This document shows positions 1 through 49,719 of a stretch of 49,719 nucleotides of DNA, piece by piece. The stretch is from a virus, in IMG/VR virus record IMGVR_UViG_3300023174_000240, positions 1 to 49,719 of that record. One strand, written 5' to 3'. Within the stretch, counting starts at the first letter, position 1. The number at the start of each line of letters is the position of its first letter. The position numbers and the translations under genes are program-made. The notes under the pieces were generated by a model that was not told the origin of the DNA, did not search any database, and worked only from the letters and a program-made list of their open reading frames with translations.

Positions 1-128
1 ACATCAGAGATACAATCGCAAGGTTCGCAATCATAATTATTTTCATCTCCAAAGAATAAAAATCCTGCGCCACCGCATTCATCACAATTCGCTGCGATAA
101 TTTCTATGTATTCTTTTATTTTGCTCAT
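1..128 (-). CDS. Cysteine-rich zinc-ribbon-like small protein (3' end outside window)
   Basis: The reading frame starts at the complement of 126-128 and is still open at base 1, so only 42 codons are visible. The translation begins MSKIKEYIEIIAANCDECGG and carries CDECGGAG followed by CEPCDC, two paired-cysteine knuckles as in DnaJ-type or rubredoxin-like zinc ribbons. A purine-rich ribosome site (GAAAGGG) sits upstream and the TGTCAG-type promoter at 162-183 lies about 35 bases before the ATG. Zinc binding is inferred from cysteine spacing only; the biological role is unknown. Confidence 0.7.
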   Translation of the reverse strand, partial: MSKIKEYIEIIAANCDECGGAGFLFFGDENNYDCEPCDCISD

Positions 129-161
129 TTTAGGTTTTCCCTTTCGTTTGTTTGTTTAGTT

Positions 162-183
162 ATTGTACCGCAAGGGTCTGACA
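162..183 (-). promoter_or_regulatory. Promoter P1 of the TGTCAG-N10-(-10) family
   Basis: On the minus strand TGTCAG (183-178) is followed after exactly 10 bases by TACAAT (167-162). The -10 hexamer lies 33 bases before the ATG at 128 with a GAAAGG ribosome site between. The element touches the stop codon of the gene ending at 186. There is no good TTGACA box 17 bases upstream, so the TGTCAG block is probably part of the recognition site. Confidence 0.6.
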
Positions 184-185
184 AA

Positions 186-395
186 TTAGTCAGACACCTT
201 AACGGCAACAGTAGCCCAAAAATCTTTTATGCCACGGGTTGGAGATACACGGACGACATAAGCCTCAAAGTTTTCTCCGTACCAAATTCCGTCACGCTTT
301 TCTGCGTAGTTGATAATTCCCTCATCATGGCGAGAGTGTGAGCGATAGTATTTTCCCTCTAAGAGGCTTGCTATTGTGTATGGTTTTGCTGACAT
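186..395 (-). CDS. Small hypothetical protein, early block
   Basis: 69 codons, start at the complement of 393-395, preceded by AAAGGTGA at good spacing and by promoter P2. The product is soluble and rich in charged and aromatic residues (GKYYRSHSR, RDGIWYGENFEAYVVRV), with no membrane segment or cysteine motif. It stands alone as a single-gene unit between P2 and P1. I do not recognise the family. Conserved promoter and ribosome site support it as a real gene. Confidence 0.75.
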   Translation of the reverse strand: MSAKPYTIASLLEGKYYRSHSRHDEGIINYAEKRDGIWYGENFEAYVVRVSPTRGIKDFWATVAVKVSD

Positions 396-427
396 GAGTT
401 GTCACCTTTCGTTTGTTGATACTCGCA

Positions 428-449
428 ATTATAGCCTAAGCCACTGACA
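428..449 (-). promoter_or_regulatory. Promoter P2 of the TGTCAG-N10-(-10) family
   Basis: Minus strand TGTCAG (449-444), 10-base spacer TGGCTTAGGC, then a perfect TATAAT (433-428). The ATG at 395 is about 33 bases downstream with AACGAAAGG as ribosome site. The -35 position (GTGAAA) is poor. Confidence 0.65.
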
Positions 450-521
450 TTTTCACATTACTAGCCAGTAATTCCAAATACTGAGACGCTCAAGCCGTGT
501 GATAAATCTCACAAATTTTCA

Positions 522-541
522 GGGTGTTTTTAATCACACCC
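522..541. repeat. Stem-loop in the 396-608 intergenic stretch
   Basis: GGGTGT (522-527) pairs with ACACCC (536-541) across an 8-base loop. It follows the end of the five-gene operon by about 70 bases in minus-strand direction and could be a weak terminator, although no long U-run follows. Just beside it at 497-513 is GTGTGATAAATCTCACA, one of several related GTGTGA/TCACA operator-like sites in this block. Apart from promoter P2 nothing else is seen in 396-608. Confidence 0.4.
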
Positions 542-584
542 GTACGACACGCCCGACGCCGCCAGCTTTGTGGGCGCATCAACT

Positions 585-607
585 TTTGTCAAGTCGACAC
601 GCCGTTA
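585..607 (-). repeat. Operon-end direct repeat, copy 1
   Basis: Bases 585-607 are identical over 23 positions to 1494-1516. In minus-strand reading the core is CGGCGTGTCGACTTGACA and it starts two bases after the stop codon at 609. The other copy sits equally close to the stop at 1519, and a diverged version (2016-2034) follows the gene ending at 2045. It contains TTGACA, but no -10 hexamer lies at the usual distance. Confidence 0.65.
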
Positions 608-608
608 T

Positions 609-710
609 TTATTGAAAATCTTTAAAAATGTTTTCCAATGTTTCAATTTGCTCATCGTTAAGATGATCTAGCTGAATTGCTTTTTCAAATCCAAAAAAAT
701 CTTTTTCCAT
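609..710 (-). CDS. 33-residue microprotein, last gene of TAATG operon
   Basis: ATG is the complement of 708-710 and the stop TAA that of 609-611. The translation is MEKDFFGFEKAIQLDHLNDE followed by QIETLENIFKDFQ, an acidic helical peptide. Its ATG overlaps the stop of the upstream gene in the sequence TAATG, so it should be translated by coupling. Its first residues resemble the start of the upstream product (MEKTQFEKD). The function is unknown. Confidence 0.6.
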   Translation of the reverse strand: MEKDFFGFEKAIQLDHLNDEQIETLENIFKDFQ

Positions 711-907
711 TATTCGTTTTCCATTTCTGCTAGGTAATCTTCATGTTCAACTAATCCAATCGCAAAAGCAACAGGGTCGCAACACTCTAGAATTTCGGCG
801 GGAGTAAAAGTAGAATAACCAATTTTTACAGTAGGGTAAATGTCATTTAGCAAATCAATAAAACTTTCTTTGATTTCCAAATCTTTTTCAAATTGTGTTT
901 TTTCCAT
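710..907 (-). CDS. Small acidic hypothetical protein
   Basis: 65 residues, start at the complement of 905-907. The sequence MEKTQFEKDLEIKESFIDLL continues into a short aromatic/hydrophobic middle and an acidic tail (EHEDYLAEMENE). It is the fourth gene of a five-gene minus-strand operon and is joined to both neighbours by single-base TAATG overlaps. No cysteine pair, signal or membrane span. Function not recognised. Confidence 0.75.
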   Translation of the reverse strand: MEKTQFEKDLEIKESFIDLLNDIYPTVKIGYSTFTPAEILECCDPVAFAIGLVEHEDYLAEMENE

Positions 908-1074
908 TATGCGTTTTCCTGTTCTTTAATTACTCTTAGAATAATTTCTAATTGTTCTGTGCTTAATAGCGATTGAGCGCAACCCCATGCGAAAGCAAGA
1001 GATAGCGCATTGTCGTTATAGTAGTTTTTAGCAAGAGTGTTAATCTCTTGAATAATTTCATAGTTAGTTTTCAT
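907..1074 (-). CDS. 55-residue hypothetical protein
   Basis: ATG is the complement of 1072-1074 and the TAA of 907-909. The product starts MKTNYEIIQEINTLAKNYYN and ends QLEIILRVIKEQENA, predicted to be mostly helical. It overlaps the upstream stop and downstream start as TAATG. The central motif ALSLAFAWG is hydrophobic but too short and mixed for a confident membrane segment. Function unknown. Confidence 0.7.
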   Translation of the reverse strand: MKTNYEIIQEINTLAKNYYNDNALSLAFAWGCAQSLLSTEQLEIILRVIKEQENA

Positions 1075-1196
1075 TAAATCGCACCTTCCTGAAATAAACC
1101 AATTTCAATGTTTAGTAATTCGTCTGGTGTTGCTTCTGATAAATCAACCCAACCAGCACCTTGTTCATCAAGGCGAAAAATTTCAATGTATCCCAT
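1074..1196 (-). CDS. 40-residue hypothetical protein
   Basis: ATG is the complement of 1194-1196 and the TAA of 1074-1076. The peptide MGYIEIFRLDEQGAGWVDLS continues EATPDELLNIEIGLFQEGAI, with beta-type then helical character. TAATG overlaps join it to both neighbours, and that arrangement is the main argument for it being a gene. Confidence 0.65.
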   Translation of the reverse strand: MGYIEIFRLDEQGAGWVDLSEATPDELLNIEIGLFQEGAI

Positions 1197-1306
1197 TACT
1201 TAGCCCCCTCATTTTTCTTAATTGTAGCGGATAGGACTGACAAGGCTTCTGCCTTGCTTGCTTCACGTTGTGCGATAACGTGAGCCTTGAATTCATCTAG
1301 GTTCAT
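1196..1306 (-). CDS. 36-residue helical microprotein, first gene of the operon
   Basis: ATG is the complement of 1304-1306 and the stop TAA of 1196-1198, overlapping the next ATG. The peptide MNLDEFKAHVIAQREASKAE ends in a basic stretch (IKKNEGAK) and is predicted to be one helix. The ribosome site GAAAGAAGG lies upstream and promoter P3 is about 35 bases further. It heads the five-gene operon running to 609. Confidence 0.65.
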   Translation of the reverse strand: MNLDEFKAHVIAQREASKAEALSVLSATIKKNEGAK

Positions 1307-1341
1307 TTCTGACCTTCTTTCTGTGTTGAAGTTATGTCGCT

Positions 1342-1363
1342 AGTATAGCAGGGGGGACTGACA
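1342..1363 (-). promoter_or_regulatory. Promoter P3 of the TGTCAG-N10-(-10) family
   Basis: Minus strand TGTCAG (1363-1358), a 10-base C-rich spacer, then TATACT (1347-1342). It drives the five-gene TAATG operon whose first ATG is at 1306. The -35 position (CCAAAA) is not canonical. Confidence 0.65.
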
Positions 1364-1429
1364 TTTTTGGGACTTTCATCGGCGTGTCGCAAATCTTTTT
1401 TTGTGTTTAATCTCACATTTCCAGGGGAC

Positions 1430-1462
1430 TTATCCACATGTCCTTAATCACCCTGTGGATAA
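1430..1462. other. Inverted pair of perfect DnaA-box-like 9-mers, candidate origin element
   Basis: TTATCCACA (1430-1438) and its exact reverse complement TGTGGATAA (1454-1462) face each other across 15 bases. The 9-mer equals the classical DnaA-box consensus. They lie in the largest gap of the early block (1364-1518), between the C-rich P3 promoter and the operon-end repeat. A GTGT/TCACA site is at 1403-1417. The pair could also be a hairpin in RNA. Origin function is inference. Confidence 0.4.
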
Positions 1463-1493
1463 CTGCCCGCAAAAGATGGGGGCAGCTGCCGAC

Positions 1494-1516
1494 TTTGTCA
1501 AGTCGACACGCCGTTA
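1494..1516 (-). repeat. Operon-end direct repeat, copy 2
   Basis: Identical over 23 bases to 585-607. It begins two bases after the stop codon of the gene ending at 1519, reading on the minus strand. The GTGTGATTTATCCCAC site at 1522-1537 overlaps that gene end. Confidence 0.65.
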
Positions 1517-1518
1517 GC

Positions 1519-1638
1519 CTAGTGTGATTTATCCCACTCTCTAAAGTCTGCCACGATCTCACGCCACATAAGGCGGGCGCAATATAGGGCGGGAATAGCG
1601 ATAGCCAATTGGACTAGGCTAGTTAGTAGTCTATTCAC
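1519..1638 (-). CDS. Small single-span membrane protein (GTG start)
   Basis: GTG start is the complement of 1636-1638 and overlaps the upstream stop as GTGA; TAG is at 1519-1521. The 39 residues begin VNRLLTSLVQLAIAIPALYC, a hydrophobic segment of about 20 residues, and end in a charged tail (REIVADFREWDKSH). The GTG is chosen because of the GTGA overlap and an AGAGAGGT site 9 bases upstream. It may be a small membrane effector or lysis accessory; nothing proves this. Confidence 0.55.
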   Translation of the reverse strand: MNRLLTSLVQLAIAIPALYCARLMWREIVADFREWDKSH

Positions 1639-1787
1639 TTAGTATCTACCTCTCTAATATTATAGGTAAAGCCTTTACCTAATTTATTTAACTCTTCTAT
1701 TACGGCTAAGATTTCTTCAGGCTTGTTAGCCTTTTGATTAACGGCTAATAGTGTTGAGCCCTGCCATAGTGTATAAGTGATAGTCAT
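1635..1787 (-). CDS. 50-residue hypothetical protein
   Basis: ATG is the complement of 1785-1787 and the TGA of 1635-1637. The product begins MTITYTLWQGSTLLAVNQKA and continues with a helix (PEEILAVIEELNKL) and a short strand (KGFTYNIREVDTK), a compact alpha/beta peptide that looks genuinely folded. It lies three bases after the previous gene and overlaps the membrane microprotein by GTGA. Function unknown. Confidence 0.65.
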   Translation of the reverse strand: MTITYTLWQGSTLLAVNQKANKPEEILAVIEELNKLGKGFTYNIREVDTK

Positions 1788-1790
1788 TTA

Positions 1791-1958
1791 TTAGTTATCC
1801 CAATCTAGTGTTAGTGATTTACTTAATTCATCTTCATCATATTCATCAGAGCCAAACTCTAAGCCCTCTGCTAGTGCCTTGTTATAGGCTTCTTCTTCAT
1901 CAAGATAAACATAAGCGTCGCTTACATCTGCTTGAATAGTATCCCATTTAGTCATCAT
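1791..1958 (-). CDS. Acidic 55-residue hypothetical protein
   Basis: Starts at tandem ATG ATG (complement of 1953-1958) after GAAAGAAG; the stop TAA is 1791-1793. The product is very acidic (YLDEEEAYNKALAEGLEFG then SDEYDEDELSK) and ends in LDWDN. Small acidic phage proteins of this kind may act as DNA mimics that inhibit host nucleases or polymerase, but no family is recognised. It is first in the P4 operon, followed by the genes ending at 1635 and 1519. Confidence 0.65.
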   Translation of the reverse strand: MMTKWDTIQADVSDAYVYLDEEEAYNKALAEGLEFGSDEYDEDELSKSLTLDWDN

Positions 1959-1992
1959 TTATTTTCTTCTTTCGTTAGTTGTTATAGTTGGA

Positions 1993-2021
1993 ATTGTAGC
2001 CTAGTGGGCTGACATTATCAA
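1993..2021 (-). promoter_or_regulatory. Promoter P4, TGTCAG family with a good -35
   Basis: Minus strand TTGATA (2021-2016), 17-base spacer containing TGTCAG (2014-2009), and TACAAT (1998-1993) exactly 10 bases after TGTCAG. The start codon at 1958 follows after the AACGAAAG ribosome site. The -35 lies inside a diverged copy of the operon-end repeat. Confidence 0.7.
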
Positions 2022-2044
2022 GACGACACGCCGTAGCGTGTAGC

Positions 2045-2221
2045 CTATGCGGTGTGAGTTACCTCACACACGCACTCTATGCAATAGCAAGCCTTACTAG
2101 AGAATAAGAATTTTAGCAATTCTTTTCTAGTGTAAGTATCTAATCCATAAGATGACTTTACGCCACCATTATGGTATTCATGCACGATAGTGCTAAATAG
2201 AGTTTCATTAAGTTGAGTCAT
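2045..2221 (-). CDS. 58-residue protein with cysteine-rich C-terminus
   Basis: The open frame could begin at 2293, but promoter P5 lies inside that extension and GAAAGGAG is placed correctly for the ATG at 2219-2221, giving MTQLNETLFSTIVHEYHNGG. The C-terminus has CYCIECVCEV, four cysteines within eight residues, suggesting metal or redox chemistry. The 3' end of the gene contains the perfect palindrome at 2052-2069. Function unknown. Confidence 0.7.
   Translation of the reverse strand: MTQLNETLFSTIVHEYHNGGVKSSYGLDTYTRKELLKFLFSSKACYCIECVCEVTHTA
2052..2069. repeat. Perfect palindrome GTGTGAG-TTAC-CTCACAC
   Basis: Seven-base arms GTGTGAG/CTCACAC around TTAC. Related imperfect sites are at 497-513, 1403-1417 and 1522-1537, all in the minus-strand early block. 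The geometry fits a dimeric repressor operator or a small terminator stem at the end of the overlying gene. Confidence 0.5.
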
Positions 2222-2270
2222 TTTGACTCCTTTCTTGTTAATCACCTTGATTAACTTTCTTATAGTATTA

Positions 2271-2300
2271 ACTATACAGGGGGGGTCTGACATTTATCAA
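2271..2300 (-). promoter_or_regulatory. Promoter P5, TGTCAG family with a -35-like box
   Basis: Minus strand TTGATA (2300-2295), TGTCAG (2292-2287), a 10-base spacer, and TATAGT (2276-2271). It precedes the gene starting at 2221. P4 and P5 share CTTGATAA before TGTCAG. Confidence 0.65.
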
Positions 2301-2454
2301 GTCGCAAAACGGACATTAGAGACATTCTGCCAAAATACTTTGTGAGATACACCACATTTAAGCCTATTATGGGCGCAGTATCGGACAAAACGGACATTGA
2401 TTTATGTGTGTATCATACATCAAAATGGAATTTGAACATTTTGTAAAATTTGAA

Positions 2455-2494
2455 ATAGATAGTGCAAATACTATATTTATGATACACTATCTAT
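2455..2494 (+). promoter_or_regulatory. Perfect 10-base inverted repeat and -10 immediately before the endonuclease VII ATG
   Basis: ATAGATAGTG (2455-2464) and CACTATCTAT (2485-2494) are exact inverse complements, the second abutting the ATG at 2495. Between them TATGAT (2478-2483) is a plausible -10 hexamer 11 bases before the ATG, with no Shine-Dalgarno. This would give a leaderless or nearly leaderless transcript under an operator. The rest of 2301-2454 holds the direct repeat AAACGGACATT (at about 2305 and 2388) and nothing else clear. Confidence 0.5.
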
Positions 2495-2944
2495 ATGACA
2501 AAAAATACTGCAAAAAAAAAGTATTGCCCTAGATGCGATAGGTGGTACGAAAGAAGTAATTTTTATACTAATAAAGCTCATCCAGATGGTTATGCTGCCT
2601 ACTGTAAACCTTGTGATATTGCAAAGCAAAAAGCTAGGAGACAGAAAAATAAAGAAGGTTATTTTTTGGCGGGACAAAAGCAAAAAAGAATAAGAAACCA
2701 TAAGATAACATCTGAAGAATTTAACTCAATGCTTCTGGCACAAGATAGCAAATGTGCTATTTGTAAAAATGAATTTACCTCTACTCCAGTAATAGATCAT
2801 GATCATTCTTGCTGTCTTGGTAGATATTCTTGTGGTAAATGTACTCGTGGCCTACTATGTGGAAATTGCAATAGAGGCTTGGGTCAATTTAAGGACAATT
2901 TGGACATTATGAAAAATGCTATAAAATATCTTACAAAGTCTTGA
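2495..2944 (+). CDS. Endonuclease VII-type Holliday-junction/HNH nuclease
   Basis: 149 residues. The N-terminus has a zinc ribbon (C11-x2-C14 and C37-x2-C40), then a basic linker. The C-terminal half has C87-x2-C90, the catalytic DHDH at 101-104, and CGKCTRGLLCGNCNRGLG around 113-130, the hallmark of recombination endonuclease VII (T4 gp49 family). Family members resolve branched DNA before packaging and debranch replication intermediates. No ribosome site is visible, and a -10 hexamer with inverted repeat abuts the ATG. It is the first plus-strand gene after the minus-strand block. Alternatively it could act as a homing-type HNH nuclease, but the zinc ribbon plus DHDH match favours endonuclease VII. 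Confidence 0.88.
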   Translation: MTKNTAKKKYCPRCDRWYERSNFYTNKAHPDGYAAYCKPCDIAKQKARRQKNKEGYFLAGQKQKRIRNHKITSEEFNSMLLAQDSKCAICKNEFTSTPVIDHDHSCCLGRYSCGKCTRGLLCGNCNRGLGQFKDNLDIMKNAIKYLTKS

Positions 2945-2970
2945 CTTGCGAAAATCCCAAATGCTATACT
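2941..2970 (+). promoter_or_regulatory. Strong promoter TTGACT-N18-TATACT after endonuclease VII
   Basis: TTGACT (2941-2946) overlaps the TGA stop of the nuclease gene. TATACT (2965-2970) follows after 18 bases and is preceded by TG, an extended -10. Transcription would start near 2977 into a stretch with no good start codon, which argues for a small RNA. Confidence 0.65.
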
Positions 2971-2976
2971 AAACAC

Positions 2977-3134
2977 CTTGGAAAGTTTTCGGAGATAATA
3001 TCAAGGGGTTAAACTCCAAGTGCGATGATGACGGAAGTTGTATTCTACAATATCTTTCAGATAAAAGCTATGGCCTTATGGTTCAACCGATGAATGGCGG
3101 ATTTATACTCTGATCATTTCGGGGTTCTTTTTTT
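2977..3134 (+). ncRNA. Candidate small non-coding RNA between the two HNH genes
   Basis: The stretch is framed by the promoter at 2941-2970 and a T-run at 3128-3134. Possible stems are CTTGGA (2977-2982) with TCCAAG (3015-3020), TTGTA (3038-3042) with TACAA (3046-3050), and a terminator-like stem AACC...AATG (3085-3096) with CATT...GGTT (3115-3126) before the T-run. One frame is open for over 40 codons but has no start codon near the promoter, and a 22-codon ATG frame has no ribosome site. The remaining bases up to 3269 are AT-rich and hold no gene I can support. Confidence 0.4.
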
Positions 3135-3269
3135 GTTAAAAAACAAAAAGGGGTATAGGGGTTGTATGCTCTAATTCTGGAAGTTATCATTAAAAAAATA
3201 AAAACAAATATAAAAGATATACTTATAAAAAAATATTTTATTAACATTATGTAAAATCTTAAATCTTAG

Positions 3270-3297
3270 TTGACTGATAATAACAGTGTTATATAAT
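3270..3297 (+). promoter_or_regulatory. Promoter TTGACT-N16-TATAAT for the HNH gene
   Basis: TTGACT (3270-3275), 16-base spacer, perfect TATAAT (3292-3297). The ATG at 3304 is only 6 bases beyond, so transcription would begin at the start codon. Confidence 0.65.
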
Positions 3298-3303
3298 TGT
3301 CTT

Positions 3304-3585
3304 ATGTCTCCAGAGAAGATGTCGATCAAGAAACAAAAAGAAACTCTGGCACGTTATTTAAAAGAAGTAAAAGAAAAAAATCCTTGTATGGATTGTAAAA
3401 TATCTTATCCCTACTACATGATGGATTTTGATCATGTTCGTGGAACTAAGCAAGCAAATGTGGCGGAACTAATCAATACGTTATCAAAAAAACGGCTGGA
3501 TGAAGAAATAGCCAAATGTGAAGTAGTATGTTCTAATTGCCATAGGGCTAGAACTCATATGAGAAAAATGCGGAAAGCAGGCTAA
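3304..3585 (+). CDS. Small HNH-family endonuclease-like protein
   Basis: 93 residues from the ATG at 3304. An in-frame earlier start at 3286 would put the TATAAT box inside the gene, so the leaderless start is preferred. C28-x2-C31, then the H-N-H core with D41-F-D-H44, and finally C72, CSNCH (76-80) and RARTH. This is the pattern of a compact zinc-bound HNH nuclease. Such phage proteins nick or cut DNA and can act in packaging, homing or host exclusion. The distance from the terminase-type packaging genes leaves the role open. Confidence 0.75.
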   Translation: MSPEKMSIKKQKETLARYLKEVKEKNPCMDCKISYPYYMMDFDHVRGTKQANVAELINTLSKKRLDEEIAKCEVVCSNCHRARTHMRKMRKAG

Positions 3586-3586
3586 G

Positions 3587-3697
3587 ATGAAATTTTGTAG
3601 CTACTGTGATAAATTATCATATACATCTAAAGTAACATTACATGGAAGTAAGATCTATTATTGTGATGATCATGCTGATAGAATTGCAGTTGACTAG
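3587..3697 (+). CDS. 36-residue zinc-finger-like microprotein
   Basis: The ATG follows the stop of the HNH gene by one base (TAAGATG), so it probably shares its transcript. The peptide MKFCSYCDKLSYTSKVTLHG continues to YYCDDHADRIAVD, giving C-x2-C ... C-x2-H, a single zinc knuckle. Function unknown. The size, context and cysteine pattern support a real gene. Confidence 0.6.
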   Translation: MKFCSYCDKLSYTSKVTLHGSKIYYCDDHADRIAVD

Positions 3698-3702
3698 GAT
3701 TA

Positions 3703-3711
3703 TGGTATAAT
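3703..3711 (+). promoter_or_regulatory. Extended -10 TGGTATAAT, leaderless
   Basis: TG (3703-3704), one base, TATAAT (3706-3711). The ATG at 3718 is 6 bases downstream. TTGACT at 3690-3695 is too close to serve as a normal -35. Confidence 0.6.
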
Positions 3712-3717
3712 AATATT

Positions 3718-3843
3718 ATGAATAAATGTTACTCACCAACATGCAGCTTGCCAATATTAGTAACCAGAAAAGATGATCCATCTATTGGTTACTGCATGGC
3801 ACATGGCATGGAATATGCTCAAATAATGGAAAATGCTAAGTGA
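3718..3843 (+). CDS. 41-residue cysteine/histidine microprotein
   Basis: Starts directly downstream of TGGTATAAT. MNKCYSPTCSLPILVTRKDD continues to PSIGYCMAHGMEYAQIMENAK, with C-x4-C and C-x2-H pairs, again a small zinc knuckle like its upstream neighbour. Its TGA overlaps the GTG start of the next gene as GTGA. Function unknown. Confidence 0.6.
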   Translation: MNKCYSPTCSLPILVTRKDDPSIGYCMAHGMEYAQIMENAK

Positions 3844-3983
3844 AGAAGTTATCTGCTTTAATTATGCTAATTGCGACAGCAATCCTGTCAGGTGTAGCTT
3901 TAAATAAATTTTTAAATTGGGCGGGACAAATAGAAATCTTTGATTTCGACCTAGATGAAAATATAGATAAAGAAGATCTATAA
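3840..3983 (+). CDS. Small N-terminally anchored membrane protein (GTG start)
   Basis: GTG start overlaps the upstream stop in GTGA. The 47 residues begin with KK and a hydrophobic helix (LSALIMLIATAILSGVALNK), then a short acidic soluble tail (FDFDLDENIDKEDL). It resembles small phage inner-membrane proteins such as spanins, exclusion factors or holin regulators; I cannot choose. The same GTGA coupling to a membrane microprotein occurs on the minus strand at 1635-1638. Confidence 0.6.
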   Translation: MKKLSALIMLIATAILSGVALNKFLNWAGQIEIFDFDLDENIDKEDL

Positions 3984-4016
3984 TCTCTATTGGTCTCTAT
4001 TGGTTATACTAGGTAT

Positions 4017-4120
4017 ATTGGGTAAAGGGGATAGATTTTTATCTCCCGCCCTTTCTTGGGTCTTGTAGTGGGAACCACCAAATATGACCCGTTAGGGCTT
4101 TAAAACCCTCGTAGAGGGCT
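4017..4120 (+). ncRNA. Candidate structured RNA downstream of a tandem repeat and -10
   Basis: TATACT at 4005-4010 is preceded by two perfect tandem copies of CTCTATTGGT (3985-4004). Downstream are three consecutive GC-paired stems: GGG-GATA (4027-4033) with TATC-T-CCC (4040-4047); GGGTC (4058-4062) with GACCC (4086-4090) enclosing GTGG-GAA-CCAC (4068-4078); and CCCTC-GTA-GAGGG (4106-4118). No open frame of useful length with a ribosome site is present. Bases 4121-4246 show no gene. I do not recognise a known RNA family. Confidence 0.4.
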
Positions 4121-4246
4121 TATAAGGTATATTCTAGAAAATGTTGCATATGGGCAGATGTGTGTTCTTTCAACGGCGCACTTTTTTTGCACTAATTGCA
4201 CTATATGTCCGTATTGTCGATATGCTATCTATATAAAAGAAAAAAT

Positions 4247-4272
4247 CCCAATCAGAGGCGGATCCGATTGGG
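4247..4272. terminator. Bidirectional terminator between converging transcripts
   Basis: CCCAATC (4247-4253) pairs perfectly with GATTGGG (4266-4272). On the plus strand CTTTTC follows; on the minus strand the stem is followed by ATTTTTTC. It separates plus-strand region 2 from the minus-strand genes ending at 4372. A second small stem, GAGTTA (4305-4310) with TAACTC (4317-4322), lies in the remaining gap to 4371, where no gene is seen. Confidence 0.7.
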
Positions 4273-4371
4273 CTTTTCTAGTGTATTGCTACACATTATA
4301 TAGGGAGTTATGGTGGTAACTCTACCTACACATCTTAATTGTAAAACAGAATATTTTATAAGTCAAGCATT

Positions 4372-4575
4372 CTAGTCGACTTGTTCTTCAGATGGAGAAA
4401 ATGATGGGGCAGGACCAAGAAGAAATCCTTGTTCATGATATTCAATCATTTTAGCTGTTTTTTCAGGATCTGCTTTATTTGCCATAATTGTTAACATGTC
4501 ATAAATACGGTGAAGCATTATATAATTTACCATAGGCAAGTTATCTTCTATAGATTGAGATTCTTTATCTTCCAT
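4372..4575 (-). CDS. Hypothetical 67-residue protein
   Basis: The start is taken at the ATG complementary to 4573-4575 because GGAGG lies 5 bases upstream and the codon overlaps the upstream stop as TAATG; a longer frame to 4599 lacks a ribosome site. The product begins MEDKESQSIEDNLPMVNYIM, is helical (LHRIYDMLTIMANKADPEKT), and has a proline/serine tail. No known motif. It is the distal gene of the operon that includes the lysis enzyme. Confidence 0.75.
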   Translation of the reverse strand: MEDKESQSIEDNLPMVNYIMLHRIYDMLTIMANKADPEKTAKMIEYHEQGFLLGPAPSFSPSEEQVD

Positions 4576-4778
4576 TATGGCCTCCCTAAATCTTGCCAAA
4601 ATATTTCCCGCCCAATTGCGTCTTTATGTATAATAGCATTTGATTCAAACTCATATGAGGAAAAGGTCTCTTCTTCTGCCGCACTGAAATTCGCACTATT
4701 TTGCGGAATCACTTTAACATGAAAGAAATTGTTTTCTTCTTCACAAGCGCATTGCCCATTTTTGCATTCATTTAACAT
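4575..4778 (-). CDS. Hypothetical 67-residue protein with N-terminal cysteine cluster
   Basis: Begins MLNECKNGQCACEEENNFFH, with three cysteines (C5, C10, C12), then a soluble alpha/beta body rich in Glu and Ser. The start overlaps the end of the upstream gene by 11 bases, and the stop overlaps the next ATG as TAATG. The tight overlap suggests coupled expression. No family recognised. Confidence 0.7.
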   Translation of the reverse strand: MLNECKNGQCACEEENNFFHVKVIPQNSANFSAAEEETFSSYEFESNAIIHKDAIGREIFWQDLGRP

Positions 4779-4977
4779 TTTCTACCGCTTTCATAATATC
4801 ATCGTAATCTTTTGTCCCAAGCACTTTCTTATATTGGCAAGATAGGCAGTATAAGAATACCTGATCTTCCAAGTCCTGGTTGGGCAAAAGAGGACCCTGA
4901 TCCATTGGACATTCAAGTCTTGGAACAAGGCCCTCTTCCGATAAGGCTATGTACTTAGATACGTATTGTATCTGCAT
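4768..4977 (-). CDS. Small zinc-ribbon-like protein
   Basis: 69 residues. CPMDQG (near residue 24) and CLSC (near 44) are spaced as in treble-clef or ribbon knuckles, with the segment LPNQDLEDQVFLYCLSCQYK between. It follows the lysis enzyme by five bases and overlaps the next gene. Zinc binding is inferred from cysteine spacing; there is no evidence for DNA binding or enzymatic activity. Confidence 0.7.
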   Translation of the reverse strand: MQIQYVSKYIALSEEGLVPRLECPMDQGPLLPNQDLEDQVFLYCLSCQYKKVLGTKDYDDIMKAVENVK

Positions 4978-4982
4978 CTATC

Positions 4983-5534
4983 CTACTTCTTTGCATCAGT
5001 TGGGAATTGCATAAGCCATTCCTTAGCCTTTGGGGTCATACCCTTCCAGCTTGACCAATCTGAGCCGCCATCAGTCATGTAGTACGTTATCTCTGCGTTT
5101 GTTACTGGGTCGAATAACTCTCTGTTACTCTTTAGGTCAAATTTCTCTAGTCTTGTAGGACCGAGATCTCCGATCATGTTTATTTGGAATAGTCCATAAG
5201 AACTATCACCAGTTTTCTTGTTCCCATTATATGCAAGCGGTCTTCCGTTAGATTCACGCTTTGCTATTGACCAAGCTTTCTTAAGACTTGATCCTTTGAA
5301 TCCTACAGTCTTGAGTAGTAAAACTAACTCTTTGTCTGTAAGCATCTCAGATGGCTTGTAAATCTCTTTACTAAAACTATCTAAGACTTCTTGCTTTATT
5401 TGGGCTTCAGTTTTCACTAAAGGTTTTACTATTAAGGCGTTTGCTGGCTGTACAGGAAACAAAAATAATGTTATCATTACTATTGTAACTATGTTATGAG
5501 CCAGATCACTCACCTGTTGTTTTATTTTCTCCAT
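4983..5534 (-). CDS. Secreted lytic transglycosylase-like lysis protein
   Basis: 183 residues from the ATG at 5532-5534, chosen because AGGAGG is 8 bases upstream; longer frames to 5606 overlap the promoter. Residues 14-31 are a hydrophobic signal segment (NIVTIVMITLFLFPVQ) followed by ANA, a good signal-peptidase site. The SLT/lysozyme-like domain has the catalytic glutamate E94 in AKRESNGRP and the downstream GDSSYGLFQINM signature near 109-120. The family cleaves peptidoglycan between MurNAc and GlcNAc. The signal peptide suggests Sec-dependent export rather than strict holin release. It could alternatively be a cell-wall-remodelling enzyme rather than the terminal endolysin. Confidence 0.82.
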   Translation of the reverse strand: MEKIKQQVSDLAHNIVTIVMITLFLFPVQPANALIVKPLVKTEAQIKQEVLDSFSKEIYKPSEMLTDKELVLLLKTVGFKGSSLKKAWSIAKRESNGRPLAYNGNKKTGDSSYGLFQINMIGDLGPTRLEKFDLKSNRELFDPVTNAEITYYMTDGGSDWSSWKGMTPKAKEWLMQFPTDAKK

Positions 5535-5567
5535 TGGCATTTCCTCCTCTAGAGATAACGAACTATA

Positions 5568-5597
5568 ATCATAACATTGATAGGATAGGCCTGTCAA
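5568..5597 (-). promoter_or_regulatory. Consensus promoter TTGACA-N18-TATGAT for the lysis operon
   Basis: Minus strand TTGACA (5597-5592), 18-base spacer, TATGAT (5573-5568), about 33 bases before the ATG at 5534. It lacks the TGTCAG block of P1-P5, suggesting different timing from the early promoters. Confidence 0.65.
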
Positions 5598-5619
5598 GCC
5601 AGTCAACTAGAAAGAAAAC

Positions 5620-6624
5620 ATGAATATATCTTATTATACTATTCAGTCAGGGCTTAATCCCGCAGTTGGTTATGGTTATGCTGGTAAAAATATTGTTAAA
5701 TCTTTAAATAATTTAAACTACAAAATATTTTTTGCCGATCCTAAAGCTACTATTCAATTAAACTTTACTCAGCCACAACATTTTAAGCTACACAGAAATC
5801 AATATCAAATTGCGTACACTCCCTGGGAATCAACAGAGATGAGATCAGATTGGGTAGAAAGATTTAATGCATGTGATGAAGTTTGGACTACATCTGACTG
5901 GTGTGCTAAAGTATTTAAAGAAAATGGAATAGTTAAACCAATATATGTTTATCCACATGGAATAGAAAGTGTTTGGACGCCAAAAAAAAGATTTATTCAA
6001 GATGGGGAACCAATAAAGTTTTTGCATGTTGGAGAACCTTCTCCAAGAAAAGACGGACAACTAGTAGTAGATACCTTTATTAAATTATTCGGAAACAATT
6101 CAGATTATCATTTAACAATTAAAGCTCATAAGTTTAATACAACTAGAGTTTATGATCATGAAGATAGTATTATTGGGCTTCCCCACGAATTATATAGGAA
6201 TATAGATTTAATTGAGGATGAACTTAGTGAAACAGAACTTGTTAAGTTATATCACGATCATCATGTTTTAGTTTATCCAACATGGGGAGAAGGATTTGGA
6301 TTTATACCATTACAAGGATTAGCAACAGGAATGCCTACTATATCAACATATGACTGGTCTCATTATATAAAATACATGGGCCCTCTTAAATTAAAGTCTA
6401 AACTTACAGATGAGGTTATGCCAAAATTTATATCTGATGGACACATTGGTAAAATGTTTAAACCAGATGCAAAGCATTTAGAAGAATTAATGTTAGATGT
6501 AGCAGGTAATTACAATGCTTATTCTGGTTATTATTTTGCACAATCAAATAAAATACATGAAGATTACAATTGGGATCAGTTGACTAAGAAAGCTTTTGAA
6601 AGATTATCTGAAAAATTTTCTTAG
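5620..6624 (+). CDS. GT4-type glycosyltransferase
   Basis: 334 residues with GT-B layout. The N-terminal Rossmann-like half includes the strand and glycine loop GLNPAVGYGYAGKNIV and the segment YTPWESTEM. A linker with HGIES leads to FLHVGEPSPRKDGQLVVDTF, where the C-terminal half starts. The donor-site loop is GEGFGFIPLQGLATGMPTI (about 223-241). In the family this loop carries E-x7-E; here the first glutamate is E224 but the second position is Q232. GT4 enzymes transfer sugar from a nucleotide-sugar. The product may glycosylate virion adhesins, phage DNA, or the host surface; the glycan-related genes at 27339-29527 make virion or surface modification attractive. Confidence 0.85.
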   Translation: MNISYYTIQSGLNPAVGYGYAGKNIVKSLNNLNYKIFFADPKATIQLNFTQPQHFKLHRNQYQIAYTPWESTEMRSDWVERFNACDEVWTTSDWCAKVFKENGIVKPIYVYPHGIESVWTPKKRFIQDGEPIKFLHVGEPSPRKDGQLVVDTFIKLFGNNSDYHLTIKAHKFNTTRVYDHEDSIIGLPHELYRNIDLIEDELSETELVKLYHDHHVLVYPTWGEGFGFIPLQGLATGMPTISTYDWSHYIKYMGPLKLKSKLTDEVMPKFISDGHIGKMFKPDAKHLEELMLDVAGNYNAYSGYYFAQSNKIHEDYNWDQLTKKAFERLSEKFS

Positions 6625-6647
6625 CCCTTCCCCTTTTAATAGTTGTT

Positions 6648-6656
6648 TGGTAGAAT
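6648..6656 (+). promoter_or_regulatory. Extended -10 TGGTAGAAT before the ribonucleotide reductase
   Basis: TG (6648-6649) and TAGAAT (6651-6656), about 55 bases before the ATG at 6712. The leader contains the small GC palindrome CCGCCAGGCGG (6684-6694). The same TGGTAGAAT occurs at 8647-8655. Confidence 0.5.
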
Positions 6657-6711
6657 AGGATCTTCACACTAAATTTAAATTAACCGCCAGGCGGAGAAAC
6701 AGGTATTATAA

Positions 6712-8646
6712 ATGTCTAAGACTATTGCAAACCCATACGAAAATTTTATTGCGTTATCACGTTATGCTAGATGGATTCCAGAAGAGAACCGTCGTGAAAC
6801 GTGGGGTGAGACAGTAGATAGATATTTTTCTTTTATGTTAAATCACTTAAAGACAAATCATAATTATATTCCAGATGAAAAGCTTGTTGCGGAATTAAAA
6901 AATGGTGTCTTTGAAAGAAATGTCATGCCGTCTATGCGTTCTGTTATGACTTCAGGACCTGCATTAGACAGAGATAATGTGGCTGGATACAATTGTTCAT
7001 TTGTACCAGTTGATTCACCTCGTTCATTTGATGAAACTATGTATATTCTTATGTGTGGTACAGGTGTAGGATTTTCTGTTGAATACAAGTACGTTAATAA
7101 ACTTCCTGCCGTCCCAGAAACATTTGAAAAATCTACAACTGTAATAAGCGTAGAAGATTCTAAACAAGGTTGGGCTAAAGCTTACCGTGAACTTCTTGCA
7201 TTGCTTTGGACTGGGCAGATTCCAGCAGTTGATGTTTCTAAGGTGCGTCCAGCTGGAGCAAGACTTAAGACAATGGGTGGAAGATCTTCTGGGCCACAAC
7301 CACTTGTAAATCTTTTTGATTTTACTATTGCAAAATTTAAGAATGCAGCAGGACGTCAATTAAAACCAATTGAAGCCCATGATATTATGTGCAAAATTGG
7401 TGAAGTTGTAGTTGTAGGAGGAGTTCGTCGTTCAGCAATGATTTCTCTTTCAAATATTAATGACATTGAAATGGCTGCAGCAAAGTCAGGTAACTGGTGG
7501 GAGAACAACACTCAACGTGCTTTGTCAAATAATTCTGTTGCGTATTCACGTAAGCCAGACATGGAGCAATTTATTGCAGAATGGAAATCTTTGTATGATT
7601 CAAAATCGGGAGAACGAGGTATATACAATGTGGCCGCAGCTCAAGCCCAAGCAGCCAAGTATGGAAGAAGAGATCCAGATATACACTACGGAACTAACCC
7701 ATGTTCAGAAATTATTTTACGTCCTTATCAGTTTTGTAACCTTTCAGAAGTCGTATTACGTGAAAATGATACAAAGAAAGATATTGAACGCAAGGTAGAA
7801 TTAGCAACCATTCTTGGTACATGGCAGTCTACACTTACAGACTTTAAGTATCTTCGTAAAATTTGGAAAGACAATACAGAAGAAGAGCGCCTATTAGGAG
7901 TTTCTTTAACTGGACAATTTGGACATAAGTTTATGTCAGGTAAAGAAGATCTTGTTTCACTAGAAGCATTCTTAATGACTCTTAGAGAGTCAGCAAGAGC
8001 AAAAAATAAAGATGAGGCTGGGAAAATTGGGATTCCAGAGTCTGCTGCTATTACATGTGTAAAGCCATCAGGAACAGTGTCCCAATTGGTCGGGGTATCT
8101 TCAGGAATGCATGCTTGGCATTCTCCATATTACATTCGTACAGTTCGTGGTTCAAAAGGAGATCCAATTTCTACTTTTCTTAAAGAAGTTGGTATTCCCG
8201 TAGAAGATGATGTCATGAAGCCAAATGATACGTATGTATTTTCATTTCCAGTAAAGGCACCAGAAGGTGCAATTGTTAGAAATGATTTAACTGCTATAGA
8301 ACACCTAAATATTTGGTTGGTTTATCAACGTGCATGGTGTGAACACAAACCCTCAATTACAGTTTCTGTAAAAGAAGATGAATGGATGGAAGTAGGAGCT
8401 TGGGTATATAAGCATTTTGATGAGGTTTCTGGTATTTCATTTCTTCCTCATTCAGATCACTCATATAAGCAGGCTCCGTATCAAGAAGTAACAAAAGAAG
8501 AATATAATGAGTTGTTTTCCAAGATGCCAAAAAATATTCGCTGGGAAGATTTATCATTTTATGAGACAGAAGATGGAACTTCTACAAATGCTACGCTTGC
8601 CTGTAGCTCAGATGGAAATTGCGAGCTTGTAGATATTTCTGCTTAA
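6712..8646 (+). CDS. nrdJ: Adenosylcobalamin-dependent ribonucleoside-triphosphate reductase (class II, monomeric)
   Basis: 644 residues, near full length for phage versions of the monomeric class II enzyme. The thiyl-radical cysteine is C331 in NPCSEI, with E333; the substrate-reducing disulfide pair is C95 (GYNCSF) and C342 (QFCNLSE). The mobile C-terminal pair is C631 and C637 (ACSSDGNCEL). It converts ribonucleotides to deoxyribonucleotides using coenzyme B12 and needs no second subunit, so one gene supplies dNTPs for replication. It is flanked by TGGTAGAAT promoters and separated from other genes, suggesting its own transcript. The phage would depend on host or environmental cobalamin. 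Confidence 0.95.
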   Translation: MSKTIANPYENFIALSRYARWIPEENRRETWGETVDRYFSFMLNHLKTNHNYIPDEKLVAELKNGVFERNVMPSMRSVMTSGPALDRDNVAGYNCSFVPVDSPRSFDETMYILMCGTGVGFSVEYKYVNKLPAVPETFEKSTTVISVEDSKQGWAKAYRELLALLWTGQIPAVDVSKVRPAGARLKTMGGRSSGPQPLVNLFDFTIAKFKNAAGRQLKPIEAHDIMCKIGEVVVVGGVRRSAMISLSNINDIEMAAAKSGNWWENNTQRALSNNSVAYSRKPDMEQFIAEWKSLYDSKSGERGIYNVAAAQAQAAKYGRRDPDIHYGTNPCSEIILRPYQFCNLSEVVLRENDTKKDIERKVELATILGTWQSTLTDFKYLRKIWKDNTEEERLLGVSLTGQFGHKFMSGKEDLVSLEAFLMTLRESARAKNKDEAGKIGIPESAAITCVKPSGTVSQLVGVSSGMHAWHSPYYIRTVRGSKGDPISTFLKEVGIPVEDDVMKPNDTYVFSFPVKAPEGAIVRNDLTAIEHLNIWLVYQRAWCEHKPSITVSVKEDEWMEVGAWVYKHFDEVSGISFLPHSDHSYKQAPYQEVTKEEYNELFSKMPKNIRWEDLSFYETEDGTSTNATLACSSDGNCELVDISA

Positions 8647-8699
8647 TGGTAGAATTATAGTATTCGGATAACACCGAAAATTCATGGGCATCCCGCCCA
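8647..8699 (+). promoter_or_regulatory. TGGTAGAAT -10 followed by two leader hairpins
   Basis: TGGTAGAAT at 8647-8655 starts one base after the reductase stop. Downstream are two short perfect stems, TTCGG (8663-8667) with CCGAA (8674-8678) and TGGGC (8685-8689) with GCCCA (8695-8699), before GAGGAG and the ATG at 8715. The second stem ends just before the ribosome site and could affect translation or stabilise the messenger. Confidence 0.45.
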
Positions 8700-8714
8700 C
8701 GAGGAGATGACAAA

Positions 8715-8951
8715 ATGGCTAAAATTAATAAAGCCGATTTAAATAAGGACGGAAAAGTAACAATGACAGAACAAATCTTAGCAGCGCTTGGAACATATGC
8801 TCGTGCATTTCTTTCAGCAGCAATTGCTTTGTACATGACTGGAAATACAAGTCCAAGAGACCTTCTAATGGGTGGATTCGCAGCAGTAGCACCAGTTATT
8901 CTTAAGGCTCTAAGCCCAACAAACAAAGAGTTTGGGTTTACAAACAAGTAA
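8715..8951 (+). CDS. Small membrane protein with EF-hand-like loop, putative holin
   Basis: 78 residues. The N-terminus carries DLNKDGKVTMTE (residues 8-19), which matches a canonical EF-hand/dockerin calcium loop with D, N, D, T and final E at positions 1, 3, 5, 9 and 12. Two hydrophobic segments follow (about 30-42 and 51-64) and a polar C-terminus. Size, two spans and isolation before a strong terminator fit a holin. The lysis enzyme is elsewhere (4983-5534). GAGGAG lies 8 bases before the ATG. Calcium binding and holin function are inferred. Confidence 0.6.
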   Translation: MAKINKADLNKDGKVTMTEQILAALGTYARAFLSAAIALYMTGNTSPRDLLMGGFAAVAPVILKALSPTNKEFGFTNK

Positions 8952-8974
8952 TTTAATAGTTACAGTTAGGATAG

Positions 8975-9004
8975 CTCCTGTGCTAAAATAAGCATAGGAG
9001 TTTT
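8975..9004 (+). terminator. Rho-independent terminator after the putative holin
   Basis: CTCCTGTGCT (8975-8984) pairs along all ten positions, with one G-U, to AGCATAGGAG (8991-9000), followed by TTTTCC. The loop strand contains TGCTAAAAT, an extended -10-like sequence, so a promoter for the 9026 gene may be superimposed. Confidence 0.75.
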
Positions 9005-9025
9005 CCTATTTAGGAGTACTAGCAA

Positions 9026-9373
9026 ATGGCAGGACAAAAGAATTTCGAAGTGGATCAAAATGCCACTTTTTCATTTATTGTTGAATATAAAGACAATGAT
9101 GGATTACCTATTGACTTAACAGGTTCATCAGCAAAGTTGCAAGTCCGTGATACAAAGGGCGGAAGCAAATTAGCATTTAGCCTAACATCTCCAGCAGGTG
9201 GAATTACAATAACCCCATTGCTTGGTAAACTTACAATAAAAATGACTCCTACTCAAACAAATAAACTATTTTATCCAAAATCATCATACGATATTATGGT
9301 ATCAGATAGTAATGGAAATAAAATTAAATTGCTAGAAGGATTTTTAACTCTTAGCAGATCGGTAACAATCTAA
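9026..9373 (+). CDS. BppU-like baseplate/fibre-base Ig-fold protein
   Basis: 115 residues. The pattern FEVDQNATFSFIVEYKDNDG, then PIDLTGSSAKLQVRDTKGG and a C-terminal strand ending LLEGFLTLSRSVTI resembles the N-terminal domain of phage baseplate upper proteins (BppU), an immunoglobulin-like fold that anchors fibres. It opens the adhesion locus directly after a terminator and overlaps the next gene as TAATG. Assignment is from sequence pattern. Confidence 0.65.
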   Translation: MAGQKNFEVDQNATFSFIVEYKDNDGLPIDLTGSSAKLQVRDTKGGSKLAFSLTSPAGGITITPLLGKLTIKMTPTQTNKLFYPKSSYDIMVSDSNGNKIKLLEGFLTLSRSVTI

Positions 9374-9810
9374 TGACAGAGACAATTGTTGTAACAGTAC
9401 CAAATAATGAGGTAGTTGTTTCCACCCCTGGCCCTCAAGGCCCAAGAGGTAAAACAATATTAAATGGTAATGGAGTTCCTGCAGAAAATTTGGGGCTTGA
9501 AGGAGATTTTTATTACGATAAGTTAACAACAAGATTTTATGGTCCAAAACCAACAGATTTAACATGGGTTGGAGCAACTAACTATCTTTTAAGCACAAGT
9601 ACTTTAACATACTCATTTTCAATTGGGCAGGTCGTAAATCAAGGATCATATTGGTTTATTGAAATACCGCATAATATGGGGTATAACCCAAATGTAACTG
9701 TTAAGAACAGTGCTGGAGATATATTAGAAACAGGAATAGATTATAATAGTATTAACAAAATAACACTGACAATGGCTCAACCATTCGGTGGGACAGCTTA
9801 CCTGTCATAA
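9373..9810 (+). CDS. Fibre protein with short collagen-like linker
   Basis: 145 residues. A short N-terminal strand (TETIVVTVPNNEVVVSTPG) leads into GPQGPRG, a brief collagen-like triplet run, then a domain with GDFYYDKLTTRFYGP and a C-terminal half (SFSIGQVVNQGSYWFIEIPH) like phage tip domains with the HNMGY-PNVTV-SAGD pattern. A related HGLGNQYVHAQV tip ends the next protein. It is probably a small trimeric fibre or connector between the BppU-like base and the long fibre. Confidence 0.7.
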   Translation: MTETIVVTVPNNEVVVSTPGPQGPRGKTILNGNGVPAENLGLEGDFYYDKLTTRFYGPKPTDLTWVGATNYLLSTSTLTYSFSIGQVVNQGSYWFIEIPHNMGYNPNVTVKNSAGDILETGIDYNSINKITLTMAQPFGGTAYLS

Positions 9811-9823
9811 GGAGAAATAAAAA

Positions 9824-11524
9824 ATGGCAAGATTATTTGTAACGGATATCAATCTTAATAAGAATGAGCTTCAAAATGCCCGAATTCAAAATTTAAGTAC
9901 TGCTCCATCAAGTCCAGTTACTGGACAGGTTTACTACAATTCAACTGATAATATTCTTTATTTTTATAACGGATCAGCTTGGATTCAAGCAACAGGAGAC
10001 ACAGAAACAGTACAAGACATTGTTGGTGGATTTACTGTTGGCGGAAATGGTATAACAAAAACTTATAATGACGCAGCTAACACACTAACATTTGCTATTG
10101 ATACTGCCGTAACAGCAGATTTAACAACAGCACAAACTTTAACAAACAAAAAGCTATCTGATAGCACAACAACAATTGTTGATGTTGCAGATGCAACAAA
10201 AGCAATTAAATTTGATGTAGCAGGCACAACTGGGGTTACAGGTACAATTGCTACAGCATTTACAACTGCTAAAACATTAACCTTGCCAGATGCAACAGAT
10301 ACACTTGTTGGTAAGGCAACTACAGATACACTTACAAACAAGACATTAACATCTCCAACAATTGATACTCCAGCACTTACTCTTAGCTCTACAACTTCTG
10401 CAACAGAAGGAAGAATTGCTTGGGATGGAACAAATGATCAATTAAAAATTGGTGATGGTGCAACAATTAGAACAGTTAGCCCAGATGATAAAGCAGCAAC
10501 GCTTACAAATAAATCCATTTCTGGCTCAACTAATACACTCAGCAATATTGCTAATGCATCTCTTACAAATTCAACAATTTCTGGTAAAGCACTAGGAACC
10601 AATTTAGACGCTTTAACAATTGGAACAGGTTTAACAGGAACATCATATAATGGTTCTACTCCAGTAACAGTAGCAATCGATTCAACAGTTGCCACATTAA
10701 CTGGATCACAAACACTTACAAATAAAACATTAACAACAGCTACACTAGGATCTGATCTTGCAGCAGGAGCATTTAAGATTACAGGTCTTGCTGATCCAAC
10801 ATCCGCACAAGATGCAGCAACAAAAGCTTATGTAGATAATGCAGTTGTTGGAATTGATTGGAAAGCATCAGTTCGTGCAGCAACAACAGTAACAGGAACT
10901 TTGGCAACAGATTTTGCTAATGGTTCTGTAATTGACGGTGTTACACTTGCAACTGGAAATAGAATTCTTATCAAGAACCAGTCTACAGGATCACAAAATG
11001 GTATTTATGTAGTTAATGCAACTGGAGCACCTACTCGTTCAACAGATGCAGACGTGGCTGCAGAAATTACAGCTTCATTTGCAGTATTTGTGGAAGAAGG
11101 AACTACCAACGCAGATTCTGGATGGACACTAACAAATGATGGTTCAGTTACAGTAGGAACTACAGCTCTAGTATTTACACAATTTACTGGTTTAGGTCAA
11201 GTAACTGCAGGAGCAGGTCTTACAAAAACTGGAAATACAATAAATGTTGGCGCAGGAACAGGTATTCTTGCAAATGCTGATGATGTTGCAATTGATACAA
11301 CAGTTGTTGCTAGAAGATTTACAACAACAATTGGAAATGGATCATTAACTTCAATTTCAGTAACACATGGATTAGGTAATCAATATGTACATGCTCAAGT
11401 ATTTGATGCAGGATCAAACGTATTGGTTGATTGTGATGTTACATTGACTAATACAACAACTGCAACATTTGGATTTTCTGTAGCACCTACTACTAATCAA
11501 TATAGAGTAGTAATCATAGGATAA
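9824..11524 (+). CDS. Long tail fibre with TLTNKTL repeats
   Basis: 566 residues. Residues about 25-55 contain the fibre domain APSSPVTGQVYYNSTDNILY seen in several shafts here. The middle has repeated TLTNKTLT/TLTNKSIS units typical of phage triple-beta fibres. A later TKAYVDNAVVGIDWKASVRA segment is the classical fibre domain in many tailed phages. The C-terminus carries a small beta tip (GNQYVHAQVFDAGSNVLVDC). It probably forms a trimeric host-binding fibre. A strong terminator follows. Confidence 0.85.
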   Translation: MARLFVTDINLNKNELQNARIQNLSTAPSSPVTGQVYYNSTDNILYFYNGSAWIQATGDTETVQDIVGGFTVGGNGITKTYNDAANTLTFAIDTAVTADLTTAQTLTNKKLSDSTTTIVDVADATKAIKFDVAGTTGVTGTIATAFTTAKTLTLPDATDTLVGKATTDTLTNKTLTSPTIDTPALTLSSTTSATEGRIAWDGTNDQLKIGDGATIRTVSPDDKAATLTNKSISGSTNTLSNIANASLTNSTISGKALGTNLDALTIGTGLTGTSYNGSTPVTVAIDSTVATLTGSQTLTNKTLTTATLGSDLAAGAFKITGLADPTSAQDAATKAYVDNAVVGIDWKASVRAATTVTGTLATDFANGSVIDGVTLATGNRILIKNQSTGSQNGIYVVNATGAPTRSTDADVAAEITASFAVFVEEGTTNADSGWTLTNDGSVTVGTTALVFTQFTGLGQVTAGAGLTKTGNTINVGAGTGILANADDVAIDTTVVARRFTTTIGNGSLTSISVTHGLGNQYVHAQVFDAGSNVLVDCDVTLTNTTTATFGFSVAPTTNQYRVVIIG

Positions 11525-11540
11525 CGATAGTATAGTAAAA

Positions 11541-11566
11541 GGAGGGGATTTTTATCCCCTCCTTAT
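11541..11566 (+). terminator. Strong rho-independent terminator after the long fibre
   Basis: GGAGGGGAT (11541-11549) and ATCCCCTCC (11554-11562) form a perfect nine-pair stem with a T loop, followed by TTATAT. The next gene has its own AAGGAG site at 11572. Confidence 0.8.
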
Positions 11567-11581
11567 ATAAAAAGGAGAATA

Positions 11582-12841
11582 ATGACTAGAGAATTTAAAG
11601 TACCAGTTCAAGCTCCTTCAATTATTAAAGCTGGAGGAACTTCAAGTCAGTATTTAATGGCTGATGGGTCAGTTTCTACAGATACTGCATCAACAAATGT
11701 TTTATACGTTTCTAAAAATGGAAATGATAGTAATAATGGAACTACACTTAATAAATCTTTTTTAACAATTAAAGCTGCTTTATCTGTTGCAACAGATGGT
11801 ACAACCGTATTTGTTAAAAGTGGAGATTATACAGAAGCAAATCCAGTTACAATACCAACAGGTGTTTCAGTAGTTGGAGATAGCTTAAGAGCTGTAACTA
11901 TTAGGCCAGCAAATACAAGTTCTCATATTTTTTATGTAAATAATGGAGTATATATTTCAGAGGTTACTTTTAAAGGACATGTATCAGGAGCTGCAGCAGT
12001 AGCATTTAATCCAGATGGTTCAGCGGGAACAATTACAAGAAGTCCTTATGTATATAATGCTTCTTCCATCACAACAACTGGAAAAGGCATGTATATTGAT
12101 GGAAGCGTAGTAACTGGAAATAAATCAATGGTTGCTGGTCAATATACTCAGATTAATTATGGCGGAATAGGAATTCATATAGTTAATCAAGGATATGCTC
12201 AGCTTGTTGGAATATATACAATTTTTACAGACGTAGGAGTTCTTTGCGAATCTGGAGGATTTTGTTCTCTTATAGGATCAGATACATCCTTTGGAAATTA
12301 TGGATTAAAAGCGGTAGGAGTAAGTAGTCTATTAAATTCAGGAACCGTTTTTTCTAATGATTTAATAAATCAAAATATAGTTATTAGCGGGTTAAGCACA
12401 AGACCTTATGCAAATAACGTAGTTACATTTGATAATGGCACAACATGGTATACCTTAAATTCAGTAAGTACTTTGGTTAGTGGAAAAGTAACAATTACTT
12501 TAACTACTAATATTCCAACAAATTTAGTAAATGGAACTACCACAGCTAAATTTTATCAAAATAGTAGAATTACCGCTTCAGGACATACATTTGAATATTG
12601 CGGAAGTGGAACAGATCCAGCAACTGCTTTGCCTCAATTAGGCGGACAACCAGTTCCAGCAAATGAAATAATAATGTCTGGCGGAGGACAAGTATTTTTT
12701 ACTAGCACCGATCAAAAAGGAAATTTTAAAATTGGGCCAGACTTAACAATTGAGCAATCTTCAGGTACAATTAGTGGTACAGCTTTTAATAAAAGTTTAT
12801 TTGCAATAATGACGCCATATATGTTAGCGTTGGAGGCATAA
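11582..12841 (+). CDS. Beta-helix tailspike-like protein
   Basis: 419 residues. After a short base (VPVQAPSIIKAGGTSSQYLM) comes LYVSKNGNDSNNGTTLNKSF and TIKAALSVATDGTTVFVKSG, the start of a pectate-lyase-like right-handed beta-helix, with repeated short strands (GVSVVGDSLRAVTIRPA, YISEVTFKG). This fold is used by tailspikes that bind or cleave surface polysaccharide. No catalytic triad can be assigned by eye, so binding versus depolymerase activity is open. Confidence 0.8.
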   Translation: MTREFKVPVQAPSIIKAGGTSSQYLMADGSVSTDTASTNVLYVSKNGNDSNNGTTLNKSFLTIKAALSVATDGTTVFVKSGDYTEANPVTIPTGVSVVGDSLRAVTIRPANTSSHIFYVNNGVYISEVTFKGHVSGAAAVAFNPDGSAGTITRSPYVYNASSITTTGKGMYIDGSVVTGNKSMVAGQYTQINYGGIGIHIVNQGYAQLVGIYTIFTDVGVLCESGGFCSLIGSDTSFGNYGLKAVGVSSLLNSGTVFSNDLINQNIVISGLSTRPYANNVVTFDNGTTWYTLNSVSTLVSGKVTITLTTNIPTNLVNGTTTAKFYQNSRITASGHTFEYCGSGTDPATALPQLGGQPVPANEIIMSGGGQVFFTSTDQKGNFKIGPDLTIEQSSGTISGTAFNKSLFAIMTPYMLALEA

Positions 12842-12843
12842 CA

Positions 12844-13107
12844 ATGAAATTTGATCCTTCAACAATGCCAGATACGGTATCTCCAATTGTAAAAGCACTT
12901 CGCACAATGGTAGAAGCAACTATTGATGATGAATTAGAAAAAGTGGAAAATCGTGATGGTAAAGACACTGCAAATATTGTAGAAAAATCATTACGTGCAG
13001 TAACTATGAAAATATTTCATAATAATCCAAATGTTCATTCGGCAGTTGGGAAAAATATAAATGAATTTGATGAGTCTATAAAGAGTCTTTTTGGAATTGG
13101 GGTATAA
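12844..13107 (+). CDS. Hypothetical helical protein
   Basis: 87 residues, begins MKFDPSTMPDTVSPIVKALR and is helical and charged throughout (DDELEKVENRDGKDTANIVE), unlike the beta-rich neighbours. It has no membrane segment or cysteines. It sits two bases after the tailspike and three before the next fibre gene, so it may be an assembly chaperone for these fibres. That role is inferred from position only. Confidence 0.7.
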   Translation: MKFDPSTMPDTVSPIVKALRTMVEATIDDELEKVENRDGKDTANIVEKSLRAVTMKIFHNNPNVHSAVGKNINEFDESIKSLFGIGV

Positions 13108-13110
13108 AAA

Positions 13111-13443
13111 ATGGCAACAATATTAAATCAGTTTAAAACGGTAACAGCAGTTTTAACAACTAGTAATGTAAGTTTATATACTCCACCAACAGGTTATACT
13201 GGAGTTATTCTTATGGCTCAAGTAGCTAATATTACTTCCACCGCCAGTTCTGTTGATATGTCTTTTTATGATGGCACATCTTATACATCTTTATTAAAAG
13301 GATATTCAGTTCCAGGAAATGATGCAACATCTGCAACAGTTGGAAAACTTGTAATAGAATATGGTAAATCACTTTATGGACAAGCAGCAGCAAATAGCAC
13401 CCTTCATGTTACTCTAAGCATCTTGGAAACTTTTAATGGCTAA
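13111..13443 (+). CDS. Small beta-sandwich virion protein
   Basis: 110 residues. The pattern ATILNQFKTVTAVLTTSNVS, YTPPTGYTGVILMAQVANIT and SVDMSFYDGTSYTSLLKGY is an all-beta fold. The protein at 23057-23407 has the same layout (intersubunit Ala/Thr/Ser-rich strands, VTLTIQFGG, SGLTLILPG). Both are probably paralogous decoration or fibre-tip proteins. The end overlaps the next ATG by eight bases. Confidence 0.65.
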   Translation: MATILNQFKTVTAVLTTSNVSLYTPPTGYTGVILMAQVANITSTASSVDMSFYDGTSYTSLLKGYSVPGNDATSATVGKLVIEYGKSLYGQAAANSTLHVTLSILETFNG

Positions 13444-14731
13444 AAATTTATCTGGTAGAGTAAAGAAAACACCACCTACTGGAGTATCTGCAGATAGATA
13501 TAATTATATTGGTTTATCTGAAGTAGAGCCAGACTTAGGTGTACCTTCAACCACAAACCAAGTATTAACCTCGTCTGTGCAGGGTATACGTTCTTGGGTG
13601 GCAGCCACTGCTTTACAGGGTACTGGTGGATCTGCAGGCATTCAAGGTCTTACTGGAATTCAAGGCATTCAAGGAACGGTAGGTGCAAGTGGTGTTTCTT
13701 CTAGCTACTTTAATTACAGAATTGATACTAACTCCACAGCTAATACTGACCCTGGTGCAGGTAATTTAAGATATAACAATGTTACTCAAACAAGTGCTAC
13801 AGCTTTATACATAGACTATTTAACACAAGACAATATTGATATTGATATGTTTTTAGCGCTTTTACAAGTTAATGATAAACTTTTTATTCAAGATGCAAAT
13901 AACTCCGATAATGTGCAACAATTTAAAGTTAGTGGAGCTATTAATCCAGGCAATAATACTTATGTTCAAGTTCCAGTAACATATGTTACATCAAGTGGCA
14001 CAGGTACCACTAATTTTGCAAATAACCACCCAGTTATTTTAGTTACTACTGCTGCAGGAATACAGGGAACTACTGGATCTCAGGGCGTCACTGGTACTCA
14101 AGGAACAGCTGGTACACAAGGATTAACTGGAAATCAAGGAACTGTTGGCACAACAGGTACACAAGGTTTGCAGGGAAGCCAAGGTACAACGGGAACTCAA
14201 GGAACAACGGGACTACAAGGATTACAAGGCATTCAAGGAATTACAGGAAGATATACTCTTTCTGCAAATGCTCCCTCTTCACCTGTAGTTGGAGATGCTT
14301 GGGTAGACACAGATGATGGTCGCACTTATATTTATGATGCTACTGGATGGTTTGAGCCGTACGATAATTTAATTGGTTTGCAGGGAACTCAAGGAATACA
14401 AGGTACTTTTGGGCCAGCTACAGTTCCTTTGAATTCACAGACATCCTCTTACACTCTTGCAGCAAGTGATAATGGAAAACTTATATCAATAACAACAGGC
14501 GGTGTAACAGTTCCAGTAAATATATTTAGCACAGGAAATAATATTGTTATTTATAACAACTCAACAAGTAGCCAAACTATTACTCAAGGAACCAACACAA
14601 CTCTTAGATTATCTGGCACTGCTTCTACAGGAAATAGAACTTTATCTCAATATGGAATTGCTACAGTTATATGCGTTGATGCTACTAATAACGCAAATGT
14701 ATTTACTATTTCTGGGGCGGGGTTGAGTTAA
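13436..14731 (+). CDS. Collagen-like fibre shaft with conserved C-terminal domain, module 1
   Basis: 431 residues. An N-terminal cap (RYNYIGLSEVEPDLGVPSTT) is followed by Gly-x-Gln/Thr triplets (IQGLTGIQGIQG), a beta insertion near 80-205, a second triplet run, the APSSPVVGDAWVDTDDGRTY domain, and a C-terminal domain with SDNGKLISITTGGVTVP. That last domain recurs in the proteins at 15452 and 21164 and probably trimerises or caps the shaft. The gene end shares a 38-base identical block with 16649-16686. The next gene encodes a separate LamG head. Confidence 0.85.
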   Translation: MAKNLSGRVKKTPPTGVSADRYNYIGLSEVEPDLGVPSTTNQVLTSSVQGIRSWVAATALQGTGGSAGIQGLTGIQGIQGTVGASGVSSSYFNYRIDTNSTANTDPGAGNLRYNNVTQTSATALYIDYLTQDNIDIDMFLALLQVNDKLFIQDANNSDNVQQFKVSGAINPGNNTYVQVPVTYVTSSGTGTTNFANNHPVILVTTAAGIQGTTGSQGVTGTQGTAGTQGLTGNQGTVGTTGTQGLQGSQGTTGTQGTTGLQGLQGIQGITGRYTLSANAPSSPVVGDAWVDTDDGRTYIYDATGWFEPYDNLIGLQGTQGIQGTFGPATVPLNSQTSSYTLAASDNGKLISITTGGVTVPVNIFSTGNNIVIYNNSTSSQTITQGTNTTLRLSGTASTGNRTLSQYGIATVICVDATNNANVFTISGAGLS

Positions 14732-14736
14732 TATGG
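14699..14736 (+). repeat. 38-base block identical to 16649-16686 at a fibre-gene junction
   Basis: The last codons of the collagen-like gene, its stop, and the first bases of the following head gene are identical to the same junction at 16649-16686. The genes that follow are unrelated (LamG versus PA14). This fits recombination exchanging the head gene behind a conserved shaft end. Confidence 0.8.
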
Positions 14737-15452
14737 TACTTGCATCTGCTACTACAGGATATGGAGTTGGATCCATAATTAGAGATTCAAGTTTAATTAC
14801 TTACTATGATCCATCATTAGTACAGTCATATTCTGGAAGCGGAACTACATACACAGATTTAAGCGGTAATTCTAATACTGGAACATTGCAAAATTCACCT
14901 ACTTTTAACACTACTAACTTCTCATTTAATGGAACAAACCAGTATATAAGTACTACAAATAGCTTTACAAACCCAAATGTTTATACAACTTGTTTATGGT
15001 TTAAGACTACTTCAAATGCTGGCCGTATTTTATTTGAATTTGAAAACACACAAACTGGAACAGGATCAACAAATCTTTCAAGCAGAAAAATGTGGGTGGG
15101 AACAGATAATACTCTGTACATTGCAATATATGATGGCTCATCTGTTAGATATGTGCAAACAGGTTATTCAGTAATAGATAATGTATGGAGATATGCTTCT
15201 GCTCATTATAATGGTACAGATTTAAGCCTTTATGTAAATGGTGGTTTAGTAAATACTTATAGTAGTATAGGAACAGCATATCCAACTACTGGATGGTGGA
15301 GAATTGCTGCTTATAAAGGAACTGGTTGGCCTGCTCATAGTGATGGTTATTTTACTGGTAGTATTGGACCAATTCAAATTTATAATAAATCACTTAGTGC
15401 TGCTGAAATTTTACAAAATTTTAATGCTCAAAGAGGAAGGTTTGGTGTCTAA
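14733..15452 (+). CDS. LamG/concanavalin A-like lectin head, module 1
   Basis: 239 residues. YYDPSLVQSYSGSGTTYTDL followed by SGNSNTGTLQNSP and FSFNGTNQYIS is the entry of the LamG jelly-roll, with the later strands LYVNGGLVNTY and the C-terminal GPIQIYNKSLSAAEILQNFN. This fold binds carbohydrate in phages. A close paralogue is at 21820. It starts one base after the stop of the shaft gene and its stop overlaps the next start as TAATG. Likely a receptor-binding tip supplied by a gene separate from its shaft. Confidence 0.85.
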   Translation: MVLASATTGYGVGSIIRDSSLITYYDPSLVQSYSGSGTTYTDLSGNSNTGTLQNSPTFNTTNFSFNGTNQYISTTNSFTNPNVYTTCLWFKTTSNAGRILFEFENTQTGTGSTNLSSRKMWVGTDNTLYIAIYDGSSVRYVQTGYSVIDNVWRYASAHYNGTDLSLYVNGGLVNTYSSIGTAYPTTGWWRIAAYKGTGWPAHSDGYFTGSIGPIQIYNKSLSAAEILQNFNAQRGRFGV

Positions 15453-16681
15453 TGCCTCTTAGTTTTCCCACCACTGGTTTAGTTACTAACGTAACTACTT
15501 ATAGCTTTTCAGGTCGTACTTGGCTTTGGAACGGTTCTTCTTGGCAATCTGTAGGTACAGTACAAGGCGTAGCTGGACCTCAAGGTATACAAGGAATACA
15601 AGGAGCAGTAGCCTCACAAGGAACGGTAGGTCTTCAAGGAACTCAAGGAACTATTGGGTCTCAAGGTACTGTAGGCATTCAAGGTAATACTGGTATACAA
15701 GGAAATACTGGACCTCAAGGTACAACTGGATCTCAAGGAATTATTGGTATTCAAGGATTAACAGGAATTCAAGGTACAACTGGCGCTGGTACCCAAGGAA
15801 CTCAAGGTGTTCAAGGTATAACAGGAGTTGGAACTCAAGGAACTCAAGGTATTACTGGTACTGGTATTCAAGGTTCTGCAGGTAGTGGAAGTCAAGGTAC
15901 TACAGGAACTCAAGGAAATACAGGAATTCAGGGTCCACTTGGTTTGCAGGGAACTCAAGGAATACAAGGTTTAAAAATAGGATTTGTTTATGATTCTTCT
16001 GCACCTTCTTCTCCAGCAATTGGTGATATTTGGGTGGATTCAACAGATGGAGTTAAATATCAATATATTAATGATGGAAATTCTTCACAATGGGTTGAGC
16101 TAGATTCAATTGGTTATGCAGGAGCTCAAGGTTTAATTGGTTTTCAAGGAATTACTGGACTACAAGGATCTTCAGGAACTAATGGAACTAATGGAACTAA
16201 TGGAAGTCAAGGTACTACAGGAACTCAAGGTACAACTGGAACCCAAGGAACAATAGGATTGCAAGGCACAACAGGCTTACAAGGCACAACTGGAACTCAA
16301 GGAACAACAGGTTTACAAGGCACAACAGGGTTACAGGGAACAACAGGAACTCAGGGTTTGACGGGATCTCAAGGAGTAACAACTTTTCCAGTAGTAAATC
16401 AAACCACATCTTATGTATTGCAAGCAAGCGACAATTCAAGAATTGTTTCAATAACAACAGGAGGAGTAACTGTTCCTATAAGCGTATTTAGCGCTGGCGA
16501 TAGTATAGTTATTTTTAATAATTCATCCTCTTCACAAATTATTGCTCAAGGGTCTAGCGTTACTTTAAGATTTGCAGGCAGTGCAAATACAGGAAATAGA
16601 ACGCTTGCTGGATATGGAGTTGCAACTATACTTTGTGTTGCAACTGGAGTATTTACTATTTCTGGGGCGGGGTTGAGTTAA
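15452..16681 (+). CDS. Collagen-like fibre shaft, module 2
   Basis: 409 residues. The N-terminal cap (PLSFPTTGLVTNVTTYSFSG, then RTWLWNGSSWQSVG) is shared with the proteins at 17320 and 22568 and probably attaches to the tail. Long Gly-x-Gln-Gly-Thr triplet runs follow, interrupted by APSSPAIGDIWVDSTDGVKY. The C-terminal domain has SDNSRIVSITTGGVTVP, as in 13436 and 21164. Triplet register is regular with no frameshift. Expected to be a trimeric collagen-like stalk. Confidence 0.88.
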   Translation: MPLSFPTTGLVTNVTTYSFSGRTWLWNGSSWQSVGTVQGVAGPQGIQGIQGAVASQGTVGLQGTQGTIGSQGTVGIQGNTGIQGNTGPQGTTGSQGIIGIQGLTGIQGTTGAGTQGTQGVQGITGVGTQGTQGITGTGIQGSAGSGSQGTTGTQGNTGIQGPLGLQGTQGIQGLKIGFVYDSSAPSSPAIGDIWVDSTDGVKYQYINDGNSSQWVELDSIGYAGAQGLIGFQGITGLQGSSGTNGTNGTNGSQGTTGTQGTTGTQGTIGLQGTTGLQGTTGTQGTTGLQGTTGLQGTTGTQGLTGSQGVTTFPVVNQTTSYVLQASDNSRIVSITTGGVTVPISVFSAGDSIVIFNNSSSSQIIAQGSSVTLRFAGSANTGNRTLAGYGVATILCVATGVFTISGAGLS

Positions 16682-16682
16682 T

Positions 16683-17291
16683 ATGGGTATAATGAATGCT
16701 TTTTCAGGTATTATGGTTCCACAAATATCATTTACACCAGGTTTAGCTGGTAAATTTTTTAATGGTGATTGGAGAGCCACAATATCAACTGGAAATATTG
16801 GTACTCTACCATTAACAACCGCAAATGATAGTAGTAACGTTACGTCAACAGCTAGTCTTCCTAGTTCTTCTTATGGATATGGATTAAATGTTTGGTCATC
16901 TATTTCATATAGTAGTTTAGGAGATTTATACGGGTTTATTGCAATAGGTTATTTTACCCCACCCACTACGGGAACATATAACTTTTATACATCATCTGAC
17001 GATGGAAGCGGTGTTTGGATAGGTTCTACAGCTAGTGATGCCTCTGGAAGAACTACGGCAAATGCTGTAGTAAATAATGGTTTGGGTGCAGGACAAGGAA
17101 ATATAAAAAGAAGCGGAAGTATATCTTTAGTAGGTGGGACACAATACGCTATAAGAATAGTCCATGAAGAAGGTAATGGCGGAGATAACTTAACTTTTAG
17201 TTGGGACGGGCCAGGAATTACTGAAACAACAAATTTAGCTCAATATTTTACTACTAAAACTTTAAATGGTATTGTAACAGGAGATTTTTAA
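16683..17291 (+). CDS. PA14-like carbohydrate-binding head, module 2
   Basis: 202 residues. GLAGKFFNGDWRATISTGNI near the start, then GFIAIGYFTPPTTGTYNFYT, SSDDGSGVWIGSTA and YAIRIVHEEGNGGDNLTFSW match the PA14/GLEYA beta-barrel, in which the DDG motif binds calcium and sugar. It follows the shaft stop by one base at the junction containing the 38-base repeat. Probably the receptor-binding head for the 15452 shaft. Confidence 0.85.
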   Translation: MGIMNAFSGIMVPQISFTPGLAGKFFNGDWRATISTGNIGTLPLTTANDSSNVTSTASLPSSSYGYGLNVWSSISYSSLGDLYGFIAIGYFTPPTTGTYNFYTSSDDGSGVWIGSTASDASGRTTANAVVNNGLGAGQGNIKRSGSISLVGGTQYAIRIVHEEGNGGDNLTFSWDGPGITETTNLAQYFTTKTLNGIVTGDF

Positions 17292-17319
17292 AATGAAATA
17301 TGAAACGGAAGTGATTTAA

Positions 17320-17799
17320 ATGCCAATTGATTTTCCCTCTACTGGATTAGTTTCAAATGTAACTACATATACATCTGGATCTAAAACATGGTTATGGACA
17401 GGATACTCTTGGAAAGCCGTTTTGTCTGGCACAGCCCAAGGAATTCAAGGTAATATAGGTCCGCAAGGTTTAAGTGGTTCATTTGCTGCACAAGGTATAC
17501 AAGGTCCTCAAGGAATTCAAGGAATTCAAGGTCTATTTGGACCTCAAGGCATAATTACTAGCGCTACCCCTCCATCATCTCAAAGTGTTTTATGGATGGA
17601 TACTACAGCTTCTGCTCAAACTGGATTGCAGGGAACTAGAGGTATTCAAGGAATTGCAGGTCCACAAGGAACACAACTTGGGGTTGCCACATATGTACAA
17701 ACTTCAGCACCTACAGGAATACAAGGTGGAACCCCATATGTATGGTGGCAAAAAATTGGGGCAAGTTCATATACTTTATGGATACATGATGGAACTTAA
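17320..17799 (+). CDS. Short collagen-like fibre protein
   Basis: 159 residues. N-terminal cap PIDFPSTGLVSNVTTYTSGS with KTWLWTGYSWKAV, close to those of 15452 and 22568; then short triplet runs (IQGPQGIQGIQG) around PPSSQSVLWMDTTASAQTG. It lacks the SDN...TTGGVTVP C-terminal domain and has no head gene behind it. It ends in YVWWQKIGASSYTLWIHDGT. It could be a reduced copy or a genuine short side fibre. Confidence 0.8.
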   Translation: MPIDFPSTGLVSNVTTYTSGSKTWLWTGYSWKAVLSGTAQGIQGNIGPQGLSGSFAAQGIQGPQGIQGIQGLFGPQGIITSATPPSSQSVLWMDTTASAQTGLQGTRGIQGIAGPQGTQLGVATYVQTSAPTGIQGGTPYVWWQKIGASSYTLWIHDGT

Positions 17800-17801
17800 T
17801 C

Positions 17802-17830
17802 TTGAACTATGTTAAAAGTAATGTTATAAT
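17802..17830 (+). promoter_or_regulatory. Promoter TTGAAC-N17-TATAAT inside the adhesion locus
   Basis: TTGAAC (17802-17807), 17 bases, perfect TATAAT (17825-17830) with TG at 17822-17823. It begins just after the 17320 gene and serves the gene at 17864, which has its own GGGGAG site. Confidence 0.7.
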
Positions 17831-17863
17831 GAAGTATAAAATATAAGCGGGGAGAATAGATAA

Positions 17864-18271
17864 ATGCCATTACAAAATGCTCTTGGTGATCTAGCTTTAG
17901 ATTCTACATTACAAACAACTAATACACGTCTTTCTGCGTTTCAACAAATTTTGCAGCCTTTGCAAAGAATTGCTCAACTATTAAAACCACTGGGAGTAGT
18001 TACAAACTCTACTAACAGACTTAACGTTGATATTAACACTATAACAACTTTGCCAACATTGGCTAACGTAACTACAGTAGGTACAGTATCATCAATTTCC
18101 GCTGGAACAATTACTACAGTTGGTACAGTTTCTAATATTTCTGCAGGAACATTAACAACACTTGGAACTTTAACCAACCAAACACAAATTGGAGCAGTAA
18201 ATGCTTTTGCTCAAATTCACGATATTAGTCGTCAAGGATATAATTCATCAATAAGGGGAAAAATAAGTTAA
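17864..18271 (+). CDS. Small repeat-rich virion protein
   Basis: 135 residues. A helical N-terminus (LDSTLQTTNTRLSAFQQILQ) is followed by short tandem repeats TVGTVSSISAGTITTVGTVS, each about ten residues, giving a small beta-solenoid or strand stack. The C-terminus HDISRQGYNSSIRGKIS is basic. It abuts the 958-residue gene (stop followed directly by ATG) and is likely its partner or adaptor. Confidence 0.7.
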   Translation: MPLQNALGDLALDSTLQTTNTRLSAFQQILQPLQRIAQLLKPLGVVTNSTNRLNVDINTITTLPTLANVTTVGTVSSISAGTITTVGTVSNISAGTLTTLGTLTNQTQIGAVNAFAQIHDISRQGYNSSIRGKIS

Positions 18272-21148
18272 ATGGCAAATACATTAGTTAATACATTAGA
18301 TCTACCATTTTGGGAATTATTAAGCCAAGCTCCCGCCTCATCATCTGCTCTATCTGCAATATCTACTATAGAAGATGGAACTGATCGTTTTATTTATTAC
18401 TATACTACTCAGACTTTATATCGTTATGATACATACAAGGATACTTGGCAACAGCTTGCTCTTTCTCCTGCTGCAGGTTCTACAGTAGTTGACATTAAGC
18501 ATACAAAACGCCGTGGTTTTCATGGACGTGTTATTTCAGCAACCTCCTCTACAGTAACTATTGGTGGCCTTCGCCTTCAAAACTTATCTGGCGAAACTAT
18601 AAGTATTGAATATGGCACAGGTCAGGGGCAGGAACGAACACTTACTTGGGTTAGCGATAACGTACTTGAATCAGGTGTTATTACTGGAACAGCTACAACA
18701 AACATTTCTGATTCTACAAAGAAGTGGCGTTTTAACCAGTGGGCTGGTTATACAGTAGGTATTACTTTTGGTACAGGAGCAACGCAATACCGCAGAGTTG
18801 TATATAATGATGCAACTACTTTATATGTTTCAGATAACAACCTTCTGCCACATGACCCTTGGGGTCAACAGGCCTTTGTAACAGCAGCTCCTTATGCACT
18901 TCCAGTAACTACTGCGGGTTCCCAAGCTAATTACACTATTTCTTCTCAAACATTTAGTGTTAATACAAACTGGACAACTACTCCAGATTCCACTTCATTT
19001 TTTACTACAAGAACTGGTGGAGTTTATTTAATTACATCTGCTGCATCAACGCCATTTTTTAACTTCTATTACTACGATATTGCTAATGATTTATGGACGC
19101 AAAAAACAACTCCGCAAGGTTTTATGGCAGATGCTTTATCAGCAGATGTGTCCCTAGAACGTACTGGACGAGTTTCGACCCCATATGTTACAAAAGTAGG
19201 TACTGTATCAGCAACTACTAGAACCCTAGCGGATTCAGGTATTTCTTTAACAGCAGACCGTTACGCAAACCATACTTTAACTATCACGGGCGGTACAGGT
19301 ATTGGTCAAAAGCGCCGTATTGTTGGCCATACCCCAACTACTTTCTATGTAACTCCTGTGTGGGATACAACACCAGATTCAACATCAACGTATGAAGTAA
19401 CACCAAACATAGATAAACTATGGGCAATTATTCCATCAACAACAGTTTACAAAGGTGCAGGTATTCTTCAATATGATGCTGTTACTGATAACTGGGCAAA
19501 CGCAGAAATATTTGACCAAGGAGTTGCAGCTAATATAACTGCAAAACTTAGCAATTGGACACCTGTAGGTGTTACATCTATTACAAGAATTGCAGCAGGA
19601 GTTACTGCTGTTGCATCTACTCCAGTAGCAGCAGGAACCAACTATGTTATTGGAGATATTTTAACTTTATCTACTGGCGGAGCTGGTGCTCAGGTGATTG
19701 TTACAAACGTATCTGCTACTGGTGCTATTACGGCAGTTTCTCTAATTAACTCAGGAAGCACTACTGGTTATACAGTATCAACCTCTGCAACTACTGGTGG
19801 TACAGGAACATCTGCAACAATTAGTATTACTGCAGTTGGCCCAACAGCTAACGTAGTAACCGCTTCTAACCATTTCTTTAAGTCTGGTGACTCTATAACA
19901 TTTGCTGGGTGTGCAACAGATACATCTTTTAACGCAGCATTTACACTAATTGGGCCGTATGCAGTTAACGCATTTAGTATATCGGCACCTTCAAGCTCAG
20001 CATCTCCAACAGCTGCTGCATCTCAAGGAACAACAACGCTTGTAGATCCAAGTAAGGCTTGGACTACAAATGAACATGTTGGTCGTATAGTTACAATTGC
20101 AGTATCTGGTATTAACCCAACAACTCAGGTTTCTTGGATTACTGCTAATACTGGAACCACACTAACTTTAGCAAGCACAATTACTGCACCAGTTAACGGT
20201 ACTTCTAAATATGTTATTGCTGATGCAAAGTTATTTGGTACAGATGATCAAAGTAAAACTTTTGGTAAAGAAAATGATGGTTGGGCTACTGGTGGGTCTA
20301 CCACTACTTTAGTAGACTCAACTAAGTCTTGGGATAAAGGACAGTGGGTTGGGTACTACTTTAAAGTTGAAGCGGGAACTGGTTATGGTTCTGGTCGCAT
20401 TGCTATTACTGCAAATGATGCAACTACCCTAACATTTGCTACACAAACATTTACTCCAGATGCAACAACAAAATACGAAATTGCAGACTCATGGGGTCTT
20501 GTAACAACGGGTACATCTACCTCTTTATTTACTGATACTGCACACGCTTGGCCTGTTAACTTATACGCTGGAAAACGTATTCAATTTACTTCTAACGCTA
20601 ACTTAGGTTATCAAGTACAGATTACCTCTAATACGGCAACTACTATTACTTTAACAACGGCATTGGCGGCAATCCCTACAGCAAACTTAGCTGCTTATTG
20701 TATTCTTGGCATACCTGCCCGTGGTGCAGGAACCTCACTTATTTGGAACTGGGGTTCAACTGATACTACTAAGACAGGACGTTATTTCTACTCTGTTCGT
20801 GGTGGTGCTACAACGGGACAAATTGATATCTATGATATTTCTTCTGGCAAGTGGATTATTGCTCCTCATATTCGTGGCCTTTCTGAACTTTGGACTACAG
20901 GCTCTTCACACGCATACGATGGTGCAGATACTATCTACCTAACTCGTACTGCATCAGGTGCTGTTGTTCGTGTGTTTGCTTATAATATAAACACACAACA
21001 GTTACAAGGTATTGGTACAACCACAATGCTTAGTGGTACCCCATCAACTGGAAACCTTATGGAAGTAATTAAAGACGCTTCTGGAAACAAATTCTTATAC
21101 ATACTACAGGAAACTGGAACTCAACTAACTAGAGCTTTAGTTTGGTAA
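18272..21148 (+). CDS. Large repeat-containing virion protein
   Basis: 958 residues with no signal or membrane span. The body has at least five copies of a repeat of about 50 residues, for example TNISDSTKKWRFNQWAGYTV, TTLVDSTKSWDKGQWVGYYF and TSLFTDTAHAWPVNLYAGKR, each followed by GTG...R.I..N..TTL. Between them are aromatic blade-like strands (FFNFYYYDIANDLWTQK, LWAIIPSTTVYKG) that recall Kelch-type propellers. The repeats suggest an elongated tail appendage or baseplate wheel protein. It uses more G/C-ending codons than the fibre genes, which may indicate high expression. Confidence 0.75.
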   Translation: MANTLVNTLDLPFWELLSQAPASSSALSAISTIEDGTDRFIYYYTTQTLYRYDTYKDTWQQLALSPAAGSTVVDIKHTKRRGFHGRVISATSSTVTIGGLRLQNLSGETISIEYGTGQGQERTLTWVSDNVLESGVITGTATTNISDSTKKWRFNQWAGYTVGITFGTGATQYRRVVYNDATTLYVSDNNLLPHDPWGQQAFVTAAPYALPVTTAGSQANYTISSQTFSVNTNWTTTPDSTSFFTTRTGGVYLITSAASTPFFNFYYYDIANDLWTQKTTPQGFMADALSADVSLERTGRVSTPYVTKVGTVSATTRTLADSGISLTADRYANHTLTITGGTGIGQKRRIVGHTPTTFYVTPVWDTTPDSTSTYEVTPNIDKLWAIIPSTTVYKGAGILQYDAVTDNWANAEIFDQGVAANITAKLSNWTPVGVTSITRIAAGVTAVASTPVAAGTNYVIGDILTLSTGGAGAQVIVTNVSATGAITAVSLINSGSTTGYTVSTSATTGGTGTSATISITAVGPTANVVTASNHFFKSGDSITFAGCATDTSFNAAFTLIGPYAVNAFSISAPSSSASPTAAASQGTTTLVDPSKAWTTNEHVGRIVTIAVSGINPTTQVSWITANTGTTLTLASTITAPVNGTSKYVIADAKLFGTDDQSKTFGKENDGWATGGSTTTLVDSTKSWDKGQWVGYYFKVEAGTGYGSGRIAITANDATTLTFATQTFTPDATTKYEIADSWGLVTTGTSTSLFTDTAHAWPVNLYAGKRIQFTSNANLGYQVQITSNTATTITLTTALAAIPTANLAAYCILGIPARGAGTSLIWNWGSTDTTKTGRYFYSVRGGATTGQIDIYDISSGKWIIAPHIRGLSELWTTGSSHAYDGADTIYLTRTASGAVVRVFAYNINTQQLQGIGTTTMLSGTPSTGNLMEVIKDASGNKFLYILQETGTQLTRALVW

Positions 21149-21163
21149 TAGGTAAGGTAAATA

Positions 21164-21820
21164 ATGCCACAACTTAAGTACTATGATACAAATAGCAATT
21201 CTTGGCTACCTGTTTTAGCAGGAGCACAAGGAGTAGTTGGTATACAAGGAAATAAATATAATGCAGCTTTAAATTCTACTCCACCATCTTCTCCAGTTTC
21301 TGGAGATGTTTGGTTTGATTTAGAATCTGGACGTATGGCAGTTTGGAATGGCACTCAATGGTTTGAACCATATTCTAATTTAAATGGAGCGCAAGGCACT
21401 ACAGGTCTTCAAGGTATTCTAGGAGCACAGGGTATTCAAGGTATACCTGGTTCTTTTGCTGCCCAAGGTATTCAAGGCCCTGTTGGCTCACAAGGAGTTC
21501 AAGGTTCTTTAGGGCAAATAAGTTTTCCAGTAATAACTCAAGCTTCTTCTTATATATTACAAGCTAGCGATAATGGAAAAGTTATTTCAATTTTAACGGG
21601 TGGTGTTACAGTTCCATCAAGCGTTTTTAATCCTGGTGATAATATAGTTATTTTTAATAACTCAACAATTACACAAAATATTACTCAAGGTACAGGAGTT
21701 ACTCTTAGGTTGCCTTCAACTACAACTACAGGAACTAGAACATTATCTTCGTATGGTCTTGCAACTATATTATGTGTAGATGTTGGAATATTTACTGTTT
21801 CTGGTCCAGGAGTAGTATAG
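21164..21820 (+). CDS. Collagen-like fibre shaft, module 3
   Basis: 218 residues. A short cap (PQLKYYDTNSNSWLPVLAGA), a triplet run, the domain PPSSPVSGDVWFDLESGRMA, a second triplet run (IQGPVGSQGVQG), and the C-terminal domain SDNGKVISILTGGVTVP shared with 13436 and 15452. It is a compact version of the longer shafts. Its TAG overlaps the GTG start of the LamG head by one base. Confidence 0.85.
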   Translation: MPQLKYYDTNSNSWLPVLAGAQGVVGIQGNKYNAALNSTPPSSPVSGDVWFDLESGRMAVWNGTQWFEPYSNLNGAQGTTGLQGILGAQGIQGIPGSFAAQGIQGPVGSQGVQGSLGQISFPVITQASSYILQASDNGKVISILTGGVTVPSSVFNPGDNIVIFNNSTITQNITQGTGVTLRLPSTTTTGTRTLSSYGLATILCVDVGIFTVSGPGVV

Positions 21821-22539
21821 TGGCATCATTATCTTCTTTTGCAGGTCTTACGGGTGATAAAATTCCAGGTGTAACAAATGGTTTATTAGTTTATTTAGAT
21901 GCTGGAATATCTTACCCAGGAGGACCATTTTGGTATGATTTAAGCGGTAATGCTAATAATGGAGCATTAACCGTTCCACCCACATATACCAGTACTGGTA
22001 ATGGTTATTTTACATTTAATGGCTCAACTACTGAAGTTACTCTTTCAACTAACTATCCCTCAGTAGTTAACAATTTTTCAGCAGAAGTTTGGTGTCTCCC
22101 ATCAGCAGCTTTATCACTTCAAACTGAAAGTAATAGCGGTACCAATGGTATAGCAGCTGGTGGTACAGTTATTAATGACCAACAAGGACCTGATGGTGGT
22201 TTTGGATTAGCGGTTGGAACTAATGGAGTTCAAGTCCTTGAGCACGCTGGAAGTTATTTGCCCCCTATTTTAGTTGCTCCATTAACAATAACTTCATTAA
22301 CACAAATTGTAATTGTTTATACTAATAAACAGCCTTCATTATACATAAATGGTGTTCTTACAAGAACTGGTTTAACAAGTACAAGAACTAACGTAAATTT
22401 AAATGGAAGTAAAATTGGTTCAAGTCCATATACTTATTGGACGGGTAATCTTTACGCTTTAAAATATTATAATAGGTCTATTTCTGCATCAGAAGTTACA
22501 CAAAACTTTAACTCTTTAAGGACTCGTTATGGGGTATAA
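21820..22539 (+). CDS. LamG-like lectin head, module 3 (GTG start)
   Basis: The longer open frame to 21772 begins inside the shaft gene; the GTG at 21820 overlaps the shaft stop as TAGTG and gives 239 residues, exactly the length of the paralogue at 14733. The fold signature GLLVYLDAGISYPGGPFWYD with LSGNANNGAL and FTFNGSTTEV is clear, and the end YALKYYNRSISASEVTQNFN matches the paralogue's NKSLSAAEILQNFN. It is a predicted carbohydrate-binding tip. Confidence 0.85.
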   Translation: MASLSSFAGLTGDKIPGVTNGLLVYLDAGISYPGGPFWYDLSGNANNGALTVPPTYTSTGNGYFTFNGSTTEVTLSTNYPSVVNNFSAEVWCLPSAALSLQTESNSGTNGIAAGGTVINDQQGPDGGFGLAVGTNGVQVLEHAGSYLPPILVAPLTITSLTQIVIVYTNKQPSLYINGVLTRTGLTSTRTNVNLNGSKIGSSPYTYWTGNLYALKYYNRSISASEVTQNFNSLRTRYGV

Positions 22540-22567
22540 ATTACTATTAAGAATAGGGGTAATGTAA

Positions 22568-22873
22568 ATGCCTATTAGTTTTCCATCAAGCCCTTCCCTA
22601 AACCAACAATATACATCTGCTGGTCGCACATGGTTTTGGAATGGTTCTATTTGGCAATCATTAGGTACCTCTCAAGGTCTCCAAGGCACCCAAGGTTTAA
22701 GCGGTTCATTTGCTGGTCAGGGTATCCAAGGTACTACTGGGCTTCAGGGCGCTGTAGGAACTCAAGGCCTTAATGGATCTTTTGCTGCTCAAGGTATTCA
22801 AGGACCAGCGGGAATTGTAGTAGCAACATACGATTCAGATCAAGGTATATTATCTCAACAGGTATTTTCATAA
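22568..22873 (+). CDS. Short collagen-like fibre protein
   Basis: 101 residues. N-terminal cap PISFPSSPSLNQQYTSAGRT with WFWNGSIWQSLG, then Gly-x-Gln triplets (LQGTQGLSGSFAGQGIQG) and a short end. Like 17320 it lacks the large C-terminal domain and head gene. The codon before its ATG lies after GGGGTAAT, a weak ribosome site. Confidence 0.75.
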   Translation: MPISFPSSPSLNQQYTSAGRTWFWNGSIWQSLGTSQGLQGTQGLSGSFAGQGIQGTTGLQGAVGTQGLNGSFAAQGIQGPAGIVVATYDSDQGILSQQVFS

Positions 22874-22878
22874 AGAAA

Positions 22879-22887
22879 TGGTATAAT
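22879..22887 (+). promoter_or_regulatory. Extended -10 TGGTATAAT, leaderless
   Basis: TG (22879-22880), TATAAT (22882-22887), with the ATG of the next small gene at 22894, 6 bases downstream and no ribosome site. Almost identical in arrangement to 3703-3720. Confidence 0.65.
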
Positions 22888-22893
22888 AAATAT

Positions 22894-23070
22894 ATGACTA
22901 CTTACTCAGCTCACATTAAATTTAACAATCTAGGTTTTATTGCAAAAATAGAAGCGGCGGATTTAGAAGAAGCTAATATTTTAGCAAGAGAATTAGCAGA
23001 AAAAGAATTTGGAATTAATTTAGAAGGCATTATATACGAAATAGGAGAAGCAATAGATGGCAACTTATAG
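22894..23070 (+). CDS. 58-residue hypothetical protein, leaderless
   Basis: The translation begins MTTYSAHIKFNNLGFIAKIE and continues AADLEEANILARELAEKEFG to a short acidic end, an alpha/beta peptide with a long amphipathic helix. It overlaps the next gene by 14 bases. The TGGTATAAT box 6 bases before the ATG and codon structure support it. Function unknown. Confidence 0.7.
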   Translation: MTTYSAHIKFNNLGFIAKIEAADLEEANILARELAEKEFGINLEGIIYEIGEAIDGNL

Positions 23071-23407
23071 CAAAGTAGGATTATCAGCAGCATCTACAGG
23101 AGTCCCTATTGCAGTTGCTGCAACTAGTACAGTAGGTACAGTTATTCATACAACTGGTACATCTGCTATTGATGAAATTTGGTTGTATGCAACAAATACA
23201 TCAACTTCTGCAGTTACCCTAACTATTCAATTTGGCGGAACAGGAATAATCAACCAAATTCAACAAATCATCCCCGCTAACTCTGGCCTTACTCTTATAC
23301 TCCCAGGTCTTATTTTAGCGCCAACAGGTGCAGCTTTACTTATCTATGCATATGCTAGCTCTGCTTCGGTAGTAAACGTTTCAGGTTACGTCAACAGGAT
23401 TATTTAA
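23057..23407 (+). CDS. Small beta-sandwich virion protein, paralogue of 13111
   Basis: 116 residues, begins MATYSKVGLSAASTGVPIAV and includes STSAVTLTIQFGGTG and NSGLTLILPGLILAPTG, all beta. The length, Thr/Ala/Ser composition and strand layout parallel the 13111 protein. It precedes the glycine-rich gene array as 13111 precedes the first shaft, overlapping the next ATG as TAATG. Probably an adaptor or decoration protein. Confidence 0.65.
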   Translation: MATYSKVGLSAASTGVPIAVAATSTVGTVIHTTGTSAIDEIWLYATNTSTSAVTLTIQFGGTGIINQIQQIIPANSGLTLILPGLILAPTGAALLIYAYASSASVVNVSGYVNRII

Positions 23408-24303
23408 TGGCTAACCCGATTCGCAGAGGCGAGTCTGGCTCGCAAGTAAATAGTTGGGCACAAAATGACACTGTAACACCTACTGCTCAAACATCTTTCA
23501 TACTTCCACACGGCTTAACACTCAGACACACAATTAACGCAGGAACAACATCTGTAACTATTCCTGCTGGCATTACTTGGGTTTATGCAATTTGTGTAGG
23601 AGCAGGTGGTGGTTCTAATGGTTATGGCGGTGGTGGAGCAGGCGGTGTTGCTTGGGGTTGGACTTTAGCAAATAGTGCTTGTGTAGTTGGAGTAGGTTCA
23701 GGTGGTGCAAATGGTGGCTATACAAGATACGGCCACATTATTGCTGGTGGCGGTGGAAACGGCCAAGGAGGTGCGGGAACTTTAGGCGGCGGCGGCGGCG
23801 CTAATGCTTCGGGTGCAACTAATTATTGGGGTATGCCAGGCGGTGCAGCAGGAAGTGGAAGCATTGACGGTCGCATTGGTGCAGGCGCTGGCGGTGGACA
23901 GTACAATGTAGGAGCAACAACCATTAGTAACGGCGGCAATGGCATTTCAGGTGGTGGCGGTGGTTATTCAAATGTTCTTGGAACTACTGGAAAAGTTGGT
24001 GGTTCAGGTTTAGTTGGTGGTGGCGGTGGTGGTGGCCCAAGCAACACAGGAACTGGTGCTGCTGGTGGCAATGGAATTGGCATAAATGGAGTTATTTATA
24101 CAGGTGGCGCAGGTGGATCAGGAACTGCCTCAACAGGCGGTTCTGGTGGTGGCGGTGCTGGTATTGCAGGTAACGGTTCTAATGCAATTGGAAACATCGC
24201 TGGGAACGGTGGCCTTGGTGGTGGTGGTGGTGGTGGCCCTGGTTCAGGAACTGGCGGTACAAATGGCACTGGCGGCGACGGAATACTTTACATTTTTTAC
24301 TGA
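23407..24303 (+). CDS. Glycine-rich adhesin-like fibre tip, type A copy 1
   Basis: 298 residues. A base (NPIRRGESGSQVNSWAQNDT) and a beta domain ending in the conserved VTIPAGITWVYAICVGAGGG are followed by very long glycine runs with small inserts (GYTRYGHIIAGGGGNGQGG), ending GDGILYIFY. Such glycine lattices resemble the polyglycine type II helix bundles in the gp38 adhesins of T-even-like phages, where variable inserts between runs contact the receptor. Type A copy 2 is at 25162. No frameshift. Confidence 0.8.
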   Translation: MANPIRRGESGSQVNSWAQNDTVTPTAQTSFILPHGLTLRHTINAGTTSVTIPAGITWVYAICVGAGGGSNGYGGGGAGGVAWGWTLANSACVVGVGSGGANGGYTRYGHIIAGGGGNGQGGAGTLGGGGGANASGATNYWGMPGGAAGSGSIDGRIGAGAGGGQYNVGATTISNGGNGISGGGGGYSNVLGTTGKVGGSGLVGGGGGGGPSNTGTGAAGGNGIGINGVIYTGGAGGSGTASTGGSGGGGAGIAGNGSNAIGNIAGNGGLGGGGGGGPGSGTGGTNGTGGDGILYIFY

Positions 24304-24311
24304 GGAGAACA

Positions 24312-25151
24312 ATGAGCTTAACTATCTATGACAATTCATCTTACAGTGATACCCCTTTGGGATTAAAACTGCAACAAGTTTTTGCCACCCCTGGAACATT
24401 TCCAGTTATACTGCCTCCAGGTATTCAAAGAGTTTACGCAGTTGTTATTGGTGGGGGTGGAGCAGGAAGCACATTAACCACAGGAGGCGGAGGCGGAGGT
24501 GGTGCAGGTGGATTTTCTACTGGTTGGACGTTTGCTACTAATACTGTGACCGTTGGTGCAGGTGGTACAGGTACAACAACTACTGGTAGTGCTGCAAATG
24601 GTTCTTTAAGTTTTTACGGAATGGTCTTTGCTGGCGGTGGCAGTGGTGGAATAAATGATATTTATGGCGGAGCTGCAGCTGGAGTAAAAAATGTTATCAA
24701 CAGCCAAACATCAACAGTTTCTTATACAGGCGCACCTGCGGCTGCTGCAAACACAATTGGTTATGCAGGAGGTGGTGGCTATTTTGCAGCTGGTTCTGAT
24801 GGTATTTCATCAGGCGGTGGAGCAGGTTCGGCAACAACAACAGGATCAGTTACTGCATTTGCTGGTGGAAGAGGTTTGATAACAGGTGGAGGCGGAGCAG
24901 CAGGTACAACAGGTACAGGCACTGGTGGTGCTGGTGGTACTGGTGATTTATATACAGGTGGAATAGGTTCAAGCGGTACTGGAACAAATTTTGGTGGCGG
25001 AGGAGGCGGTGCTGGATATTTTAGTATAGGTTCAAATGCATCAGGTAATACAGGTGGTGCAGGTGGTTTAGGCGGTGGCGGTGGAGGTGCTGGCTCTACT
25101 TTAGGTCGTGGTGGAGACGGTGGCAACGGAGCAGTTTTAATTTACTACTAA
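24312..25151 (+). CDS. Glycine-rich adhesin-like fibre tip, type B copy 1
   Basis: 279 residues. The first about 50 residues (YDNSSYSDTPLGLKLQQVFA then TPGTFPVILPPGIQRVYAVV) are nearly identical to those of 26082, then glycine-rich runs with inserts (GYAGGGGYFAAGSDG) and the end GGNGAVLIYY. Starts eight bases after type A copy 1 with GAGGAG. Glycine-run boundaries suggest the same polyglycine helical bundle as type A, but the base domain differs, so the two types may form different tips. Confidence 0.8.
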   Translation: MSLTIYDNSSYSDTPLGLKLQQVFATPGTFPVILPPGIQRVYAVVIGGGGAGSTLTTGGGGGGGAGGFSTGWTFATNTVTVGAGGTGTTTTGSAANGSLSFYGMVFAGGGSGGINDIYGGAAAGVKNVINSQTSTVSYTGAPAAAANTIGYAGGGGYFAAGSDGISSGGGAGSATTTGSVTAFAGGRGLITGGGGAAGTTGTGTGGAGGTGDLYTGGIGSSGTGTNFGGGGGGAGYFSIGSNASGNTGGAGGLGGGGGGAGSTLGRGGDGGNGAVLIYY

Positions 25152-25161
25152 GGAGAAATAA

Positions 25162-26055
25162 ATGACACATATATTTAGAAAAAATAAATCTAACACCCAG
25201 GTGTCTACTTGGCATGCATCTTCTAATACATTTACTCCTAAAGGTTTTGCATCTACTATTCTGCCTTATGGATTACAAGTTAAACAAGTTATTACAGTTA
25301 GCGGTCCAGTTACAATTCCCGCAGGAATTACCTGGGTTTATGTAATTTGCGTAGGTGCAGGAGGAGGAGGAGGCTATGGTGGTGTCGGAGCAGGCGGAAC
25401 AGGTGGAGGTGGAATTGCTTGGGGATGGACTATAGCAAGCCCAACTTGTATAGTAGGCGTGGGTAGTACTTCTGAGGTTTTTACTGGGTACACACGTTAC
25501 GGACACGTTGTTGCTGGACCTGGAGCGCCTTCTGCAGGAAATAATGGGGCGCAAAATGCAGGTGTAGGTGGAGGTGGAGGCGGTGGTTGTTCTGCTAACG
25601 CAGGTAATGGAAATGGTGGTAATGGGGGCACAAACTTTTATGGAATTCCTGGTGGTGATGGTTTCCTATCAGGTAACACTGGCTCATTCGGTAGAGATGG
25701 TGGTTCAGGTTTAGCAGGCGGCGGAGGCGGAAACCATCAAGGAATTGGAACCGCCAATAAAGGCGGTAACGGAATTTCTGGAGGAGGTGGTGGTGCATCA
25801 GGCTCTACTAAAGGTGGTACTGGAGGCTCAGGTTTAGTTGGTGGCAGTGGCGGTGGTGGTCCTATCAATGGAGATGGCGGAAATGGATTTAATATTCTTA
25901 CTGGCGAAATAACAACTGGTGGCATTGGAAACGCAAGCCGTCCTGGAGGCGGAGGTGGTGTTGCTGGGAATGGATCAAATGGCTACGGAGGTTTAGGTGG
26001 AGGAGGCAATGGTGGATTAGGCGGCGGCAACGGAATACTTTATATTTTTTACTAA
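25162..26055 (+). CDS. Glycine-rich adhesin-like fibre tip, type A copy 2
   Basis: 297 residues, same plan as 23407: N-terminal segment with NTQVSTWHASSNTFTPKGFA, the conserved VTIPAGITWVYVICVGAGGG, glycine runs (GGGGGCSANAGNGNGG), TRYGHVVAGPG insert and NGILYIFY end. Differences from copy 1 lie mainly in the glycine-rich inserts, the part expected to touch the receptor. AAGGAG is eight bases upstream. Confidence 0.8.
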   Translation: MTHIFRKNKSNTQVSTWHASSNTFTPKGFASTILPYGLQVKQVITVSGPVTIPAGITWVYVICVGAGGGGGYGGVGAGGTGGGGIAWGWTIASPTCIVGVGSTSEVFTGYTRYGHVVAGPGAPSAGNNGAQNAGVGGGGGGGCSANAGNGNGGNGGTNFYGIPGGDGFLSGNTGSFGRDGGSGLAGGGGGNHQGIGTANKGGNGISGGGGGASGSTKGGTGGSGLVGGSGGGGPINGDGGNGFNILTGEITTGGIGNASRPGGGGGVAGNGSNGYGGLGGGGNGGLGGGNGILYIFY

Positions 26056-26081
26056 TATAATTAAAAAAAGGAGAAAAAACA

Positions 26082-26903
26082 ATGAGCGTATCTATATATG
26101 ACAATTCATCATTTACTGATACCCCGTATGGGTTTAAGTTGCAACAAGTTTTTGCCACCCCTGGAACATTTTCAGTAATACTTCCTCAAGGAATTCAAAG
26201 AGTTTATGCAGTTGTTATTGGCGGCGGCGGTAGCGGTAATGGTGGAGACTCAACCGCTGCTGGCGGCGGTGCAGGTGGTTTCTCTGTTGGCTGGACTTTT
26301 GCAACAAACACAGTAACCATTGGTGCAGGTGGTGCAAGCACAACTGGAACTGGTAGTTCCACTGGAGGCTCCTCTATTTATGGAATGGTTTTTGCTAGTG
26401 GAGGCGGAGGCGGAGCAGGTACTGGCGGCTATGCAGGCGGAGCAGCATCTGTTGGTGGAGCTTCATATACTGGCATGCCTGCTGGTTCTTACGGTGCTGT
26501 AGGTTTGGGCGCACAAACTGGAAACCCTTCTGGTGAAGGTGGGTCTATTGCAGTATCTGCAGGTGGCGGTGGTGGTTCTTACTCAGGTGGTGGTGGCAAT
26601 GGTGGTGCAGGCGGTAGAGGCCTAATTGGTGGTGGAGGCGGTGGGGGAGGCGCAATGCCTACCACAAGTGCTGCTGGCGGTAACGGCGGCGATGGAGATT
26701 TCTTTCCAGGTGGTCTCGGCTCATCTGGTACAGGAGCAACTGCTGGTGCTGGTGGCGGTGGCGGTGGCTATCTAAGCGCAGGCTTAAATGCTTCTGGAAA
26801 AAATGGCGGTTCAGGTGGTTTAGGTGGAGGCGGCGGTGGAGCTGGTTGTTCTGGAGGCCCTTCTGGAGCAGGCGGTAATGGGGCTGTACTAATTTATTAC
26901 TAA
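26082..26903 (+). CDS. Glycine-rich adhesin-like fibre tip, type B copy 2
   Basis: 273 residues. The base YDNSSFTDTPYGFKLQQVFA and TPGTFSVILPQGIQRVYAVV match 24312 almost fully, at DNA level too, while the glycine-rich part diverges (GGSIYGMVFASGGGGG, GGNGGDGDFFPGG). It ends GGNGAVLIYY. The A-B-A-B order shows duplication of a two-gene unit. It is followed by a TGCTATACT promoter. Confidence 0.8.
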   Translation: MSVSIYDNSSFTDTPYGFKLQQVFATPGTFSVILPQGIQRVYAVVIGGGGSGNGGDSTAAGGGAGGFSVGWTFATNTVTIGAGGASTTGTGSSTGGSSIYGMVFASGGGGGAGTGGYAGGAASVGGASYTGMPAGSYGAVGLGAQTGNPSGEGGSIAVSAGGGGGSYSGGGGNGGAGGRGLIGGGGGGGGAMPTTSAAGGNGGDGDFFPGGLGSSGTGATAGAGGGGGGYLSAGLNASGKNGGSGGLGGGGGGAGCSGGPSGAGGNGAVLIYY

Positions 26904-26904
26904 A

Positions 26905-26913
26905 TGCTATACT
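26905..26913 (+). promoter_or_regulatory. Extended -10 TGCTATACT
   Basis: TG (26905-26906) and TATACT (26908-26913), just after the stop of the last glycine-rich gene and 26 bases before the ATG at 26939, with AAGGAG between. Same core as 2962-2970. Confidence 0.55.
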
Positions 26914-26938
26914 TTATATTAATTACTAAGGAGAAAAA

Positions 26939-27154
26939 ATGATTAAAAGATACGATTATATTTCAAATTGTTGTAATACAGCATATAGCGAAACTCGTGA
27001 TGAAAATCAACCACAAATTTATTCATCTTGTGTTCAATGCAGACAAGGCGAATATGTTTTGCAACTAGAAACAGAATTAGAAGATTTATCACAATCTCAA
27101 GCACAAGAAACATCAGAAAATCAAAATATTATTAATGAAATAGTTGAGGAATAA
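26939..27154 (+). CDS. Zinc-ribbon-like protein with acidic tail
   Basis: 71 residues. MIKRYDYISNCCNTAYSETR and SSCVQCRQGEYVLQ give CC ... C-x2-C, a minimal zinc ribbon, followed by an acidic helical tail (ETELEDLSQSQAQETSENQN). RBS AAGGAG is well placed. The role is unknown; a structural zinc site in a tail-associated protein or a small regulator are both possible. Confidence 0.7.
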   Translation: MIKRYDYISNCCNTAYSETRDENQPQIYSSCVQCRQGEYVLQLETELEDLSQSQAQETSENQNIINEIVEE

Positions 27155-27156
27155 AA

Positions 27157-27282
27157 ATGGACAATACAACAGATCCAGTTAGAAAACCTAATTCAATGGA
27201 TGGAGCAACAGGACTAATAAGTATAACAGGTGCAATTGGTCCAACAGGACCAATAGGACCAGTAGGATATACTGGACACTAA
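27157..27282 (+). CDS. 41-residue collagen-like peptide
   Basis: The ATG follows the previous stop by two bases and the TAA is at 27280-27282. The peptide MDNTTDPVRKPNSMDGATGL continues ISITGAIGPTGPIGPVGYTGH, so its second half is Gly-Pro-x collagen triplets. This may be a broken or residual shaft gene, or a tiny collagen-like plug. Short length and absence of a clear ribosome site lower confidence. Confidence 0.5.
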   Translation: MDNTTDPVRKPNSMDGATGLISITGAIGPTGPIGPVGYTGH

Positions 27283-27291
27283 AAATGTAAA

Positions 27292-27320
27292 AATTACTCA
27301 TTAGCATTAATAGAGTAATT
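27292..27320 (+). repeat. Perfect inverted repeat before the glycan island
   Basis: AATTACTC (27292-27299) and GAGTAATT (27313-27320) are exact inverse complements with a 13-base loop. There is no T-run behind it, so termination is uncertain; it could be an operator or RNA processing hairpin between the adhesin array and the 27339 gene. Confidence 0.45.
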
Positions 27321-27338
27321 ATAAACAGAAAGCTAAAA

Positions 27339-28337
27339 ATGAATTTAGTGCAAAAAGCTGTAAATAAAGGCGGAAAACTAGCACCTCTTGTTATTGAAAA
27401 AGGATTAACTTCTGGAACAGGATTAATGAATCCTTCTATATTCATAGATGATGACGGAGATATTCTTGTTAACTTACGACATGTAAACTATACACTATAT
27501 CATTCTGAAAGTACTCAGCAGTTTCCATCTCGTTGGGGACCGCTTTCATATCTTCATCCAGAAAAAGATCAAAGGTTAGTAACTGAAAATTATTTGTGTA
27601 GATTAAATTCTGATTTAGAAATGACTGATTATGCAAAAGTTGAAATGCTTGATTTACATACACCTATATGGGAATTTGTTGGATTAGAAGATGCTCGTCT
27701 TGTAAGGTGGGATAAAAAATATTATCTAATTGGAGTTCGCAGAGATACAACAACACATGGTGAAGGTCGCATGGAATATAGCGAAGTTACTATTGATAAA
27801 GATAAATGGATTATTTCTGAAATAAATAGAACTCGAATTTCGACTCCAAAAGACAATAGCTCATATTGCGAAAAGAATTGGGTTCCTATTTTAGATAGAC
27901 CAGAACATTTTGTTAAATGGACATCTCCTGTAGAAGTTGTTAAAGCAGACCCTAAAGAACCTAAATGCGAACAAGTATTTGTTCGTCAAGGTTTACAGCC
28001 TATAAAAGATCAAAGAGGTGGATCACAGTTAGTTCGGTGGGGCAACATGTATATTAGCATTACCCATGAGGTTGATTTATTTAAAAACTATCTGGGACAG
28101 AAAGATGGTATATATCGTCATCGTTTATGTGTATGGGATGATCAATTAAATCTAGTTGGTTTAAGTAAAGAGTTTTCCTTCTTAGATGCACAAATTGAAT
28201 TTTGTGCAGGTGCTGCTGTTCATAATGAAGATTTGTTAATTTCATTTGGATTTCAAGATAATGCCGCATTTGTTTTACGTACACCTAAACTGGTTGTAGA
28301 AGAATTAATTGCAGAGGCGCTTTCATATGAAAATTGA
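27339..28337 (+). CDS. GH130-like five-bladed beta-propeller protein
   Basis: 332 residues. The succession NPSIFIDDDGDILVNLRHVN, VGLEDARLVRWDKKYYLIGV, KNWVPILDRPEHFVKWTSP, GGSQLVRWGNMYISITHEV and FCAGAAVHNEDLLISFGFQD matches the propeller of glycoside hydrolase family 130 (mannoside phosphorylases) and related sugar-processing proteins. The LEDAR aspartate, an acid/base candidate, is present. It is co-linear with a TPR-like and an FkbM gene. It might trim or phosphorolyse a glycan on virion or host, or act as a glycan-binding module. Confidence 0.78.
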   Translation: MNLVQKAVNKGGKLAPLVIEKGLTSGTGLMNPSIFIDDDGDILVNLRHVNYTLYHSESTQQFPSRWGPLSYLHPEKDQRLVTENYLCRLNSDLEMTDYAKVEMLDLHTPIWEFVGLEDARLVRWDKKYYLIGVRRDTTTHGEGRMEYSEVTIDKDKWIISEINRTRISTPKDNSSYCEKNWVPILDRPEHFVKWTSPVEVVKADPKEPKCEQVFVRQGLQPIKDQRGGSQLVRWGNMYISITHEVDLFKNYLGQKDGIYRHRLCVWDDQLNLVGLSKEFSFLDAQIEFCAGAAVHNEDLLISFGFQDNAAFVLRTPKLVVEELIAEALSYEN

Positions 28338-28878
28338 AGATTTAGTTATTGAACTTTCTGTTGACCCATTTAATCCTGAGTTAAATTTTAAATGTGCTAT
28401 TGAGTATCAGAATATTAATCAAACAGCTTCTGCCGTTTCTTTTTATTTAAGAGCGGCAGAATATGGTGTAGATACACATCCTGATATTGCTTACACATCT
28501 TTACTACTTATGGCTAATTGTTTTGCAGATCAAAATGATAGAGTTAATACAGTTACTAATTGCATACTTCAAGCAATAGCGCATATTCCACAACGTCCAG
28601 AAGCATATTTTCTTATGTCACAATTTTATGAACGCCAAGCATCTTGGCAAGAATGTTACACATGGGCTGAAATTGGATTGTCTATGTCTGAATATGATCC
28701 TCTTCCAGCAGATGTGGGGTATAATGGTAGATATGTTCTTGAATTTGAAAAATCAGTAAGTGCATGGTGGATCGGAAGAAAAGAAGAAGCAGTATCTATT
28801 TTAAATGATTTAAATAATAAAGATATGTCTGAAGAATATAAAAATGCTGTGAGGTTTAATCTTGAACGTATTATTTGA
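28327..28878 (+). CDS. TPR-like helical repeat protein
   Basis: 184 residues from the ATG at 28327 with AGAGG 9 bases before; an upstream in-frame start at 28309 lacks a site. Helical pairs with TPR spacing: LNFKCAIEYQNINQTASAVS, FYLRAAEYG, AYTSLLLMANCFADQNDRVN and EAYFLMSQFYERQASWQECY. It overlaps the genes on both sides by 11 and 17 bases. Proteins of this type accompany glycosyltransferases in surface-glycan loci; a scaffold for the flanking enzymes is plausible. Confidence 0.75.
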   Translation: MKIEDLVIELSVDPFNPELNFKCAIEYQNINQTASAVSFYLRAAEYGVDTHPDIAYTSLLLMANCFADQNDRVNTVTNCILQAIAHIPQRPEAYFLMSQFYERQASWQECYTWAEIGLSMSEYDPLPADVGYNGRYVLEFEKSVSAWWIGRKEEAVSILNDLNNKDMSEEYKNAVRFNLERII

Positions 28879-29527
28879 TATTGGTGCAAATAGAGGAGAT
28901 GCCACAATTGTTGGATTAGAAAAAGGGTACAGAGTAATTGCTCTTGAGCCAGCGCCTAGAGTATATAAAGAATTAGTTTCAAACTTTATATATAATACAA
29001 ATGTTATTCCTATTAAATTAGCTGTATCAGATTCTTCAGATGAAGTAGTTGAATTTTATGAAGCACAAGAAGATGGTCTTTCTTCTTTAGAAAAAAACTG
29101 GCTTACAGATGATTCTATGCCATATAGTGGAAAGCCATTTAGAACAATTAAAGCAACAACAATTACATTAGATAGACTTGTTGAAATATATGGAGAACCA
29201 GATCTTATTAAAATAGATGTTGAAGGTGCTGAATGGTTTGTATTTAGAGGCATGACTAAAAAATATGGAAAACTTGCCTTTGAGTGGACTGAAGTAACTT
29301 TAAAAGAACATTGTAATCAACTTGAGTATCTTGCTAATTTGGGTTATACAGAGGTTGCACCTCAATTTATTGTTAATCATTTAGAAGAACCAGAAGAGTG
29401 GTTTTGGTTAAAAAATTTTGATTTATATGGCTGGGTATTAAATAACAAAGATGAATGGGAAAACGGCGGATGGAAAAAAGCTCATATGAGGCATACAGCA
29501 GATGTGGGAATGATCTGGGTTAGGTAA
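28862..29527 (+). CDS. FkbM-type S-adenosylmethionine methyltransferase (TTG start)
   Basis: 221 residues. TTG at 28862 is chosen because GAGG lies seven bases upstream, giving NVLFDIGANRGDATIVGLEK, the SAM-binding loop DIGANRG, followed by ALEPAP (acidic loop after strand 2). DLIKIDVEGAEWFVFRGM is the FkbM signature. The family O-methylates sugars or small molecules. The C-terminal part (HLEEPEEWFWLKNFDLYGWV) is aromatic. Overlap with the TPR gene suggests co-translation. Likely methylates a glycan in the island. Confidence 0.88.
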   Translation: MNVLFDIGANRGDATIVGLEKGYRVIALEPAPRVYKELVSNFIYNTNVIPIKLAVSDSSDEVVEFYEAQEDGLSSLEKNWLTDDSMPYSGKPFRTIKATTITLDRLVEIYGEPDLIKIDVEGAEWFVFRGMTKKYGKLAFEWTEVTLKEHCNQLEYLANLGYTEVAPQFIVNHLEEPEEWFWLKNFDLYGWVLNNKDEWENGGWKKAHMRHTADVGMIWVR

Positions 29528-29588
29528 TAAATTTAATGAAAGGTTGGCATAGTGTTTTGACCTTATAAAAGGTTTATAATCATGAGAA

Positions 29589-29597
29589 TGCTATAAT
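29589..29597 (+). promoter_or_regulatory. Extended -10 TGCTATAAT, leaderless
   Basis: TG (29589-29590) and TATAAT (29592-29597), with the ATG at 29604 six bases further and no ribosome site. A small stem ACCTT-ATAA-AAGGT (about 29560-29573) lies upstream in the gap after the methyltransferase. Confidence 0.65.
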
Positions 29598-29603
29598 ATA
29601 AAA

Positions 29604-30821
29604 ATGAGCAATAGTACAGCTAAAAATTTTAGATATCCAACTCTTGATATGTCACCAGATATCCCAAGGGATATGGGTTTACTTGCTCAAGATATTGATA
29701 CTTATTTAAGTACACATTTTGGTCCCACAGGTCCTACTGGACCACAAGGAACTCAAGGAACAGTAGGGGCACAAGGACTAACGGGCATACAAGGTTTTGT
29801 AGGCATCCAAGGTGTAGCTGGACCACAAGGAACTCAAGGAACAGTAGGGGCACAAGGACTAACGGGCATACAAGGTTTTGTAGGCATCCAAGGTGTAGCT
29901 GGACCACAAGGAACTCAAGGCACAACAGGAACACAAGGTACAACAGGAACTCAAGGAGCAAACGGGCTACAAGGTTTGCAGGGTTTGGTAGGTTCTGGTT
30001 TAAATATTTTAGGTTCATATAATACATTAGCTGAATTGCAATCAGCTCGCCCTACTGGTACACCAGGAGAAGCCTATTTGGTTTCTGGAAATCTTTATGT
30101 GTGGGGTGGATCATCCTGGATTAATGCAGGAAATATTCAAGGTACAGCAGGAGCTCAAGGTACAAGAGGGTTACAAGGTACAACAGGTTTACAAGGTACA
30201 ACAGGAACTCAAGGCACAACAGGAACACAAGGTACAACAGGAACTCAAGGCACTAACGGGCTACAAGGCTTGCAAGGGTTTCAAGGGTTAGGTTATGAGG
30301 GTGTAACTTCAACAACTACATTAACACTTACATTTACTAGTCAAACTTTTACAGTTAATAAAATTGGTGCTTTTGTAGTAGGTCAAAGAATTCGCATTGC
30401 TTATACGCCTTCGCCTTCATATACATGGCTTGAAGGTAGCATAACAGCAATAAACACATCAACGCCATCCATAACTATTGGATCTCCTGATCTTATTTTT
30501 GGTGCTGGTGCAACTCAAAGTTCTTGGACCATTTCAGTTGCTGGCTATCAAGGATTTGGTGGTAGTTCAGGAGCTCAAGGAACAACAGGAACTCAAGGAA
30601 CAGTAGGAGCACAAGGTACAACAGGAACTCAAGGCACAAATGGGCTGCAAGGTACAAATGGGCTGCAAGGCTTACAAGGATTACAAGGAATTCAAGGTTC
30701 AACAACTATTTCAACTGTTTATCAAAATGGAATGACAACAACAGCAAATAGAATTTTTTATAATACTACAGGCACACCACCAACAGGCACGGCGGCAGGA
30801 GACTTGTACATTCAGTACTAA
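29604..30821 (+). CDS. Collagen-like fibre shaft, module 4
   Basis: 405 residues. A distinct cap (NSTAKNFRYPTLDMSPDIPR, DMGLLAQDIDTYLS) leads into GPTGPTGPQG and long Gly-x-Gln runs. A first insert (LGSYNTLAELQSARPTGTPG, with YVWGGSSWINAG) and a second beta insert with VTSTTTLTLTFTSQTFTVNK interrupt the collagen. The C-terminus is YQNGMTTTANRIFYNTTGTP, a small tip. The cap resembles fibres in other phages that sit at the distal tail. An 81-base tandem duplication lies in the first run. Confidence 0.85.
   Translation: MSNSTAKNFRYPTLDMSPDIPRDMGLLAQDIDTYLSTHFGPTGPTGPQGTQGTVGAQGLTGIQGFVGIQGVAGPQGTQGTVGAQGLTGIQGFVGIQGVAGPQGTQGTTGTQGTTGTQGANGLQGLQGLVGSGLNILGSYNTLAELQSARPTGTPGEAYLVSGNLYVWGGSSWINAGNIQGTAGAQGTRGLQGTTGLQGTTGTQGTTGTQGTTGTQGTNGLQGLQGFQGLGYEGVTSTTTLTLTFTSQTFTVNKIGAFVVGQRIRIAYTPSPSYTWLEGSITAINTSTPSITIGSPDLIFGAGATQSSWTISVAGYQGFGGSSGAQGTTGTQGTVGAQGTTGTQGTNGLQGTNGLQGLQGLQGIQGSTTISTVYQNGMTTTANRIFYNTTGTPPTGTAAGDLYIQY
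29739..29920 (+). repeat. 81-base tandem duplication within the collagen-like run
   Basis: The sequence from 29739 recurs exactly from 29820, period 81 bases (27 codons, nine triplets), and its first 20 bases again at 29901. Both full copies look identical. The exact identity, including third codon positions, means a recent duplication or gene conversion that lengthens the shaft. Confidence 0.85.
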
Positions 30822-30827
30822 AATATT

Positions 30828-31580
30828 ATGGCCCTTAAAATATATAATGGATCTTCTTGGAATGAAGCTAAGTCTTTTAAAATTCACAATGGTGTAACTT
30901 GGTTTGATGCAGTAAAAGGCTGGGTATATAATGGATCTTCTTGGAGTCAATATTATCCAAATTATCCTGCATTAGTTACAGCACCCGCAGTTTCTTGGCC
31001 CACAAACTGGAATGGTTATGGATACGCAAGAGCTGGTGTACAAGCTACAATGACTTCAGGAACTTGGTCAGGTAATCCAACTTCTTATACATATGAATTT
31101 TTTGCTGCACCATTTAATAATTCAAATGCATGGGTTAGTGTTAGATCAGCATCAACAACAAATACATATACACCACCAAACTCATATTCAGGATATTATA
31201 TTAAATGCAGAGTAACTGCAATTAATTCTAGAGGCTCTACTTTTACAGATGTAACTATTGCTTCTATTTTACAACCACCAGGAATTGAATCTGTGTCTTT
31301 AAGTTATAATTCATCCGCTAAAACTGCAACAGTTTCCTGGAGCGCTCCTAGCGGATGGAGTGATTCTTATTTAATATGGTATCAATATTCAGGTATTGTT
31401 CCATATACTGAAATTCGCCAAACTGGTACAAGTTACACTTTTAACTATGGACCATATCAGTCATCAGGATTAACTTTAATGGGTGTTAGTGTTGGAACAA
31501 CTGTTCAAGTTGCTGGTTGGCCAGGTACAAATAATTGGTTTGACGGTTATCCTTATCAAGATATTTGGCGTTTTCCATAA
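30828..31580 (+). CDS. Ig/FN3-like minor tail protein with short N-terminal repeats
   Basis: 250 residues. The start has three related motifs, YNGSSWNEAKSFKI, HNGVTWFDAVKGW and YNGSSWSQYYPN, a repeat common at the N-terminus of actinobacterial phage tail proteins. Two Ig-like/fibronectin-type domains follow (APAVSWPTNWNGYGYARAGV; ESVSLSYNSSAKTATVSWSA). No catalytic motif. Probably an exposed minor tail or decoration protein. Confidence 0.75.
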   Translation: MALKIYNGSSWNEAKSFKIHNGVTWFDAVKGWVYNGSSWSQYYPNYPALVTAPAVSWPTNWNGYGYARAGVQATMTSGTWSGNPTSYTYEFFAAPFNNSNAWVSVRSASTTNTYTPPNSYSGYYIKCRVTAINSRGSTFTDVTIASILQPPGIESVSLSYNSSAKTATVSWSAPSGWSDSYLIWYQYSGIVPYTEIRQTGTSYTFNYGPYQSSGLTLMGVSVGTTVQVAGWPGTNNWFDGYPYQDIWRFP

Positions 31581-31589
31581 AATTAATAG

Positions 31590-31595
31590 TATAAT
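31590..31595 (+). promoter_or_regulatory. Candidate -10 TATAAT before 31622
   Basis: A perfect TATAAT, 26 bases before the ATG at 31622 with AGGAG between. No TG extension or good -35 is seen. Confidence 0.45.
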
Positions 31596-31621
31596 AAAAC
31601 ATATAAAGAATAGGAGAAAAA

Positions 31622-31822
31622 ATGCCAGAATATACAGTTTTAACACAAGATGAAAAGTTGCAAATTAAAGAAGCAACTATTCGTAATCTTGAATTTATGA
31701 TGTACCAATTAGATCTTCAGCTTGTTGCGGAAAATGTAAAAGAAGTACAAGATGCAGCAACAGTAGAATATTTAAATTTAGCAATCGCAGAAAAACAAGC
31801 TCAAATAGCAGCAATTCAATAA
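31622..31822 (+). CDS. Helical coiled-coil-like small protein
   Basis: 66 residues: MPEYTVLTQDEKLQIKEATI followed by long amphipathic helices (RNLEFMMYQLDLQLVAENV, VEYLNLAIAEKQAQIAAI). The content suggests a coiled-coil of the kind placed beside tail genes in many actinobacterial phages. RBS AGGAG. Function unknown; assembly cofactor is a reasonable guess. Confidence 0.75.
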   Translation: MPEYTVLTQDEKLQIKEATIRNLEFMMYQLDLQLVAENVKEVQDAATVEYLNLAIAEKQAQIAAIQ

Positions 31823-31868
31823 TTATTTTAAATAGTAATTAAAGTATAGGAATATAATCAGGAGGAGT

Positions 31869-33686
31869 ATGTCATATTATAGAACCGTACTGGCAGATTT
31901 TCCAATATCCTACTATACTTTAGATGAAGTTAAATCTGGAACAGTAGATTATTATAGTCAGATATTAGCATCTTATGCCACATACCAAGCAGTTAAAGAT
32001 GCATTTTCTGTATATAGTGATATATCAGGTCAACCAATTTTAGATTTTTCTGGAAACAATAATAACGGTACAGTTTCTGGTATATCTGGATCTAAAATTA
32101 TGCCCTTGGTATCTGGCGGAATATATGGAACTCTTATTTCAGATCAAACAGTAATTACTTATGTAACACCAGGACTAGCTAATAAATACTACTCAGACAA
32201 TCCATTTACAATAGAAATATGGGCTAAGATGCCAAATACATCCTCATCTTTAATTCCAATTGTTGCAGATTTAAGTTCTACAACTGGATTATATTATGAA
32301 AATGGAGATATTGTATTTAAAGTTTCTAACAATTCATTAAGATATAAAATATCTAATAATAAAGCATTACACATAGTTGCTTTATACAATAAAAATTCTT
32401 TAACTTTATATATAAATGGTAGAAGAGTTGCTTCTCAACAAATAAATTCATTTACATTTAGTAATGACTATACAACTTTTGTAACTGGGCCATCTTTATC
32501 TAATAATTATTTTGTTATTGATTCCGTTGCATTTTATAGATATGAGCTTTCAGCATCTAAAATTATTTTACATTATGCTGAAGGTATTAAAGAATTAAAT
32601 TATTCTCAAATTGTATACCCAGATGGCGGTTACTTATTTAGCTTAAATCATTCTAAAATTCGTCCTGTTGCTAGATATTACTACCCTGGAACAAAACAAT
32701 GGTCTGAATTAGTAGATGAAAATGTAATAATGCCTACTGATCAGTCTTATATAACATTTTTACAGACTACCAGCCCAACATCAAAAACATTTACTTTTAC
32801 AGAAACAATAATTGTACCTTCATCCCTGGGTGTAACAAGTTCACAAATTGCATGGGAAGATGACGTAGACAATATATCTGTACAAGTAAGTCAAGACAAA
32901 ACTACTTGGCAGACATGTAAAAATAATAGCCCAATTCCATTTTTTAATAAAAATGATGGAATAACTAGTGGATTACTTTATCTTAAAGTTACAATGACTT
33001 CATCAGATACATCTACCAATATTCCAATACTTAAATCTTTATCTTTAGACCTATTTTCAAATACAGATTTCTATGCAGATAACTCTGGAGATAGAATTTA
33101 CTCTGTAAAAGATTATGCCTTATCTAGATATAACCATCCAGTTATTTCTTACAATGACTACAACGGACTTAGAATGTATAATGGGAGCGGATTTGATGTA
33201 GATTCTTCAACCTCATTTAGATCTATAGAAATGATATTTACTCCAGCATCTGGTGAAAATGTTTTATTTTCAAGTAGTGGCAAAATCTTTGAGTGGAATA
33301 GTTCGGGGCTAATTAATAAAACTGGAGTATCTGCTATATATGTAAATGGAGTAGACTTTACCTCAAGTACAAATATTTCATCATTTTTGACTACTGGAAT
33401 GCCTCATCATATTATATTGGTACTATCTTCAGTTGCAACAAATAATATTAGATTTAACTATAATCAAACAAATACAAAATCTGGGGGAGCAAATACATAT
33501 AGCAATGTAGCCCTATATCCAAACGTTCTTTCTAGCCAACAAGCAACTACTCATTATCAACTATATACTCACCAGTATGTAGTTTCTGTGTCAGATACAG
33601 CGTTTACAGTATCAGAATCGTCCACAGGTAATGACGGAACCGCTTACTTAATTAACAATACTGAATATCAATCGTCAAATATTTAA
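31869..33686 (+). CDS. Large minor tail protein with LamG-type domains
   Basis: 605 residues. N-terminal ISYYTLDEVKSGTVDYYSQI, then LDFSGNNNNGTVSGISG and the jelly-roll strands PFTIEIWAKMPNTSSSLIPI and LTLYINGRRVASQQIN define a LamG domain (about 60-240). A second one is suggested by RSIEMIFTPASGENVLFSSS and FNYNQTNTKSG (about 450-560). Between them is an Ig-like part. It is the last gene before the head module and probably a baseplate-associated receptor or glycan-binding subunit. RBS GGAGGAG. Confidence 0.78.
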   Translation: MSYYRTVLADFPISYYTLDEVKSGTVDYYSQILASYATYQAVKDAFSVYSDISGQPILDFSGNNNNGTVSGISGSKIMPLVSGGIYGTLISDQTVITYVTPGLANKYYSDNPFTIEIWAKMPNTSSSLIPIVADLSSTTGLYYENGDIVFKVSNNSLRYKISNNKALHIVALYNKNSLTLYINGRRVASQQINSFTFSNDYTTFVTGPSLSNNYFVIDSVAFYRYELSASKIILHYAEGIKELNYSQIVYPDGGYLFSLNHSKIRPVARYYYPGTKQWSELVDENVIMPTDQSYITFLQTTSPTSKTFTFTETIIVPSSLGVTSSQIAWEDDVDNISVQVSQDKTTWQTCKNNSPIPFFNKNDGITSGLLYLKVTMTSSDTSTNIPILKSLSLDLFSNTDFYADNSGDRIYSVKDYALSRYNHPVISYNDYNGLRMYNGSGFDVDSSTSFRSIEMIFTPASGENVLFSSSGKIFEWNSSGLINKTGVSAIYVNGVDFTSSTNISSFLTTGMPHHIILVLSSVATNNIRFNYNQTNTKSGGANTYSNVALYPNVLSSQQATTHYQLYTHQYVVSVSDTAFTVSESSTGNDGTAYLINNTEYQSSNI

Positions 33687-33688
33687 GG

Positions 33689-33713
33689 TTTTTGTCATTC
33701 TTTGTGACAAAAA
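33689..33713 (+). repeat. Perfect 9-base inverted repeat at the adhesion/head boundary
   Basis: TTTTTGTCA (33689-33697) pairs with TGACAAAAA (33705-33713) over a 7-base loop, starting two bases after the stop of the LamG gene. It lies between the last adhesion gene and the head-gene promoter, so it probably limits read-through or is a protein binding site. Confidence 0.55.
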
Positions 33714-33735
33714 GCTGGACTTGTATAGGAAGTAA

Positions 33736-33744
33736 TGGTAAAAT
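33736..33744 (+). promoter_or_regulatory. Extended -10 TGGTAAAAT, leaderless head-operon promoter
   Basis: TG (33736-33737) and TAAAAT (33739-33744), ATG at 33753 eight bases further with no Shine-Dalgarno. It heads the portal transcription unit. Confidence 0.6.
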
Positions 33745-33752
33745 AAATTACT

Positions 33753-34094
33753 ATGGATATTAATCGTATAAATACCAAGGTTCTTCAAGAGGAAAGCACT
33801 CTCGGTATATATGTTTGGGAAATGCCTGACGGCAGATGGATTGGAGACGATGATGGTAATTTTCTTTCAGTCACGTCAAAAAAAGGTAATAGATCCAAAA
33901 TCGATGCTTTGGCTAGAGAGGTTCGCTCATTTGGTATATATGAGGGCGGGCCTAAATTCCTTTCTGCAAGAAGAAAAATTGATGACGAAGAATTTGAATA
34001 CCAAAAGAAAAGACTTGATTGGGGATTAGTTCCAGATCCGTTAGACATTGGAAACTATAAAGACGAAATGAAGAAGTTGAAGGGAATGAGATGA
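33753..34094 (+). CDS. Hypothetical protein preceding the portal
   Basis: 113 residues: VQEEST-like start then LGIYVWEMPDGRWIGDDDGN, FLSVTSKKGNRSKIDALARE and a charged helical C-terminus (YQKKRLDWGLVPDPLDIGNY). A protein of this size often sits between terminase and portal in actinobacterial phages; here no terminase is next to it. Overlaps the portal start by four bases (ATGA). It may be a portal-associated or packaging accessory protein. Confidence 0.75.
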   Translation: MDINRINTKVLQEESTLGIYVWEMPDGRWIGDDDGNFLSVTSKKGNRSKIDALAREVRSFGIYEGGPKFLSARRKIDDEEFEYQKKRLDWGLVPDPLDIGNYKDEMKKLKGMR

Positions 34095-35674
34095 CCGTAG
34101 AATTTATTGATGATGATAGTTCAGAAAATATAATTGATATTTCAAACACAGCAGATTGGTTTTCCTTAAAAAAAGATCAAGTTAGCAATGACCCATTTGC
34201 GGCGGGAATAGATGAATTAAAAAAGGTTAGAGGTCTAGGCCCTTCATTTAAACGTAAAATTAGCAGAGAATTTTCTAAGTCATTTACTGGCGTAGAAGGA
34301 ACGGGAACACAACAAAATTTACTAGCACAAGCTATTACAGGCTATGCTATGTTCGATTTAGTAGAGCCAACATATAACCTTGAATATCTTTCAGTAGTAT
34401 ATGAAACATCAACATATAATTATGCAGCAATTAATGCAAAAGTTGCCAACATAGTTGGTTTAGGATATGACTTTATAGAAACAAAGAAAACAAATGATGC
34501 TCTTGATTCACTTACAGATGATAAATCACTTGAAAGAGCACGTAGAAAAATAAGCAAGTTGCGTCAAGATATTCATGCATGGCTAGATACAACAAATTAT
34601 GAAGATACATTCACTCAAACTTTAATTAAAGTGTATACAGATTTAGAAGCAACAGGCAATGGCTATATTGAAATTGGCAGAACTACAGGCGGAAACATTG
34701 GATATATTGGACACATCCCAGCAAAGACAATGCGTGTACGCAGACTAAGAGATGGCTTTATTCAATTGCTTTATGGCAAAGCTGTTTACTTCAGCAATTT
34801 TGGAGACAATATGACAGAGAATCCAATTGCTGGTCAAGAAGATCGCCCAAATGAAATTATTCATTTGAAGAAATATACCCCTATGAATAACTACTATGGT
34901 ATTCCAGACATTATTGCCGCACAGGTAGCACTCGCAGGTAATGAATTATCGGGTAGATATAACCTAGACTACTTTGAAAACAAAGCGGTACCAAGATATA
35001 TTATTACAGTAAAGGGAGCAAAGCTTTCTCCAGAATCAGAAAGAAAATTGCTTGAATTTTTCCAGGTTGGATTGAAAGGCAAGAATCATAGATCTCTATA
35101 TATTCCACTTCCAGGGGATACTCCAGACTCAAAAACTGAATTTAAAATGGAGCCTGTGGAGGCAAATCCACAAGAGTCTTCATTTAATGTTTACCGTAAA
35201 TCAAATAGAGATGAAATCCTATTAGCCCATCGTGTGCCAATTAATAAAATCGGAACTCCAGAAGGGGTTAATTTAGCGGTAGCCAGAGATGCAGATAAAA
35301 CATTTAAAGAGCAAGTTTGCCGACCAGCACAAATGATTTTAGAGAAAAAAATAAATAAAATATTTGAAGAAAAAACTGATGCCCTGTTACTTAAATTTAA
35401 TGAATTAACTCTTACAGACGAAGATACCCAGTCTAAGATTGATGAAAGATATTTAAGAATGCAGGTAATTACCCCCAATGAAGTTCGAATTAGAAAAGGC
35501 ATGATCCCACTAGATGGTGGAGATAATGTTATTGAATTAAAGGGTCCAGCTAAAGCAGAGCAGGCATCATTAGCTGGAAATACAAGACAAAGATCTCAAG
35601 ATCGCCAAGCAACTTCACCAGATATTTCTGGAGAAGGAAGAAATGCCAAGGGCGATGGCAGACAGGTTGACTAA
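34091..35674 (+). CDS. Portal protein (PBSX/phage portal family)
   Basis: 527 residues. Signature segments for PF04860-type portals: DLEATGNGYIEIGRTTGGNI, IPAKTMRVRR, LKKYTPMNNYYGIPDIIAAQ, FFQVGLKGKNHRSLYI, and VPINKIGTPEGVNLAVARDA. Twelve copies form the ring for DNA entry and exit. The C-terminal tail is polar (LAGNTRQRSQDRQATSPDIS). ATGA coupling with the 113-residue gene. The length is normal for the family. Confidence 0.93.
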   Translation: MTVEFIDDDSSENIIDISNTADWFSLKKDQVSNDPFAAGIDELKKVRGLGPSFKRKISREFSKSFTGVEGTGTQQNLLAQAITGYAMFDLVEPTYNLEYLSVVYETSTYNYAAINAKVANIVGLGYDFIETKKTNDALDSLTDDKSLERARRKISKLRQDIHAWLDTTNYEDTFTQTLIKVYTDLEATGNGYIEIGRTTGGNIGYIGHIPAKTMRVRRLRDGFIQLLYGKAVYFSNFGDNMTENPIAGQEDRPNEIIHLKKYTPMNNYYGIPDIIAAQVALAGNELSGRYNLDYFENKAVPRYIITVKGAKLSPESERKLLEFFQVGLKGKNHRSLYIPLPGDTPDSKTEFKMEPVEANPQESSFNVYRKSNRDEILLAHRVPINKIGTPEGVNLAVARDADKTFKEQVCRPAQMILEKKINKIFEEKTDALLLKFNELTLTDEDTQSKIDERYLRMQVITPNEVRIRKGMIPLDGGDNVIELKGPAKAEQASLAGNTRQRSQDRQATSPDISGEGRNAKGDGRQVD

Positions 35675-35691
35675 CTCTACTCAACTGTTAT

Positions 35692-35720
35692 TTGCCTTTT
35701 TATCTATAAGTAGATAAAAT
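35692..35720 (+). promoter_or_regulatory. Promoter TTGCCT-N17-TAAAAT, leaderless protease/scaffold promoter
   Basis: TTGCCT (35692-35697), 17 bases, TAAAAT (35715-35720), ATG at 35728 seven bases further without a Shine-Dalgarno. TATCTA-TAAG-TAGATA forms a small palindrome overlapping the -10. Confidence 0.6.
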
Positions 35721-35727
35721 TAAGCAT

Positions 35728-37065
35728 ATGAATATTGAAAAGTCTTTATGGACTAGCCACGGCAATGACATTAGTTTGTCTGTTCCTTTCACAAAAGTAA
35801 ATCGTGAAAAGAGAACTGTTTCTGGCTTTGCAACATTAGATAATGTTGATCAAACAGGTGATGTTGTAACAGCAGAAGCAAGTGTAAAAGCATTTGAAAA
35901 TTTCCGTGGGAATATTCGTGAGATGCATGGATCACTAGCAGTTGGAAAAATGGTTTCTTTTAAGCCAGAAACATTTTATGATCCCGCAACAAAAGAATTT
36001 TATAATGGTGTTTATGTAACAGCATACATATCAAAAGGCGCACAGGATAGTTGGGAAAAAGTTTTAGATGGAACTCTTTCAGGATTTTCAATCGGCGGCA
36101 AGATTAAAGAATCAGATAATGAAGTTAATAAAGCTACAGGTAAAACTGTAAGATTTATTAAGGACTATGAATTGATGGAATTATCAATTGTAGATTCTCC
36201 AGCAAATGAGCTTTGCAATATTCTTTCTATTCAAAAAGTAAATGGACAGTTTATCGCAAAGGGTATAGCAGTAGATGTTGTAACCGAAAATATTTTTTAC
36301 TGTGAAGACAGTAACTCTGTTTTTATCTCAACAGAGAAGACATATGATTCACCAGTATCTGGTAAGCCAGCACAATTAATTGGTTGGGTTGAAAGTTCAG
36401 ATGTCAATAAAGCAAAAGAGATTGATAAGATTCTTGATGCGTACAAGCACTCAAGATTTACGTTGCCTGATACACAAAAAATTGCAAAACAGGCAAACGC
36501 AGAAGGAGGTAATGAAATGTCAGATAATACAGAAAACGTAGTTGTTGAAGATGTTGCAGTTGATGCAGCAGTTGAGACAGCCGTTGAAGAGACAGCAGTT
36601 GTTGCAGAAGATGCAGCTCCAGCTGAGGCTCCTGCAGAAGATGCAGCAGCAGAAGACGTTCCTGCCGAGACTCTGGAAAAAGCAGCCGAAGTATCAGAAG
36701 ATAAGGTTGATGAACCTGATTTTGCAAAGATGTTAGGCGATCTAAAAGGCTTTTTCTCAGAAACTCTAAACAAGGCATCAGAAGCAAATGCAGCACAAGT
36801 TACAACAATCCAAGAGACTGTTGAATCTTTCAGCAAGAGCGTAGATGCTAGAATTTCAGAGTTGGCAGAACAACACACAGTACTTTCAAGTGCTGTAAAC
36901 GATATCAAGAGCACGATTGATGGTGTACAAAAGCGTGTCGACGCAGTAGAATCAGAGACTGCAATTAAGAAGTCTTCAGATCTTGGCCGATCAGAAGAAG
37001 TAACAATCAAAAAATCCAAATGGAACGGTTCTTTCCTCGGTTCCGTGAACGAAATATTTAACTAA
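35728..37065 (+). CDS. XkdF-type prohead protease with C-terminal scaffold region
   Basis: 445 residues. The first about 175 residues match the XkdF/S78-type head maturation serine protease: VSGFATLDNVDQTGDVV, IREMHGSLAVGKMVSF with candidate H67, LSGFSIGGKI and ELSIVDSPANELCNI. Residues from about 264 on are a different type: an acidic Ala/Glu/Val stretch (EDVAVDAAVETAVEETAV) and long coiled coil (NAAQVTTIQETVESFSKSVD), ending in the basic patch IKKSKWNGSF, typical of scaffolding proteins. The protease would cut itself and scaffold out of the prohead. See the nested start. Confidence 0.9.
   Translation: MNIEKSLWTSHGNDISLSVPFTKVNREKRTVSGFATLDNVDQTGDVVTAEASVKAFENFRGNIREMHGSLAVGKMVSFKPETFYDPATKEFYNGVYVTAYISKGAQDSWEKVLDGTLSGFSIGGKIKESDNEVNKATGKTVRFIKDYELMELSIVDSPANELCNILSIQKVNGQFIAKGIAVDVVTENIFYCEDSNSVFISTEKTYDSPVSGKPAQLIGWVESSDVNKAKEIDKILDAYKHSRFTLPDTQKIAKQANAEGGNEMSDNTENVVVEDVAVDAAVETAVEETAVVAEDAAPAEAPAEDAAAEDVPAETLEKAAEVSEDKVDEPDFAKMLGDLKGFFSETLNKASEANAAQVTTIQETVESFSKSVDARISELAEQHTVLSSAVNDIKSTIDGVQKRVDAVESETAIKKSSDLGRSEEVTIKKSKWNGSFLGSVNEIFN
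36517..37065 (+). CDS. Nested in-frame scaffolding protein inside the protease gene
   Basis: AAGGAGGT (36503-36510), an unusually strong ribosome site inside a gene, is followed after six bases by an in-frame ATG at 36517. It would produce the 182-residue C-terminal part alone (MSDNTENVVVEDVAVDAAVE onward), which is exactly the acidic and coiled-coil region. This repeats the lambda C/Nu3 arrangement, in which the scaffold is made from an internal start of the protease gene. The site lies just where the protease domain ends. The out-of-frame ATG at 36512 is less well placed. Confidence 0.75.
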   Translation: MSDNTENVVVEDVAVDAAVETAVEETAVVAEDAAPAEAPAEDAAAEDVPAETLEKAAEVSEDKVDEPDFAKMLGDLKGFFSETLNKASEANAAQVTTIQETVESFSKSVDARISELAEQHTVLSSAVNDIKSTIDGVQKRVDAVESETAIKKSSDLGRSEEVTIKKSKWNGSFLGSVNEIFN

Positions 37066-37081
37066 GGTAGGTGAAAAATAA

Positions 37082-38131
37082 ATGAGTAATGAAACATTAG
37101 AAAAGGCAATTGCATCTGGCACAACAGCTAGAGGTACTTTTGCTTCAACAACTGGTGGTTCAGGAGTACACACAGCGTCTGAAAATGGCAATGGTGGTCT
37201 TCTAAACCCAGAACAGTCTGCTCGCTTCCTTGACTATATGTTCGACGCAACCGTAATCGGTAAAGTTGCACGTACAGTTCGTATGAAGTCAGACACAGCC
37301 GAGATTGACCGTATGTCCGTTGGTGAAAAGCTTATGAAGCTTGCAACTGAAGGAGATAACGACGGTGCTAATGCAGCCGTAACTTTCTCAAAGATTTCTC
37401 TAACAACAAAGAAGCTACGCATGGATTGGGAGCTTTCAACAGAGTCTCTAGAAGACAACATCGAAGGTGCAGATCTAGAAGATCACATTGCACGTTTGAT
37501 GGCAACACAGGCAGGAAATGACATCGAAGATGTTATTCTTAACGGTGACACATCTCTAACAGGAGACGCTCTTTACAAGTCATTTGATGGCGTTGTAAAG
37601 AAGGCAAAGGCATCAGGTCGCGTCGTAGACGCAGCAGGTGCTGAAGTTTCTCGTGAAGTATTCAACAAGGCACTTAAGGCTATGCCACGTAAGTACAAGC
37701 AGCGTCGTGCAGACCTTCGCTTCCTTGCTGGATCAAACTTGATTCAGGACTTCCTATACAAGAACAGTATCGGAACAAACCAGACAATTCCACAGGACAT
37801 CGCTTCAAGCATTATCCGTGGAGGAACTGCACCACTAGGTGGACCTGCAGGATATGTGGCACCATTCGCATTTGGTATTCCAATTGTTGAAGTTCCACTT
37901 CTTTCAGAAACACAAACTGGTACACACTCAGGAGCTTCAGGTTCACACGGAGATATCCACTTGTCATTCCCAAATAACGTTGTTATTGGAATCAAGCGTG
38001 ATGTAACTGTTTACCGTTTCTTCTGGCCACGTAAGGACTCAATCGAGTACACAATGTATACTCGTGTTGGCGTCCAGATCGAACAAGCAGATGCTTGGGT
38101 TGTCGTAAAGAACGTTAAGGTTGCTTCTTAA
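37082..38131 (+). CDS. Major capsid protein, HK97 fold
   Basis: 349 residues. An N-terminal variable region (delta-domain-like; TFASTTGGSGVHTASENG) precedes LLNPEQSARFLDYMFDATVI and DRMSVGEKLM, then the E-loop and P-domain (LTTKKLRMDWELSTESLEDN, EDHIARLMATQAGNDIEDVI, KALKAMPRKYKQ) and A-domain to RDVTVYRFFWPRKDSIEYTM. It follows protease-scaffold by 16 bases and is followed by a strong terminator. Codons favour C/G third positions and AAG lysine more than neighbours, consistent with very high expression. Confidence 0.93.
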   Translation: MSNETLEKAIASGTTARGTFASTTGGSGVHTASENGNGGLLNPEQSARFLDYMFDATVIGKVARTVRMKSDTAEIDRMSVGEKLMKLATEGDNDGANAAVTFSKISLTTKKLRMDWELSTESLEDNIEGADLEDHIARLMATQAGNDIEDVILNGDTSLTGDALYKSFDGVVKKAKASGRVVDAAGAEVSREVFNKALKAMPRKYKQRRADLRFLAGSNLIQDFLYKNSIGTNQTIPQDIASSIIRGGTAPLGGPAGYVAPFAFGIPIVEVPLLSETQTGTHSGASGSHGDIHLSFPNNVVIGIKRDVTVYRFFWPRKDSIEYTMYTRVGVQIEQADAWVVVKNVKVAS

Positions 38132-38156
38132 TTAATTAAGAATTAGCCCCAGAGAG

Positions 38157-38183
38157 GCCCCCAATTAATTTTGGGGGCTTTTC
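38157..38183 (+). terminator. Rho-independent terminator after the capsid gene
   Basis: GCCCCCAA (38157-38164) and TTGGGGGC (38171-38178) form a perfect eight-pair stem followed by TTTTC and further T-rich sequence. It would isolate the abundant capsid message from the connector genes. Confidence 0.9.
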
Positions 38184-38198
38184 ATTTTAATTTAACAA

Positions 38199-38207
38199 TG
38201 CTATAAT
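38199..38207 (+). promoter_or_regulatory. Extended -10 TGCTATAAT for the connector operon
   Basis: TG (38199-38200) and TATAAT (38202-38207) immediately after the terminator, about 25 bases before the ATG at 38233 with AAAGGAG. No convincing -35. Confidence 0.65.
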
Positions 38208-38232
38208 TGAAGAACCTAACAAAGGAGAATAT

Positions 38233-38640
38233 ATGTCATTTGAGACATTGAAAGTAGCAGAACTCAGAAAAGTTGCAGAGGACTTTGCAGTTGACACTGA
38301 TGGACTAAAGAATAAGGCCGATATTGTTGCCGCTCTTGCCGAAGAGGGAGTAACTTGGTCTGTTTACCAAAAGACTATTAAAGATATTGAAAAAGCGGCG
38401 GATGAATTTAGCGAAGACGCCGAAGAGATTCTTCCAAGATTTAATCCTAATTCTCAACCAGAAAACACAATGCTAGTCAGAATGACTAGAGAGAATTACA
38501 GATATGATATCCTTGGATTTACGTTTACAAAAGAGCATCCTTTTGTTGCAATGACATCAGATGACGCTCAACAAATTTTTGACAAGGAGGAAGGTTTCCG
38601 CCTAGCAACTCCAAAGGAAGTTCAGGAGTACTACGCTTAA
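38233..38640 (+). CDS. SAP/HeH-like domain head protein
   Basis: 135 residues. Residues 5-40 (LKVAELRKVAEDFAVDTDGL then KNKADIVAALAEEGV) follow the helix-extended-helix plan of SAP/Rho-N domains, which can bind nucleic acid and are common in genes following the phage capsid gene. The rest (ENTMLVRMTRENYRYDILGF, PFVAMTSDDAQQIF) resembles a small beta domain. Role: possible head decoration or connector. Confidence 0.7.
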   Translation: MSFETLKVAELRKVAEDFAVDTDGLKNKADIVAALAEEGVTWSVYQKTIKDIEKAADEFSEDAEEILPRFNPNSQPENTMLVRMTRENYRYDILGFTFTKEHPFVAMTSDDAQQIFDKEEGFRLATPKEVQEYYA

Positions 38641-38650
38641 CCTTTATTAA

Positions 38651-39631
38651 ATGGAAATTCTAGTAGGTTCAAATTCGCCAGTAACACACAAAGTATTTTG
38701 GCAAGGGCAGCTAACAGATTCTGATGCTCTACCAGTTGTCAAAGTGTATGATATTACAGAAGATCCAGCAATTTCTCCAGCAATAAATCCAGGAACAGTA
38801 TTAGCAACATTAACACCAGTAAAATCAGAAGTAGATTCTGGAACATATCTTGTTTATATACCATTAACATATACAAATAGACAAAGACAATTAAGATTAA
38901 ATTGGTCCTATACAGTTGGTGGAGTTTCTGCACAAAAAGATCATAAAATATTTGTGCAGACTCCATATACTGATATGAGCCAGTCTATTGACTCATTAGG
39001 ATTAGGTTCTGATTATTCCGATCCAAATTCTAAATCATATTTTGAATTGTGTAATGCAGAAAGATATGCAAGAAAATTAATTGAAGCATACACTGGACAA
39101 CAATTTTATTTATATGATGATGTTCAAATAGCATACGGATCAGGCTCAGATATACTACCTTTACCTTATAAGTTATCAGAATTACATGAATTATATCAAA
39201 ATGATATTTTATTGCTTGATACAATTCATAGTATAAATAACTGGAATTATAATACTATTATTTCTGAAAGCGGATTTGGACTAAGGGTTAATAGAGCCAA
39301 TATGTTAGATAATACAGTTTATACAGCAAATGGAATGATTCCTCCAACAATTAATGATACATGGGGAGGATCTTTTTCAACAGGATCAACATATCGTGTT
39401 CAAGGTAGATTTGGATGGGAAGAGGTTCCAGACGAGGTAGACCTAGCATGTATTGAACTTATGAAAGATTATTTTTCAAAAGATAAAGTTTGGCGTAATA
39501 AATATATGAAAGCAGTTCAAACTTTTGACTGGCAATTTGAATATAATTCTTCAGTATATTCTGGCACAGGAAATCTATATGCAGACCAACTGCTTCTTCC
39601 ATATGTTATTAATAAAATGGTTGTGATCTAA
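38651..39631 (+). CDS. Head-tail connector-like (adaptor) protein with N-terminal Ig-like part
   Basis: 326 residues. The N-terminal part (VFWQGQLTDSDALPVVKVYD, TYLVYIPLTYTNRQRQLRLN) is a beta sandwich; the second half includes YFELCNAERYARKLIEAYTG, FGWEEVPDEVDLACIELMKD and YFSKDKVWRNKYMKAVQTFD, the helical head-tail adaptor (gp6/gp15-like) pattern. It would bind under the portal ring. It overlaps the next ATG as TAATG. The fused layout is larger than the usual adaptor. Confidence 0.75.
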   Translation: MEILVGSNSPVTHKVFWQGQLTDSDALPVVKVYDITEDPAISPAINPGTVLATLTPVKSEVDSGTYLVYIPLTYTNRQRQLRLNWSYTVGGVSAQKDHKIFVQTPYTDMSQSIDSLGLGSDYSDPNSKSYFELCNAERYARKLIEAYTGQQFYLYDDVQIAYGSGSDILPLPYKLSELHELYQNDILLLDTIHSINNWNYNTIISESGFGLRVNRANMLDNTVYTANGMIPPTINDTWGGSFSTGSTYRVQGRFGWEEVPDEVDLACIELMKDYFSKDKVWRNKYMKAVQTFDWQFEYNSSVYSGTGNLYADQLLLPYVINKMVVI

Positions 39632-40059
39632 TGTATGATCTTATTGACTCTTTTATGCCAATGTTTATGGATGTTTATAAACAATTTGATTTACAAGATT
39701 CAAATACAGGCGCTATAAAAAAAGAATGGCAATTTGACAGAACTGTGCCATGTAGCGCTAAAGGTATTATAAGTAACTCATCTGCTAGCCGATCTGGAGA
39801 TAAACAAGTGATGTCTAATAAATATTTAAATGACCAAATATTACAAGTTAGAACATCTGAAAAATTATCTTTAAGAGAAAAAATTACAAATATAAGAGAT
39901 TCTGAAGGAAATGTTATATGGGAAGAATTAAATTTTCCTACAAATACACCTACAGTTTTTGAATTAATGGGAATAACGCCAATGACAGATCCGCTGGGCG
40001 GGGTGGTTGCATATAACTCTACTGTCAAGAGATCGGAAAACCAAACAATTGGACAATAG
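39631..40059 (+). CDS. Head closure/neck protein
   Basis: 142 residues. KKEWQFDRTVPCSAKGIISN, ILQVRTSEKLSLREKITNIR and the terminal TVFELMGITPMTDPLGGVVA have the beta-barrel pattern of phage head-tail stopper proteins (SPP1 gp16-type). Position between adaptor and tail-completion genes supports this. The assignment is by context and loose motif. Confidence 0.65.
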   Translation: MYDLIDSFMPMFMDVYKQFDLQDSNTGAIKKEWQFDRTVPCSAKGIISNSSASRSGDKQVMSNKYLNDQILQVRTSEKLSLREKITNIRDSEGNVIWEELNFPTNTPTVFELMGITPMTDPLGGVVAYNSTVKRSENQTIGQ

Positions 40060-40831
40060 CTCAGTTCTAGTTACAGCAGCCAGTGGTCTTCAAAAAAACA
40101 TGGCTGGAACTTCTGGTAAAATTTTAAAAGATAGTACGGTTGCTCAAATATCAGCAGCAATATACTATCAATCTCAAGTTGTTTCTAAAATTACAACAAA
40201 TAAACAATTTCAAACTAAATTTCAATCTATTATATTTAATCAATTAGAAAAGGATTTTGGATTGTATTTAGACTCCCAAGCTAGAATAAATCCTAAATCC
40301 CTACATCACGTTTATGAGTGGAATAAAACAGGTAATAAAAGCTCAAGACTATTTAAATTAAATATTTTAAATTCAAATGGACTTTCATTTAAAATAGGAT
40401 CAACATTTTTATCATCTAAATCATCAGTCCCAAATAACTTTGCAAAGAAAAGATATGTTTTTGCAAATAAAGCTTCTATTATGGAATCTGGAATGCCCTT
40501 AGTAATCCGTCCAAGAGCCGCAGAGCGTTTAGTATTTGAAACTAGTACTGGAGTAGTATATATGCCTAAAGGTGCCTCTGTGACCGTCACAAGGCCTGGC
40601 GGGGGAAAAGCAACAGGAAGATTTCAAATAGCATATGCAAGATTTTTTACAGGCAATCTAGTTAATTTATCAATTAAAAATTCAGGGTTTCAAAGATTAT
40701 TTAATTCATCTATTACTAAGGCAATGAAATTGCCATCAGATATTAAAAAGGTTAAATATTCATTTTCTCCCAATACGTTAAATATGCAAGCAGAGTCAGC
40801 AATTGCTTCAGCATTTGGAGGTGCGGTATGA
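40007..40831 (+). CDS. Neck/tail-completion protein (start uncertain)
   Basis: Up to 274 residues. The frame could start at TTG 40007, giving a 53-base overlap with the previous gene, or at TTG 40049; neither has a clear ribosome site. The body (STVAQISAAIYYQSQVVSKI, FGLYLDSQARINPKSLHHVY, then RPRAAERLVFETSTGVVYMP) is helix plus beta, like HK97 gp10/neck proteins. It ends with AFGGAV and overlaps the tail-terminator start as ATGA. Confidence 0.7.
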   Translation: MHITLLSRDRKTKQLDNSSVLVTAASGLQKNMAGTSGKILKDSTVAQISAAIYYQSQVVSKITTNKQFQTKFQSIIFNQLEKDFGLYLDSQARINPKSLHHVYEWNKTGNKSSRLFKLNILNSNGLSFKIGSTFLSSKSSVPNNFAKKRYVFANKASIMESGMPLVIRPRAAERLVFETSTGVVYMPKGASVTVTRPGGGKATGRFQIAYARFFTGNLVNLSIKNSGFQRLFNSSITKAMKLPSDIKKVKYSFSPNTLNMQAESAIASAFGGAV

Positions 40832-41337
40832 CCGATTATAAAACAGACATAATGCTTGACCTAAGAAAATTTCTTTGGGATCAATTAAAAACCAATAATA
40901 TATTTACAGCTACAGATTACTATTCAGATAATATTGGACAAGAGATTGTCCCAATTATACCTATCCAGCAGTCTCCAGAACTTAATCAATTTTTAAGCGG
41001 TAAGAAGCACATAGTTTATGACAAGATAGGACTATCATATGAAGACAACTGGGCAATATGCTGTGAACAAATTTTATTTACCATATATTCAACAGATGTT
41101 TCAGAAATCAATGAGATTAGAAATTTAATGACAGACCTGTTTAGAAGAATGGATGATTCTGCAAGGGATGCAAATGCCTATTCTGGCATATCAAAGAAGT
41201 TTAAATTCTTTAGTATATTTGTTGCAGATATTTCTGCAACAACTCCATCTGAAGAATTAGCAGGATTTTTGTCTACAGATGTAATACTTGAGGTCAAATA
41301 TGCAAGGCATTTAGACTCAGTAGGCAGATTTCTTTAA
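40828..41337 (+). CDS. Tail terminator protein
   Basis: 169 residues: LDLRKFLWDQLKTNNIFTAT then IPIQQSPELNQFLSGKKHIV, EINEIRNLMTDLFRRMDDSA and LSTDVILEVKYARHL. Helix at the N-terminus and a four-strand sheet fit the phage tail terminator (gpU/gp17-type), which caps the tube. It is placed directly before the tail tube gene. The product pattern and order support this, not a direct match. Confidence 0.7.
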   Translation: MTDYKTDIMLDLRKFLWDQLKTNNIFTATDYYSDNIGQEIVPIIPIQQSPELNQFLSGKKHIVYDKIGLSYEDNWAICCEQILFTIYSTDVSEINEIRNLMTDLFRRMDDSARDANAYSGISKKFKFFSIFVADISATTPSEELAGFLSTDVILEVKYARHLDSVGRFL

Positions 41338-41338
41338 T

Positions 41339-41367
41339 TTGCCTTTGGGCGCATTATACTCTATTAT
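41339..41367 (+). promoter_or_regulatory. Candidate promoter TTGCCT-N17-TATTAT for the tail tube gene
   Basis: TTGCCT (41339-41344), 17 bases, TATTAT (41362-41367), leaving a leader of about 80 bases with AGGAGG before the ATG at 41455. The same TTGCCT -35 occurs at 35692. Nothing else is seen in the gap. Confidence 0.5.
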
Positions 41368-41454
41368 TATCTATAGAGGGAAGGGCCTAGCCAGCCAAGA
41401 TTTAATGATTTACAATAATATATATATATTTTTATAAATAGGAGGAAAATAACT

Positions 41455-42177
41455 ATGGCACAATCCGTAGGTAATGCTAAAAATATTCTCGTTGGCGCAT
41501 CTCCATTGTTTTTATCAACTGTTGATATTAACGATGCAGATTATATTGCTAACGCAGAACCAGGTGTAGCAATTGCTGCATCACCAATTACAGTCCCACA
41601 AACAGTAGGAGTACCAGCATATACACCAGGAACTTCATACACAACTACACTTAATAACGTAGATCAAGTAGCAGGAAGATTTGGATACCGTAACGTTGGT
41701 TTTACTAACAATGGTCTTCAAATCACATACAACCCAACATTTGATTCAGTAACCGTTGATCAGTTGCTTGATACAGCTAAGCTGTTCAAGTCTGCAATGG
41801 AAGTTATGATTGCAACAGAAATGTCAGAAGGTACTTTAGAAAATATTGTAACAGTATTTGGACAGGCCTCAAGCACATTAGGTGCAGTAACAGGTTCAAC
41901 AACAACAACTAAGCAGGAATTAGGTATTGCTGGAGGTTCTCTTGGACAAGCTCCAACAGAGCGTCAATTGATTGCAGTAGGACAGGCTCCAACTGCATCA
42001 TCAACTCTATCAGAGCGTATTTACTATGCACGTCGTGTTTTGTCTGTACAACAGTCACAACACTCTCTTGCACGTACTACAGCAACTACATTTCCAGTAA
42101 CATTCCGTCTTCTCCCAGATGCTAACTACTCTGGATCAGAATACGGTAAGATTATTGACCGTGTACTAACAGTATAA
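41455..42177 (+). CDS. Major tail tube protein
   Basis: 240 residues. NAKNILVGASPLFLSTVDIN at the start and the segment DQVAGRFGYRNVGFTNNGLQ with YNPTFDSVTVDQLLDTAKLF are typical for siphovirus tube proteins of actinobacterial phages, which form stacked hexamers. C-terminal YARRVLSVQQSQHSLARTTA and TFPVTFRLLPDANYSGSEYG. It is flanked by a promoter and a strong terminator, as expected for a highly expressed structural gene. Codons resemble the capsid gene. Confidence 0.88.
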   Translation: MAQSVGNAKNILVGASPLFLSTVDINDADYIANAEPGVAIAASPITVPQTVGVPAYTPGTSYTTTLNNVDQVAGRFGYRNVGFTNNGLQITYNPTFDSVTVDQLLDTAKLFKSAMEVMIATEMSEGTLENIVTVFGQASSTLGAVTGSTTTTKQELGIAGGSLGQAPTERQLIAVGQAPTASSTLSERIYYARRVLSVQQSQHSLARTTATTFPVTFRLLPDANYSGSEYGKIIDRVLTV

Positions 42178-42201
42178 TTAAATAAATTTAATTATGGAAT
42201 A

Positions 42202-42224
42202 CCCCCCAGAAATGGGGGGTTTTC
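42202..42224 (+). terminator. Rho-independent terminator after the tail tube gene
   Basis: CCCCCCA (42202-42208) and TGGGGGG (42213-42219), loop GAAA, followed by TTTTC. The GAAA tetraloop and six G-C pairs make it a strong terminator. Confidence 0.92.
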
Positions 42225-42227
42225 TAT

Positions 42228-42256
42228 TTGTATAGATAATATCTATATGTTATAAT
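42228..42256 (+). promoter_or_regulatory. Promoter TTGTAT-N17-TATAAT for chaperone and tape measure
   Basis: TTGTAT (42228-42233), 17 bases, TATAAT (42251-42256) with TG at 42248-42249. The AGGAGG site follows at 42274 before the TTG start. Confidence 0.7.
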
Positions 42257-42285
42257 AAATAAGACTAGATCCTAGGAGGATTAAA

Positions 42286-42624
42286 TTGGCTACTACAATA
42301 TATAGCACAGAAGAAGTGAAGTTACAAAACGGAACAACCGTTATATTAAAACCATTATCAATTAAAGAACTAAGAAAATTTATGGCAGTTATTCAAAAAA
42401 CTGCAACGGCTGAAGATCAGACAGAATCACTAGATGTACTTATTGAGGCATGCGGAGTTGCTCTAGAAAAGCAAGTTCCAGATCTTGTTAAAGATAGAGA
42501 TGCTTTTGAAGATGCGTTGGATATTCCAACAATTAATCGAATTCTTGAAATCTGTGGTGGAATCAAGATGGACGAAGAGTCATCAAATTTAACTCAGGCG
42601 GCGGTTCTAGCTGGGATGAACTAG
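42286..42624 (+). CDS. Tail assembly chaperone, short product (TTG start)
   Basis: 112 residues. TTG at 42286 has AGGAGG six bases upstream. The pattern VKLQNGTTVILKPLSIKELR then KFMAVIQKTATAED matches gpG-like tail assembly chaperones. At 42585-42591 the zero-frame sequence A AAT TTA is a canonical X-XXY-YYZ slippery heptamer, just before the end, and the continuation in the -1 frame yields the longer product. These chaperones coat the tape measure during tail assembly. Confidence 0.88.
   Translation: MATTIYSTEEVKLQNGTTVILKPLSIKELRKFMAVIQKTATAEDQTESLDVLIEACGVALEKQVPDLVKDRDAFEDALDIPTINRILEICGGIKMDEESSNLTQAAVLAGMN
42585..42591 (+). other. Programmed -1 ribosomal frameshift site A AAT TTA
   Basis: In the chaperone reading frame the codons are TCA AAT TTA, so the heptamer is A-AAT-TTA. 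After slipping by one base both anticodons re-pair as AAA and TTT, and translation continues AAC TCA GGC GGC. The -1 frame is open from 42549 to 42953. Zero-frame TAG is 31 bases downstream. Confidence 0.88.
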
Positions 42625-42953
42625 ATCTAGCTGCCTTAGAAGGAGAGGTTTTTCTTTTAGGACATTGGCGGAGTTATGATGAACTAGAGTCAAATCTTTC
42701 AATGCCAGAACTTATTCAAACTTTAAAAGCAATATCTAAAAAAGAAACGGAAAACAGAAAGTTTACCGCAAGTCTTAAAGGTATTAATTTAGAGAATGAT
42801 GAAGAAAAAGAAAACAGTTCTACCTTTGAAGATGTTCGAAGAAGGGCTCTGGGAATACAAGCAAGTGGAGACGATGTAGTTTCACTACAAGGAGAACTTG
42901 CAGCAGAATCTGGATTTGGAATTGGAGCAGGACTAGGATATGTTAAGGAGTAA
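42591..42953 (+). CDS. Tail assembly chaperone, -1 frameshift extension
   Basis: Entered by slippage at 42585-42591, this adds 120 residues (NSGGGSSWDELDLAALEGEV, FLLGHWRSYDELESNLSMPE, then a long charged helical region) to the first 102, for a 222-residue fusion. It has an ATG at 42702 but no ribosome site, and the frame is open upstream, which favours translation only as the fusion, like lambda gpGT. The tape measure begins ten bases after its stop. Confidence 0.85.
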   Translation, partial: NSGGGSSWDELDLAALEGEVFLLGHWRSYDELESNLSMPELIQTLKAISKKETENRKFTASLKGINLENDEEKENSSTFEDVRRRALGIQASGDDVVSLQGELAAESGFGIGAGLGYVKE

Positions 42954-42963
42954 ATACTGATAA

Positions 42964-45900
42964 ATGGCTGATGAGAACATAGTAACTAATATAGTAGCTA
43001 ATGCCGACTTCTCAGGTCTTATTGCAGATGTCAATAAGGTTACAGCATCATTATCTAAATTACAAGCACAAATAATTGCTTCTGACACAAAACTTGCAAA
43101 TCAAGTTGCTGTCATGAACAGATCATTTGGTGAAAACTTAAGAAGAACTGGACAGTTTGCAACACACTTTGTAACATTAACATCAGATGTTGAAAAGTTT
43201 GGAAAAAATCTTGACTCTGGCCAACTTAAATTAAAGAATTATTTTCAGACATTCCAACAGCACACAAAAACTCAGGGCGGATTAATTAGAGAGCTTGCTA
43301 AGCAGCAGGTAGCACTACAAAATGCAATTGTACAACCACTAGGCAAAAATGCCCAGGGGTTAATGCAATATAGCGTTCATATTCCACAAGGTCTTGATGC
43401 AGTAAAGAATAGAACTGCATTAGCAAGACAAGAACTTCAAATCATGAATAAGGTTATTCAAGACGGTGGAGTACAACTTATTAACTGGGGTAAAAATACA
43501 CAGTGGGCTGGTCGTCAGTTAACTGTAGGTTTGACTGTTCCTTTGGCGGCATTTGGAGCAGCAGCAGCAAAATCTTTTAGAGAAGCAGATGCAGAACTTG
43601 TAAGACTTACAAAGGTATATGGTGGAGTTGCAGCAACTTCTGCTACAGACCTTGCAAAGATTAGAAATGAAGTTTCTACAACAGCAAAAGAAATTTCAAA
43701 AGCCTATGGAGTATCTTTTAAAGATACAATTACTCTTGCTGCAGATATTGCAGCAACAGGCAAGCAGGGCAATGACCTACTTGCTTCAGTTAAAGAAACA
43801 AGCAGACTTGCAGTACTTGGTGAAGTAGATAGACAAGATGCTATGAAGGCCACCCTGGCAATTCAAAATACATTTAAACAAAATACAGATCAACTTTCTG
43901 AATCTATTAATTTTCTTAACTCAGTTGAAAACCAAACATCAACAAGCCTTGCAGATTTGATTGAAGCAATTCCAAAAGCTGGCCCAGTTATTCAAGGAAT
44001 GGGCGGAAGTGTAAAAGATTTAGCACTTTATCTTACAGCAATGAAAGAAGGTGGAATCAATGCTGCAGAAGGAGCAAATGCTCTTAAGTCTGCTCTTGCT
44101 TCATTAATTAATCCAACTAAAGTTGCTAAAGAAATGTTTAATGGGATGGGAATTGACTTAGGCGGAATAGTAACAAAAAATGCAGGAAATCTTACAGGAA
44201 CAATATTAGAATTACAATCAGCACTAGATACCCTAGACCCATTAAAGAAACAACAAGCTATTGAACAATTATTTGGTAAATTTCAATTTGCTCGTATGAA
44301 TGCTTTGTTTGCAAATTTAGGTAGACAAGGAAGTCAAACTCTTCAAGTTATGGATTTGATGAAAGCAAGCTCACAAGATTTAGCTTCAGTGGCAAGTCGA
44401 GAATTAGGAATGGTAACAGAGTCAGCATCTGGTAAATATAGAAGAGCTTTAGAAGGACTTAAAGCAGATTTAGCAGGCATGGGAGAAGAATTTTTAAAGG
44501 TTCAAACATTCTTTATTAATTTAACAGATGGCGTTTTAAAATTTGTAAATAAATTGCCTGCACCAGTTAAAACTATTTTAACACTTGCAACAGGATTGAC
44601 TGCAGTAATTGGCCCATTAATTATGTTAACTGGTGTACTTGCAAACTTCTTTGGATATATTATTAAGGGAGCCTCACACTTTAGATCATTATTTAGAGGT
44701 GGAGAAGGCTGGAAAATGCTTACTCCAGAAATACTTGCTGCAAATAAAGCAGGTGGTTTAATTGAATCTACATTTTATAGTGATGCAAAAGCAGCAACAG
44801 TATTAAAAACAGCAATTGAAGGATTAATTGCAGAGTTTACTATTCTTCAACAAAAGGCCACAGCTGGACAAATATCTGTAGCACCAGCATTTTCAACGAT
44901 GGCTGGAACTATGGTTGTTCCAGGCGGAAGACAAGTTAATCCAAATCATCCATTATTAAGTCCACAGGATACAAGATCAATGTCACATATGAATCCTGTA
45001 GCAGGAATGACAACTGATCAAAAGTCAGCACAAACTATTTTTGGAGTTGTTCCAGGAGCACCGAAAGTTAATCAGAAGATTGGAAACAATCCTCAGATGT
45101 ATATGTCGGGAGATCTTCCAAAAATTCAAGGTCTTACATCAATTGGCGGAGCTTCAACTGGTATTGTTGCAGAAGAAGCAGCTAAATGGCATGCAATGAC
45201 AGGCGCACTTGCTATGCAATCAGATGCAGAAATTAAAATATTAAAACAAGAAGTAGCAAGAACGGGATTAATTACAAGCGAACTATCAGCATCATATCAA
45301 GCTTTATTGCCAACAATGACAAACCTTGTGGCAAATGCTGCAAAAGAATCAGCAGTAATTGTTACAGAACTACAAGCGGGTAAATTAACAGTAGATCAAG
45401 CAAGAGCAAAGATTATTGCATTAAATACTCAAGTAGAAGGAATGCTTGCAGGAGCAGCAGTAGACATTGCTGGTCAACAAGGAAGAAGTATTAATTTAAC
45501 TTCTGTACCATTACTAAATCAACCAGTAGTAAATAATGCTGGAAAATCTAATATGAAAGAATTAGCACGTCCAGGAAGAACAAGAAATCTTTTAAATCAA
45601 ATTGCACAAGGACTAGGTGTTAAAACATTTGGTGCGCCATACAGCACAGAAACTACTATTCCAAAAAGATTAAATGCAGGTAATATTGTTCCAGGAACTG
45701 GCAATACAGATACAGTTCCAGCAATGCTTACGCCAGGAGAATTTGTTGTAAATAAAAAAGCTACTGAAGCAAATCTTCCTTTACTGTATGCAATAAATGA
45801 CGGAGGCCAAGCTTCTGGAGAAGGAATGGCTCTTGGGGGATTAGCATTATCATTTTTAGAAAGATCAGCATTAATTGGCGGAGTAAGAAAAGCAGGATCT

Positions 45901-48900
45901 AGATCTGTTAGAAATCTAATAGGTGGCTCTTCAGATAGAATGCCTTATGAATATATGAGATCTATTGCATCTGGAAGAGGTTCATTCTGGAATAGAAACC
46001 CATTGCTTGCTCAAGGTGCTCCAGGAGAAAATCAAGTTGTAGGTCATATATATAGTCCAATGTTTACACGAAGAGTCGGAGCAGGTTCATCTGGCTCATC
46101 ACCAAGATTAAATCAAGAACAACTTGCTCAGCATGGACTTTCTGTCAACTCATCTGGCGCATTATTTGATGCCCTACCTAACAACGTAATGACATTTGGA
46201 AAATCATTTAATACCAAATTAACTGCAGGAACAGCAACTTCACAAAATTGGTTTGATAGCGAACCCAAAGCGGAACATTTAGTAGGTCTTACAGACTTTT
46301 TATTATCTAAGGGAATACCTGCAAGCAATATAACAGCAATAAGATCAAGAGTAATGGCTAACATTAATTCAAAAATGTCAAGAATATCAGGAACAATTAA
46401 TGATCGTCAATTTGGAGGCATTGTTACAAATGCTACAAGACAAGAATTAAGTCTTATTTCAAAATACGGATTCCCATCAGACTATGTTCCATCTGATATG
46501 AATACTTATAAGAAACGTAGATTTGCTGCAGGCGGAGTTGTTGGAAATGTATTAAAGAGTACAGCTTTTAGAAACCTTGGTGCAAAATTTGGCAAAATAG
46601 GTGAATCATGGGGAACCCAATCAATGACAATTGGAATGGGCAGAAAGCTTTTTGGTAGTTCTGGATTAACTCCTAAAGCACAAAACTTAATGTATGGAAA
46701 GCTTATAGAAAATCTTGAAAAAGAAAGACCATATGGATATGTAAAAGATGCACAGGGAAGTTTAAAAAATGCATTAGAGCCTCATATTGTAGATACTCTA
46801 TTAAAATCAGCAGCAGGAGATGTTCTGTCGTCTGGTGGTAAAAGCCTAAGCAAAATTGATAGAGAAATATTAAGAACTCAGTTTGCAAATTGGAATTCAA
46901 GTAAATGGACCCCTTCAACAATTAAAGTAAGAAAACAAATGTTTGGAATGAACAAGGGAGGAATGGTTCCAGGCTATGCAAATGGTGGAATGATTCCTAG
47001 ATACGGTATAGGCGGAGTTATTAAAGGACTAGCTTTAAGCGGTTTAGGTTCAGTGGCAGGACAAACATTAGGACAAATGAGTGGAATTCCAGGCGGAGGA
47101 ACCATAGGAATGTTCCTTGGATCAATGTTGGGTCAAGGCTCTATGACGGGCGGAATGGGTATGCGCCAACCAAAGATGCCATTAGAAGGACCACGTATGG
47201 AAAATGGAATGTTTTCAAAAAACTTTTCAATGGAGCATCTTACAAAATCATTTGGCCCAGCAGAAAAACTTGCATCTAAATTAAATTCACTTGGATCAGC
47301 AGGAGGAAGATTCTCTGGAGTTTTAACAAGAATGGGACCAATTCTTGCAAGACTACCCATGGCGTTTAATCCAATTGGAATTGCAATTGCAGCAGTAACA
47401 GCAGCTACAGTTGTTGGAATTAATCAATGGAAAAAACATCAAGAACAATTAAAATTAAATGCTTTAAGCTACGGCCTTACAGCCGATGCCGCTGCTAAAG
47501 CTGGATTAAAATATACGGACTATAATCAAAAAATTAAAGATAGCATTCAAAAATCAAAAGATTTAATGGAGGCTAATAAGCTTGCATATCAAAGTATGAC
47601 CTCAGCTGGCATACCAATTAAAATGACTATTACTGAATATCAAAAGCTTAAGGGTGAAGTTAAAGGCGCATATGAAGATCAAATAAAATTAATTAACTCT
47701 ACAAAAAATGCAAAGTTAGGCGATGTTGCTGTACAACTTAAAGAACAACTTATTGCAGCAGGAATGTCAGCTGATGAAGCAACTAAGAAAATTTATGCAA
47801 TGTTTGCTTTATCTCAAAAATCTGGAATGGCCGCATCTTCAACCGTAGGGAATAAAGATTTTTCAGCAATTCAAGACGCTCAAGGTGCCGCAGTTGGATC
47901 TCTTAAAGGATATAATTCAGCAGCGAGATTAGGTGAAGCAAAAGCACAGGCGGCTGCTTTAAATACTTCATTAACAGCAATTGATGCTGGTATTTCTGAA
48001 ATTATTTCTAAGAGCGAAGAAGCGGCAAGAAAAGATAAATCAGGTCACACTGAAAAAATAAGTCAATATAACGCGGAATTAAGAATGATGGATTTGCTAA
48101 AGAAAAGTCAGTATGGACAAACTACTATTACAAAACAAACAATTAATGAAATGGCAAAAGCAAATCCAGCTATTAAAGAGTTGGCTAGCACATCAGATAC
48201 TGTTGTAAGTGTTTGGCAAAAGCTTAGATTGCAGGCGGCAGGACTTGCAGGAGATCTTTCTAAATTAACTGCAGATCAAACAGCAGCACTTTATAATTTA
48301 AATAATGCAATAAGCCAACAAGTTATTGCAGCCAATAAGGGTACAAAGGACAACCCTGGATTGCTAGCAGATGAATATAGCAAATTAACTTCTTTACAAA
48401 AACAACGAGCAGCTGCAGCAAAAGCTGCCGCTGGACAAAGTGCTAAAGCTGCGGGTGACTCTAAAGCGAGACTTAAGGAATTGCAAGACCAAATAGATGC
48501 AACTAATAAATTAGCAGACTCTAGAATAAAAGCTTTAAATGCAGCAAAAGAAGATGCCGATCTTAATCGTGAAATGGAATCTGCAAAACTAGAAGTTCAA
48601 TTTGCAGAGTCTACAGGAAATACTCAACAGGCTGCCCAAGCAAGATTAAGATATCAATCTGCTGTTCAAAGCATGCAGACGACTGGGCAAACAAGAGCAA
48701 TTCAAGCAGCAGCAGAAAAAGCAAATGCGGGACCACTTGCAGAAATTAAAAAAATTAATGATGCTAATGATAAGCTTGCTACAGCAGCATCAATTGCTGG
48801 GGAAAACATAGCTGCACTAGACAAACAAATATTAACACTTACAGGAACTATTGATAATTTAAATAATACACAAACTGCATATGGTCTTAATCTTGCAAAA

Positions 48901-49719
48901 TGGTTAGATGAGCACCCAAATGGAACTAAAGAACAGTTTGATCAAACCAACGTTGGAAAATATTTATCAGAAGGATTAGTTGCGCCAACAACGGCAGCGG
49001 GAGGTAAACTACCGACCGCTTCTGCTGGCTACCCAGGAAAAAATGGATGGGTTGGGGCTACCTCACCAGCAGCATCCGCTTCAGATTTAGCCGTAAAAGG
49101 AATTAGTACTGGTGGAGGAAACATCACAGCTAATGATATAGTAGTTGGAGGCAAGAGCCTTAAAGATGGAATTGGCGGAAATAAAGATTTAAATATTAAA
49201 ATTAAAACAACAACTAATGTTGCAGGCGTAGTTGGAAATATTTTTTCTGATGGATTTAATCCTTATGATAGCAAGTCTTATACAGTTTCTGCTGCAGATT
49301 TGGTTAATCAAGGATTTTCAAAAGAAAATATTTTTAAAGGCCAGTCGGTCAGAATTAATGGAAAAGATTACATACTAGACGGTGGTATTGATAAAAACGG
49401 AAATGTCCCTCTTAAAATTAAAAAAGCGGGATATGGAATGAAAGGACTTGATCCTAAAATCCCTACAATTGTAGGAGATAGAGGCCCAGAGCTAGTCTTT
49501 GGTAATATGGTTATTCCTAATTTATCTGATATTCCATATGCCAGCCCAAGCTATAATGTTCCATCTGGAGCAAAACAATTAGGATCATCAACAGCACCTT
49601 CAAGCGGATCTACAGTTGTAGTTAATCAATCATTCTATCAAGCACAGGGTGAAAATACAGATGCATTTATGCGTAAGGTTACACAAGCAACTATTGCCGC
49701 AGTAGGAAAAGATGCTAAA
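42964..49719 (+). CDS. Tape measure protein (3' end outside window)
   Basis: ATG at 42964; the frame is open for 2252 codons to the window edge, so the protein is longer than that. The N-terminal about 180 residues are helical. The tape-measure core is around residues 226-312 (TAKEISKAYGVSFKDTITLA, then LGEVDRQDAMKATLAI). Hydrophobic segments lie near 519-566 (LTLATGLTAVIGPLIMLTGV) and 1457-1486 (MAFNPIGIAIAAVTAATVVG). LTPGEFVVNKKATE begins near 922 and the similar VGDRGPELVFG is near 2170. Coiled coil about 1812-1962. Length sets tail length. A region around residues 1010-1170 has no recognisable repeats. Confidence 0.95.
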   Translation, partial: MADENIVTNIVANADFSGLIADVNKVTASLSKLQAQIIASDTKLANQVAVMNRSFGENLRRTGQFATHFVTLTSDVEKFGKNLDSGQLKLKNYFQTFQQHTKTQGGLIRELAKQQVALQNAIVQPLGKNAQGLMQYSVHIPQGLDAVKNRTALARQELQIMNKVIQDGGVQLINWGKNTQWAGRQLTVGLTVPLAAFGAAAAKSFREADAELVRLTKVYGGVAATSATDLAKIRNEVSTTAKEISKAYGVSFKDTITLAADIAATGKQGNDLLASVKETSRLAVLGEVDRQDAMKATLAIQNTFKQNTDQLSESINFLNSVENQTSTSLADLIEAIPKAGPVIQGMGGSVKDLALYLTAMKEGGINAAEGANALKSALASLINPTKVAKEMFNGMGIDLGGIVTKNAGNLTGTILELQSALDTLDPLKKQQAIEQLFGKFQFARMNALFANLGRQGSQTLQVMDLMKASSQDLASVASRELGMVTESASGKYRRALEGLKADLAGMGEEFLKVQTFFINLTDGVLKFVNKLPAPVKTILTLATGLTAVIGPLIMLTGVLANFFGYIIKGASHFRSLFRGGEGWKMLTPEILAANKAGGLIESTFYSDAKAATVLKTAIEGLIAEFTILQQKATAGQISVAPAFSTMAGTMVVPGGRQVNPNHPLLSPQDTRSMSHMNPVAGMTTDQKSAQTIFGVVPGAPKVNQKIGNNPQMYMSGDLPKIQGLTSIGGASTGIVAEEAAKWHAMTGALAMQSDAEIKILKQEVARTGLITSELSASYQALLPTMTNLVANAAKESAVIVTELQAGKLTVDQARAKIIALNTQVEGMLAGAAVDIAGQQGRSINLTSVPLLNQPVVNNAGKSNMKELARPGRTRNLLNQIAQGLGVKTFGAPYSTETTIPKRLNAGNIVPGTGNTDTVPAMLTPGEFVVNKKATEANLPLLYAINDGGQASGEGMALGGLALSFLERSALIGGVRKAGSRSVRNLIGGSSDRMPYEYMRSIASGRGSFWNRNPLLAQGAPGENQVVGHIYSPMFTRRVGAGSSGSSPRLNQEQLAQHGLSVNSSGALFDALPNNVMTFGKSFNTKLTAGTATSQNWFDSEPKAEHLVGLTDFLLSKGIPASNITAIRSRVMANINSKMSRISGTINDRQFGGIVTNATRQELSLISKYGFPSDYVPSDMNTYKKRRFAAGGVVGNVLKSTAFRNLGAKFGKIGESWGTQSMTIGMGRKLFGSSGLTPKAQNLMYGKLIENLEKERPYGYVKDAQGSLKNALEPHIVDTLLKSAAGDVLSSGGKSLSKIDREILRTQFANWNSSKWTPSTIKVRKQMFGMNKGGMVPGYANGGMIPRYGIGGVIKGLALSGLGSVAGQTLGQMSGIPGGGTIGMFLGSMLGQGSMTGGMGMRQPKMPLEGPRMENGMFSKNFSMEHLTKSFGPAEKLASKLNSLGSAGGRFSGVLTRMGPILARLPMAFNPIGIAIAAVTAATVVGINQWKKHQEQLKLNALSYGLTADAAAKAGLKYTDYNQKIKDSIQKSKDLMEANKLAYQSMTSAGIPIKMTITEYQKLKGEVKGAYEDQIKLINSTKNAKLGDVAVQLKEQLIAAGMSADEATKKIYAMFALSQKSGMAASSTVGNKDFSAIQDAQGAAVGSLKGYNSAARLGEAKAQAAALNTSLTAIDAGISEIISKSEEAARKDKSGHTEKISQYNAELRMMDLLKKSQYGQTTITKQTINEMAKANPAIKELASTSDTVVSVWQKLRLQAAGLAGDLSKLTADQTAALYNLNNAISQQVIAANKGTKDNPGLLADEYSKLTSLQKQRAAAAKAAAGQSAKAAGDSKARLKELQDQIDATNKLADSRIKALNAAKEDADLNREMESAKLEVQFAESTGNTQQAAQARLRYQSAVQSMQTTGQTRAIQAAAEKANAGPLAEIKKINDANDKLATAASIAGENIAALDKQILTLTGTIDNLNNTQTAYGLNLAKWLDEHPNGTKEQFDQTNVGKYLSEGLVAPTTAAGGKLPTASAGYPGKNGWVGATSPAASASDLAVKGISTGGGNITANDIVVGGKSLKDGIGGNKDLNIKIKTTTNVAGVVGNIFSDGFNPYDSKSYTVSAADLVNQGFSKENIFKGQSVRINGKDYILDGGIDKNGNVPLKIKKAGYGMKGLDPKIPTIVGDRGPELVFGNMVIPNLSDIPYASPSYNVPSGAKQLGSSTAPSSGSTVVVNQSFYQAQGENTDAFMRKVTQATIAAVGKDAK

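What the first reader, a model, noticed from the sequence alone, without database searches (positions are those of the whole stretch)
13436..22539. Shaft and head on separate genes: modular collagen-plus-lectin fibres
Three collagen-like shafts share a C-terminal SDN...ITTGGVTVP domain, and each is followed within one base or less by a separate head gene: LamG (14733), PA14 (16683), LamG (21820). Two short shafts (17320, 22568) have the same N-terminal cap but no head. This looks like a plug-in system in which heads are swapped as genes, and the C-terminal shaft domain is the socket.
Basis: partly seen in the sequence, partly recalled or inferred. Interest (0 to 1): 0.68.

Follow-up and report, generated by a model that had tools for sequence, protein, structure and literature searches.

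The report
Plug-and-socket swappable phage fibre tips
Three fibre genes of this uncultured phage end in the same ~100-residue "socket", and each is followed at once by a separate gene for a different tip; across phages, tips of unrelated shape begin with the same short leader peptide, so phages seem to swap host-recognition tips behind a shared plug.

Summary
Three collagen-like shafts (13436-14731, 15452-16681, 21164-21820) end in a shared ~98-aa domain, and each is followed at +1, +1 or -1 bp by a separate head gene (LamG, PA14/GLEYA, LamG). It holds far beyond this window. Among 170 distinct copies of the domain from viral contigs, phage records and one bacterial genome, 168 end within 3 aa of the stop codon, the next gene starts at -4 to +3 in 164 of 167, and none is fused to a head.

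Heads with unrelated bodies (glycine-rich, LamG, PA14, beta-propeller, fn3, Gp38-like) share an uncharged ~10-12-residue N-terminal leader, roughly M[ST][IG]xQ[LM]LLGG. Where sockets are >=80% identical but heads are unrelated, identity stays near 55% over head residues 2-10, then falls to background. A close relative keeps the PA14 cassette's socket and first ten head codons but carries a LamG body.

Best explanation: a trimeric socket at the fibre end binds the plug of a swappable adhesin. It works like gp37/gp38 of T2/S16-type phages but uses a different socket fold and plug. Contact is inferred, not shown.

The parts
13436..14731 (+). shaft 1: collagen-like fibre protein, 431 aa, C-terminal socket
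   Evidence: Collagen Pfam 1.6e-12
14423..14728 (+). socket domain of shaft 1
   Evidence: family has no Pfam match over cut-off and no PDB sequence match
14733..15452 (+). head 1: LamG/ConA-like lectin-fold protein, 239 aa
   Evidence: PF13385 8.9e-20; model body is a beta-sandwich matching lectin/LamG-fold domains
14733..14768 (+). putative plug of head 1 (MVLASATTGYGV); residues 1-16 unstructured in model (pLDDT below 50); among the weaker matches to the plug motif
15452..16681 (+). shaft 2: collagen-like, 409 aa, N-cap plus C-terminal socket
   Evidence: Collagen 1.2e-28
16382..16678 (+). socket domain of shaft 2 (modelled, pLDDT 96.7, XD1/gp9-like fold)
16683..17291 (+). head 2: PA14/GLEYA adhesin-type protein, 202 aa
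   Evidence: PF07691 6.2e-14, PF10528 2.9e-14
16683..16718 (+). putative plug of head 2 (MGIMNAFSGIMV)
   Evidence: the DNA match to relative L249 extends through the first 10 codons
16714..17307 (+). head body exchanged relative to close relative L249 (PA14 here, LamG there); DNA similarity stops at 16713 and resumes at 17308
21164..21820 (+). shaft 3: collagen-like, 218 aa, C-terminal socket
   Evidence: Collagen 1.1e-7
21521..21817 (+). socket domain of shaft 3
21820..22539 (+). head 3: LamG protein, 239 aa, GTG start overlapping the shaft stop (TAGTG)
21820..21855 (+). putative plug of head 3 (MASLSSFAGLTG)
14699..14736 (+). 38-nt socket-end/junction/head-start sequence, identical to 16649-16686
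   Evidence: repeat D4
16649..16686 (+). second copy of the identical 38-nt junction
   Evidence: repeat D4
17320..17799 (+). short shaft, same N-cap as shaft 2, no socket, next gene 64 bp away (internal control)
22568..22873 (+). short shaft, N-cap, no socket, next ORF about 20 bp away (internal control)
29604..30821 (+). third socketless collagen protein; following gene at +6 has no plug (internal control)

Best explanation
Each pair encodes a two-part receptor-binding fibre. The shaft gene makes a (presumably trimeric) collagen-like fibre that ends in an XD1/gp9-like beta-sandwich socket. The next gene, probably translated by stop-start coupling from the same message, makes a head whose first ~10-12 uncharged residues form a plug that binds the socket; the rest of the head (LamG, PA14, glycine-rich and so on) meets the cell surface. 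Because the plug stays with the socket and only the body behind it is exchanged, recombination just inside the head gene gives a fibre a new tip without disturbing assembly. Shown: conserved gene architecture, conserved leader on unrelated bodies, body swaps with a breakpoint after the leader, socket at the end of a T7-type tail fibre in isolates. Inferred: physical binding, trimer, stoichiometry, coupling, receptor binding by heads.
For: Of 170 distinct socket copies, 168 end within 3 aa of the stop; the next gene starts at -4..+3 in 164 of 167, most often -1 (124); there are no socket-head fusions (Fisher vs background p = 3e-37). Leave-one-head-cluster-out motif test: 61 of 67 distinct head N-termini score above at least 99% of background N-termini. 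A motif trained only on glycine-rich heads recognises non-glycine-rich heads with AUC 0.95 at residues 3-10, falling to ~0.66-0.70 from residue 13 on (0.56-0.79 at later offsets, composition effect). No unrelated gene start among ~1450 reaches the lower quartile of heads. In 160 locus pairs with sockets >=80% identical and unrelated heads, identity is ~55% at head residues 2-10 and ~10% beyond residue 13. Close relative L249: 77.5% DNA identity over socket + junction + first 10 codons, then a LamG body in place of PA14, with similarity resuming after the head. In Limnohabitans and Sphaerotilus T7-like phages the socket ends a tail fibre with the Phage_T7_tail N-terminus, and the downstream head matches 'tail fiber protein; host specificity'. 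Two relatives' heads match the Gp38 adhesin family over its cut-off. Socket fold resembles T4 gp9 and CBA120 TSP4 XD1, a trimeric module in those proteins (PMC8825819). Plug region unstructured in the isolated head model.
Against: No complex could be modelled. Plug-socket covariation is above a permutation null on average (0.280 vs 0.213) but no residue pair exceeds it, so shared ancestry explains it as well. XD1 modules are described as possible spacers, not docking sites (PMC8825819). Exceptions: a socket followed by a short holin-like ORF (L233), one followed by a terminator-like hairpin and no head (L039), a 687-aa head without the plug (L078/L250), a tandem socket (L224). The window's own head 1 plug is one of the weaker matches. 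Where these shafts sit on the window's virion is not known.
Confidence: 0.74

Rival explanations
1. The downstream gene encodes a fibre-folding chaperone (like T4 gp38, Mu Tfa or Pam3 gp25) that binds the shaft C-terminus through its N-terminus during trimerisation and is then released.
For: Chaperones of this kind bind the fibre's distal end (PMC9608196). 14 of 83 heads match phrog_863 'tail fiber assembly'.
Against: Bodies are LamG, PA14, beta-propeller, fn3, glycine-rich and Gp38-adhesin folds, which fit surface binding rather than chaperoning. A chaperone's body should follow its client, but bodies change while the socket stays. The conserved part is only ~12 residues.
Confidence: 0.1
2. 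The shared leader is only homology carried along in recombination or translation-initiation context, with no binding role; heads are independent virion or secreted proteins coupled to the shaft for expression only.
For: Exchange points lie next to a conserved DNA stretch (38-nt identity in the window); overlapping stop-start sites are common in these genomes.
Against: The leader is conserved as amino acids between sockets of 40-50% identity in podo-, sipho- and myovirus relatives, where DNA homology is largely gone. Other gene starts in the same loci lack it. Socket-less shafts have no such partner.
Confidence: 0.1
3. The fibres decorate the capsid or neck rather than the tail and help attachment to particles or biofilm rather than specific receptor recognition.
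For: Some best PHROG matches are 'head and packaging: virion structural protein'; the best PDB fold match of the socket is a deposited 'capsid spike'; S-CBS2 has an annotated head decoration gene just upstream.
Against: T7-type tail-fibre N-terminus on the socket protein in two isolates; shaft PHROG hits are mostly tail fibre. The docking mechanism would be the same on either site.
Confidence: 0.06

Closest known systems
gp37-gp38 long tail fibre tip of T2/S16/PP01-type phages
   Same: Trimeric fibre with a separately encoded adhesin at its tip, attached through the adhesin's N-terminus; glycine-rich adhesins vary for host range; N-terminus must match gp37 (PMC6851490; PMC12892980). Two relatives' heads pass the Gp38 Pfam cut-off.
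   Different: gp38 attaches by an alpha-helical domain with three conserved tryptophans; here the leader is ~12 residues and 0 of 165 heads have a Trp in residues 1-15. Socket is an XD1-like beta-sandwich, not the gp37 beta-helix. Head bodies span many folds.
CBA120 TSP4 / T4 gp10 / T4 gp9 XD modules
   Same: Socket model matches TSP4 (7rej), T4 gp9 (1qex), CpaA and StcE domains, the same set listed for XD1 in PMC8825819; XD domains belong to trimeric attachment proteins.
   Different: No sequence similarity detected. There the modules are N-terminal and XD2/XD3 recruit whole tailspike trimers; here the module is the last ~100 aa of the fibre and is paired with a short peptide.
Phage fibre chaperones (T4 gp38, Mu Tfa, Pam3 gp25)
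   Same: Phage-encoded partner that acts on the fibre's distal end (PMC9608196).
   Different: Conserved chaperone body that assists folding; here bodies vary and look adhesive.
Single-gene LamG virion proteins (phrog_8510, phrog_24074)
   Same: Same LamG body as heads 1 and 3.
   Different: LamG is fused into one long protein rather than carried on a separate short gene.

Membership tests
gp37/gp38-type split fibre tip | separate adhesin gene directly downstream of the fibre gene | tested here: met
   164 of 167 at -4..+3
gp37/gp38-type split fibre tip | adhesin with Gp38 Pfam domain | tested here: not met
   None of the three window heads; among 83 relatives' heads four hits, two over the cut-off
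gp37/gp38-type split fibre tip | N-terminal attachment domain with conserved tryptophans | tested here: not met
   0 of 165 heads with Trp in residues 1-15; 2 with three or more Trp in residues 1-60
gp37/gp38-type split fibre tip | three shafts to one head | not testable with these tools
   needs complex structure or proteomics
XD1/gp9-like domain | fold | tested here: met
   pLDDT 96.7; Foldseek 7rej 2.3e-3, 1qex 1.1e-2, prob 0.98-1.00; TM-scores moderate, 0.44-0.64
XD1/gp9-like domain | detectable sequence homology | tested here: not met
   no Pfam family over cut-off, no credible PDB sequence match
XD1/gp9-like domain | packs as a trimer | not testable with these tools
   single-chain prediction only
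Laminin_G_3 (heads 1 and 3) | over curated Pfam cut-off | tested here: met
   71.8 and 36.3 bits vs 27.6
PA14 (head 2) | over curated Pfam cut-off | tested here: met
   52.5 vs 24 bits; GLEYA 53.6 vs 26.2
Tail-fibre chaperone (Tfa) | conserved chaperone domain in the downstream gene | tested here: not met
   no such Pfam among the 25 families listed for 83 heads; phrog_863 'tail fiber assembly' matches 14 heads, several of them glycine-rich

The most novel reading that the evidence does not exclude
A general plug-and-socket standard for receptor-binding tips is shared across unrelated tailed phages of fresh and marine water. One undescribed C-terminal socket domain and a ~10-12-residue N-terminal plug let adhesins of almost any fold be exchanged by recombination just behind the plug, always as a separate, translationally coupled gene and never as a fusion.
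Probability: 0.6. Interest if true: 0.82.

Novelty: new variant of a known kind. Interest (0 to 1): 0.72.

Why it matters
If true, the last ~100 residues of a fibre gene and the first ~12 of the next identify receptor-binding tips in uncultured phages, most of which are now annotated as hypothetical. It would explain how tips of unrelated fold spread between phages with different tails, and it offers a small natural docking module for phage biology and protein engineering. It also makes a standing question testable: why some phages keep fibre and adhesin as separate genes.

Tried and rejected
Residue covariation between plug and socket: no pair above the permutation maximum. PDB sequence searches with the socket and with a glycine-rich head: no credible relatives. 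Programmed frameshift fusing shaft and head: rejected, because head 3 lies in a different frame from its shaft (-1) than heads 1 and 2 do (+1), the head frames of pairs 1 and 2 close at TGA nine bases before the head start, and spacing varies from -4 to +3 among relatives. Promoters or terminators inside the cassettes: no more than expected in shuffles. Tight spacing alone as evidence: rejected as too common. Paper searches for split collagen/lectin phage fibres: no description of this socket-leader pair found, though subscription papers are not held.
Full report
What is there. The window is a 49.7-kb IMG/VR phage fragment. Its portal protein is 58-59% identical to those of Streptomyces phages of the BillNye/StarPlatinum group, so an actinobacterial host is likely. 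Between a tail-fibre-like gene (11582) and the portal (34091) lies an array of collagen-like genes. Three of them (13436-14731, 15452-16681, 21164-21820) end in the same ~98-aa domain; those of shafts 1 and 3 are 64% and 61% identical to that of shaft 2. Each is followed by a separate gene at +1, +1 and -1 bp: LamG, PA14/GLEYA and LamG. Three other collagen genes (17320, 22568, 29604) lack the domain. Their next genes lie at +64, about +20 and +6 and lack the leader described below, so they act as internal controls.

Is it more than chance? Tight spacing alone is not, because 121 of 273 other adjacent gene pairs in the related loci are equally tight (genes called by a simple ORF rule, so approximate). 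The domain was therefore searched for elsewhere: four scans of viral contigs, one of bacterial genomes (one match) and the phage records (10 records). This gave 170 distinct copies. 168 end within 3 aa of the stop codon. The next gene starts at -4 (16), -1 (124), 0 (1), +1 (16), +2 (6) or +3 (1) in 164 of 167 cases (Fisher p = 3e-37 against the background; copies are related, so the p-value overstates independence). No socket is fused to a head in any open frame. The exceptions are a socket followed by a terminator-like hairpin (L039), one followed by a short holin-like ORF (L233), a gene with two tandem sockets (L224), a divergent socket with its head at +18 (L090), one at +7 (L149) and a head gene with a broken frame (L060).

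The plug. Printing the heads side by side showed that heads with different bodies start alike: MSIQQLLVGG, MSIMQMMLAG, MTSVSMLLGS, MGIMNAFSGI and so on. Position by position: S/T at 2, I or G at 3, Q at 5, M/L at 6-8, G at 9-11, and almost no charged residues. Three tests support it. A motif built without a given head cluster still recognises that cluster: 61 of 67 distinct N-termini score above at least 99% of the N-termini of other tight genes. A motif built on glycine-rich heads recognises non-glycine-rich heads with AUC 0.95 at residues 3-10, and the signal falls to ~0.7 by residue 13. Among ~1450 other gene starts in the same loci none reaches the lower quartile of heads. In the isolated model of head 1 the first 16 residues are unstructured (pLDDT below 50) while the body folds as a LamG/lectin beta-sandwich.

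Swapping. For 160 pairs of loci whose sockets are at least 80% identical but whose heads have no BLAST similarity, identity along the head is ~55% at residues 2-10 and drops to ~10% beyond residue 13 (the pairs are not independent). The clearest single case is L249, a close relative of the window (shaft 3 and head 3 87% identical, head 1 90%, the 18272 protein 92%). The window's shaft 2 socket, the junction and the first ten codons of the PA14 head align to L249 at 77.5% DNA identity (16385-16713). There the match stops: L249 has a LamG body, and similarity resumes at 17308, just before the next shaft's N-cap. L249 also has the shaft 2 N-cap joined directly, through collagen repeats, to the 17320 shaft's C-terminal part, so the whole socket-head cassette has moved within the array, plausibly through the collagen repeats. 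In the window the junctions of pairs 1 and 2 share 38 identical bases running from the socket end into the head start codon.

What the heads are. Among 83 non-redundant heads, Pfam finds a glycine-rich domain in 37, LamG in 7, beta-propeller (SBBP) repeats in 4, Gp38 adhesin in 4 (two over the curated cut-off), fn3 in 2, PA14/GLEYA in 1, and WD40, SPRY and others. In the T7-like phages of Limnohabitans and Sphaerotilus the socket is the C-terminus of a fibre with the Phage_T7_tail N-terminal domain, and the following gene matches a PHROG named 'tail fiber protein; host specificity'. That places the system on a tail fibre in at least those phages.

What the socket is. No Pfam family over its cut-off and no credible PDB sequence matches it. 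AlphaFold gives pLDDT 96.7. Foldseek's first PDB matches are a Pseudomonas phage capsid spike, a Klebsiella phage protein, CBA120 TSP4, a tailspike depolymerase and T4 gp9, then StcE and CpaA. TSP4, gp9, StcE and CpaA are the set reported for the trimeric XD1 domain of TSP4 (PMC8825819). In that paper XD2 and XD3, not XD1, are the docking domains, and XD1 is described as a possible spacer. The fold therefore supports a trimeric fibre module but does not prove docking.

Mechanism. Shown by sequence: the architecture, the conserved leader on unrelated bodies, the swaps behind it, and a tail-fibre context in isolates. Inferred: that the leader is a plug held by a trimeric socket, that the head is the adhesin, and that stop-start coupling sets its amount. 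The nearest precedent is the gp37 trimer-gp38 monomer of phage S16, where gp38's N-terminal domain sits on gp37 through three tryptophans (PMC6851490), and in T2 the gp38 N-terminus must match gp37 (PMC12892980). This system works like that one but is not a member: no tryptophans in the leader (0 of 165), a different socket fold, and many head folds. Covariation between plug and socket was inconclusive.

Verdict. Direct contact remains to be shown. Novelty: a new, widespread variant of the split fibre-tip principle.

Noticed in passing
L249 (reverse complement) 8841-9770 versus window 15452-17799: In the close relative one gene joins the shaft 2 N-cap, collagen repeats and the C-terminal part of the 17320 shaft; the window has a socket plus PA14 head inserted between them. 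Collagen repeats look like the recombination sites.
   Followed up: partly
window 28309-29527: A glycosyltransferase-like ORF (PHROG match) followed by a FkbM methyltransferase gene just before the fourth long collagen gene; could modify fibre proteins.
   Followed up: no
window 31869-33686: A 605-aa protein with a LamG domain in its N-terminal half, not next to a socket shaft.
   Followed up: no
window 23407-25151: Two adjacent glycine-rich proteins resembling the commonest head type in relatives, but without plug or socket partner; similar copies in L249.
   Followed up: no
window 18272-21148: A 958-aa protein between pair 2 and pair 3 with no PHROG match and only a sub-threshold Kelch hit, yet 92% identical in L249.
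   Followed up: no
L224, stop at 3249: One fibre gene with two tandem sockets, the first internal and the second C-terminal.
   Followed up: no
L233: A socket gene followed at -4 by a short holin-like ORF instead of a head.
   Followed up: no
L060 and L067, after 4312: A head gene starts normally (MTIPSILLG) but its frame is broken about 60 residues in; sequencing error or decaying gene.
   Followed up: no
window 42964-49719: An open frame of at least 2252 aa running off the contig end looks like the tape-measure protein; it explains the apparent lack of closed ORFs there and implies a long-tailed phage. No tRNA or Rfam match in the window.
   Followed up: partly
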